Shown here: positions 1 through 64,000 of the stretch, in pieces
Numbering within the stretch: position 1 is the first letter of the stretch
Layout: each line of letters starts with the position of its first letter
NCBI RefSeq assembly: GCF_040412425.1
Contig: NC_089781.1
Coordinates: 47,817,175 to 47,881,174, forward strand
DNA: 64,000 nt
DNA from: Macrobrachium rosenbergii
Lineage: Eukaryota > Arthropoda > Malacostraca > Decapoda > Palaemonidae
Direction: 5' to 3'
Translations under genes and position numbers: made by a program
The notes under the pieces: generated by a model
The model's database searches: none
What the model was told of the DNA's origin: nothing
What the model saw: only the letters and a program-made list of their open reading frames with translations

Positions 1-3000
1 TCTTCAAAAGATTCTTGTGTCAAAATCTGTCATTGGATACTATGAGTGTCCTTTAGAGACTATTTTTCTTACAGAAGATGATCTTTTTTCATCTGTCATC
101 AGATACCTTTAGCATCCTTAAGAATTTTTTCTCTCACAAATATGATCTTGTGTCAAAATTCATCTGTCATTGGATACCATGAGGCATCCTTAGAGAATGT
201 TTTTCTCTTCACAAAAGATGATCTTGTTTTGAAACCCATCTGTCATTGGATACCATTGAGCATCCTTAAGAATGTTTTCTCTTCACAAAGATGATCTTGT
301 GTCAAAATTCATCTGTCATTGGATACCATGAGCATTTTAGAGAATGTTTTTTTCATTCAAAAGATGATCTTGTGTCAAAATTCATCTGTCATTGATACCA
401 TGAGTATTTGTTAGAGAATTCTTCTCTTCACAAAAGATGATCTTGTGTCAAAATTCATCTGTTATTGGATACCATGAGCATCCTTAGAGAATGTTTTTCT
501 CTTCACAAAGATGATTTTGTGTCAAAATTCATCTGTCATTGGATACCATGAGCATCCTTAGAGAATGTTTTTCTCTTTACAAAAGATGATCTTGTGTCAA
601 AATTCATCTGTCATTGGATACCATGAGTATCCTAGAGAATGTTTTCTCTTCACAAAATGATCTTGTGTCAAAATTCATCTGTCATTGGATACCATTTTTT
701 GATCCTTAGAGAATGTTTTCTCTCTTCACAAAAGATGATCTTGTATCAAATTCATCTGTCATTGATACCATGAGCATCCTTAGAGAATGTTTTTTCTTCA
801 CAAAAGATGATCTTGTGTCAAAATTTATCTGTCGTTGGATACATGAGCATCCATAAGAAATTTTTCTCTTCACAAAAGATGATCTTGTGTCAAAATTCAT
901 CTTTTCTTGGACCATGAGCAACCTTGTAGAGAATGTTTATCTCATAGAGAATGATTTGTGTCCTTCAAGATACCTTGATGATGTTTTCTCTTGTCATTGA
1001 TACCATGAGCAACCTTAGAGAATGTTTTTACCTCATACAAAAGATGATCTTGTGTCAAATTCATCTGTCATTGGATACCATGAGCATCCTGAGAGAATGT
1101 TTTTCTCTTCACAAAAGATGATCTTGTTTAAAAATTCATCTGTCATTGGATACCATGAGCATTTGTAGAGAATGTTTTTCTTCACAAAAGATGATCTTGT
1201 GTCAAAAATTCATCTGTCATTGGATACCATGAGCATCCTTAAGAATGTTTTTCTTTCACAAAAGATGATCTTGTTTCAAAATTCATCTGTCATTGGATAC
1301 CATGAGCATCCTTAGAGAATTTTTTTCTCTTCACAAAAGATGATCTTGTTTAAAATTCATCTGTCATTGATACCATGAGCATCCTGTAGAGAATGATTTT
1401 CTTCTTCACAAAGATGATCTTGTGTCAATGTCTTTTTGGATACTGAGCATCCTCAATAAAAACGATGATCTTGTTCAAAATTCATCTCTCATTGGATACC
1501 ATGAGCATTTAAGTAGAGAATGTTTTTTTCACACAAAGATGATCTTGTGTTAAAAATTCATCTGTCATTGGATACCATGAGCATTTGTAGAGAATGTTTT
1601 TTCTTCACAAAAGATGATCTTGTTTCAAAATTCATCATGTCATTGGATACCATGAGCATCATTAGAGAATGTTTTTTCTCTTCACAAAAGATGATCTTGT
1701 TTCAAAATTCATCTGTCATTGTACATTTTAGGAATGATTTTCTTTCACAAAAGATGATCTTGGCATTGATACCATGAGCATCCTGTAGAGAATGTTTTTC
1801 TTCACAAAAGATGATCTTGTTTCAAAATTCATCTGTCATTGGATACCATGAGCATCCTTGAGAGAAATGTTTTCTCTTCACAAAAGATGATCTTGTGTCA
1901 AAATTCATCTGTCATTGGATACCATGAGCATCCTAGAGAATGTTTTTCTCTTCACAAAAGATGATCTTGTGTCAAAATTCATCTGTCATTGGATACCATG
2001 AGCATCCTAGAAATGATTTTTCTTCACAAAAGATGATCTTTTTCAAAATTCATATGTCATTGATACCATGAGCATCCTTAAGAATGTTTTTCTTCACAAA
2101 AGATGATCTTGTGTCAAAATTCATCTGTCATTGGATACCTGAGCATTTGTAATGTTTTTCTTCACAAAAGATGATCTTGTGTCAAAATTCATCTGTCATT
2201 GGATACCATGAGCATCCTGTAGAGAATGTTTTTCTCTTCACAAAAGATGATCTTGTGTCAAAATTCATCTGTCATTGATACCATGAGCATCCTTAGAGAA
2301 TGTTTTTCTTCACAAAAGATGATCTTGTTTCAAAATCTTGTCATTGGATACCATGAGCATCCTTAGAGAATGTTTTTCATCACAAAAGATGATCTTGTTT
2401 CAAAATTCATCTGTCATTGATACCATGAGCATCCTTAAGAATGTTTTTCTCTTCACAAAAGATGATCTTGTGTTCAAAATTCATCTGTCATTGGATACCA
2501 TGAGCATCATGTAGAGAATGTTTGTCTTCATGTTTTTCTCATCTTCATTGAAAGATGATCTTGAGATTTCAAAATTCTTGTGTAATTGTTATTGATACTG
2601 AGCATCCTTAGAGAATGTTTTTTCTTCACAAAAGATGATCTTGTGTCAAAATTCATCTGTCATTGGATACCATGAGCATCCTTAGAGAATGTTTTTCTCT
2701 TCACAAAAGATGATCTTGTGTCAAAATTCATCTGTCATTGGATACCATGAGCATTTGTAGAGAATGTTTTTCTCTTCACAAAAGATGATCTTGTGTCAAA
2801 ATTCATGTCATTGGATACCATGAGCATCCATAAGAATGTTTTTCTTTTCACAAAAGATGATCTTGTGTCAAAATTTATCTGTCATTGGATGCCATGAGAA
2901 TCTGTTTTCTTCACAAAAGATGATCTTGTGTCAAAATTCATCTGTCATTGGATACCATGAGCATCCTTAGAGGATGATTTTCTCTTCACAAAAGATGATC

Positions 3001-6000
3001 TTGTGTCAAAATTCATCTTTTCTTGGATACCATGAGCATCCTTAGAGAATATTTTTCTCTTCAACAAAATTGATCTTGTGTCAACATTCATCTCTCATTG
3101 GATACCATGAGCATCCTTAAAGAATTTTTCTCTTCACAAAAGATGATCTTGTGTCAAAATTCATCTGTCATTGGATACTTGAGCATTTATCATCCTTTTT
3201 CTTTCACGAATGTTTTTTCTTCACAAAAGATGATCTTGTGTCAAAATTCATCTGTCATTGGATACCATGAGCATTTGTAGAATGTTTTTCTTCAAAAAAG
3301 ATGATCTTGTTCAAATTCATCTTCATTGGAAAAAGCATCCTTAGAGAATGTTTTTCTTCACAAAAGATGATCTTGTTCAAAATCATCTGTCATTGGATAC
3401 CATGAGCATCCTGTAGAGAATGTTTTCTCTTCACAAAAGATGATCTTGTTTCAAAATTCATCTGTCATTGGATACCATGAGCATCCTTAGAGAATGTTTT
3501 TCTTCTTCAAAAAGATGATCTTGTGTCAAAATTCATCTGTCATTGGATACCATGAGCATTTGTAGAGAATGTTTTTTCTTCACAAAAGATGATCTTGTGT
3601 TAAAATTCATCTGTCATTGATACCATGAGCATCCTTAGAGAATGTTTCTCTTCACAAAGATGATCTTTTTCAAAATTCATCTATCATTGGATACCATGAG
3701 CATTTCGAGAATGTTTTTCTCTTCACAAAAAGATGATCTTGTGTCAAAAGTCATCTGTCATTGGATACCTTGAGCATTTGTAGAGAATGTTTTTCTCTCA
3801 GAAAAGATGATCTTGTGTCAAAATTCATCTGTCATTGGATACCATGAGCATCCTTAGAGAATGTTTTTCTTCACAAAAGATGATTTTGTGTAAAACTTCA
3901 TCTGTCATTGGATACCAAGAGCATCCTTAGAGAATGTTTTTCTCTTCACAAAGATGATCTTGATCTTGTTTCAAAATTCATCTGTCATTGATACCATGAG
4001 CATTTGTAGAGAATTTTTCATTTGATGATCTTGTGTCATGTCATTGATACCAAGAGAATTTTTCTCTTCACAAAAGATGATCTTGTGTCAAAATTCATCT
4101 GTCATTGGATACCATGAGCATCCTTAGAGAATGTTTTTCTTTTCAAAAGATGATCTTGTGTCAAAAATTCATCTGTCATTGGATACCATGAGCATTTGTA
4201 GAGAATGTTTTTCTCTTCACAAAAGATGATCTTGTTTCAAAATTCATCTGTCATTGGATACCATGAGCATCCTTAGAGAATGTTTTTCTCTTCAAAAGAT
4301 GATCTTGTGTCAAAATTCATCTGTCATTGGATACCATGAGCATCCTTAGAGAATGTTTTTCTTTTCACAAAAGATGATCTTGTGTCAAAATTCATCTGTC
4401 ATTGGATACCATGAGCATCCTTAGAGAATGTTTTTCTCTTCACAAAAGATGATCTTGTTTCAAAATTCATCTGTCATTGGTAGAGAATGTTTTTTCTTCA
4501 CAAAAGATGATCTTGTGTCAAAATTCATCTGTCATTGGATACCATGAGCATCCTTAGAGAATGTTTTTCTCTTCACAAAAGATGATCTTGTGTCAAAATT
4601 CATCTGTCATTGGATACCATGAGCATTTGTAGAGAATGTTTTTCTCTTGTTCAAAAAGATGATCTTTGAGTTCCTAAAATTTTTCTGTCATTGGAATTCA
4701 TGTCATTGAGCATTTTAGAGAATGTTTTTTTCTTCACAAAAGATGATCTTGTGTCAAAATTCATGTGTCATTGGATACCTTGAGCATCCTGAAGAATGTT
4801 TTTCTCTTCACAAAAGATGATCTTGTGTCAAAATTCATCTGTCATTGGATACCATGAGCATTTGTAGACAATTTTTTTCTCTTCACAAAAGATGATCTTG
4901 TGTCAAAATTCATGTCATTGGATACCATGAGCATCCTTAAGAATGTTTTTCTTTTCACAAAAGATGATCTTGTGTCAAAATTCATCTGTCATTGGATACC
5001 TTGAGAATCATTAGAGAAATTTTTTCTCTTCACAAAAGATAAACGTGTTTAAAAATTCATCTGTCATTGGATACCATGAGCATCCTTAGAGGATGATTTT
5101 CTCTTCACAAAAGATGATCTTGTGTCAAAATTCATCTTTTCTTGGATACCATGAGCATCCTTAGAGAATGTTTTTCTTCAAAAGATGATCTTGTTTCAAA
5201 ATTCATCTGTCATTGATACCATGCATCCTTAGAGATGTTTTCTCTTCACAAAATTTGATCTTGTGTCAAAAATTTATCTGTCATTGGATACCATGAGCAT
5301 CCTTAGAGAATTTTTCTCTTCACAAAAGATGATCTTGTTTCAAAATTCATCTGTCATTGGATACCATGAGCATCCTTAGAGAATGTTTTTCTCTTCTGAA
5401 TGTTTTTCTCTTCAATTTGTAAAAATGATGATCTTGTGTCAAAATTCATCTGTCATTGGATACCATGAGCATCCTAAAGAATGTTTTTCTCTTCACAAAG
5501 ATGATCTTGTGTCAAAATTCATCTGTCATTGGATACCATGAGCATCCTTAGAGAATGTTTTTCTGTTCACAAAGATGATCTTGTTTCAAAATTCATCTGT
5601 CATTGGATGCCATGAGCATCCTTAGAGAATGTTTTCTCTTCACAAAAGATGATCTTGTGTCAAAATTCATCTGTCATTGGATACCATGAGCATTTTTTAG
5701 AAAAAATGTTTTTCTCTTCACAAAAGATGATCTTGTTTTTCATCAAAATTCATCTGTCATTTGATACCATGAGCATTTGTAGAGAATGTTTTCTCTTCAC
5801 AAAAGATGATCTTGTTTCAAAATTCATCTGTCATTGATACCATGAGCATAGACAATTAGAGAATGTTTTCATTGTCATTGGATACAAAGATCCTCTAGAT
5901 CTTTTTCCATTTCAAAAATTCAAAATTCATCTGTCATTGGATACCATGAGCATCCTTAGAGAATGTTTTTTCTTCACAAAAGATGATCTTGTTTCAAAAT

Positions 6001-6749
6001 TCATCTGTCATTGGATCTTTTAGTGTTTTTTCTCTTCACAAAAGATGATCTTGTGTCAAAAATTCATCTGTCATTGGATACCATGAGCATCATAAGAATG
6101 TTTTTCTTCACAAAAGATGATCTTGTTTCAAAATTCATCTGTCATTGGATACTGAGCATCCTTAGAGAAATGTTTTTCTCTTCACAAAAGATGATCTTGT
6201 TTCAAAATTCATCTGTCATTGGATACCATGAGCATCCTTAGAGAATTTTTCTCTTCAGAAAAGATGATTTGTTCTTCATCTGTCATTGATACCAAATCCT
6301 TAGAGAATGTTTTTCTCTTCACAAAGATGATCTTGTGTCAAAATTCATCTGTCATTGGATACCATGAGCATCCTTAAAGAATTTTTCTCTTCACAAAAGA
6401 TGATCTTGTGTTCATCTGTCATTGGATACCATGTCATTGGATACCATGAGCATTCTGTAGATACCATGAATCATTTTTTCTCTTCACAAAAGATGATCTT
6501 GTGTCAAATTCATCTGTCATTGGATACCATGAGCATCCTTAGAGAATTTTTCTTCACAAAATATGATTTGTTTCAAAATTCATCTTGATATCCTTAGATG
6601 ATGTTTTTCTTTCAAAGATATGATCTTGTTTCAAAATTCATCTGTCATTGGATACCATGAGCATCCTTAGAGAATTTTTTTCTCTTCACAAAAGATGATC
6701 TTGTGTCAAAATTCATCTGTCATTGGATACCATGAGCATTTGTAGAGAA

Positions 6750-8310
6750 TGGTTTTCTCTTCACAAAGAGATCATCTTGTTTCAAAAATTCTTCTGTCAT
6801 TAGGTACCATGTGCTTCAACCAGAGAAGGGTTTCTCTTCACAAAAGATGATCTTTTGTTTCAAAATTCATCTGCCATTGGATACTGGCAAACAACGTGTG
6901 AAGGTTTCTCTTCACAAGATGATCTTGGCTAAAATTCATCTGTCATTGGGTACCATGCATCCTTAGAGGTTTTTCTCTTCACAAAGATGATCTTTTAAAA
7001 ATTTCATCTATCAGTGGATACCATGAGCATTTAGTGAGGAATGTTTTCTCTTCACAAAATGATCTTGTGTCAAAATTCATCTGTCATTGGATATGAGCAT
7101 TTTAGAATGTTTTTCTCTTCACAAAAGATGATCTTGTTTCAAAATTCATCTGTCATTGGATACCATGAGCATTTGTGAGAATGTTTTCTCTTCACAAAGG
7201 ATGATCTTGTTTCAAAATTCGTCTGTTGTTGGATACCATGACATTTGTACAGAATATTTTCTCTTCAAGAAGATGATCTTGTGTCAAAATTCATCTGTCA
7301 TTGGATACCATGAGCATTTAGCAGAGAATATTTCTCTTCACAAAAGATGATCTTGTTTCAAAATTCATCTGTCATTGGATACCATGAGCATTTGTAGAGA
7401 ATGTTTTTCTGTTCACAAAAATGATCTTGTGTCAAAATTCATCTGTCATTGGATGCCACGACCATCCTTAGAGAATGTTTTTCTCTTAAAAAAAGATGAT
7501 CTTTTTTCAAAATTCATCTATCAGTGGATAACATGAGCATCCTTAGAATGTCTTTCTCTTCACAAAAGATGATCTTTGTGTAAAAAATTAATCTGTCATT
7601 GGATACCGTGAGCATTTATAGAGAATGTTTTTCTCTTCACAAAAGATGATCTTGTGTCAAATTCATTGCCATTAGATACCATGAGCATTTTAGAATGTTT
7701 TTCTCTTCACAAAAGATGATCTTGTTTCAAAATTCATCTGTCATTGGATACCATGAGCATTTAGCCAGACAATTTTTCTCTTCACAAAGTTGATCTTGTT
7801 TCAAAATTCGTCTGTCATTAGATACCATGAGCATTTGTACAATGTTTTTCTCTGAAGATGATCTTTTGTCAAAATTCATCTGTCATTGGATACCATGAGC
7901 ATCCTTGAAATGTTTTTCTCTTCAGAAGATGATCTTGTGTCAAAATTCATCTGTCATTGGATGATTTGTAATGTTTCTCTTCACAAAGATGATCATTCAT
8001 CTGTCAGGGATGATTTTTCTCTTCCACAAAGATGATCTTTCCAAAATTCATCCTATCAGTGGATAACATAGAGCATCCTTAGAGAATGTTTTCTCTTCAC
8101 AAAATTGATCTTGTGTGTCCAAAATTCATCTGTCATTGGATACCGTGAGCATTTATAAGAGAATGTTTTTCTCTTCACAAAATTTGATCTTGTGTCAAAT
8201 TTCATTTGTCATTAGATACCATAGTCATTTTGCTTAGAGAATGTTTTTTCTGTTCACAAAGATGATCTTGTTTCAAAATTCATCTGTCATTGGATACCAC
8301 TGAGCATTTG
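6750..8310. repeat. Diverged sub-block with higher-order marker variants
   Basis: Part of the satellite in which monomers carry linked rare variants: catctatcagtggata at 7005 and 7515, and a one-base-longer form at 8049, a spacing near 0.52 kb or about seven monomers. Each of the last two is followed about 150 bp later by a cattagatacc variant (near 7670 and 8210). A cacgaccatcc variant lies at about 7456. Small deletions are commoner here than in the 38-54 kb part. This suggests an old higher-order repeat of several monomers, now eroded. Confidence 0.6.
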
Positions 8311-8429
8311 TAAGAATGTTTCTTTTCACAAAGGATGAGCTTGTTTAAAATTCGTCTGTCATTGGATACCATGAGCATTTGTACAGGAATATTTTCTCTT
8401 CACAAAGATGATCTTTTATTAATCAAAAT

Positions 8430-9780
8430 TCATACCATGTCATTTAGGAATGTTTTCCATGTTTCTCTTCACAAAGATGATCTTGCTAGAGTCTGTCATT
8501 GGATTTTTTTCTTTTTCTTCAAAAAGATGATCTTGTTTTGAAATTCATCTGTCATTGGATGCCATGAGGCATTTATAAGTGTTTTTTCTTCACAAAGATG
8601 ATCTTGTGTCAAATTCATCTTTTTATTGGATACCATGAGCATTTGTGAGAATGTTTTTTCTTCTGAGATGATCTTGTTTCAAAATTCATCTGTAATTGGA
8701 TACCATGACATTTTAGAGAATGTTTCTCTTCACAAAAAGGTAGTCTTGTTTCAAAATTCATCTGTCATTGGATACATTAGGCATCCTTAGAGAATGTTTC
8801 TCTTCACAAAAGATGAATATGATTATCTTATTGTGTGAAAATTCATCTGTCATTGGATACCATGAAGATACTCTTTTGTCCAAAAATTTCTCTGTCATTG
8901 GAAATGATTTGTAGAATGTTTTTCTTGTTTTGTATTCAAAATTCATCATGTCATTGGAAGATGACATTGGCACATCAGAATATTTCTCTTAACAAAGATG
9001 ATCTTGTTTCAAAATTCATGTCATTGGATAGCATGAGCATCATTGGAAGAATGTTTTCTTTTCACAAAAGATGATGCAGCTTGTGTCCTTAAATTTTCTC
9101 TTACGAAAAGATGCTATAGGTATTTAAAAATTCATCTGTCATTGGATACCATGAGCATCATATTTTCTATTCAGATGATCTTGTTTCAAAAATTCATCTG
9201 TCTTGGATACCATTAGCATCCTTAGAATATTTTTCTCTTCACAAAGATGATCTTGTGTAAAATTCATCTGTCATTGGATACATGATCATCCTTAGAAAGT
9301 TTTCCTCTTCACAAAGATGATCTTTTCAAATTCATCTGTCATTGGATGCCATGAGCATCAGCAAAGAATGTTTTCTCTTACAAAATGATATCTTGTTTCA
9401 AAAATTCATCTGTCATTGGGACATCCTCAGAATGCATTTCACATAAGATGATCTTGTTTTTCTCTTCATTGGAAAGATGATCTTGATGATCTTGTGTCAA
9501 AATTCATCTGTCATTGGATACCATGAGTATCCTTAAGAATGATTTTCTCTTCACAAAAATGATTTTGTGTCAAAATTCATCTGTCATTGGATAGCATGGA
9601 GCATTCTTAGTGTTTCTCTTCCCCACAAAAGATTTTTTCAAGTCTCTTGGAAGCATGATTTTGTTTCAAAAGATGATTCATCTGTCATTAGATACCATGA
9701 CATCCTTGGAAGTGCTTCTCTTCACAAGATGATCTTCTTTCAAAATTAATCATTGGATAATTTCCTTAGGATGTTTTTCT
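8430..9780. repeat. Strongly eroded satellite stretch
   Basis: Many monomers here have lost 10-30 bp or have words in unusual order, for example around 8430-8530, 8815-8990 and 9380-9500. The array is still recognisable by gatgatcttg, attcatctgtc and attggatacc. No foreign insertion is visible. Reading frames on either strand in this stretch are composed of satellite words. Confidence 0.7.
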
Positions 9781-12700
9781 CTTCACAAAAAATGATCTTG
9801 TCAAAAAATTCATCTGTCATTGGATACCATGGGCATCCTTAGAAATGTTTTTCTCTTACAAAATGATGATCTTGTCAAATTCATCTGTCATTGGATACAA
9901 GGGCATTTGTAGAATGTTTTCTCTTCAGATGATCTTATCATCCAAAATTCATCTGATGCATTGGATATCATAGGCATCCATAGTAGAATGTTTCTCTTCA
10001 AGAAAAGATGATCTTTTGTCAAAATTCATTTGTCATTGGATGCCATGAGCATTTATGAGAATGTTTTCTCTTCACAAAAGATGATCTTGTGTCCAAAATT
10101 CATGTGTCATTAGATACCATGAGCATTTGAAGAATGTTTTCTCTTCTAAAGATGATCTTGTTTCAAAATTCATCTGTCATTTGGATATGGGCATTTGTTA
10201 AGAAAATTTTTTCTCTTCATAAAAGATGATCTTGTTTCAAATTCATCTGTCATTGGATTATAGGCATGTAGAATGTTTTTCTCTTCACAAAGATGATCTT
10301 GTCTCAAATTCATCTGTCGCTGGATACCATGAGCATTTGTAGAGAATTTTTCTCTTTACAAAAGATGATCTTGTTTAAAATTCATCTGTCATTGGATACC
10401 ATAAGCATCCTTAGGATGATTTTCTCTTCAAAAGATGATCTTGTTTCAAAATTCATCTTTCATTGGATCTCCATGAGCATCATAAAAAGAATATTTTTTT
10501 TTCTTGACAAAAGATGATCTTGTTTCAATTCATCTGTCATTGGATATAAACATTGTTAGAATGTTTTCTTTTCACAAAAGATGATCTTGTGTCAAAATTC
10601 ATCTGTCATTGGATACCATGAGCATCATTGTGTTTTCTCTTCACAAAAGATGATCTTGTTTCCAATTCATCTGTCATTGGATACCATAGGCATCCTTAGA
10701 ATGTTTTTCTTTCACAAAAGATGATCTTGCGTTCAAAATTCATCTGTCATTGGATACCATGAGCATTTTAATTTCTCTTCAGAATGTGATTTTCTCTTCA
10801 CAAAAGATGATCTTATTTAAAATTCCATGTCATTGGATACCATGAGCATCCTTAGAATGTTTTTATCTTCACAAAGATGATCATGTGTCAAGAATTCATC
10901 TGTCATTGGATACCATGAATATCCTTAGAGGATGTTTTCTTTCTAAAAATGATCTTGTTTCCAAAATTCATCTGTCATTGGATACCATGAGCATTTATGA
11001 AATGTTTTCTCTTCACAAAAGATTATCTTGTTTCAAAAATTCATCTGTCATTGGATGACATCCTTAGAGAATGTTTTCCTCTTCACAAAAGATCTTGTGT
11101 CTTCACAAATTGGAGATGATTTTCAGAATGTTTCTCTTCACAAAAGATGATCTTGTTTCAAAATTCATCTGTCATTGGATGCCATGGCATCCTTAGAATG
11201 TTTTTTCTTCACAAGATGATCTTGTTCAAATTAATCTGTCATTGGATACCATGAGCATTTGTAGAATGTTTTTCTCTTCAAGAAGATGATCTTGTGTCAA
11301 AATTCATGTCAAAAAATTGATGTTTTCTCTTCACAAAAAGTGATCTTGTTTCAAAAATTCATCTGTCATTGGATGCCATGAGCATCCTTGGAATATTTTT
11401 TTCTTCAAAAAGTGATCTTGTTTCAAATTCATCTGTCATTGGATACTGCAGAGCATTTTCGATGTTTTTCTCTTCACAAAAGATGATCTTGTTAAAATTC
11501 ATCTGTCATTGGATGCCATGAGCATTTTAAAGGAATGTTTTTCTCTTCACAAAAGATGATCTTGTGTACCAAAATTCATTTGTCATTGGATAACATAGGC
11601 ATCCTCAGAGAATGTTTTTCTCTTCACAAAAGATGGTCTTGTTTCAAAATTCATCTGTCATTGGATGCCATAATCCTTAGAGAATGTTTTTCTTCACAAA
11701 AGATGATCTTGTTTCAAAAATTCATCTGTCATTGGATACCATGAGCATTTGTAGAGAATATTTTTCTCTTCAGAAGATACTCTTTTTGTCAAAAAAATTG
11801 ATCTGTCATTGGATACCATGATATTTGTGAGCATTTTTTCTCTTCACAAAAGATGATCTTTGTCAAAATTCATGTCATTTAGAAAAGATGTTTTCTCTTA
11901 ACAAAGATGATCTTGTGTCAAGAATTCATGTCATTGGATACTACATGAGGCATCACTTAAAATGTTTCTTTTCATGAAGAATGATCTTGTGTCAAAATTC
12001 ATCTCTCATTGGATACCATGAGAATCCTTAGAGAAAGTTTTTCTCTTCACAAAAGATGATCTTGTGTCAAAATTCATCTGTCATTGGATACCATGAGCAT
12101 CATGAAATGTTTTCTCTTCACAGAAGATGATCTTGTAGTAAACTTCATCTGTCATTGATTCTGCGAGCATCATTAGAATGTTTTCTCTTCTCAAAAAGAT
12201 GTCTTGTTTCAAAATTCATCTATTTATTGGTACCATGAGCATCAACTTGAGTGTTTTTCTTCACAAAGATGATCTTGTTTCAAAATTCATCTGTCATTGG
12301 ATACCATGAGCATCCTTAGAGAATGAATGTTTTTCTCTTCACAAAAGATGATCTTGTTCAAAATTCATCTGTCATTGGATACCATGAGCATTTAGAGAAT
12401 GTTTTTCTCTTCACAAAAAATGATCTTTGTCAAAATTCATCTGTCATTGGATACCATGAGCATTTGTAGAGAATGCTTTTTTCTCTTCACAAAAGATGAT
12501 CTTGTGTCAAAATTCTCTGTCATTGGATACCATGAGCATTTGTAGAGAATGTTTTCTCTTCACAAAAGATGATCTTGTTTCAAAATTCATCTGTCATTGG
12601 ATACCATGAGCATCCTTAGAGAATGTTTTTCTCTTCACAAAGATGATCTTGAAAATTCATCTGTCATTGGATACCATGAGAATTTGTAGAGAATGTTTTT

Positions 12701-15700
12701 CTCTTCACAAAAAATGATCTTGTTCAAAATTCATGTCATTGATACCATGAGCATCCTTAAGAATGTTTTCTCTTCACAAAAAATGATCTTGTGTCAAAAT
12801 TCATCTGTCATTGGATACCATGAGCATTTGTCAGAGAATGTTTTCTCTTCACAAAGATGATCTTGTGTCAAAAATTCATCTGTCATTGGATACCATGAGC
12901 ATCCTTAGAGAATGTTTTTCTTCACAAAAAGATGATCTTGTGTCAAAATTCATCTGTCATTGGATACCATGAGTTCAATCCTTTGAGAATGTTTTTCTTC
13001 AACAAAAATGATCTTGTTTCAAAATTCATCTGTCATTGGATACCATGAGCATCCTTAGAGAATGTTTTTCTCTTCACAAAGATGATGATCTTGTCATTGG
13101 ATACCAAAATTCATCTGTCATTGGATACCATGAGCATTTGTAGAGAATGTTTTTCTCTTCACAAAAGATGATCTTGTTTCAAAATTCATCTTTCTTGGGA
13201 TACCTTGAGCATCCTTAGATAATATTTGTTTTAAAATTCATCTGTCAACAAAATAGAGAATATTTTTTACTTCTTGAAAGAATCTTGTTTAAACATTCAT
13301 CTCTCATTGATACTACATGAGCACATCCTTAGAGAATGTTTTTAAAATTCTCAAATTTGGATGAAATTTCTCTGATCTTGTGTTAAAAATTATCTGTCAT
13401 TGGTTACCATGATCATTTGTTAGAGAATGTTTTTTCTTCACAAAGATGATCTTGTTTCAAAATTCATCTGTCATTAAAACATGAGCATCCTTAAGAATGT
13501 TTTTCATTTCACAAAAGATGATCTTGCATCAAAATTCATCTGTCATTGGATACTACACTGAGCATTTGTAGGGAATGTTTTCTCTTAAGATGATCTTGTG
13601 TCAAAATTCATCTGTCATTGGATACATGTGCATCCTTCCAAAGAATGTTTTCTTTTCACCAAAAGATGATCTTTTTTCAAATTCATCTATCAATTAGATG
13701 CACCATGAGCATTATAGAGAATGTTTTTCTTCACAAAAGATGATCTTGTTTCAAAATTCATCTGTCATTGGATACATTGATACTCTTCATGAGCATTTGT
13801 AGAGAATGTTTTTCTTCACAAAAGATGATCTTGTGTCAAAATTCATCTGTCATTGGATACCATGAGCATTTGTAGAGAATGTTTTTCTTCACCTTCATCT
13901 GTCATTGGATACCATGAGCATTTTAGAGAATGTTTTCTCTTCACAAAAGATGATCTTGTTTCAAAATTCATCTGTCATTGGATACCATGAGCATTTTAGA
14001 GAATGTTTTTTTCTTCACAAAAGATGATCTTGTGTCAAAATTCATCTGTCATTGGATACCAGAGAATGAGCATCCTGTAGAGAATGTTTTTCTCTTCACA
14101 AAAGATGATCTTGTTTCAAAATTCATCTGTCATTGGATACCATGAGCATCCTTAGAGAAATGTTTTCTCTTCACAAAAGATGATCTTGTTTCAAAATTCA
14201 TCTGTCATTGGATACCATTTGTAGAGAATGTTTTCTCTTCACAAAGATGATCTTGTTTCAAAATTCATCTGTCATTGGATACCATGAATGAGAATGTTTT
14301 TCTCTTCACAAAAGATGATCTTGTGTCAAAATTCATCTGTCATTGGATACCATGAGCATCCTTGGATAGAGAATGTTTTTCTTCTTCAAAAGATGATCTT
14401 GTTTCAAAATTCATCTGTCATTGGATACCATGAGCATCCTTAGAGAATGTTTTCTCTTCACAAAGATGATCTTGTTTCAAAATTCATCTGTCATTGGATA
14501 CCATGAGAATCCATAGAGAATGTTTTTCTCTTCACTAAAGATGATCTTGTTCCAAATTCATCTGTCATTGGATACCATGAGCATCCTTAGAGAATGTTTT
14601 TCTCTTCACGAGATGATCTTGTTTCAAAATTCATCTGTCATTGGATACCATGAGCATCCTTAGAGAATGTTTTTCTCTTCACAAAAGATGATCTTGTGTC
14701 AAAATTCATCTGTCATTGGATACCATGAGCATTTGTAGAGAATGTTTTTTCTCTTCACAAAGATGATCTTGTGTTTTTCAAAATTCATCTGTCATTGGAT
14801 ACCATGAGCATTTGAGAATGTTTTTCTCTTCACAAAAGATGATCTTGTGTCAAAATTCATCTGTCATTGGATACCATGAGCATCCTTAGAGAATGTTTTT
14901 CTTCACAAAAGATGATCTTGTGTCAAAATTCATCTGTCATTGGATACCATGAGCATTTGTAGAGAATGTTTTCATCTTGTGTCCTGTCATTGGATACCAT
15001 GAGCATTTGAATGATTTTTTCTTGGATACCACAAAAGATGATCTTTTTTCTTCACAAAAGATGATCAAAATTCATCTGTCATTGGATACCATGAGCATCC
15101 ATAGAGAATGTTTTCTCTTCACAAAAGATGATCTTGTGTCAAAATTCATCTGTCATTGGATACCATGAGCATTTGTAGAGAATGTTTTTCTCTTCACAAA
15201 AGATGAGATGATTGGATGCTTTTGTTAAGAATGTTTTTTTCTTCACAAAAGATGATCTTGTCAAAATTCATCTGTCATTGGATACCATGAGCATCCTTGT
15301 AGAAATGTTTTTCTTCACAAAAGATGATCTTGTGTCAAAATTCATCTGTCATTAGATACCATGAGCATCCTTAGAGAATGTTTTTCTCTTCACAAAAGAT
15401 GATCTTGTGTCAAAATTCATCTGTCATTGGATACCATGAGCGTTTGTAGAGAATTTTTTTCTCTTCACAAAAAATGATCTTGTATCAAAATTCATCTGTC
15501 ATTGGATACCATACCATGAGCATTTTTCTTTTCACAAAGAATGTTTTTCTCATTGGATGCAAAAGATGATCTTGTGTCAAAATTCATCTGTCATTGGATA
15601 CCATGAGCATCCTAAGAGATGATCCTTCTTCACAAAAGATGATTTTCAAAATCTTCACAAAAGATGATCTTGTTCTCTTCAAAAAGATTCATTTGTCATT

Positions 15701-18700
15701 GGATACCATGAGCATTTTAGAGAATGTTTTCTCTTCACAAAAGATGATCTTGTGTCAAAATTCATCTGTCATTGGATAGAATCCATCTTTTTCTCATTGT
15801 TTTTGTTTCAAAAATGATCTTGTCATTGGATACCATGAGCATTTGTAGAGAATGTTTTTTCTCTTCACTTGTGTCAAAATTCATGATCTTGTGATCTTGT
15901 TAGTTTTTCTCTTCAAAATGATCTTGTTTCAAAATTCATCTGTCATTGGATACCTTAGAGAATGTTTTGAGATGATCTTGTTTCAAAATTCATCTGTCAT
16001 TGGATACCATGAGATCCTTAGAACAAAAGATGATCTTGTTTCAAAAAATTCATCTGTCTTGGATACCATGAGCATCCTTAGTGTCTGTTTTTCTCTTCAG
16101 AAAAGATGATTTTGTTTCAAAATTCATCTGTCATTAGATACCATGAGCATCCTTAGAGAATGTTTTTCTCTTCACAAAAGATGATCTTGTGGATACCATT
16201 TGTAGAAAATTCATCTGTCATTCTTTCAAAATTCATCTATCATTGATACCATGAGCATTTGTAGAGATGTTTTGAGCATCCTTGGAGAGAATGTTTTTTC
16301 TCTTCACAAAAGATGATCTTGTTTCAAAATTCATCTGTCATTGGATACCATGAGCATCAGAGAATGTTTTTCTCTTCACAAAGAGATGATCTTGTTTCAA
16401 AATTCATCTGTCATTGGATACCATGAGCATTTGTAGAGAATGTTTTTCTTCACAAAGATGATCTTGTTTCATCTGTCATTGGATACCATGAGCATCCTTG
16501 TAGAGAATGTTTTTTTCTTCACAAAAGATGATCTTGTGTCAAAATTCATCTGTCATTGGATACCATGAGCATCCTTAGAGAATGTTTTCTCTTCACAAAA
16601 GATGATCTTGTTTCAAAAATTCATCTGTCATTGGATACCATGAGCATCCTTAGAGAATGTTTTTTTCTTCACAAAAAGATGATCTTGTTTCAAAATTCAT
16701 CTCTGGATACATTGGATGTTTTTCTTCACCAAAAGATGATCTTGTTTCATTTTAGATACCATGAGCATTTATAGAGAATGTTTTTCTCTTCACAAAAGAT
16801 GATCTTGTTTCAAAATTCATCTGTCATTGGATACCATGAGCATCACCACAAAAGATGATCTTGTTTCAAAATTCATCTGTCATTGGATACCATGAGCATC
16901 CTTAGAGAATGTTTTTCTCTTCAAAAAAGATGATCTTGTTTCAAAATTCATCTGTCATTGGATACCATGAGCATCCTTAGAGAATGTTTTTTCTTCAAAA
17001 GATGATCTTGTTTCAAAATTCATCTGTCATTGGATACCATCTTTTTTTTCACAAAGATGATCTTGTTTCAAAATTCATCTGTCATTGGATACCATGAGCA
17101 TCCTTAGAGAATGTTTTCTCTTCACAAAAGATGATCTTGTTTCAAAATTCATCTGTCATTGGATACCATGAGCATCCTTAGAGAACGTTTTTCTCTTCAC
17201 AAAAGATGATCTTGTGTCAAAATTCATCTGTCATTGGATACCATGAGCATCCTTAGAGAATGTTTTTCTTCACAAAAGATGATCTTGTGTCAAAATTCAT
17301 CTGTCATTGGATACTGAGCATTTGTAGAGAATACTTTCACAAAAGATGATCTTGTTTCAAAAATTCATCTGTCATTGGATACCATGACCATTTGTAGAGA
17401 ATTTTCTCTTCACAAAAGAATTGTTTTATTCATCTGTCATTGGATACCATGAGCATTTGTACAGAATATTTTTCTCTTCAAGAAGATGATCTTTTGTCAA
17501 AATTCATCTGTCATTGGATACCATGAGCATCCTTAGAGAATGTTTTTCTCTTCACAAAAGATGATCTTGTGTCAAAATTCATCTGTCATTGGATACCATG
17601 AGCATCCTGAAGAATGTTTTTCTCTTCACAAAAGATGATCTTGTTTCAAAATTCATCTGTCATTGGATACCATGAGCATCCTTAGAGAAATGTTTTCTCT
17701 TCACAAAAGATGATCTTGTTTCAAAATTCATCTGTCATTGGATACCATGAGCATCCTTAGAGAATGTTTTTTCTTCACAAAAGATGATCTTGTTTCAAAA
17801 TTCATCTGTCATTGGATACCATGAGCATCCTTGTATGTTTTCTCTTCACAAAAGATGATTTTTTTTCAAAATTCATCTGTCAAACCATGATGATCTTGTC
17901 CTGTAGAGAATGTTTTTTCTTCAAAATGATCTTGTGTCAAAATTCTGTCATTGGATACCATGAGCATCCTTAGAGAATGTTTTTTCTTCTTCACAAAGAT
18001 GATCTTGTGTCAAAATTCATCTGTCATTGGATACCATGAGCATTTTGAGAGATCCTTCAAAAATGTTTTCAAAATCTTCACAAAATGATGATCTTGTGTC
18101 AAAATTCATCTGTCATTGGATACCATGAGCATTTGGAGACATGAGCATTTTTGTTTTTCTCTTCACAAAGATGATCTTGTGTCAAAATTCATGTGTCATT
18201 GGATACCATGAGCATTTGTAGAGAATGTTTTTTTCTTCACAAAAGATGATCTTGTGTCAAAATTCATCTGTCATTGGATACCATGAGCATCCTTAGAGAA
18301 TGTTTTCTTCACAAAAGATGATCTTGTGTCAAAAATTCATCTGTCATTGATACCATGAGCATCCTTAGAGAATTTTTCTCTTCACAAAAGATGATCTTTG
18401 TGTCAAAATTCATCTGTCATTGGATACCATGAGCATCCTTAGAGAATGTTTTTCTCTTCACAAAGTGATGATCTTGTGTCAAAATTCATCTGTCATTGGA
18501 TACCATGAGCATCCTTAGAGAATTTTTTCTTCACAAAAGATGATCTTGTTTCAAAATTCATCTGTCATTGGATACCATGAGCATCCTTGTAGAATGTTTT
18601 TCTTCACAAAGATGATCTTGTTTCAAAATTCATCTGTCTTTTTCAAAATTTTTCTCTTCATGATCTTGTGTCAAAAATCTGTCTTGATGATCTTAGAGAA

Positions 18701-19379
18701 TGTTTTCTCTTCACAAATGATCTTGTGTCAAAATTCATCTGTCATTGGATACCATGAGCATCCTTAGAGAATGTTTTCTCTTCACAAAAGATGATCTTGT
18801 GTCAAAATTCATCTGTCATTGGATACCATGAGAATTTGGATACCATGAGCATTTGTAGAGAATGTTTTTCTCTTCACAAAAGATGATCTTGTGTGAAAAT
18901 TCATGTCATTGGATACCATGAGCATCCTTATGAATGTTTTTATTTTCACAAAAAATGATCTTGTGTCAAAATTCATCTGTCATTGGATACCATGAGCATC
19001 CTGTAGAGAATGTTTTTCTTCTTCTTGTTTAAAATCTGATTGATCTTGTGTCAAAAAGATTCATTCATCTCTCATTGGATACCATGAGCATCCTTAGAGA
19101 ATGTTTTCCTTTTCACGAAATTTGATCTTGTGTTAAAATTTATCTGTCATTGGATACCATGAGCATCCTTAGAGAATGTTTTTTTCTTCACAAAAGATGA
19201 TCTTGTGTCAAAATTCATCTCTCATTGGATACCATGAGCATCCTTAGAGAATGTTTTTTCTTCTTCAAAAAGATGATCTTGTGTCAAAATTCAGCATCTG
19301 TCATTGGATATGAGCATCTGTGAGAATGTTTTTCTCTTCTACCAAAGAATGATCTTGTTTAAAATTCATCTGTCATTGG

Positions 19380-20200
19380 ATACCACGACCATCCTTAGAG
19401 AATGTTTCTCTTTTCACAAAAGATGATCTTTTCCAAATTCATCTATCAGTGGATACTATGAGCATTTATAGAGAATGTTTTCTCTTCACAAAAGATGATC
19501 TGTGTCAAATTCATCTGTCATTGGATATGAGCATTTATAGAGAATGTTTTTTCTCTTCAAAAAGATGATCTTGTGTCAAAATTCATGTCATTGGATACCA
19601 TGCATTTTTGAGAATGTTTCTGTTCACAAAAGATGATCTTGTTCAAAATTCATCTGTCATTAGATACTGTGGGCATTTTGAGAAACTGTTTTCTCTTCAC
19701 AAAAGATGATCTTTGTTCAAAATTCATCTGTCATTGGATACCATGAGCATTTGTAGAGAATATTTTTCTCTTCAAGAAGATGATCTTGTGTCAAAATTCA
19801 TCTGTCATTGGATACCATTTAGCATTTTAGAGGTCGATGTTTTCTCTTCACAAAGATGATTTTTCAAAATTCATCTATCAGTGGATACCATGAGCATTTG
19901 TAGAGAATGTTTTCTAACAAAAGATGATCTTGTGTCAAAATTCATCTGTCATTGGATAGCATGAGCATTTGTAAGAATGTTTTCTCTTCACAAAAGATGA
20001 TCTTGTGTCAAAATCATCTGTCATTGGATACCAGGAGAATCCTTAGAGAAAGTTTTTCTGTTCACAAAAGATGATCTTGTTTAAAATTCATCTGTCATTG
20101 GATACCGTGGGCATCGTTAGAGGATGATTTCTCTTCACAAAAGATGATCTTGTTTCCAAAATTCATCTTTTTGGATACCATGAGCATCCTTAGAGAATGT
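19380..20200. repeat. Sub-block with the same marker variants as 7-8 and 23-30 kb
   Basis: Contains ccacgaccatcc (19383), catctatcagtgga (near 19440 and 19872), a cattagatac variant (near 19656), an ataccgtgggcatcgttag variant (near 20100) followed by aggatgatttctc, and a tcatctttttggatacc variant. The order of these markers resembles that in the 23-25.6 kb blocks, so it looks like a further copy of a multi-monomer unit. Confidence 0.55.
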
Positions 20201-22929
20201 TTTTCTCTTCACAAAAAGATGATCTTGTTTTGAAATTCATCTGTCATTGGATACCATGAGCATCCTTAGAGAATGTTTTATCTTCACAAAGATGATCTTT
20301 GTGTTAAAATTCATCTGTCATTGGATACCCATGAGCATCCTTAGAGAATGTTTTCTCTTACACAAAAGATGATCTTTCAAAATTCATCTATCATTGGATA
20401 CCATAAAGCATTTATGAATGTTTTCTCTTCACAAATGATGATCTTGTTTCAAAAATTCATCTTGTCATTGGATACCATGAGCATTTGTGAAGAATGTTTT
20501 CTCTTCACAAAAGATGATCTTGTTTAAAAATTCATCTGTCATTGGATACCACAGCATCCTTAGAGAATGTTTTTCTCTTCACAAAGATGATCTTGTTTCA
20601 AAAAAGATCATCTGTCATTGGATGTCTTTGGATACCATGAGCATCCTTAGAATGTTTTCTCTTCACAAAAGATGATCTTGTGTCAAAATTCATCTGTCAT
20701 TGGATCACCATGAGCATCCTTCATTTGAGAATGTTTTTCTTCACAAAAGATGATCTTGTGTCAAAATTCATCTATCATTGGATACCATGAGCATCATTAG
20801 AGAATGTTTTCCCTTCACAAAAGATGATCTTGTTTCAAAATTCATCTGTCATTGGATACCATGAGCATTTGTAGAGAATGTTTTTCTCTCTTCTAAAAAG
20901 ATGATCTTGTTTTAAAATTCATCTGTCATTGGATACCATGAGCATTTGTAGAGAATGTTTTTCTCTTCACAAAAGATGATCTTGTTTCAAAATTCATCTG
21001 TCATTGGATACCATGAGCATTTGTAGAGAATGTTTTTCTCTTCACAAAATATGATCTTGTTTCAAAAGAGAATTCATCTGTCATTGGATACCATGAGCAT
21101 TGTAGAGAATATTTTTCTCTTCAAAACATGATCTTGTGTCAAAATTCATCTGTCATTGGATACCATGAGCATTTGTAGAGAATGTTTTTCTCTTCATTGA
21201 AAAGATGATCTTGTGTTTATTTCCAAATTCATCTGTCATTGGATACCATGAGCATTTGTAGAGAATGTTTTCTCTTCACAAAAGATGATCTTGTTTCAAA
21301 ATTCATCTTGTCATTGGATACCATGACCATTTGCCTTGTAGAGAATGTTTTCTTTTTTTCACAAAGATGATCTTTTTCAAAAATTCATCTGTCATTGGAT
21401 ACCATGAGCATTTGTAGAGAATGTTTTTCTCTTCACAAAAGATGATCTTGTGTCCAAAATTCATCTGTCATTGGATACTGTGAGCATCCTTAGAGAATGT
21501 TTTTCTCTTCACAAAAGATGATCTTGTTTCAAAATTCATCTGTCATTGGATACCATGAGCATCCTGAGAATGTTTTTTTGTTCCACAAAAGATGATCTTG
21601 TTTCAAAATTCATCTGTCATTAGATACCATGAGCATCCTTTAGAGAATGTTTTCTCTTCACAAAAGATGATCTTGTGTCAAAATTCATCTGTTTTGGATA
21701 CCATGAGCATCCATTGAGAGATTTGTATGTTTTCTCTTCAAGAAGATGATCTTTTGTCAAATTCATCTGTCATTGGATACCATCCTTAGAGCATCCTTAG
21801 AGAATGTTTTTATCTTCACAAAAGATGATCTTGTGTCAAAATTCATCTGTCATTGGATACCATGAGCATCCTGTAGAGAATGTTTTCTCTTCAACAAAAG
21901 ATGATCTTGTTTCAAAATTCTGTCAGTGGATACTATGAGAATCCTTACAGAATGTTTTTTTTCAAAAAGATGATCTTGTGAGTGTCTTTTCAAAAATCTT
22001 GTGTCAAAATTCATCTGTCATTAGATACCATGAGCATTTTAGAGAATGTTTTCTCTTCACAAAAGATGATCTTGTTTCAAAATTCATCTGTCATTGGATA
22101 CCGTTGGCATCCTTAGAGAATGTTTTTCTCTTTCACAAAAGATGATCTTTTGTCAAAATTCATCTGTTCATTGGATACCATGATCTTTTGTATTTGTAGA
22201 GAATGTTTTTCTTCACAAAAGATGATCTTGTTGTCAAAATTCATCTGTCATTGGATACTACGACCATCCTTAGAGAATGTTTTTCTTCACAAAAGATGAT
22301 CTTGTTTCAAAATTCATCTGTCATTGGATACCATGAGCATCCTTAGAGAATGTTTTTCTCTTCACAAAGATGATCTTTTTCAAAATTCATCTGTCATTGG
22401 ATACCATGAGCATTTGTAGAGAATTTCTCTTCACAAAAGATGATCTTGTGTCAAAATTCATCTGTCATTGGATACCATGAGCATTTGTAGAGAATGTTTT
22501 CTCTTCACAAAAAGATGATCTTGTTTCAAAATTCATCTGTCATTGGATACCATGTAGAGAATTATTGAGAATGTTTTCTCTTCAAAAGATGATCTTGTGT
22601 CAAAATTCATCTGTCATTGGATACCATGAGCATTTGTAGAGAATGATTTTCTCTTCACAAAGATGATCTTGTTTCAAAATTCATCTGTCATTGGATACCA
22701 TGAGCATTTGTAGAATGTTTTTCTCTTCAGATGATCTGTGTCAAAATTCATCTGTCATTGATAACATGAGTATCCTTAGAATGTTTTCTCTTCAAAAGAT
22801 GATCTTGTTCAAAAAATTGGATAACATGAGCATCCTAAGAATGTTTTCTCTTCACAAAAGATGATCTTGTGTCAAAAAAATTCAGCTGTCATTGGATACC
22901 ATGAGCATCCTTAGAGAATGTTTTTCTCT

Positions 22930-25900
22930 TCACAAAAGATGATGATCTGTCAAAATTCATCTGTCATTGGATACCAGGAGCATTTGTAGAGAATGTTTTT
23001 CTCTTCACAAAGATGATCTTGTGTCAAAATTCACCTGTCATTGGATACCACGAGCATCCTTAGAGAATGTTTTTCTCTCCACAAAAGATGATCTTTTTCA
23101 AAATTCATCTATCAGTGGATACCATGAGCATTTGTAGAGAATGTTTTTCTCTTCACAAAAGATGATCTTGTGTCAAAATTCATTTACCATTAGATACCAT
23201 GAGCATTTGTAGAGAATGTTTTTCTGTTCACAAAAGATGATCTTGTTTCAAAACTCATCTGTCATTGGATACCGTGGGCATCGTTAGAGAAAGTTTTTCT
23301 CTTCACAAAAGTTGATCTTGTTTCAAATTCATCTGTCATTGGATACCATGAGCATCCTTAGAGAATGTTTTTCTCTTCACAAAACATGATCTTGTCTCAA
23401 AATTCATCTGTCACTGGATACCATGAGCATTTGTAGAGAATGTTTTTTCTTCACAAAAGATGATCTTGTGTCAAAATTCATCTGTCATTGGATACCATTA
23501 GCGTTTATAGAGAATGTTTTTTCTTCACAAAGATGATCTTGTGTCAAAATTCATCTGTCATTGGATACCGTGAGCATTTGTAGAGAATGTTTTCTCTCTT
23601 TACAAAGATGATCTTGTTTCAAAATTCATCTGTCATTGGATACCATGAGCATTTGTAGAGAATTTTTTCTCTTCACAAAGATGATCTTGTGTTAAAATTC
23701 ATCTGTCATTGGATACCATAAGCATTTGTACAGAAATGTTTTCTCTTAACAAAAGATGATCTTGTGTCAAAATTCATCTGTCATTGGATACCATGAGAAT
23801 GTTTTTTTTCTTCACAAAAGATGATCTTGTTTCAAAATTCATCTGTCATTGGATACCATGAGCATTTGTAGAGAATGTTTTTCTCTTCACAAAAGATGAT
23901 CTTGTGTCAAAATTCATCTGTCATTGGATACCATGAGAATCCTTAGAGAATGCTTTTCTCTTCACGAAAGATGATCTTGTTCCAAATTGATCTGTCATTG
24001 GATACCACGAGCATCCTTAGAGAATGTTTTTATCTTCACAAAAGATGATCTTGTGTCAAATTCATCTGTCATTGGATACCATATGAGCATCCTAGAGAAT
24101 GTTTTTTTTCTTCACAAAAGATGATCTTGTTTCAAAATTCATCTGTCATTGGATACCATGAGCATTTGTAGAGAATGTTTTTCTCTTCACAAAAGATGAT
24201 CTTGTTTCAAAAATTCATTGGCTGTCATTGTGATACCATGATATCATTTGTAAAACTTGAATTGGATACCGTTTCTCTTTTCTTCAAAAAGATGATCTTG
24301 TGTCAAAATTCATCTGTCATTGGATACCATGAGCATTTGTAGAGAATGTTTTTCTCTTCACAAAAGATGATCTTTTTTTCAAAATTCATCTGTCATTGAT
24401 ACCATGAGCATCCTTAAAGAATGTTTTCTCTTCACAAAAAGATGATCTTGTGTCCAAAATTCATCTGTCATTGGATACCATGAGCATTTTAGAGAATGTT
24501 TTCTCTTCACAAAAGATGATCTTGTTTAAAATTCATCTGTCATTGATACCATGAGCATTTGTAGAGAATGTTTTTCTTCACAAAAAGATGATCTTGTGTC
24601 AAAATTCATCTGTCATTGGATACATGAGCATCCTTAGAGAATGTTTTTCTCTTCACAAAGATGATCTTGTTTCAAAATTCATCTGTCATTGGATACCATG
24701 AGCATTTGTAGAGAATGTTTTCTCTTCACAAAAGATGATCTTTTGTTAAAATTCATCTGTCGTTGGGTTGCATAAATACTTAGAGAATGTTTTCTTTTCA
24801 CAAAAGATGATCTTTTCAAATTCATCTGTCAGTGGATACTATGAGCATTTATAGAGAATGTTTCTCTTCACAAAAGATGATCTGTGTCAAATTCATCTGT
24901 CATTGGATACCATTAAATTTTAGAGAATGTTTTTTCTCTTCACAAAGATGATCTTGTGGTCAAAATTCATTTGCCATTAGATACCATGAGCATTTGTAGA
25001 GAATGATTTCTGTTCACAAAGATGATTTTGTTTCAAAATCATCTGTCATTAGATACTGTGGGTATCCTTAGAGAAATTTTTCTCTTCACAAAAGATGATC
25101 TTTGTGTCACATTCATCTGTTTGGATACCATGAGTATCCATAGAGAATATTTTTCTCTTCAAAAAGATGATCTTTTGTCAAAATTAATCTGTCATTGATA
25201 CCATGATGTTTTTGTAGAGAGATGATTTTTCTCAAATTTCACAAATACCATAGATTATTCGGAAAAGTCCAAAATCTGTTGGTCATCTGTCATTGGATAC
25301 CATGAGTATTTGTAGAGAATAAGTTTTCTCTTCAAAAGATGATCTTGTGTCAAAATTCATCTGTCATTGGATACCTGACATCCTTAAGAATGTTTTTCTT
25401 TTCACAAAAGATGATCTTTTTCAAAATTCATCTGTCATTGGATACCAGGAGAATTTAGAGAAAGTTTCTCTTCACAAAAGATGATCTTGTTTAAAATTCA
25501 TCTGTCATTTGATACCAATGTTTCCTAGAGGATGATATTCTCTTCTAAAAAGATGATCTTGCATCAGCCTTCTTCTCATTGGATACCATGAGCATCCTTA
25601 GAGAATTTTTCTTCACAAAAAGATGATCTTGTGTCAAAATTCATCTGTCATGGATACCATGAGCATCCTTAGAGAATGTTTTCCTTCACAAAGATGATCT
25701 TTGTGTTAAAATTCATCTGTCATTGGATACCATGAGCATCCTTAGAGAATGTTTCTCTTTCACAAAAGATGACTCTGTCATTGGATCCAAATTCATCTGT
25801 TTTCATTCACAAAGGTGATCTTGTATGGAAATCATCCTATGAATGTTTTTCTCTTCACAAATGATGATCTTGCGTCAAAAATTCATCTGTCATTGGATAC

Positions 25901-28900
25901 CATGAGCAAATTTGTGGGAGAATGCTTTTTCTCTTCACAAAAGATGATCTTGTGTAAATTCATGTCATTGGATACCACAGAATCCTAAGAATGTTTTTCT
26001 TCACATAAAATGATCTCGTGTCAAAATTCATCTGTCATTGGATACCATGAGCAACTTAGAGAATGATTTTCTTCACAAAAAGATGATTTTGTTTCGTAAC
26101 TAAATCATTCATTGTATAGGCATTGGATACTCTTCATGAGCATCCTAAGAATGGTTTTCTTCTTCTCACAAAAGATGATCATGTGTCAAAATTCATCTGT
26201 CATTGACTAAACATGAGTATCCTCAAATGTTTTTCTCAAAAGATGTCTTGTTTCAAATTCATCTGACCTGGATCATTTAATAGAGGAATGGTTTTCTCTT
26301 CACAAAAGATGATCTTGTGTCAAAATTCAGCTATCATTGATACCATGGAGCATCCTATTTTTTTCTTCACAAAGATGATCTTGTCAAAATTCATCTATCA
26401 GTGGATAAAATTATGAGCATTTGTGAAGAAAATGTTTTTTCTCTCTTCTACAAAGATGATCTTGTTTCAATATTCATTTACATTAGATACCATGAGCATT
26501 TGTATAGAATTTTTCTGTTCACAAAAGATGATCTTGTTTCAAACTTGTCTGTCATCTACATGTCATTGGATACCATGGGCACTCGGATACCATAGAGAAA
26601 GTTTTTCTTCACAAAAGTTGATCTTGTTTCAAAATTCATCTGTCATTGGATACTTGAGTATCCTTGAGAATGTTTTTCTCTTCTAAAACATGATCTTGTC
26701 TCAAAATTCATCTGTCACTGGATACCATGAGCATTTGTAGAGAATGTTTTTCTCTTCATGTGATGATCTTGTGCTGCAAATTCTGTCATTGGATACCATT
26801 AGCGTTTTAGAGAATGTTTTCTCTTCACAAAAGATGATCTTGTTTCAAATTCATCTTGTCATTGGATACCGTGACCATTTGTAGAGAATGTTTTCTCTTT
26901 ACAAAGATGATCTTTGTGTCAAAATCGTCTGTCATTGGATACCATGAGCATTTGTAGACAATTTTTTCTCTTCACAAAAGATGATCTTGTGTCAAAATTC
27001 ATCTGTCATTGGATACTATACATCCCCAGAGAATGATTTTTTCTTTCACAAAAGATGACTTGTTTCAAAATTCATCTGTCATTGGATGCCATGAGCATCC
27101 TGAGAATGTTTTTTTTTTCTTCCACAAAAGATGATCTTGTTTTAAAATTCATCTGTCATTGATACCATGAGCATTTGTAGAGAGAATGTTTTTCTCTTCA
27201 CAAAAGATGATCTTGTGTCAAAATTCATCTGTCATTGATACTATGAGAATTTAGAGAATTTTTCTCTTCTGAAAGATGATCTTGTTTTGAAATTCATCTG
27301 TCATTGGATACCACGAGCATCCTTAGAGAATGTTTTTATCTTCACAAAAGATGATCTTGTGTCAAAATTCATCTGTCATTGGATACCACGAGCATCCTTA
27401 GAGAATGTTTTTCTCTTCACAAAAGATGATCATTTTAAAAATTCATCTATCAGTGGATATCATGGAGCATCCATAGAGAAAGTTTTTCTCTTCAGAAGAT
27501 GATCTTTGTATCAGAAATCATTTGTCATTGGATACCAAGAGCATTTGTTTAGATAATTGTTTTTCTGTTCACAAAGATGATCTTGTTTCAAAACTCATCT
27601 GTCATTGGATACCATTGGCATTTTAGAGAAAGCTTTTCTCTTCACAAAGATGATCTTTTTCAAAATTCTCTGTCATTGGATACTATGAGCATTTGTAGAG
27701 AATGTTTTTCTTTTCAAAAGATGATCTTGCTTGAAATTCATCTGTCATTTGGATACTGACTTATATCCTTAGAGAATGTTTTTATTCACAAAAGATAAAC
27801 TTGTTTCATTGGACTTCATCTGTCATTGATACCACTTGAGCATCCTTTTCTTAGAGAATGTTTTTCTCTTCACAAAAGATGATCTTGTTTAAAATTCATT
27901 CCATTGGATACCATGAGCATTTGTAGAGAATGTTTCCTTTTCACAAAAGATGATCTTTGTGTCAAAATTATCTTGTCATTGGATACCATGAGCATCCTTA
28001 GGAGAATGTTTTTTCTTCACAAAAAGATGATCTTGTTTTTAAATTCATCTGTCATTGGGTACCATGAGCATTTGTAGAGAATGTTTTCTTTTCACAAAGG
28101 ATGAGCTTGCATCAAAAATTTCGTCTGTCTGTGTGATGCCATGAGCATTTGTACAGAATATTTTTCTCTTCCAAGTCCACTTTCTTTTCTCAAGATGATC
28201 TTGTTTCAAAATTCATCTGTCATTGGATACCATAAGCATTTGTAGAGAATTTTTTCTCACAAAGATGATCTTGTTTCCCTAATTCATCTGTCATTGGATA
28301 CCATGAGCATTTGTAGAGAATGTTTTTCTCTTCTGAGATGATCTTGTTTCAAAATTCATCTGTCATTGATGCTATGACCATCCTTAGAATGTTTTCTCTT
28401 AAAAAGATGATCTTGTTTTCAAAATTCATCTATCAGTGGATAACATGAGCATCCTTAGAGAATGTTTTTCTCTTCGCAAAAGATGATCTTGTGTCAAAAT
28501 TCATCTGTCATTGGATACCGTGAGCATTTATAGAGAATGTTTTTCTCTTCACAAAAGATGATCTTGTGTCAAAATTCATTTGCCATTAGATACCATGAGC
28601 ATTTGTAGAGAATGTTTTTCTCTTCACAAAGATGATCTTGTTTCAAAATTCATCTGTCATTGGTCATCATACATCCTTAAGAATGTTTTCTCTTCAGCAA
28701 AATTCATACTTAGGAGAATTTTTAGAGAATGTTTTCTTCACAAAAGATGAGCTTGTTTCAAAATCTGTCTGTCATTGTAGAGAATGTTTTTCACAATAGA
28801 TGATCTTGTTTCAAAATTCATCTGTCATTGGAACTATTTTCTCTTTAAAAAGATGATCTTGTGTCAACATTCATCTGTCATTGGATACCATGAGCATCCT

Positions 28901-30480
28901 TAGAGAATGTTTTTCTTCTTCACAAAAGATGATCTTGTTTCAAAATCTATCTGTCATTGGATACCATGAGCATTTGTAGAGAATGTTTTTCTCTTTCACA
29001 AAAGATGGCCTTGTTTAAATTCATCTGTCATTGGATACCGTCATTGAAGAATGTTTTTATCTTCACAAAAGATGATCTTGTGTCAAAATTCATCTGTCAT
29101 TAGGATAGAGAATTTTTTTTTCTCTTCACAAAAGATGATCTTTTCAAAAATTCATCTATCAGTGGATAACATGAGCATCCTTAGAGAATGTTTTTCTCTT
29201 CACAAAGATGATGATACTGTCAAAAATTCATCTGTCATTGGATACCATGAGAATTTATAGAGAATGTTTTTTCTCTTCACAAAGATGATTTTGTATTCAA
29301 AAATTCATCTTGCCATTAGATTGATACCACGGTGAGCATCCTGTAGAGAATGTTTTTCTTTCACAAAAGATGATCTTGTTTCAAAATTCATCTGTCATTG
29401 GATACCATGAGCATTTGTAGAGAATGTTTTTCTCTTCACAAAAGATGATCTTGTTTCAAAATTCATTTGCCATTAGATACCATGAGCATTTGTAGAGAAT
29501 GTTTTTCTTTTCACAAAAGATGATCTTTTGTCAAAACTCATCTGTCATTGGATACCATGAGCATCCTTAGAGAATGTTTTTCTCTTCACAAAAAGATGAT
29601 CTTTGTGTCAAAATTCATCTTGTTGGATACCATCATTCTTGGATACTGTCATTGGAGCATTTGTAGAGAATGTTTTTTCTCACAAAGATGATCTTGTTTA
29701 AAATTCATCTGTCATTGGATACCATGACCATCCTTAGAGAATGTTTTTCCCAAAAGATGATCTTTTTCAAAATTCATCTGTCATTGGATACCATGAGCAT
29801 TTATAGAGAATGTTTTCTCTTCAAAAAGATGATCTTGTGTCAAAATTCATCTGTCATTGGATACCATGACATCCTTTAGAGAATGTTTTTCTTCACAAAA
29901 GATGATCTTGTGTCAAAATTCATTTGCCATTAGATACCATGAGCATTTGTAGAGAATGTTTTTCTGTTCACAAAAGATGATCTTGTTTCAAAACTCATCT
30001 GTCATTGGATACATGAGCATTTGAGAAAGTATTTTTCTCTTCACAAAGATGATCTTTTGTGTCAAATTCATCTTGGTCATTGGATACCATTTTAAGCATC
30101 CTTAGAGAATGATTTTCTCTTCAAAAGATACTCTTCTTGTCAAAACTCATCTGTCATTGGATACCATGAGCATGGAATGTTTTCTCTTCAAAAGATGATC
30201 TTGTGTCAAAATTCATCTGTTCATTGAGTACCACGACCATCCTAGAGAATGTTTTTTCTCTTCAAAAGATGATCTTTTTTCAAAATTCATCTCATTGGAT
30301 ACCATGAGAGCATTTGTAGAGAATGTTTTTCTTTTTAACAAAAGATGATCTTGTGTCAAAATTCATACTGTGAGCATCAGAATGTTTTTCTTCACAAAGA
30401 TGATCTTGTGTCAAAATTCATGAGCCATTAGATACCATGAGCATAGAGAATGTTTTTCTTTTCAAAAAAGATGATCTTGT
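22930..30480. repeat. Higher-order repeat zone with recurring multi-monomer modules
   Basis: The linked variants catctatcagtggata and catttgccattagata (or close forms) recur about 75-160 bp apart at 23.1, 24.8-25.0, 26.4, 28.4-28.6 and 29.15-29.3 kb. They are often followed by a ctgttcac variant, aaactcatctg, and accgtgggcatc or agagaaagttttt. Two copies, 23,090-23,660 and 26,385-26,960, are colinear over about eight monomers. Later copies carry more small deletions. These blocks differ from the more uniform monomers after about 38 kb, so parts of the array have amplified at different times. Confidence 0.65.
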
Positions 30481-33400
30481 GTCAAAATTCATCTGTCATT
30501 GGATACCGCGAGAATCCTTAGAGTGTTTTTTCTCTTCACAAAAGATGATCTTGTGTGTAAAATCTGTCATCTGTCATTTCATGAAGATTTATCTTTTGTC
30601 AAAAATCTGTCATTGAGAGAATGTTTTTCAAAAGATTATCTTGTGTCAAAATTAGAGCATTTGTAGAGAATGTTTCTCTTAACAAAAGATGATCTTGCAT
30701 CAAAATTCATCTGTCATTGGATAGCATGACATCCTTAAGAATGTTTTTCTCTTCACAAAAGATGATCTTGTGTCAAAATTCATCTGTCATTGATACCATG
30801 AGAACTTGTAGAGAATTTTTCCTCTTCACAAAAGATAACTTTTGTAAAAATTCATCTGTCATTGGATACCATGAACATCCTTAGAGAATGATTTCTCTTC
30901 ACAAAAGATGATCTTTGTTTCAAAATTCATCTGTCATTGGGTACCATGAGCATCCTTAGAGAATGTTTCTTTCACAAAAGATGATCTTGTTTCAAAATTC
31001 ATCCATGTTTGGATACCATGAGCATCCATAGAGAATGTTTTCTTCACAAAGATGATCTTGTGTCAAAATTCATCTGTCATTGGATACCATGAAACATCTA
31101 AGAATGTTTTTTCTTTGATGATCTTGTGTCAAAATTCATCTGTCATTGGATACCATGAGCATTTTTAGAGAATTTTTTCTCTTCACAAAGATGATCTTGT
31201 GTCAAAATTCAGCTGTCATTTACCATGAGAATGTTTTTTTTCTTTCACAAAAGATGATTTTGTGAAAAATTCATGTGTCATTGGATACCATGAGCATCCT
31301 TAAGAATGTTTTCTCTTTCACAAAAGATGATCTTGTGTCAAAATTCATCTGTCATTGGATAACATGATCATTTGTACAAAGATGGTTTTTTCAAAATTAA
31401 TCTTGTCATTTGTGAGGATGTTTTTCTCAAAAGATGATCTTGTGTCAAAATTCAGCTGTCATTGGATACCATGAGCATCCTTAGAGAATTTTTCTCTTCA
31501 CAAAAGATGATCTTCTGTCAAAATTCATCTGTCATTGGATACCATGAGGCATTTGTAGAGAATGTTTTCTCTTACAAAAGATGATCTTATGTCAAAATTC
31601 ATCTGTCATTGGATACCATGAGCATCCTTAGAGAATGTTTTTCTCTTCACAAAAGATGATCTTTTTCAAAATTCATCTGTCATTGGATACCATGAGCATT
31701 TTAGAGAATGTTTTTCTCTTCACAAAGATGATCTTGTGTCAAAAATTCATCTTACATTGGATACCATGAGCATTTGTAGAATAATGTTTTCTTTCACAAA
31801 AGATGATCTTGTAACAAAATTCATCTTGTCATTGGATACCATGATTTGTAGGGATCCTTTCAGAAAAGATGAGATTTATTGTTTTATCATTGGATACTAT
31901 CATAAAATGTTTTCTCTTCACAAAGATGATCTTGTTCAAAATTCATCTGTCATTGGATACCATGAGCATCCTTAGAGAATGTTTTTTTTCTTCACAAAGA
32001 TGATCTTGTTTCAAAATTCATCTGTCATTGGATACCATGAGCATTTGTAGAAGAATGTTTTTCTTTCACAAAAGATGATCTTGTGTCAAAATTCATCTGT
32101 CATTGGATACCAGATACCAAGATGATCTTGTTTCAAATTCTGTCAGAGAATGTTTTTCTCTTCACAAAAGATGATCTTGTTTCAAAAAATCATCTGTCAT
32201 TGGATACCATGAGCATCCTTGTAGAGAATGTTTTTCTCTTCACAAAAGATGATCTTGTTTCAAAATTCATCTGTCATTGGATACCATGAGAATTTGTAGA
32301 GAATAATTTTTTTCACAAAGATGATCTTGTTCCAAACTCATCTGTCATTGGATACCATGAGAATCAGAGAATGTTTTTTCTTCACAAAAGAGATTTTGTC
32401 AAAAAAGATGATCTTGTTTTCACAAAAATTCATCTGTCATTGGATACCATGAGCATTTGTAGAGAATGTTTTTTCTTCACAAAAGATGATCTTGTTTCAA
32501 AATTCATCTGTAATTGATACCATGAGCATCCTTAGAGAAATTTTTTCTCTTCACAAAAGATGATCTTTTGTCAAAAATTCATCTTGTCATTGGATACCAT
32601 GAGCATCCTTAGAGAATATTTTTCTCTTCACAAAAGATGATCTTGTTTCAAAATTCATCTGTCATTGGATACCATGAGCATCTTTTAGAGAATGTTTTTC
32701 TCTTCACAAAAGATGATCTTGTTTAAAATTCATCTGTCATTGGATACCATGAGCATCCTTAGAGAATGTTTTCTCTTTCATAAAAGATGATCTTGTGTCA
32801 AAATTCATCTGTCATTGGATACCATGAGCATTTGTAGAGAATGTTTTTCTTCAAAAGATGATCTTGTGTCAAAATTCATGTCATTGGATACCAGGCATTT
32901 TTGTGTTTCAAAAAAGATGATCTTGTGTCATTCATCTGTCATTGGATGTCATGAGCATCCTTAGAGAATGTTTTTCTCTTCACGAAAGATGATCTTGTTT
33001 CAAAATTCATCTGTCATTGGATACCATGAGCATCCTTAGAGAATGTTTTTCCCTTCATGAAAGATGATCTTGTTTCAAAAGTCATTTGTCATTGGATACC
33101 TTGAGCATCCTTAGAGAATGTTTTTCTCTTCACAAAGATGATCTTGTTCAAAATTCATCTGTCATTGGATACCATGAGCATTTGTAGAGAATGTTTCTCT
33201 TCACAAAAGATGATCTTGTGTCAAATTCATCTGTCATTGGATACCATGAGCATTTGTGAGAATGTTTTTCTCTTCACAAAGATGATCTTGTGTCAAAATT
33301 CATCTGTCATTGATACCATGAGCATCCTTAGAGAATGTTTTTCTTCTTCACAAAAGATGATCTTGTTTCAAAATTCATCTGTCATTGGATACCATGAGCA

Positions 33401-36400
33401 TCCTTAGAGAATGTTTTCTCTTCACAAAAGATGATCTTGTTTCAAAATTCATCTGTCAATGGATACCATGAGCATTTGTAGAGAATGTTTTTCTCTTCAC
33501 AAAAGATGATCTTGTGTCAAAATTCATTTGTCATTGGATACCATGAGCATCCTTAGAGAATGTTTTCTCTTCACAAAGATGATCTTGTTTCAAATTCATC
33601 TGTCATTGGATACCATGAGCATCCTGTTTTCTCTTAAAGAGAATGATTTTTTCAAAATTCATCTTTCACATAATGAGCATTTGTACATATTTTCTCTTCA
33701 AAATTGATCTTGTGTCAATTTCATTTACCATTAGAGCATTTTAGAGAATGTTTTTCTCTTCACAAAAGATGATCTTGTGTCAAAATTCATCTGTCATTGG
33801 ATACCGTGGCATTTGTAGAGAAATTTTCTCTTCATGGATGATCTTGTTTCAAAATTCATCTGTCTTGGATACCATGAGCATCCTTAGAGAATGTCTTGTT
33901 TCAAAATTTCTGTCATTGGAAGATGATCTTGTGTTTCAAAAAAAGATTCTTGTTTCAAAATCTGTCATTGGATACCATGAGCATTTTAGGAGAATGTTTT
34001 TCTCTTCACAAAAGATGATCTTGTGTCAAAAAATTCATCTGTCATTGGATACCATGAGCATCCTTAGAGAATGTTTTTCTCTTCACAAAAGATGATCTTG
34101 TTTCAAAATTCATCTGTCATTGGATACCATGAGCATTTGTAGAGTTTTTCTCTTCTAATGATATTGTTCAAAAATTCGTCTGTCATTGGATACCATGAGC
34201 ATTTGTACACAAAAAGATGATCTTGTTGTCAAAATTCATCTGTTCATTGGATACCATGAGCATCCTTAGAGAATGTTTTTCTCTTCACAAAAGATGATCT
34301 TGTGTCAAAATTCATCTGTCATTGGATACCATGAGCATCTGTAGAGAATGTTTTCTCTTCACAAAAGATGATCTTGTTTAAAATTCATCTGTCATTGGAT
34401 ACCATGACCATCCTTAGAGAATGTTTTCTCTTCAAAAGATGATCTTTTTTCAAAATTCATCTGTCATTGGATACCATGAGCATCCTATAGAGAATGTTTT
34501 CTCTTCACAAAAGATGATCTTGTGTCAAAAAATTCATCTGTCATTGGATACTGTGAGCATTTGTAGAGAATGTTTTTCTTCACAAAAGATGATCTTGTGT
34601 CAAAATTCATTGTCATTGGATACCATGAGCATTTGTAGAGAATGTTTTTTCTTTTCACAAAAGATGATCTTGTTTCAAAATTCATCTGTCATTGGATACC
34701 ATGAGCATCCTTAGAAAGTTTTCTCTTCAGAATGTTTTTCATCTGTTCTTGGATACCATGAGCATCCATAGAAAAGATGATCTTGTTTCAAAATTCATCT
34801 GTCATTGGATACCATGAGCATTTTGTAAGAATGTTTTTCTCTTCACAAAAGATGATCTTGTGTCAAAATTCATGTCATTATTGGAATAACATGAGATTCT
34901 GTCATTGGAGAATGTTTTTTCTCTTCACAAAAGATGATCTTGTTGTCAAAAATTCATCTGTCATTGGATACCATGAGAATCCTTATTTTCTCTTCAGAAA
35001 AGATGTTTTTCATCTTCACAAAAGATGATCTTGCATCAAAATTCTTCTTTTCTTGGATACCATGAGCATCCTTAGAGAATATTTTTCTCTTCACAAAAGA
35101 TGATCTTGTGTCAAAATTCATCTGTCATTGGATACCATGAGCATTTGAGAATTTTTCCTCTTCACAAAAGATGATCTTTTGTCACAAAAGATGATCTTGT
35201 TTCAAAATTCATCTGTCATTGGGATACCATGAGCATCCTTAGAGAATCTTTTTTGTCTTCACAAAAGATGATCTTGTGTCAAAATTCATCTGTCATTGGA
35301 TACCATGAGCATTTGTAGAGAATGTTTTCTCTTCACAAAGATGATCTTGTGTTAAAAAATTCATCTGTCATTGGATACCATGAGCATTTGTAGAGAATGT
35401 TTTCTCTTCACAAAAATGATCTTGTTTCAAAAGATTGGATCTTGTGTTTTTCTCTTTACAAAGATGATCTTGTGTCAAAATTCATCTGTCATTGGATACC
35501 ATGGTATTTGTAGAGCATGATCTTGTTCAAAAAATTAGAGAAATGTTTTCTCTTCACAAAAGATGATCTTGTTTCAAAATTCATCTGTCATTGGATACCA
35601 TGAGCATCCTTAGAGAATGTTTTTCTCTTCACAAAAGATGATCTTGTTTCAAAATTCATCTGTCATTGGATACCACGAGCATTTGTAGAGTATGTTTTTC
35701 TCTTCACAAAAGATGATCTTGTTTTCAAAATTCATCTGTCATTGGATACCATGAGAATCCTTAGAGAATGTTTTCTCTTCACAAAAGATGATCTTGTTTC
35801 AAAATTCATGTCATACTGTCATTGGATGTTTTCTCATGAGTGTCATCCTTAGTTTTTCTGTTCACAAAAGATGAGAATGTTTTTTTTCTTCAAAAAGATG
35901 ATCTTGTTTCAAAAATTCATCTGTCATTGGATACCATGAGCATTTAGAGAATGTTTTTCTCTTTACAAAGATGATCTTGTTTCAAAATTCATCTGTCTGT
36001 CATTTGTAGATGTTTTCTCTTCACAAAAGATGATCTTGTGTCAAAATTCATGTCATTGGATACCATTAGCATCCTTAGAGAATGTTTTCTCTTCACAAAA
36101 GATGATCTTGTTCCAAAATTCATCTGTCATTGGATACCATGAGCATCCTAGAGAATGTTTTCTCTTCACAAAAGATGATCTTGTGTCAAAATTCATCTGT
36201 CATTGGATACCATGAGCATTTGTAGAGAATGTTTTTTCTCTTCACAAAAGATGATCTTGTGTTAAAATTCATCTGTCATTGGATACCATGAGCATCCTTT
36301 AGAGAATGTTTTTCTCTTCAAAAAGATGACTTGTTTAACAAAAGTCATTGGATATCATCCTTAGAATGTTTTTCTTCAAAAAGATGATCTTGTTTCAAAA

Positions 36401-38799
36401 TTGATTGGATACCATGAGCATTTGTAGTTTTCTCTTCAAAAGATACAAAAGATGATTTTTCTTCATTCTGTCACAAAAGATGTTTTCTCTTCATGATCTT
36501 GTGTCAAAATTCATCTGTCATTGGATACCATGAGCATCCTTAGAGAATGTTTTTCTCTTCACAAAAGATGATCTTGTTTTCAAAAATTCATCTGTCATTG
36601 GATACCATGAGCATTTTAGAATGTTTTCTCTTCACAAAAGATGATCTTGTTTCAAAATTCATCTGTCATTGGATACCATGAGCATCCTGTAGAGAATGTT
36701 TTCTCTTCACAAAAGATGATCTTGTTTCAAAATTCATCTGTCATTGGATACCAGAGCATTTGTAGAGAATTTTTCTCTTCACAAAAGATGATCTTGTTTC
36801 AAAATTCATCTGTCATTGGATACCATGAGCATCCTAGAGAATGTTTTCTCTTCACAAAAGATGATCTTGTTTCAAAATTCATCTGTCATTGGATACCATG
36901 AGCATCCTTAGAGAATGTTTTCTCTTCACAAAAGATGATCTTGTTTCAAAATTCATCTGTCATTGGATACCATGAGCATCCTGTAGAGAATGTTTTCTCT
37001 TCATTGATCTTTTGTCAAAAATTCATCTATCATTGGTACCATGAGCATTTTAGAAATGTTTTCTCTTCACAAAAGATGATCTTGTGTCAAAATTCATCTG
37101 TCATTGGATACCATGAGCATTTGTAGAGAATGTTTTTCTCTTCACAAAAGATGATCTTGTTTCAAAATTCATCTGTCATTGGATACCATGAGCATCCTTA
37201 GAGAATGTTTTTCTCTTCACAAAAGATGATCTTGTTTCAAAATTCATCTGTCATTGGATACCATGAGCATTTGTAGAGAATGTTTTCTCTTCTTCACATC
37301 TGTCAAAGATGATCTTCTTCAAAAGATTGTGTCAAAATTCATCTGTCATTGGATACCATGAGCATTTGAGAGAATGTTTTTCTCTTCACAAAAGATGATC
37401 TTGTGTCAAAATTCATCTGTCATTGGATACCATGAGCATTTATAGAGAATGTTTTCTCTTCACTTTGTCAAAGATTGGATCTTTTTTGTCTTTTGGATAA
37501 AAAGATTCTTGTTTCAAAATTCTGTCATTGGATACCATGAGCATCCTTAGAATGATGTTTTTCTCTTCACAAAAGATGATCTTGTTTCAAAATTCATCTC
37601 TGGATACATGAGCATTGGATACCAAGCATTTGTATTGGATAGCATGAGAATGTTTTTCTCTTCACAAAAGATGATCTTGTTTCAAAATTCATCTGTCATT
37701 GGATACCATGAGCATCCTTAGAGAATGTTTTCTCTTCACAAAAGATGATCTTGTTTCAAAATTCATCTGTCATTGGATACCATGAGCATCCTGTAGAGAA
37801 TGTTTTCTCTTCACAAAAGATGATCTTGTTTCAAAATTCATCTGTCATTGGATACCATGAGCATCCTTAGAGAATGTTTTCTCTTCACAAAAATGATTTT
37901 GTCAAAATTCATCTGTCATTGGATACAAAATTTTGTAGATGATTTTCTCTTCACAAAAGATGATCTTGTCAAAATTCATCTGTCATTGGATACCATGAGC
38001 ATTTGTAGAGAATGTTTTCTCTTCACAAAAGATGATCTTGTTTCAAAATTCATCTGTCATTGGATACCATGAGCATTTAGAGAATGTTTTTCTTCACAAA
38101 AGATGATCTTGTGTCAAAATTCATCTGTCATTGGATACCATGAGCATCCTTAGAGAATGTTTTCTCTTCACAAAAGATGATCTTGTTTCAAAATTCATCT
38201 GTCATTGGATACCATGAGCATCTTGAGAGAATGTTTTTCTCTTCACAAAAGATGATCTTGTTTCAAAATTCATCTGTCATTGGATACCATCCTTAGAGCA
38301 TGATCTTTTTTTCAAAATTCAGAGGATACCAATGTTTTTCTCTTCACAAAAGATGATCTTGTGTCAAAATTCATCTGTCATTGGATACCATGAGCATCCT
38401 TAGAGAAATGTTTTCTCTTCACAAAAGATGATCTTGTGTCAAAATTCATCTGTCATTGGATACCATGAGCATTTGTTAGAGAATGTTTTCTCTTCACAAA
38501 AGATGATCTTGTGTCAAAAATTCATCTGTCATTGGATACCATGAGCATCCTTAGAGAATGTTTTTCTCTTCACAAAGATGATCTTGTTTCAAAATTCATC
38601 TGTCATTGGATACCATGAGCATTTTTACTTCACAAAGAGAATTTTTCTCTTCACAAAAGATGATCTTTTCAAAATTCTCTTCATTGGAAATGAGATGAAT
38701 GTTTTTTCTTCACAAAAATGATCTTGTGTCAAAATTCATCTGTCATTGGATACCATGAGCATCTCTTCACAAAGATGATCTTTTCATCTGTCATTGGAT

Positions 38800-41700
38800 A
38801 CCAAAAGATCTCTTCACAAAGATGATCTTGTTTCAAAATTCATCTGTCATTGGATACCATGAGCATCCTTAGAGAATGTTTTTCTCTTCACAAAAGATGA
38901 TCTTGTTTCAAAATTCATCTGTCATTGGATACCATGAGCATCCTTAGAGAATGTTTTTCTCTTCACAAAAGATGATCTTGTTTCAAAATTCATCTGTCAT
39001 TGGATACCATGAGCATTTGTAGAGAATGTTTTTCTCTTCACAAAAGATGATCTTGTTTCAAAATTCATCTGTCATTGGATACCATGAGCATCCTTAGAGA
39101 ATGTTTTTCTCTTCACAAAAGATGATCTTGTGTCAAAATTCATCTGTCATTGGATACCATGATCCTTTGTAGAATGATTTTCTCTTCACAAAAGATGATC
39201 TTGTTTGTCAAAATTCATCTGTCATTGGATACCATGAGCATTTTAGAGAATGTTTTTCTCTTCACAAAAGATGATCTTGTGTCAAAATTCATCTGTCATT
39301 GGATACCATGAGCATCCTGTAGAGAATGTTTTTCTCTTCACAAAAGATGATCTTGTTTCAAAGATGATCTTGAGAATTTTTTCTCTTCACAAAATTCATT
39401 CATCTGTCATTGGATACCATGAGCATCCTTAGAGAATGTTTTTTTCTTCACAAAAGATGATCTTGTTTCAAAATTCATCTGTCATTGGATACCATGAGCA
39501 TCCTTAGAGAAATGTTTTCTCTTCACAAAGATGATCTTGTTTCAAAATTCATCTGTCATTTAGAAATGTTTTCTCTTGATCTTGTGTCAAAATTCATTTG
39601 TCATTGATACCATGAGCATTTGTAGAGAATGTTTTTCTCTTCACAAAAGATGATCTTGTTTCAAAATTCATCTGTCATTGGATACCATGAGCATTTGTAG
39701 AGAATGTTTTCTCTTCACAAAAAGATGATCTTGTTTCAAAATTCATCTGTCATTGGATACCATGAGCATCCTTAAGAATAGATGATCTTGTTTCATACCA
39801 TTTTGTTTTTCTCTTCACAAAAATGATCTTGTGTCTTGTCATTGGATACCAAAAAGAATGTTTTTCTTTTCATGATCTTGTTCCAAAATTCATCTGTCAT
39901 TGGATACCATGAGCATGATCTTGTGTCAAAATTCATCTGTCATTGGATACCAATGTTTTTCTCTTCACAAAAGATGATCTTGTTTCAAAATTCATCTGTC
40001 ATTGGATACCATGAGCCTTTGTAGAGAATGTTTTCTCTTCACAAAAGATGATCTTGTTTCAAAATTCATCTGTCATTGGATACATTTGTATGAGCATTCA
40101 TCTGTCATTGGATACCATGAGCATTTGTTGTTTTTTCTTCACAAATGATCTTGTTTCAAAAAATTCATCTGTCATTGGATACCATGAGCATCCTTAGAGA
40201 ATGTTTTCTCTTTTCACAAAAGATGATCTTGTGTCAAAAATTTCATCTGTCATTGGATACCATTAGATATATCCTTAGAGAATTTTTCTCTTCAGAAAAG
40301 ATGATTTTGTTTCAAAATTCATCTGTCATTGGATACCATGAGCATCCTTAGAGAATATTTTTCTCTTCATAAAAGATGATCTTGTTTCAAAATTCATCTG
40401 TCATTGGATACCATGATCCTTAGAGAATGTTTTTCTTCACAAAAGATGATCTTGTGTCAAAATTCATCTGTCATTGGATACCATGAGCATTTGTAGAGAA
40501 TGTTTTTCTCTTCACAAAAGATGATCTTGTGTCAAAATTCATCTGTCATTGGATACCATGAGCATCCTTAGAGAATGTTTTCTCTTCACAAAAGATGATC
40601 TTGTGTCAAAATTCATCTGTCATTGGATACCATGAGCATCCTTAGAGAATGTTTTTTTCTCTTCAAAAAGATGATCTTTTGTCAAAATTCATTTGTCATT
40701 GGATACCATGAGCAACCTTAGAGAATGTTTACCTCTTCATAAAAGATGATCTTGTGTCAAAATTCATGTGTCATTGGATACCTTGAGCATCCTGAAGAAT
40801 GTTTTTCTCTTCACAAAAGATGATCTTGTGTCAAAATTCATCTGTCATTGGATACCATGAGCATCCTTTTCTAGAAGATGATCTTGTTTCAAAATTCATC
40901 TGTCATTGGATACCATGAGCAAAAAAGATGATCTTGTGTCAAAATTCATCTGTCATTGGATACCATGAGCATCCTTAGAGAATGTTTTTCTTCACAAAAG
41001 ATGATCTTGTTTCAAAATTCATCTGTCATTCCTTAGGATACCTTCAAAGATGATCTTGTGTCATCATTGTCAGAACCATGAACAATTTTGTTTTCTTTCA
41101 CAAAAGATGATCTTGTTTCAAAATTCATCTGTCATTGGATACCATGAGCATCCTTAGAGAATGTTTTCTCTTCACAAAAGATGATCTTGTGTCAAAATTC
41201 ATCTGTCATTGGATACCATGAGCATCCTTAGAGAATTTTTTTCTTTTCAAATTCAAAAGATGATCTTGTTTCAAAATTCATCTGTTCTTGGATACCATGA
41301 GCATCCTTAGAGCATCTCTTAGAAAATGTTTCTGTCATTGGATACCATTCCTTAGAGAATGTTTTTCTCTTCAGATGATCTTGTTTCAAAATTCATCTGT
41401 CATTGGATACCATGAGCATCCTTAGAGAATTTTTTTCTCTTCACAAAAGATGATCTTGTTTCAAAATTCATCTGTCATTGCATACCATGAGCATCCTTAC
41501 AGATGATGTTTTTCAAAATTCATCTCATTGGAAAGATGATCTTGTAGAGAATTTTTCTCTTCAAATTGATCTTGTGTCATTGGATGTCATTGGAGTATCC
41601 ATGATAGTAGAATGTTTTTTTCTTCACAAAAGATGATCTTGTTTCAAAATTCATCTGTCATTGGATACCATGAGCATCCTTAGAGAATGTTTTTCTTTTC

Positions 41701-44700
41701 AAAAGATGATCTTGTTTTCATCTTCATTGGATACCAAATTTGTAGATGATCTTGTGATTTGTGTCAAAATTCATCTGTCATTGGATACCATGAGAATCCT
41801 TACAAAGATGATCTTTTTGTCAAAATTCACAAAAGATGATACCATCTTGTGTTTTTCAAAATTCATCTGTCATTGGATACCATGAGCATTTGTAGAGAAT
41901 GTTTTTCTCTTCACAAAAAGGTGATCTTGTGTCAAAATTCATCTGTCATTGGATACCATGAGCATCCTTAGAGAATTTTTTTTTTTCACAAAATCTTGAT
42001 GATCTTGTGTTTTTTTTCAAAATTCATCTGTCATTGGATACCATGAGCATCCTTAGAGAATTTTTTCTCTTCACAAAAGATGATCTTGTGTCAAAATTCA
42101 TCTGTCATTGGATACCATGAGCATCCTCAGAGAATGTTTTTCTCTTCACAAAAGATGATCTTGTTTCAAAATTCATCTGTCATTGGATGCCATGAGCATC
42201 CTTAGAGAATGTTTTTTTTTTCTTCACAAAAGATGATCTTGTTCAAAATTCATCTGTCATTGGAAATGAGCATGAATCTTTTTCTCTTCACAATGATCTT
42301 GTGTCAAAAATTCATCTGTCATTGGATACCATGAGCATCCTTAGAATGTTTTTCTCTTCACAAAATGATCTTGTTCAAAAATTCATCTGTCATTGGATAC
42401 CATGAGCATCCTTAGAGAATGTTTTCTCTTCAAAAAGATGATCTTGTTTCAAAATTCATCTGTCATTGGATACCATGAGCATCCTTAAAGAATGTTTTTT
42501 TTCATTGGATAATGAGCATCCTTAGAGATCTTCAAAAAGATGATCTTGTGTCAAAATTCATCTGTCATTGGATACCATGAGCATCGTTAGAGAATGTTTT
42601 TCTCTTCACAAAAGATGATCTTGAATTCTTTTCATTTTGTCTCATCTGTCATTGGATACCATGAGCATCCTTGAGAATTTTTCTCTTGCAAAGATGATCT
42701 TTTGTTAAATTCAGATGATCTTTTCTTCACAAAAGATGATCTTGTTTCAAAATTCATCTGTTCTTGGATATCATGAGCATCCATAGAGAATATTTTTCTC
42801 TTCAAGAAGATGATCTTTTGTCAAAATTCATTTGTCATTGGATACCATGAGCAACCTTAGAGAATGTTTATCTCTTCATAAAAGATGATCTTGTGTCAAA
42901 ATTCATCTGTCATTGGATACCATTGAGCATCCTTAGAAGAATGTTTTTCTTCACAAAGATGATCTTGTTTTTCATCTGTCATTGGATACCATGAGATGAT
43001 TTTTTCTTTTCAAAAAATGATCATCAAAATCATTGTCATTGGATACCATGAGCATCCTGTAGAGAATTTTTCTCTTCACAAAAGATGATCTTGTGTCAAA
43101 ATTCATCTGTCATTGGATACCATGATCATTAGAGAATGTTTTTTCTTTTCATTTTGTAAAAGATGATCTTGTTTCAAAATTCATCTGTCATTGAGCATCC
43201 TTAGAGAATGTTTTTCTCTTCACAAAAGATGATCTTGTGTCAAAATTCATCTGTCATTGGATGATCCTTGAGAATGTTTTTCTCAAAAATTCATCTGTCA
43301 TTCATCTGTCATTGATACCATGACCTTTTCAAAATTCATCCTTAGAGAATGTTTTTCTTTCACAAAAGATGATCTTGTGTTTAAAAATCATCTGTCATTG
43401 GATACCATGAGCATCCTTAGAGCATTTTCTCTTCAGAAAGATGATCTTGTTTCAAATTCTTCTGTCATTGGATACTTCCTTACAAAAGATGATCTTGTGT
43501 CAAAATTCATCTGTCTGTCATTGGATCTTCACAAAATGATCTTGCATCATCTGTCATTGGATACCATATTTTTCTCTTCACAAAAGATGATCTTGTGTCA
43601 AAATTCATCTGTCATTGGATACCATGAGCATCCTTGTCAGAGAATGTTTTTTCTCTTCACAAAAGATGATCTTGTGTCAAAATTCATCTGTCATTGGATA
43701 CCATGAGCATCCTTAGAGAATGTTTTTTCTTCACAGAAGATGATCTTGTTCCAAAATTCATCTGTTCTTGGATACCATGATTTTTCTCTTCACGAAAGAT
43801 GATCTTGTTTCAAAATTCATCTGTCATTGGATACCATGAGCATCTCTTCAAAAGATGATCTTGTTTCAAAATTCATCTGTCATTGGATACCAAAAGATGA
43901 TTCACAAAAGATGATCTTGTGTCAAAATTCATCTGTCATTGGATACCATGAGCATTTGTAGAGAATTTTTCTTCTTCACAAAAGATGATCTTGTGTCAAA
44001 ATTCATCTGTCATTGGATACCATGAGCATCCTTTCACAGAGATTTTCTTTCACAAAAGATGATCTTGTCTTGGATCAAAAATTCATCTGTCATTGGATAC
44101 CATGAGCATCCTTAGAGAATGTTTTTTTCTTCACAAAAGATGATCTTGCGTCAAAATTCATCTGTCATTGGATACCATGAGCATTTGTAGAGAATGTTTT
44201 TCTCTTCACAAAAGATGATCTTGTGTCAAAATTCATCTGTCATTGGATACCATGAGCATCTCTTAAAAAGATGATCTTGTGTCAAAAATTCATCTGTCAT
44301 TGGATACCATGAGCATTTGAATGTCAAAATTCATCTGTCATTGGATACCATGGAGCATCCTTAGAAAACAAATATGATCTTGTTGTCAAATTTCATCTGT
44401 CATTGGATACCATGAGTATCTCTTCAGAGAATGTTTTTCTCTTTGGATACCATGAAAAGATGATCTTGTGATCTTGTGTCAAAATTCATCTGTCATTGGA
44501 TACCATGAGCATCCTTAGAGAATGTTTTTCTCTTCACAAAAGATGATCTTGTTTCAAAATTCATCTGTCATTGGATACCATGAGCATCCTTAGAGAATGT
44601 TTTCTCTTCACAAAAGATGATCTTGTGTCAAAATTCATCTGTCATTGGATACCATGAGCATCCTTAGAGAATGTTTTTTTCTTTTCACAAAGGATTCTTG

Positions 44701-47700
44701 TGTAAAAATTCAATTGATGATCTTGTGTTTTCTCTTCAAAAAGATGATTTGTTTCTGTCATTGGATACCATGAGCATTTGTTTTCTCTTCACAAAGATGA
44801 TCTTGTTTTCATGTCATTGGATACCATGAGCAAAAATGATGATCTTGTGTCAAAATTCATCTGTCATTGGATGTTTTCTCTTCATGATCTTGTTTCATCA
44901 TTGTCATTGAATTTTTCTCTTCACAAAAGATGATCTTGTGTCAAAATTCATCTGTCATTGGATACCATGAGCATCCTTAGAGAATGTTTTTCTCTTCACA
45001 AAAGATGATCTTGTGTTTTCTGTCATTGGATACCATGAGCATCATTAGAGAATGTTTTCTCTTCAAAAATCTGTCATGATCTTGTTTCAAAATTTTTTCA
45101 TCTGTCATCTTTGGATACCATGAGCATTTGTAGAGAATGTTTTCTCTTCACAAAAATGATCTTGTGTCAAATTCATCTGTCATTGGATACCATGAGCATC
45201 CTTAGAGAATGTTTTTCTCTTCACAAAAGATGATCTTGTGTCAAAATTCATCTGTCATTGGATACCATGAGCATCCTTAGAGAATGTTTTTCTCTTCACA
45301 AAAGATGATCTTGTTTCAAAATTCATCTGTCATTGGATACCATGAGCATCCTTAAGAATGTTTTTCTCTTCACAAAAGATGATCTTGTGTCAAAATTCAT
45401 CTGTCATTGGATACCATGAGCATTTGTAGAGAATGTTTTTCTCTTCACAAAAGATGATCTTGTGTCAAAATTCATCTGTCATTGGATACCATGAGCATCC
45501 TTAGAGAATGTTTTTCTTCACAAAATGATCTTGTTTCAAAAATTGGATACCATGAGCATATGATCTTCACAAAAGATGATCTTGTGTCAAAATTCATCTG
45601 TCATTGGATACCATGAGCATCCTTAGAGAATTTTTCTCTTCACAAAAGATGATCTTGATACCATGAGCATCATTAGAGAATGTTTTTCTCTTCACAAAAG
45701 ATGATCTTGTGTCAAAATTCATCTTGTCATTGGATACTTTTCATGAGCATCCTTAGAGAATGTTTTCTCTTCATAAAATATGATCTTGAATGTGTCATTG
45801 GCATTTTGATCTTCACAAAATGATCTTGTGTCAAAATTCATCTGTCATTGGATACCATGAGCATTTCTAGAGAATGTTTTTCTCTTCACAAAGATGATCT
45901 TGTTTCAAAATTCATCTGTCATTGGATACCATGAGCATCCTTAGAGAATGTTTTCTCTTCACAAAAGATGATCTTGTGTCAAAAGATGATCTTGTGCATC
46001 AAAATTCATGATCTTTCTCAAAAGATGATTGGTCATACCCATGAGCATTTAGAGAATGTTTTTCTCTTCACAAAAGATGATCTTGTGTTAAAATTCATCT
46101 GTCATTGGATACCATGAGCATCCTTAGAGAATGTTTTCTCTTCACAAAAGATGATCTTGTGTCAAAATTCATCTGTCATTGGATACCATGAGCATCCTTG
46201 TAGAGAATGTTTTTCTCTTCAGAAAATGATCTTTTTCAAAATTCATCTCACATTGATACCATGATCCTTGTGTTTTCAAAATCTTTCACGAGATGATCTT
46301 GTGTAAAATTCATCTGTCATTGGATACCATGAGCATTTTAGAGAATGTTTTTCTCTTCACAAAAGATGATCTTGTGTCAAAATTCATCTGTCATTGGATA
46401 CCATGAGCATCATAAGAATGTTTTTCTCTTCACAAAAGATGATCTTGTTTCAAAATTCATCTGTCATTGGATACCATGAGCATCCTTAGAAAATGTTTTC
46501 TCAAAATTCATCTGTCAAAAATGATCTTGTTGTCAAAATTCATCTGTCATTGGATACCATGAGCATTTTTCTAGAGAATGTTTTTCTTCACAAAAGATGA
46601 TCTTGTGTCAAAATTCATCTGTCATTGGATACCATGAGCATTTTAGAGAATGTTTTTCATCTTCATGATTTTTCTTCATATCATTGGATACCATGAGCAT
46701 CAAAAAGATGATCTTGTGTCAAAATTCATCTGTCATTGATACCATGAGCATTTGTAGAGAATGTTTTTCTCTTCACAAAGATGATCTTGTTTTTCAAATT
46801 CTTGTCATTTCTTGGTCTTCATCATGTTTTTCTCTTCACAAAAGATGATCTTGTCAAAATTCATCTGTCATTGGATACCATGAGCATCCTTAGAGAATGT
46901 TTTTTTTCACAAAAGATGATCTTGTGTCAAAAATTCATCTGTCATTGGATACCATGAGCATCCTTAGAGAATGTTTTTCTCTTCACAAAAGATGATCTTG
47001 TGTCAAAATTCATCTGTCATTCATCTGATCTTGTTTCAAAAATTCATTGGATTGGATACTGTGAGCATTTTCTCTTCACAAAAGATGATCTTATTTCAAA
47101 ATTTTCATTGGATACCATTCATTTGTAAAATGTTTTTCTCTTCACAAAAGATGATCTTGTTTCAAAATTCATCTGTCATTGGATACCATGAGCATCCTTA
47201 GAGAATGTTTTCTCTTCACAAAAGATGATCTTGTGTCAAAATTCATCTGTCATTGGATACCATGAGCATCCTTGAAGAATGTTTTTTTCTTCACAAAAGA
47301 TGATCTTGTTTCAAAATTCATCTTTCATTGGATACCATGAGCATTTGTAGAGAATGTTTTTTTCTTCACAGAAGATGATCTTGTTTCAAAATTCATCTGT
47401 AATTGGATACCATGAGCATCGTTAGAGAATGTTTTTCTCTTCACAAAAGATGATCTTGTTTCAAAATTCATCTGTCATTGGATACCATGAGCATCTCTTA
47501 GAAAGATGATCTTGTTTCAAATTTTTCTTGATCTTCACAAATGTTTCAAAATTCATCTGTCATTGGATACCATGAGCATCCTTAGAGAATGTTTTCTCTT
47601 CACAAAAGATGATCTTGTGTCAAAAATTCATCTGTCATTGGATACCATGAGCATCCTTAGAGAATGTTTTTCTCTTCACAAAAGATGATCTTGTGTCAAA

Positions 47701-50700
47701 ATTCATCTGTCATTGGATACCATGAGCATCCTTAGAGAATGTCATTTCTTTTCACAAAAAGATGATCTTGTGTCAAAATTCATCTGTCATTGGATACCAT
47801 GAGCATCCTTAGAGAATTTTTCTCTTCACAAAGATGATCTTGTTTAAAAATTCATCTGTCATTGGATACCATGAAATCCTTTAGAGAATGTTTTCTCTTC
47901 ACAAAAGATGATCTTGTGTCAAAAATTCATCTGTCATTGGATACCATGAGCATCCTTGTAGAGAATGTTTTTCTTCTTCAAAAAGATGATCTTGTTTCAA
48001 AATTCATCTGTCATTGGATACCATGAGCATCCTTAGAGAATGTTTTTCTCTTCACAAAAGATGATCTTGTTTCAAAATTCATCTGTCATTGGATACCATG
48101 AGCATCCTTAGAGAATTTTTCTCTTCACAAAGATGATCTTGTTTAAAAATTCATCTGTCATTGGATACCATGAGCATCCTTAGAGAATGTTTTTCTCTTC
48201 ACAAAAGATGATCTTGTGTCAAAATTCATCTGTCATTGGATACCATGAGCATCCTTAGAGAATGTTTTTTCTCTTCACAAAAGATGATCTTGTGTCAAAA
48301 TTCATCTGTCATTGGATACCATGAGCATCCTTAGAGAATGTTTTCTCTTCACAAAAGATGATCTTGTGTCAAAATTCATCTGTCATTGGATACCATGAGC
48401 ATCCTTAGAGAATGTTTTTCTCTTCACAAAAGATGATCTTGTTTCAAAATTCATCTGTCATTGGATACCATGAGCATGTTTTTATCTTATAAAATGATTT
48501 TCTCTTCATCTGTCATTGATGATCTGTTTTCTCAAAATTGATCTTGTGTCAAAATTCATGTCATTGGATACCATGAGCATTTGTTAGAGAATGTTTTTCT
48601 CTTCACAAAAGATGATCTTGTGTCAAAATTCATCTGTCATTGGATACCATGAGCATCCTGAGAGAATGTTTTCTTTTCACAAAAGATGATCTTGTTTCAA
48701 AATTCATCTGTCATTGGATACCATGAGCATCCTTAGAGAATGTTTTTCTTCACAAAAGATGATCTTGTTTCAAAATTCATCTGTCAAAATGAGCATGTTT
48801 TTCTTTTCACAAAAGATGATCTTGTTTCAAATTCTTGTTTTCTCTTCACAAAAGATTTGTCAAAATTCATCTGTCATTGGATACCATGAGCATCCATTGT
48901 TTTTCTCTTCACAAAAGATGATCTTGTGTCAAAATTCATACCATGAGCATCCTTAGAGAATGTTTTTTTTCTTCACAAAAGATGATCTTGTTTCAAAATT
49001 CATCTGTCATTGGATACCATGAGCATCCTTAGAGAATGTTTTTTCTTTCACAAAAGATGATCTTGTTTCAAAATTCATCTGTCATTGGATACCATGAGCA
49101 TCCTTAGAGAATGTTTTCTCTTCAAAAAATATGATCTTGTTTCAAAATTCATCTGTCATTGGATACCATGAGCATCCTTAGAGAATGTTTTCTCTTCACA
49201 AAAGATGATCTTGTGTCAAAATTCATCTGTCATTGGATACCATGAGCATCCTTAGAGAATGTTTTCTCTTCACAAAAGATGATCTTGTTTCAAAATTCAT
49301 CTGTCATTGGATACCATGATCCTTAGAGAATGTTTTTCTCTTCACAAAAGATGATCTTGTTTCAAAATTCATCTGTCATTGGATACCATGAGCATTTGTA
49401 GAAAGATGATCTTGTGTCAAAATTCATCTGTCATTGGATACCATGAGCATCCTTAGAGAATGTTTTTCTTCACAAAAGATGATCTTGTGTCAAAATTCAT
49501 CTGTCATTGGATACCATGAGCATCCTTAGAGAATGTTTTTCTTCTTCAAAAAGATGATCTTGTTTCAAAATTCATCTGTCATTGGATACCATGAGCATTT
49601 GTAGAGAATGATGATTTGTGTCTTCACAAAAGATGATCTTGTCTTGTCAAAATTCATCTGTCATTGGATACCATGAGCATCCTTAAGAATGTTTTTTCTC
49701 TTCACAAAAGATGTGATCTTGTGTCAAAATTCATCTGTCATTGGATACCATGAGCATCCTTAGAGAATGATTTTCTTTTCACAAAAAATGATCTTGTGTC
49801 AAAATTCATCTGTCATTGGATACCATGAGAATCCTTAGAGAATGATTTTCTCTTCACAAAAGATGATTTTGTTTCAAAATTCATCTGTCATTGGATACCA
49901 TGAGCATCCTTCACAAAATGATTTGTTTCTCTTCACAAAATGATGATTTCTTCAAAAAGATGATCTTGTGTCAAAATTCATCTGTCATTGGATACCATGA
50001 GCATCCTTAGAGAATGTTTTCTCTTCACAAAAGATGATCTTGTGTCAAAATTCATCTGTCATTGGATACCATGAGCATCCTTAGAGAATGTTTTTTTCTC
50101 TTCACAAAAGATCTTGTGTCAAAATTCATCTGTCATTGGATACCATGAGCATCCTAGAGAAAAAAAGATGATCTTGTGTCAAAATTCATGTCATTGGATA
50201 CCATGAGCATCCTTAAAGAATGTTTTCTCTTCACAAAGATGATCTTGTTTCAAAATTCATCTGTCATTGGATACCATGAGCATCCTTAGAAATGTTTTTT
50301 CTCTTCACAAAAGATTATCTTGTTTCAAAATTCATCTGTCATTGGATACCATGAGCATCATAAGAATGTTTTTCTTCTTCTTCACAAAAGATGATCTTGT
50401 GTCAAATATTTTCTCTTCACAAAAAATGATCTTGTTTCAAAATTCATCTGTCATTGGATACCATGAGCATTTTAGAGAATGTTTTTCTCTTCACAAAAGA
50501 TGATCTTGTTTCAAAATTCATCTGTCATTGGATACCATGAGCATCCTTAGAGAATGTTTTTCTCTTCACAAAAGATGATCTTGTGTCAAAATTCATCTGT
50601 CATTGGATACCATGAGCATCCTTAGAGAATGTTTTTCTCTTCACAAAAGATGATCTTGTTTCAAAATTCATCTGTCATTGGATACCATGACCATCCTTAA

Positions 50701-53700
50701 GAATGTTTTCAATTCACAAAAGATGACCTTGTGTCAAAATTCATCTGTCATTGGATACCATGAGATGATTTTTTTCTCTTCACAAAAGATGATCTTGTGT
50801 CAAAATTCATCTGTCATTGGATACCATGAGCATCCTTAAGAATGAAAAAGATGATCTTGTCAAAATCTTCACAAAAGATGATTTTTTGTGATCTTGTGTC
50901 AAAATTCATCTGTCATTGGATACCATGAGCATCCTTAGAGAATATTTTTCTCTTCACAAAAGATGATCTTGTTTCAAAATTCATCTGTCATTGGATACCA
51001 TGAGCATCCTTAGAGAAGGGTTTTCTCTTCACAAAAGATGATCTTGTGTCAAAATTCATCTGTCATTGGATACCATGAGCATCCTTAGAGAATGTTTTTC
51101 TCTTCACAAAAGATGATCTTGTGTCAAAATTCATCTGTCATTGGATACCATGAGCATCCTTAGAGAATGTTTTTCTTTCTTCAAAAGATGATCTTGTGTC
51201 AAAATTCATCTGTCATTGGATACCATGAGCATCCTGTAGAGAATGTTTTCTCTTCACAAAAGATGATCTTGTGTTCAAAATTCATCTGTCATTGGATACC
51301 ATCTTGAAAATTCATCCATTGGATACCATAGAGAATGTTTTCTTTTCACAAAAGATGATCTTGTGTCAAAATTCATCTGTCATTGGATACCATGAGCATC
51401 CTTAAGAATGTTTTTCTCTTCACAAAAAATGATCTTGTGTCAAAATTCATCTGTCATTGGATACCATGAGCATTTGTAGAAATGATTTTCTCTTCACAAA
51501 AGATGATCTTGTGTCAAAATTCATCTGTCATTGGATAAAAGATGATTTTCTCTTCACAAAAGATGATCTTGTGTCAAAATTCATCTGTCATTGGATACCA
51601 TGAGCATCTCTTCACAAGATCTTGAAAATTCATTTTGGATACCATCTTCACAAACAAAAGATGATCTTGTGTCAAAATTCATGTCATTGGATACATTGGA
51701 TACTCTTTCATGATCTTGTTTCAAAATTCATCTGTCATTGGAGAATCCTTAAAATTTTTCTCTTCACAAAAGATGATCTTGTGTTAAAATTCATCTGTCA
51801 TTGGATACCATGAGCATCATTAGAGAATGTTCGTGAAAATTCATCTGTCATTGGAAAAAGCATTTTCTCTTCATGAGCAAAAGATGATCTTGTGTCAAAA
51901 TTCATCTGTCATTGGATACCATGAGCATTTGTAGAAAAGAATGTTTTCATCTGTCATTCAGCATCCTTATAGAATGTTTTCTCTTCAAAAAGATGATCTT
52001 GTGTCAAAATTCATCTGTCATTGGATACCATGAGCATCCTTAGAGAATGTTTTTTCTTCACAAAAGATGATCTTGTGTCAAAATTCATCTGTCATTGGAT
52101 ACCATGAGCATTTGTAGAGAATGTTTTCTCTCTTCACAAAGATGATCTTGTGTCAAAATTCATCTGTCATTGGATACCATGAGCATCCTTAGAGAATATT
52201 TTCTCTTCATGAAAAGATGATCTTGTTTCAAAATTCATCTCTCATTGGATACAAAAGAAATGATCTTGTGTCAAAAATTCATCTGTCATTGGATACCATG
52301 AGCATCCTTAGAGAATGTTTTTCTCTTCACAAAAGATGATCTTGTGTCAAAATTCATCTGTCATTGGATACCATGAGCATCCTTAGAGAATGTTTTCTCT
52401 TCACAAAAAGATGATCTTGTGTCAAAATTCATCTGTCATTGGATACCATGAGCATCATTAGAGAATTTTCTCTTCACAAAGATGATCTTGTGTCAAATTC
52501 ATCTGTCATTGGATACCATGAGCATTTGTAGAGAATTTTTTCTCTTCACAAAAGATGATCTTGTGTCAAAATTCATCTGTCATTGGATACCATGAGCATC
52601 CTTAGAGAATGTTTTTCTCTTCACAAAAGATGATCTTGTGTCAAAATTCATCTGTCATTGGATACATTGAATTTTTCTCATCACAAAAGATGATCTTGTG
52701 TCAAAATTCATTTGTCATTGGGTACCATGAGCATTTGTAGAGAATGGTTTTCTCTTCACGAAAGATGATCTTGTGTCAAAATTCATATCATTGGATACCA
52801 TGAGCATCCTTAGAGAATTTTTCTCTTCACAAATATGACTTGTGTCAAAATTCATCTGTCATTGGATACCATGAGCATTTGTAGAGAATGTTTTTCTCTT
52901 CACAAAAGATGATCTTGTGTCAAAATTCATCTGTCATTGGATACCATGAGCATCCTTAGAGAATGTTTTTCTCTTCACAAAAGATGATCTTGTGTCAAAA
53001 TTCATCTGTCATTGGATACCACCATGAGCATTTGTAGAGAATGTTTTTCTTGTTCACAAAAGATGATCTTGTGTCAAAATTCATCTGTCATTGGATACCA
53101 TGAGCATTTGTAGAGAATGTTTTTCTCTTCACAAAAGATGATCTTGTGTCAAATTCATCTGTCATTGGGATACCATGAGCATTTGTAGAGAATGTTTTTC
53201 TCTTCACAAAAGATGATCTTGTTTCAAAATTCATCTGTTATTGGATACCATGAGCATCCTTAGAGAATTTTTCTCTTCACAAAATATGACTTGTGTCAAA
53301 ATTCATCTGTCATTGGATACCATGAGCATTTGTAGAGAATGTTTTTTCTCTTCACAAAATGATATGATTGTGTCAAATGTCATTGGATACCATGAGCATT
53401 TGTAGAGAATGTTTTTCTCTTCACAAAAGATGATCTTGTGTCAAAATTCATCTGTCATTGGATACCATGAGCATCCTTAGAGAATGTTTTTCTCTTCACA
53501 AAAGATGATCTTGTGTCAAAATTCATCTGTCATTGGATACCATGAGCATTTGTAGAGAATGTTTTTCTCTTCACAAAAGATGATCTTGTGTCAAAATTCA
53601 TCTGTCATTGGATACCATGAGCATCCTAGAGAATGTTTTTTCTTCACAAAAGATGATCTTGTGTCAAAATTCTGTCTGGATCATTGGCATACCATGATCT

Positions 53701-54940
53701 TGCATTCCTTAGGATAGAGCATTTGTTTTTCTCTTCACAAAAGATGATCTTGTGTCAAAATTCATCTGTCATTGGATACCATGAGCAGCATCTCTTAGAA
53801 AGATGATCTTGTTTCAAAAATTCATCTGTCATTTTACTTCTTCAGAAGGGTTTTCAAAAGATGATCTTGTGTCAAAATTCATCTGTCATTGGATACCATG
53901 AGCATCCTTAGAGAGAATGTTTTCTCTTCACAAAAGATGATCTTGTTTCAAAATTCATCTGTCATTGGATACCATCCTTAGAGAAGAGAGCATCCTTAGA
54001 GAATCTTGTTTTCATCTGTCTTCACAAAAGATGATCTTGTTTCAAAATTCATCTGTCATTGGATACCATGAGCATCCTTAGAGAATGTTTTTTCTCTTCA
54101 CAAAAGATGATCTTGTGTCAAAATTCATCTGTCATTGGATACCATGAGCATCCTCAGAGAATGTTTTCTCTTCACAAAAGATGATCTTGTTTCAAAATTC
54201 ATCTGTCATTGGATACCATGATCCTTATTTTTCTCTTCACAAAAGATGATCTTGTTCAAAATTCATCTGTCATTGGATACCATGAATATCCTTAGAGAGT
54301 TTTTCTCTTCACAAAAGATGATCTTGTTTCAAAATTCATCTGTCATTGGATACCATGAGATAATCCTTCAGAAAAGATGATCTTGTTTCAAAATTCATAT
54401 GTCATTGGATACCAAAGCATCATTAGAGAACGTTTTCTCTTCACAAAAGATGATCTTGTGTCAAAATTCATCTGTCATTGGATACCATGAGCATCCTTAG
54501 AGAATGTTTTTCTATTCACAAAAGATGATCTTGTTTCAAAATTCATCTGTCATTGGATACCATGAGCTTCATTTGTAGAGAATGTTTTTCTCTTCACAAA
54601 GATGGATTTTGAAAATTCCTCTGTCATTGGATACAAAATCTGTTTTCTCTTCACAAAAGGTGATCTTGTGTCAAAATTCATCTGTCATTGGATACCATGA
54701 GCATCCTTAGAGAATATTTTTCTCTTCAGAAAAGATGATTTTGTTTCAAAATTCATCTGTCATCAGATACCATGAGCATCCTTAGAGAAGGTTTTTCTCT
54801 TCACAAAAGATGATCTTGTGTCAAAATTCATCTGCCATTGGATACCATGAGCATCCGTAGAGAATGTTTTTCTCTTCGCAAAAGATGATCTTGTGTCAAA
54901 ATTCATCTGTCATTGCATACCATGAATATCCTTAGAGAAT
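38800..54940. repeat. More homogeneous part of the satellite
   Basis: Runs of near-identical 75-bp monomers are frequent, for example 38,820-39,130, 45,180-45,490, 48,000-48,470 and 52,840-53,640. Scrambled monomers interrupt them (41,500-41,600, 44,690-44,930, 46,660-46,840, 51,600-51,740). Higher similarity suggests more recent homogenisation than in the 7-12 kb or 24-31 kb parts. This is a visual judgement; I have not computed identities. Confidence 0.55.
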
Positions 54941-55715
54941 GTTTTTTCTTCACAAAAGATGATCTTGTATCAAAATCATCTGTAATTCGATGCCATGAGC
55001 ATCTGTAGAGAAAGTTTTTTCATCACAAAAGATGACCATGTCCCAAAATTCATGTCATTCGATACTGTGAGCATATGCAGAGAATGTTTTTTATAACAAA
55101 GGAAGACCTTCCAAAATCAATCGGCCATTTTATACCATGAGCATCCTTTGAGACTATCTTTTCATCACAAACAATGACCTTGTTCCAAGATTCGTCTGTC
55201 ATTGGATACCATGAGCATCTGTAGAGAATGTTTTTGTATCACCGAAGATGACCTTGTTCCAAAATGTGTCCGTCATTGGATGCCATGAGCATCCTCAGAG
55301 TAAGTTTTTTCATCACAACTGGTGACCTTGTTCCAAAATTCACCTGACCTTGGATACCGTGACCACCTGTAGAGAATGTTTTTTCATTGCAGAAGATGAC
55401 CCTGTTCCAAAACCCATGTGTTATTGGATACCTTAGGCATCTCTAGAAAATGTTTTTCCATCACAAAAGACGAGTTCTAAAATTCATCTGTCTTTGGATA
55501 CTGTTAGCATTCATAAAGAATGTTTTTTCACCACAGAAGAAGACCTTATACCACAATTCATGTCATTGGATATCATGAGCATCCATAGAGAATGTTTTTT
55601 CATCCCACAAGATGACCTTGTCCCAAAATTTATGCCATTGGATACCGTAAGCATCCTTAGAGAATCTTTTTTCATCACAAACAATGAACTTGTTCCAATT
55701 TTCAACCATCAGTAG
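54940..55715 (-). repeat. Diverged right-edge monomers that keep the Tc1 D1 motif frame
   Basis: About ten diverged units with 70-74 bp spacing between their gatac or equivalent positions (55061, 55131, 55205, 55279, 55353, 55427, 55497, 55569, 55641, 55715). Minus-strand translation gives successive variants of W-N-K-V-I-F-C-D-E-K-T-F-S-x-D-A-H-G-I-Q. The rightmost, with Trp codon 55695-55697 and Asp codon 55674-55676, reads W-N-K-F-I-V-C-D-E-K-R-F-S-K-D-A-Y-G. Known family pattern: Tc1-like transposases have W-x-x-V-I-F-x-D-E-x-x-F around their first catalytic Asp. Edge units are closest to that pattern. Core units have shifted frame within the D-E-K region and carry a TGA where the edge unit ending near 55642 keeps Trp. 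I infer that the edge preserves the ancestor and the core is derived. Confidence 0.75.
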
Positions 55716-56113
55716 ATAATGTTGCCAAACAATGCAAGGGTGTCTTCTTGATGTCGTTTGGTAAGAAGAGTTTTCATGGCTGGAATGTGGTGATATATTC
55801 CAATGTCATGCAATCTGTCCCGGATCACTTGAATTCTATCTTGAATTGTTATCTCCTTCCTTATTGCTGGAGCATTGGTAAGGGGAGTTCTGTGTACCAT
55901 GTCTGTGATCAGCTGATTTTTATGGCAAGTTGTGTGGCACTGTTTTCCACTCCTGTGAAGATTCTTGACATTTCTGCTTTCCCTCTCTTATTATGTCCAC
56001 ATATACACAGTTCTTATGCTCATACCACCCTGCTGTGGAATTTCTCTGGCCTTGTGTAAATTTACAATTGATTCTCTGACAGAGATGTTAATGTTTGTGG
56101 GTCGATGTTTCAT
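55709..56113 (-). pseudogene. Tc1-like transposase, N-terminal part, broken
   Basis: Read on the minus strand from the ATG at 56113-56111, about 134 codons begin M-K-H-R-P-T-N. An N-terminal helix-turn-helix follows (I-V-N-L-H-K-A ... G-M-S-I-R-T-V-Y-M-W), then two in-frame TAA codons (about 55995-56000). Next come N-V-K-N-L-H-R-S-G-K, corresponding to the linker that is usually N-L-P-R-S-G-R-P in the family, then L-I-T-D-M-V-H-R-T-P-L-T-N-A-P-A-I and V-I-R-D-R-L-H-D-I-G-I-Y-H-H, the second DNA-binding region. It ends L-A-L-F-G-N-I-I-Y-stop. The next family feature, W-x-x-V-I-F-x-D-E, appears at the expected distance in another frame as the first satellite monomer (55697 leftwards). The catalytic C-terminal half is absent from the window. 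In a full-length element (about 340 residues) this enzyme would cut and join terminal inverted repeats at TA sites. This copy cannot work. The family call rests on motif order; I ran no search. Confidence 0.85.
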
Positions 56114-56780
56114 TGCGATAAACTTAGTTCAACTAATTTATGTTGAATGGTTTGTTTTCCTGCCCTACATGATAATTGACGTCATGACAAACAGAGAAAC
56201 TTGAATAAGGAGGCAGTATCATTGCTTTTTTTTTTTTTTAGATTGGAACGAATATTTCTAATTTAATTACTTTTGTCTTAAAACTATCTGAATGCAATAG
56301 TAAAATAAATGCTCACAGTTATTCAGATTTTAAATATCAAAGTGCTTCGCACTTAAATTCTTTAATTTCATGGAAAGATAGTTTTAGGTTATTTCATGTT
56401 ATTTTTATGCCACTTTTATATATTGTTTATATGCATAGTAATCTTATTCTGATTGTAAAGTTTGGTTTCTGTTTAATTTTAAAGGAAAAAATATCTTTTG
56501 GTGAACAAAATTCACTGAAAACTCTGCCAGAATTCTCCAGAACTACTACACCCAAAAAGATATTCCCTTTGCAAAAGATCATAGTGGTTGCAAACTTAGT
56601 CAGTTCAATTTTACTCTGTAGGTAACCCAAAGATTTTATGTTCTTCATGTTAGTGATTAGTGATTAAATTCTCGATCTAGTATCAAGCTATGAAATTTTA
56701 TTAATATAATTTGCCTTTCCTTATAGTTTATTGTGAGGTTTGATAATCTTATAACTGGCATAAAAATCTTTATGTTTTAG
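56114..56780. other. AT-rich intron-like DNA before the HMGCS exon
   Basis: No gene recognised. The first 100 bp may be the 5' untranslated end of the Tc1-like copy, but I could not identify its terminal inverted repeat. A T14 run lies at 56226-56239 and is followed by an AG, which could be a polypyrimidine tract or the poly(A) of an old minus-strand retroinsert. The open frames of about 72 codons on both strands at 56407-56648 overlap each other and match nothing I know. The last bases, tttatgttttag, form the splice acceptor of the next feature. Confidence 0.6.
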
Positions 56781-56981
56781 GTTATGAAAATATTGGCCGC
56801 CTTGAAGTTGGAACAGAGACTATCATCGACAAGTCTAAGAGTGTGAAGAGTGTCCTGATGCAGCTTTTTGAAGAGTCAGGCAACACTGATGTTGAAGGAA
56901 TTGATACTACCAATGCTTGTTATGGTGGAACAGCAGCGCTTATTAATGCTCTGAATTGGGTGGAGTCAAGTTCTTGGGACG
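56781..56981 (+). CDS. HMG-CoA synthase, one internal exon with the active site
   Basis: A 201-nt exon. Hydroxymethylglutaryl-CoA synthase condenses acetyl-CoA with acetoacetyl-CoA in the mevalonate pathway; in arthropods this feeds farnesyl-derived hormones rather than sterols. The translation runs [18 protein letters not shown], then [25 protein letters not shown], ending W-V-E-S-S-S-W-D. Cys codon 56918-56920 is the acyl-enzyme nucleophile (Cys129 of vertebrate cytosolic enzyme). Counting back 34 residues puts the Glu of G-T-E-T at Glu95, the general acid/base. The acceptor is ttatgttttag before 56781 and the donor is gtaagtt from 56982. The exon begins after the first base of a codon and ends one base into the next, so it is symmetrical (phase 1-1). 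Residues before about 83 and after about 149 are not in the window. The exon shows no stop or frameshift and looks functional. Confidence 0.96.
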
Positions 56982-57337
56982 GTAAGTTAAATTTATGTTT
57001 GTGACAAAAAGTAGTTGCTTAAATTCAAATTACAATACTGTTCCATTGTACTTTATGTTAACAATATTTCATTGTGTAAGTTGTTTGTCATTGGCATTGT
57101 ATTTTTAATCACACAATGCCTATTTGATGTTAAACAATGCAGTGTATCTACCTTTAATTCATTGTTTTACAGTATTACTCTTTTTGTTGCTTTCCTTTGT
57201 GATGTGATGTGTCAAGATAGTTTAAGGGAAAGTTCCATTATTTGTATAAAACAGTTGGGAAATTTTAGCTTATTGCCTTTTACATTTTCTTGTATGAGAA
57301 ATAATTTTTTTTATGTAATAATAGGTACTAATTTTCA
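56982..57337. other. Intron of the HMGCS gene, nothing recognised
   Basis: AT-rich sequence that starts with the donor gtaagtt. A plus-strand frame of 145 codons (57015-57452) has no recognisable domain, and its C-terminal third is poly-Ile from the following microsatellite, so I do not call it a gene. Confidence 0.6.

Positions 57338-57423
<86 letters not shown>
57338..57423 (+). repeat. (AAT)n microsatellite, about 28 units
   Basis: Near-perfect AAT repeat, about 86 bp. It faces a complementary (ATT)n tract about 317 bp downstream, so transcripts spanning both could pair. Long AAT/ATT tracts are common in decapod genomes; several retroelement families also end in such tracts. Confidence 0.97.
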
Positions 57424-57427
<4 letters not shown>

Positions 57428-57538
57428 CTGTAATTACAAAATTTGTATGTGAATATTTTCTAGAGGCTGTGCAGCATTGTCAACCATTGGGGGGCAGTTT
57501 TTCAAATTTTTTTAAAACATATATATCATAAATCTTTG

Positions 57539-57616
57539 GTGCCTGCATCCCTGGTCTGGGTGTCGGATAATGTCGAGTTTTGGTTAACAGCGATCTGGGT
57601 AATTGAGGAATTACTG
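57539..57616 (-). mobile_element. Possible pogo/Tigger-type terminal fragment
   Basis: Read on the minus strand from 57616, the sequence starts CAGTA and continues with spaced blocks resembling attacc, ttaacc and attatccga. This is the pattern of pogo/Tigger terminal repeats as I know them, with alternating TTATCCGA-like blocks. No transposase or second terminus is visible nearby. It could be a non-autonomous copy or a solo end. The call is from pattern memory only. Confidence 0.35.
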
Positions 57617-57739
57617 TGTTATTATTATGAATATTATTATCACTATTGTTATCACTAACTGTTAGGTAGAGCTGATGAGTATTTTTATATTTTATTTCAA
57701 GTACCTACTGTAAATATGGTCCTAAGCTGAAGTAAAGGA

Positions 57740-57740
<1 letters not shown>

Positions 57741-57837
<97 letters not shown>
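57741..57837 (-). repeat. (ATT)n microsatellite at the tail of a Penelope-like copy
   Basis: Near-perfect ATT repeat, about 97 bp. On the minus strand it follows directly the end of the family-1 Penelope-like copy (…tttgtttggttt then AAT repeats), so it may be the element's simple-repeat tail. The minus-strand frame with a run of 32 Asn codons (57705-57893) is a product of the repeat, not a gene. Confidence 0.95.
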
Positions 57838-57838
<1 letters not shown>

Positions 57839-58326
57839 ACCAAACAAAAACTTCTTTCAGTTTTCTTCTGAAGATGGAAAGAGAAACCCACAAGAATCTA
57901 GTGTATAACTTGTTTACTGGTAAATATTTTACATATTACTTTGATCTCGAGTACTTTCAGGTCCTAACTGTGACCCTTTTTCAAGAGATGAGGTAGCCTA
58001 GTCAGGCTGGTTCAAGGCCCAGCAATCTTCTGGAACTTCTTCTCCCTGTGCTGTCATTTATATGATGGCTGTCCTGGTTTCCATTCTCTTGAGAGTTGTT
58101 AAACTACTCCTGTTGGTCTGATATCCTGATCTGATGGTCAGTGGTATTAATCCTTGTGGTATGTGAGTGGTCACCATTGGTCTGTTGGGCAGGAGACCTA
58201 ACCTCCAGGTCAGAAGGGTCGATCTTAGCTTCTTTTAATATTAAAGATCGGCTTATGGGATCTTCTGAGGTAAATCCTTTGTTTCCTTCTATCACTTTAA
58301 TCTGTCTGATGAGTGCCCCTTCCATC
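57838..58326 (-). pseudogene. Penelope-like element family 1, 3' part, minus strand
   Basis: On the minus strand this fragment opens at E-G-A-L-I-R-Q-I-K-V-I-E, the C-terminal part of a GIY-YIG nuclease domain. It continues G-F-T-S-E-D-P-I-S-R-S-L-I-L-K-E-A-K-I-D to a stop at about 58104-58106, then about 270 bp of 3' untranslated sequence ending at the AAT tract. The stretch from E-G-A-L to about 58231 is an inverted copy of 58737-58826 with few differences (V-I-E-G-N-K-G against V-I-E-E-N-K-G). The reverse transcriptase and most of the GIY-YIG domain are missing on this copy. Penelope-like elements pair a distinctive reverse transcriptase with this nuclease. Many copies are 5' truncated and come in inverted partial pairs, as here. 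Confidence 0.75.
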
Positions 58327-58400
58327 AGAGTACATGAAATACAGAAAACAAGAAAATAGTTTCCCTCCCTTATATGCCTAAAATGAAACAAATTACATAA
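58327..58400. other. Spacer between the two family-1 Penelope copies
   Basis: About 75 bp of A-rich sequence between the divergent copies. No motif recognised. The exact left boundary of the plus-strand copy is uncertain. Confidence 0.5.
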
Positions 58401-58826
58401 AAAATGAAAGAAATTAAATATAAATTTGTGTATACCTTTGACAACACCGTAAAAAACAAAGTATGTAAAAATAAATTGGTAGGAGAAGATAGTAATGCAG
58501 TTGATGTAGGGGGAGTATACATAATTAATTACAACAATTGTGGAGACAAATATGTGGGTGAAACAGGTAGGGGAATAAGGACTAGAATCCAAGAACACAG
58601 GAGGGCAGTACAACTCAACTCACAGGGGAGTGCTATAGCTAGGCATTGTTGGGAAAAGGACCATGGGATGGATTTTAAAAACAGTAAGCTTATATACAAA
58701 AGCAATAACATCAGTCATGGGAGGGTAGTGGAAGGGGCACTCATCAGGCAGATTAAAGTGATAGAAGAAAACAAAGGATTTACCTCAGAAGATCCCATAA
58801 GCTGATCTTTAATATTAATTATATAA
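58401..58826 (+). pseudogene. Penelope-like element family 1, GIY-YIG domain, plus strand
   Basis: A 133-codon open frame from 58404 to 58805. Residues 5-30 (Y-K-F-V-Y-T-F-D-N-T-V-K-N-K) resemble the segment just before the nuclease in Penelope proteins. The GIY-YIG domain spans about residues 36-121: G-V-Y at 37-39, Y-V-G at 50-52, R-G-I-R-T-R-I-Q-E-H around 56-65 with the conserved Arg and His, and E110 in V-V-E-G-A-L-I, the probable metal-binding Glu. The family expects this nuclease to nick target DNA for target-primed reverse transcription. The polymerase is missing, so this is a 5'-truncated fragment. The frame stops at D-P-I-S, while the minus copy reads on to R-S-L-I. Homology to the minus copy ends near 58826, where the next element begins. 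Confidence 0.85.
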
Positions 58827-58857
58827 AAGTAACAGATATACATTGAAAGTCTTAGTA

Positions 58858-60682
58858 TTAATAGCATTGGAAATTGATTATATCAAACCTTTATTGAATA
58901 AAATATCTGCTCAATTCAAGAAAAAAGTTGTTAGTAATAGGAAGTCATCTTGGGATAATTACGTTTCCAATTTCTCAAATGACTGTTAAACAAATGTGGG
59001 ATAGATTTCAAAAAATTAATGGCAAATATAGTAGATCACCTAGATCCCCAGTATTACATAATGGAGAAAGAATTCATGATTTAAAAGAAATATCAAATAT
59101 AATAGGTCGCCACCTAGAATCAATAAGTAATAGCTTGAATTTAGATGAACATTTTCGAAATAGAAAAAGGAATGAAGAAAAAATTATAATTAATTTTGAA
59201 ACAAGTCAACAACTATACTACAATGTCCCATGTACATTAGAAGAATTTGATGCTGCATTAAAATGTTGTAGTAACTCTGCCCCAGGAAAAGATAATATCT
59301 CTTTTGAACTTCTTATACATCTTAACATTAAAGCCAAAGAATACTCATTGAAATTTTATAATCACCTGTGGAAAAAGAAACTACTTCCCAAAGCATAGAA
59401 ACATGCTATAGTAATTCCTGTACCCAAAACTGGCAAAGATCCAACATCAGTAAATAATTGTAGACCTATATCACTAACTAGTTGTCTTTGTAAACTCATG
59501 GAAAAAATGGTAAATAATAGACTCATATGGTATTTAGAGAAAAATAAAGTTCTAGCAGCCACTCAGTCTGGAAGTAGGAAAAATCATTCAACTTTAAACT
59601 CACTAACATCACTAGAAGATCAAATAAAAAGAGGATTTGTACAAAAGAAAATCACTGTTGCAGTCTTATTTGACATTCAGAAAGCTTATGATACAACATG
59701 GAGACATTTAGTAATAAAAGCTCTATATGACATAAATCTAAGGGGTGAACTCCCAATTTTCATACGAAATTTCCTAACAGAAAGAACATTTCAGACTAGA
59801 ATTGAAACAGTATTATCGGAAACATTTGAAATAAGAGAAGGTATCCCTCAAGGAAGCGTACTAAGCAGCACATTATTTACACTAGCTATCAATAATATAG
59901 TTAAAACACTTCCAAAAGATGTAAACAACAGCTTATATGTTGATGATTTTGCCATTTTTTACACTTCAAGCAACTTGCGCCACATCCAAAGAATCTTAAA
60001 TATCTCCATAAATAAAATTAAACAAAGGGCATTATCTGTTGGATTTAAATTTTCTGATGAAAAAATGCAAGCAGTAGCATTTTACAGGGATAAACGTTGG
60101 CTCAGAAACGAAGGTATAGTTCTTACCATGAATAACACTCCCATCCAATTTTATCCAGAAGTCAAACTCTTAGGCCTATATTTTGACAATCATTTGAACT
60201 GGAAGGCCCATGTAAGACATACCAAAGCAAAGGCCTTAAAATCTTTAAATACATTAAAAAAATTAGCTCACACTTCATGGGGTGCTGACAGAGATATTTT
60301 ATTGAAACCTTATAAGGCTACAGTTCTACCAATATTAGAATATGGCTGTCCAATTTATAGTTCTGCTAGTGAGACTATTCTCAAAATGCTAGATCCAGCA
60401 CATCATCTTGGGATTCGGTTAGCCACCGGAGCATTCAACTCATCACCAGTCCAATCCTTGATTGTAGAAAGTGGAGAAATGCCACTATCTTATAAATTCA
60501 AAATAACAATGATGTGCAGAGGTTTAAAAATTATAAATAGTCCAGCAAAAACCAAAAATTTATTTAAAAAACCAGATTGTTTCTGGAATACAAAAATTAC
60601 CCCAGCCTTCCCTTTTAGAGCTAATAGATTATTTATTAACAGTGATCTTTATAATTTAGATTTTACAATTTTAACAAAATAA
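58858..60682 (+). pseudogene. I-like element ORF2: linker and reverse transcriptase, broken
   Basis: From 58858 to about 58978 the frame reads ...I-S-A-Q-F-K-K-K-V-V-S-N-R-K-S-S-W-D-N-Y-V-S, the linker before the RT. A frameshift near 58970 moves to the frame with V-K-Q-M-W-D-R-F-Q-K-I-N-G-K, then A-P-G-K-D-N-I. A TAG at 59396-59398 replaces what is usually Trp before K-H-A-I-V-I-P-V-P-K. RT motifs follow: R-P-I-S-L-T-S, F-D-I-Q-K-A-Y-D (motif A; Asp codon 59672-59674), G-I-P-Q-G-S-V-L-S (motif B) and Y-V-D-D (motif C, 59936-59947). From motif C on, the open frame runs to TAA at 60680-60682, just before the RNase H domain. The active-site Asp residues are intact. The enzyme would copy element RNA at a nicked target. 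Confidence 0.88.
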
Positions 60683-61551
60683 TGCCTCCATGGATGATGA
60701 GTGCTCCCCAGATATGTAACAAACCATGTACAATACCAGTTAATAAATTGAATAATCCACTTGCTATGAAACTATATGCTCTGGAACATATCAAGGTACA
60801 CAGTAATAATCATTTATATACTGATGGTTCCAAAGATGATATGGGAGTTGGACTCGCTGTTTACGGAAACAATATAAAGAGCCAGGCCTCTTTACATAAC
60901 AAAGCATCAGTGTTCATTGCTGAATTACTAGCAATAAAAACAGCATTAACAACTATATATGAAAACCAGTTTAATGAAGTAACCATCTTTAGCGATTCAC
61001 TAAGTTCAATAAATGCAATAAACTCTTATACTCCAAAAAATAAAATTGTAAATGAAATTAGACATACATTACATGAAATGAAAATGCAAAAGATATCTGT
61101 TACTCTATGCTGGATACCATCTCACATAGGATTAGAAGGCAATGAAAAAGCAGACACCTATGCAAAAGAAGCTACAACACTCCCAATATCAGCAGAATTA
61201 TTACCATTAGAAGATTATACTACATACAGTAAAGCGGTGATTAAGAAGAAATGGCACAATAACTGGAGGGAAAGCAATCTTAACAATAAATTAAGAGAAA
61301 TAAAAGAAACTGTAGACCCGTGGCCATCATCCTATCAGAATTGCCACAAGTTTTCAGTAATGTTGACACGGCTAAGAATTGGTCACACTAAACTGACACA
61401 TGGTTACTTGATGAGTAACCCCCATGCCCCTATACCTGTGTGCTAAATATGTAATGTACAAATAACAATAAAGCATATTTTAAAGGTATGTCCAAAATAT
61501 AGAATCCAAAGAGACATTTTATTTAGAGGATATTCCTTTAAAGATATACGA
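60682..61551 (+). pseudogene. I-like element RNase H domain and C-terminal zinc knuckle, broken
   Basis: The frame opens at an ATG (60682-60684) that overlaps the preceding TAA as TAATG. Reading starts M-P-P-W, a segment normally continuous with the RT in these elements, so a one-base change probably split one ORF. RNase H catalytic residues are all present, counted from this ATG: D48 (Y-T-D-G-S-K), E81 (I-A-E-L-L), D105 (F-S-D-S-L), D158 (K-A-D-T), plus H148 in I-P-S-H-I-G. After R-L-R-I-G-H-T-K-L-T-H-G-Y a TAA at 61444-61446 falls inside the C-x-x-C of the terminal zinc knuckle. The same frame then continues I-C-N-V ... K-H-I-L-K-V-C-P-K-Y to 61551, so the knuckle is otherwise preserved. 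RNase H would remove the RNA strand after first-strand synthesis. Confidence 0.87.
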
Positions 61552-61746
61552 TAAAATATAAGATTCATAGAATAATTTATAATATATTCCTAATTAACTT
61601 AATTAGTTCTCAGATTAACATATGTTGCTAGTTTTAATTAAATTCTTAGAGAATTTAAATAGCTTGTCTAATCCTTCGGGCCAGCCCTAGGAGAGTTAAT
61701 ATTAACTCAGTGGTCTGGTTAAACTAACGTTAAAAAAAAAAAAAAA
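61552..61746 (+). other. 3' UTR and poly(A) of the I-like element
   Basis: AT-rich UTR, then a more conserved-looking end with cttcgggccagccctagg (from 61674), a perfect 16-nt palindrome gagttaatattaactc (61693-61708), tggtctggttaaac, and A15. I recall closely similar 3' ends in decapod I-like elements, which is one reason for the organism call. The palindrome could form a stem recognised by the RT. That role is inference. Confidence 0.6.
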
Positions 61747-62367
61747 CGTACAAAAATACCACTGTTCCCCTGTGCATATCTCACACATTTCTTATGCTGT
61801 TCAATTCTTTTTTCCAGTGCTTTCCCTGTTGTCACAAGACTTACATGGAATTTTATATACACACCCTTTAGTATTGTCAGGGGAGTTCTTGATAAGTACA
61901 TTTTTCATTGTTTTATTATTCTTAAATGCGACATTGACACCAAAATTCTTAAGAAGATGGGGGATATCTTTCATATTATTATTATTATTATTATTATAAG
62001 GCAGTACAAGCAAATTTTTTGTGTTGTAAGGTTCTTTCTGGCTTTGATACATAGTCGTTTTTGCCTCTTCAAATGCACTGTTTAATACACTGTCAGGATA
62101 TTTCAATTTCTTGCCTGCATTCCTAATCTTATCTATTTCATCATCAATATATTCAGGGCTACATACCCGTAATGCTCTTAAAAACAGATGAAAACACTGA
62201 TTTTTTAACCTTATTGCTTTGTCCAGAATTGAAATGCCCATAAGAAGAAATATTAGTGGGTTTTCTATACATACTATATTTAAACCCACTACTATTTCTT
62301 CGTATGAGGACATCCATTTTCCATTTCCATAGTGAATTTAATTGATGGTACTAGTTGATTTAACTTG
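61747..62367 (-). pseudogene. Penelope-like element family 2, minus-strand arm
   Basis: Read from 62367 leftwards: L-N-Q-L-V-P-S-I-K-F-T-M-E (a segment of the reverse transcriptase), then a small internal deletion and stops near 62290-62310. Next comes F-L-R-A-L-R-V-C-S-P-E-Y-I-D-D-E-I, a strongly characteristic Penelope RT tail, followed by N-L-L-V-L-P-Y and seven Asn codons. Then M-K-D-I-P-H-L-L-K-N-F-G-V-N-V-A-F and the start of a GIY-YIG domain (G-C-V-Y-K-I-P-C-K-S-C). The Y-I-G-E-T-G region is altered to R-E-S-T-G, so the nuclease is damaged. The arm is cut at 61747, inside the domain (S-G-I-F-V), exactly where the I-like poly(A) ends. It is the inverted partner of 62416-62949 but keeps about 240 bp that the other arm lacks. 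Confidence 0.85.
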
Positions 62368-62415
62368 GCAGATTTGTGTATGGCCAGGGAACCATGATGT
62401 AAATAACGCTTTTAA
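62368..62415. other. 48-bp spacer at the centre of the family-2 inverted repeat
   Basis: The arms read caagttaaatcaa outward in both directions from 62367 (minus) and 62416 (plus). The 48 bp between them have no recognised motif. The arms may form a long hairpin. Confidence 0.85.
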
Positions 62416-62949
62416 CAAGTTAAATCAATTAGTACCATCAATTAAATTCACTATGAAAATGGAAAATGATAGTTGCTTACCCTTTTTGGACTATGTATCA
62501 AAACTGGAAAGAATCTTACAACAAAAAATTTGCTTGTACTGCCTTATAATAATAATATGAAAGATATCCCCCATCTTCTTAAGAATTTTGGTGTCAATGT
62601 CGCATTTAAGAATAATAAAAAAATGAAAAATGTACTTATCAAGAACTCCCCTGACAATACTAAAGGGTGTGTATATAAAATTCCATGTAAGTCTTGTGAC
62701 AACGGGGAAAGCACTGAAAAAAGAATTGAACCGCATAAGAAATGTGTGAGATATGCACAGGGGAACAGTGGTATTTTTGTACATGTTAGTGAGAACAATC
62801 ATGCTATCAACTGGGAAGGGGCAAAAAGGATTGTATATTCTAATAATGCACTGGACAGGAATATCATTGAATCTAGCTTTATAAAAGAAAGTTACAACCA
62901 TAATATGAATATTAGTCAAGGGATGTATAAACTTGATCCTTTAATATAA
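62416..62949 (+). pseudogene. Penelope-like element family 2, plus-strand arm
   Basis: Starts L-N-Q-L-V-P-S-I-K-F-T-M-K-M-E-N-D-S-C-L, continuing P-F-L-D-Y-V, an RT segment. A deletion of about 240 bp relative to the minus arm, with a frame change near 62510, joins it to N-L-L-V-L-P-Y and three Asn codons, then the pre-nuclease segment and GIY-YIG domain. In the frame ending at TAA 62947-62949 the domain reads G-C-V-Y-K-I-P-C-K-S-C, G-E-S-T-E-K-R-I-E-P-H-K-K-C, H-V-S-E-N-N-H-A-I-N-W, I-E-S-S-F-I-K-E-S. The last Glu pattern is the probable catalytic one. The Y-I-G motif is lost: family members have C-x-x-x-Y-I-G-E-T-G here and this copy has C-D-N-G-E-S-T. The copy is therefore dead. Confidence 0.87.
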
Positions 62950-63215
62950 AAAAAAAAATGTAAATTGTTTAAACTTTAAGGTAGGCAGTAGAGATGTGTA
63001 TGAAAATAGGATTATCATATTTGTAAACAGTACGGGGGCAGTAGTGCTAATGAGTTTCCAAACCCCGCCTCCCTGACACCTGTCAGGTGTGGATCTGAGG
63101 TCGCCTATGGTCGGCATGTTTATCAGTATTGTCCCCTGAGAGTATATTGTGATTTTTAGCCAAATGAGTTTTGAAGGCCACTCCTACCTTGACACCGGCC
63201 TGTGGCTAGATATGT
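62950..63215. other. Probable 3' tail of the family-2 Penelope copy and unassigned DNA
   Basis: Begins with an A-run right after the stop codon. No open frame or known motif. It contains a short inverted word acacctgtcaggtgt (63077-63091). It may be the 3' untranslated part of the Penelope copy; its boundary with the next feature is not visible. Confidence 0.4.
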
Positions 63216-63841
63216 AGTCTCTAACGGTTGTCCCTCTCAACTTGGGACCACCTTGACGTGGTGAGGGGCTCTTGAACCCCAGGATTCTGTTCCGGGTTTA
63301 AGTCCAAGAGTCCCATATGGCATTATATATTTGTTTGGATTAAATTATGTTGAATTTTCCACTGTTACTAAAATTTATTAGACCTGATAAATAGGAAAAG
63401 ATATCATAGCTGGGAATGGGATTATATCTGAAGCTAAATAGTGAGAACTGTGGTAGGACCATCGACTGCCCGATAATGTTCAGACCTGAGAGTTATCAGA
63501 TTGATAGCTCAAAGGCGGAACTATTTTTAGGGCTAGACCATGGATTCCAGGGGGGTCTGGTTCTAGGGATAGGACTCTTGGCATTCTATCCGGTTTGCCC
63601 ATGATATGATTAGGGTGGGGACGATTGTATTCTGGAAATACTCTCAGTCCTAGCAAGCGGGTTTGGCTTACACTTGGGCCACTCTAATCATGTTGAGCCA
63701 TCCCCTATGGGGTAGGGTAGGGAGCGGACATTTGGGAGTCTGTTCTCACTTGTGCCTTTGGTGGAAGAATAAACCCCATGAAAGGCTGATGATATCTTTA
63801 TAAGGTTTTCAGTTTTTTTTTTCTATTTTACTTCAATCGTA
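63216..63841 (+). other. Possible 5' leader of another non-LTR element
   Basis: GC-richer than its surroundings, with words such as accaccttgacgtggtgagg (63248-63267) and cttgaacccc that I recall as recurrent in decapod repeat families. Several stops occur in all frames; the 62-codon frame at 63416-63604 matches nothing I know. A T-run with few interruptions (63814-63830) precedes the ATG of the next feature. The assignment is tentative and rests on context and memory. Confidence 0.3.
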
Positions 63842-64000
63842 ATGCTCAGTTGTGTTAAAGATTTAAGTACCCCTGGACCCTTTGATGGTAGCAACTTGGC
63901 ACAGTTGACAACTGCAGGAACCTCTGACCTCTCTGGAAAAATCAGGAAAAAATACAAACGTAATTACACTGGAGCCCTATGCTCCAATGAAAAACAAACA
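63842..64000 (+). CDS. Start of an open frame cut by the window edge, possible retroelement ORF1
   Basis: An ATG at 63842 opens 53 codons without a stop to the end of the window. The translation begins M-L-S-C-V-K-D-L-S-T-P-G-P-F-D-G, rich in Ser, Thr and Gly, then a basic stretch K-I-R-K-K-Y-K-R-N-Y. The frame is also open for some codons upstream of the ATG, so the start is uncertain. I do not recognise a domain. A low-complexity N-terminus followed by basic residues suits the nucleic-acid-binding ORF1 protein of a non-LTR element, which fits the leader-like sequence before it. A host exon cannot be excluded. Confidence 0.35.
   Translation, partial: MLSCVKDLSTPGPFDGSNLAQLTTAGTSDLSGKIRKKYKRNYTGALCSNEKQT

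Follow-up and report, generated by a model that had tools for sequence, protein, structure and literature searches.

A Tandem Array Very Probably Born from an Internal Transposase Segment of a Tc1-Like Transposon within an HMG-CoA Synthase Intron

Introduction

Satellite origins are usually reconstructed from scattered hints, and the locus described here raises the question of whether a long tandem array and the broken transposon attached to it can be read as product and parent. Reviews on the subject, in their available text, describe transposon parts as feeding satellites mostly through terminal or non-coding regions, with some retrotransposon open reading frames also contributing (PMC9659126, PMC12628747). 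The window, by which we mean the whole stretch of 64,000 nucleotides that was analysed, corresponds to G000:C41:47817175-47881174 in an assembly of 3.18 Gb and 78 contigs, and an extra 60 kb was fetched leftward, where positions carry a minus sign. We argue that the array was very probably born from an internal transposase segment of a Tc1-like transposon lying in an intron of an HMG-CoA synthase gene.

Extent, Unit and Setting of the Array

A tandem repeat scan finds repeats of about 75 bp as far as window position 55,698, and the array forms a single block from -48,180 to 55,719, with 103,887 of 103,899 bases covered, amounting to 103.9 kb as assembled and reaching 48 kb past the window's left end. 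Its part within the window, placed by the scan, by coverage and by wrap-around segmentation, occupies 1..55715 on the minus strand. Segmentation of the whole array yields 1,423 pieces with a mean of 73.0 bp, partial units counted in, and the "55 kb" and "~750 monomers" given by the first-pass annotation describe the window's share only. Orientation is uniform (2,786 plus matches and 0 minus), such that the array, at its assembled length, has the long head-to-tail form of a satellite derived from a transposable element. The unit measures 74-75 bp and its minus-strand reading is the transposase stretch T-D-E-F-W-N-K-V-I-F-C-D-E-K-T-F-S-T-D-A-H-G, the edge units being translated as FWNKVIFCDEKTFSTDAHG. 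Since 74 is not a multiple of 3, the frame shifts between repeats and the array does not form a coding repeat; most likely it has no protein function. DNA hairpins in the unit, considered as a cause of slippage, gave no signal (z 0.58 and -0.36).

Read from the right, the minus strand carries a host Tc1-like 5′ part at 55716..56541, comprising the 5′ end region, a leader and exon 1, which contains an HTH_Tnp_Tc3_2-like stretch broken by stops and indels. It is followed by the first unit, which is the transposon's own copy of the segment (55642..55715, delimited by segmentation and by alignment with 17 family copies and the relative L048), by nine diverged right-edge relic units (54990..55641), several of which keep the transposon-like states TTTTGG and GATGAAAA, and by a core (1..54989) of units of one derived variant (TTTTGACAC, GAAGAGA), in which variation is dominated by indels and is probably assembly error.

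On the plus strand, an HMG-CoA synthase exon with an AG acceptor and a GTAAGT donor lies at 56781..56981 (PF01154, E 1.6e-38). In the whole assembly PF01154 matches twice, at C41:47873945-47874175 (profile 68-144) and at C41:47707884-47708000 (profile 32-70), both on the plus strand and 165,944 bp apart with the array in between, which places the array inside one 166-kb intron, if the gene is intact. No second HMG-CoA synthase gene was found in this genome-wide search, which detects exons long and conserved enough to score. Downstream of the exon lie two perfect microsatellites, (AAT)28 at window 57338-57423 and (TAT)32 at 57740-57837, and, at 58400-62950, open frames that, judged by eye, look like those of a non-LTR retrotransposon, with reverse transcriptase-like and RNase H-like parts.

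The Host Transposon and Its Relatives

The minus strand of the window reads MKHRPTNINIS...HIPAMKTLLTKRHQEDTLALFGNIIY-stop, with HYLLMVENWNKFIVCDEKRFSKDAYGIQ in another frame. In this broken copy a Pfam search finds only a weak HTH_Tnp_Tc3_2 (PF01498, E 0.0088, below the cut-off) and no DDE_3 match. Likewise, the 25-residue unit peptide alone matched no Pfam family, and exon 1 of the relative L048, which holds the segment, gave no DDE_3 match by itself. A sequence search of the transposase against solved structures returned only two matches, both to HTH regulators (E 0.027 and 0.045).

Relatives come from a DDE_3 search of the same genome (150 of 2,891 candidates scored), which supplied 20 + 20 loci that were fetched by coordinate, three of the first 20 containing long N stretches. 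Among them L048 is a close relative of the window copy. It has PF01498 in exon 1 (E 1.5e-8), PF13358 in exon 2 (E 2.1e-16, from profile position 32) and terminal inverted repeats of 32 bp at 87.5% identity, with its start at 1018 and its end at 3884; HTH_Tnp_Tc3_2 and DDE_3 domains together with terminal inverted repeats mark this relative as Tc1-like. It reads RYYPMTDELWSKVIFCDEKTFSTDAHGSLHCWRPRNTR, followed by the intron donor. Alignment of the window copy begins at L048 1023, and by eye no clear TA pair is seen as a target-site duplication at the ends of L048 or at the flanks of the window copy.

The unit segment covers what its motif suggests to be the first catalytic Asp of the transposase. 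In support of this label, the segment aligns with WREVLWTDEATF of L030, a locus whose DDE_3 match spans profile 2-141. The motif W..VI..DEKTF is also present in other Tc1-like families of the same genome (L031, L050 and L052).

An intron is a feature of this Tc1-like lineage, lying after 1995 and up to about 2567 in L048 and after 958 and up to about 1460 in L031, and it splits the DDE domain shortly past the first Asp, which is likely why the DDE_3 search catches many copies only from profile position 30-40 on. The genome's strongest DDE_3 matches (L001-L008) belong to another transposase family with a (V/L/I)DE(T/S)GYN-type motif.

The Founding Joint and the Native Flanks

The window from 56,541 to 55,640 aligns with L048 1023-1965 at 71.6% over 964 bp; within this alignment, L048 1293-1965 against window 56300-55640 runs through the 55,700 junction and takes in the first unit. 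Continuity of nucleotide identity with a copy from the same genome across that junction was the check proposed by the first-pass annotation, which had reported a catalytic-Asp-type reading in the edge monomers and, upstream on the same strand, an N-terminal transposase part ending LALFGNIIY-stop, separated by the usual spacing with one frame change. All of these observations are borne out: the upstream frame does terminate in LALFGNIIY-stop, the spacing is native, and the frame change comes from the loss of 1 bp (GCA-TTG), a deletion carried by none of the 17 aligned family copies. The attached Tc1-like part itself stands as well, extending to 56,541 rather than ending at 56,113, and the suggested profile check of the window copy gave no more than the sub-threshold PF01498 match.

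When window 55,690-56,230 was searched as DNA against its own genome, 38 rows came back, one being the query itself. The family sample consists of 17 of the other 37, namely L048 and 16 short stretches; the 20 rows outside it comprise a longer stretch (C12:100097364) and 19 of <=164 bp. In none of the 17 copies is the segment in tandem. It is present in 16 of them, whole or nearly so in 13, with small deletions in two (L061 and L063) and with insertions in one (L072), and L065 retains its first half only, so the copies lacking monomer-like sequence that could have spoken against this origin did not turn up. The monomer is thus homologous to part of an element that exists elsewhere without tandem copies.

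The family consensus, built from 13 of the 17 copies, has GCAGTATTACCCAATG upstream of the segment and CACGGTAGCCTTCACTGTTGG...AAG|GTAAGC downstream, up to the intron donor. Its unit, from TACCCAATG through CACGG, is 74 bp, which is also the commonest length of right-edge units (5 of 10). The typical joint of the array is GGTATCCAATG, joining the downstream end ...CACGGTA to the upstream start TA(T/C)CCAATG; in the main array GGTATCC occurs at joints 1,010 times and GGTAGCC once, and the satellite joint is absent from the examined transposon copies. At the upstream motif, TATCC is found in three of the 17 copies (L058, L061 and L067) and TACCC in the family consensus. The joint sequence suggests that the array was founded by tandem duplication of 74 bp lying between the imperfect direct repeats TA(T/C)CC and TAGCC, although this microhomology is short enough to be chance. 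An earlier placement of the joint, drawn from L048 alone as a 78-bp unit with a CGG microhomology, was dropped once the 17 copies had been aligned.

The first unit has native upstream context (GCAACATTATCTACTGATG / GCAACATTATCTACTG) and, downstream, the satellite-type joint GGTATCCAATGG. On the left, the edge of the array at -48,180 is interrupted by an element of about 480 bp whose 59-bp inverted ends are 88% alike. An intact 3′ half of the transposon right beside this edge was looked for, and none lies within 12 kb or within 22 kb. The genome-wide pattern search located two edge-type units at C41:47742484 and 47742556, putting the distal end of the array 26.4 kb away. The last unit (C41:47742454, locus L073) has GGTAGCCTTCACCATTGG and terminates in GGATGCTCATGGTAGCCTTCACCATTGG, which is the native downstream context (GGTAGCCTTCACC.TTGG), and past it the sequence matches the intron of L048 (1950-2474) at 68.7% over 550 bp (E 5.8e-68). 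With native context at the first unit and past the last one, the array is flanked by native transposon on either side, and these flanks, together with a joint absent from the copies, argue on sequence grounds for descent from element to satellite. A search of the 9.3 kb to the left of this intron match (as far as C41:47732600) turned up neither exon 2 nor the 3′ end of the host copy, which makes the host an incomplete element.

The two array pieces would have been parted by later transposon insertions, one or several. Between them, C41:47742640-47768995 (window -74,535 to -48,180) is a 26.4-kb nest of transposons containing an LTR retrotransposon with 374-bp repeats 98% alike, frames that by eye look DIRS-like and mariner-like, a palindrome of 370 bp (94%) at C41:47767211-47767580 and the inverted-repeat element of about 480 bp.

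Edge Units and Core Units

For a comparison of edges and core, 10 right-edge and 21 left-edge units (31 in all) were set against 1,391 core units. TTGG occurs in 15 edge units and 34 core units, G(A/T)GATGAAAA in 12 and 4, and (C/A)TACAG in 10 and 33, respectively; the transposon-like states are those enriched at the edges. At these three sites the core states are seen in 4, 0 and 2 edge units, and the remainder have neither state, as is the case for 19 of the 31 at the GATGAAAA site. The switch into the core type is abrupt, at window 54,989.

Consensus sequences point the same way. That of the nine right-edge units has 24 open codons, reads PKTDEFWNKVIFCDEKTFSTDAHG and agrees with L048 at 63 of the 74 positions aligned; the left-edge consensus (built from 34 of the last 44 units, with core-type ones among them) matches at 62 and the core consensus (150 units sampled) at 60, and both of these read PMTDEF. 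Alignment scores against L048 are 52 for the right edge, 49 for the left edge and 44 for the core, and the maxima over 2,000 shuffles each are 15, 16 and 13, which rules out chance similarity of the unit to the transposase. Taken as a whole, the proposal of the first-pass annotation that about 24 transposase codons gave rise to the satellite is supported more strongly than it had been put. Compared one by one with the family consensus, edge units score 0.78-0.79 and, in most bins, core units 0.79-0.83. Taken singly, edge units are no nearer to the family because each has drifted, and a polarity from edge to core is suggested by the shared sites and the edge consensuses. Similarity among edge units is equal within and between the two edges (0.74, 0.72 and 0.73), as expected for one early generation.

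Quality of the Assembled Core

Variation in the core has a different character. The edges (30 units) have 0.14 indels per substitution, whereas the core has 1.01 (1,383 units), or 0.76 when only its 959 full-length units are counted. In the core, 1-bp deletions outnumber 1-bp insertions by about 2:1 (1,600 vs 739), and the transition/transversion ratio outside the variant sites is 0.83, compared to 1.48 at the edges. Pairwise scores in the core are flat, from 0.87 at lag 1 to 0.857 at lag 800 (<=250 pairs per lag), and mean identity is 87%, or 0.89-0.95 for units of 66-80 bp, both being values of the assembly. Core variation looks like the pattern of uncorrected long-read error and not like natural decay, and window 1-54989, continuing to about -46,511, is likely an unpolished stretch. 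The length of 104 kb, the unit count and the homogeneity are hence approximate, a second amplification step is uncertain, and the true core may be more homogeneous than assembled. A star-like burst in the core was considered and set aside, the flat lag curve being confounded by the error-like indels.

It is quite conceivable, though we lean against it, that the long core is largely a product of assembly, in which uncorrected reads inflated or garbled a shorter or near-identical array. The equality of indels and substitutions, the excess of deletions, the low transition/transversion ratio and the flat lag curve would all fit such a history, whereas the variant sites C/A at position 21 and TAAGGA/TACAAA look like real subtypes, and no exact 300-bp repeat points to simple duplication by the assembler. 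This account bears on size and homogeneity and is compatible with a transposase origin of the satellite, which is based on the edges and flanks.

Uniqueness and Direction of Descent

The whole assembly was searched with the pattern ATGAATTTTGGAACAAGGTCATCTTTTGTGATG at <=3 mismatches, matches being counted in full and about 100 places listed. There are 206 reverse and 11 forward matches. All 206 reverse matches are explained by the main array (203), the two distal units and one transposon copy (C1:18779637, L067), and among the 10 listed of the 11 forward matches, nine fall in examined transposon copies and one on C72. The reverse matches thus include no second array, at a limited sensitivity: even at this locus the pattern picks up only 203 of about 1,420 units, so an array of a distant variant could be missed. 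Within that sensitivity, arrays elsewhere without a Tc1 link, which the first-pass annotation had named as evidence against its proposal, did not appear, since 205 of the reverse matches belong to this locus and one to a transposon copy. A core-variant pattern gave 540 matches (<=3 mismatches) within C41:47757175-47881174. Satellites of this class are judged by abundance at many loci or a heterochromatic location; the array occupies one locus, at the pattern's sensitivity, and is intronic, and it is better called a single-locus megasatellite.

Descent in the opposite direction, in which a Tc1-like element would have acquired the segment from a satellite that already existed, by capture of or recombination with all or some of its units, has a parallel in the capture of tandem repeats by transposons that the available text proposes for Xenopus miDNA4 (PMC12628747). 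Here it is very improbable, as the segment is integral to the transposase reading frame, its motif recurs in the families of L031, L050 and L052, none of the 17 family copies has it in tandem, no other array is seen at the pattern's sensitivity, and the native flanks on both sides largely refute it. Neighbouring position alone could be accidental, but that a transposon merely landed at the edge of an unrelated satellite it happens to resemble is hardly credible given the shuffle scores, the continuous alignment with native spacing across the junction and the native flank at the opposite end.

Under the transposase origin that we favor, an intron-bearing Tc1-like transposon would have inserted into the HMG-CoA synthase intron and then decayed. 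A 74-bp stretch of its exon 1 between TA(T/C)CC and TAGCC, running from T-D-E-F-W over the presumed first catalytic Asp to D-A-H-G, would then have undergone tandem duplication, for which replication slippage or microhomology-mediated repair is the probable cause. The array may have grown to at least about 30 units, which diverged, until one derived variant was amplified to >1,000 units (as assembled), leaving relics of the first generation at both ends, and younger transposons would later have ended up inside the array, close to the left end. Whether the locus amounts to a complete, closed record of a satellite's birth, with both founding breakpoints, both native flanks, diverged first-generation edges and a second-generation core, is a reading to which we give tentative credence, a little short of even. 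If it does, a single burst, such as rolling-circle copying, may have added the core, as opposed to gradual unequal exchange.

Comparison with Known Systems

The nearest precedent is CficCl-61-40 of Chenopodium, a satellite described in the available text as derived from a fragment of tnp2 of the CACTA transposon Jozin, the fragment and the consensus monomers being 82.1-94.9% identical (PMC7320549). There, too, a short internal transposase-coding fragment serves as monomer and the array is attached to an incomplete transposase, with CficCl-61-40 arrays in the same orientation; differences are the plant host, the CACTA superfamily, a unit of about 40 bp, its rank as the most abundant satellite family there and its several associations, as far as the available text goes (PMC7320549). 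Complete tnp2 domains of Chenopodium are stated in the same text to lack the start motif of the parent fragment (PMC7320549), whereas unrearranged copies in the present genome carry the segment singly. The present array is Tc1-like, has a 74-bp unit, occupies one locus and has native flanks on both sides. The kind is therefore already known, and the record here is unusually complete.

To our knowledge, the Bari1 clusters of Drosophila melanogaster are not built of a 74-bp internal coding segment. Bari1, of the Tc1-mariner group, does resemble the present case as a Tc1-like element made tandem, but its clusters are described, in the available text, as about 80 repeats of the element (PMC9659126). 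Xenopus miDNA4 is likewise a tandem array inside a Tc1/mariner-related element for which microhomology is invoked, and differs, according to the accessible parts of both sources, in being a non-autonomous MITE with a suggested capture of a pre-existing repeat and not transposase coding sequence (PMC12628747, PMC9659126). A relation between a coding segment of a mobile element and a satellite is also described for CR1 ORF2 and HinfI in chicken and for LINE-1 ORF2 and PROsat, both of which, in the text available, concern Class I elements (PMC9659126). Our literature search, with subscription papers mostly outside its scope, found no report of a satellite from an internal Tc1 transposase segment, a weak negative.

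Implications

At this locus the parent is attached on both sides, unrearranged relatives exist in the same genome, and the founding joint is legible nearly to the base, which makes models of the first duplication and of array growth testable at one locus. Because the array is intronic in a gene of the mevalonate pathway with no second copy found, one can also ask how it affects splicing or expression, if at all.
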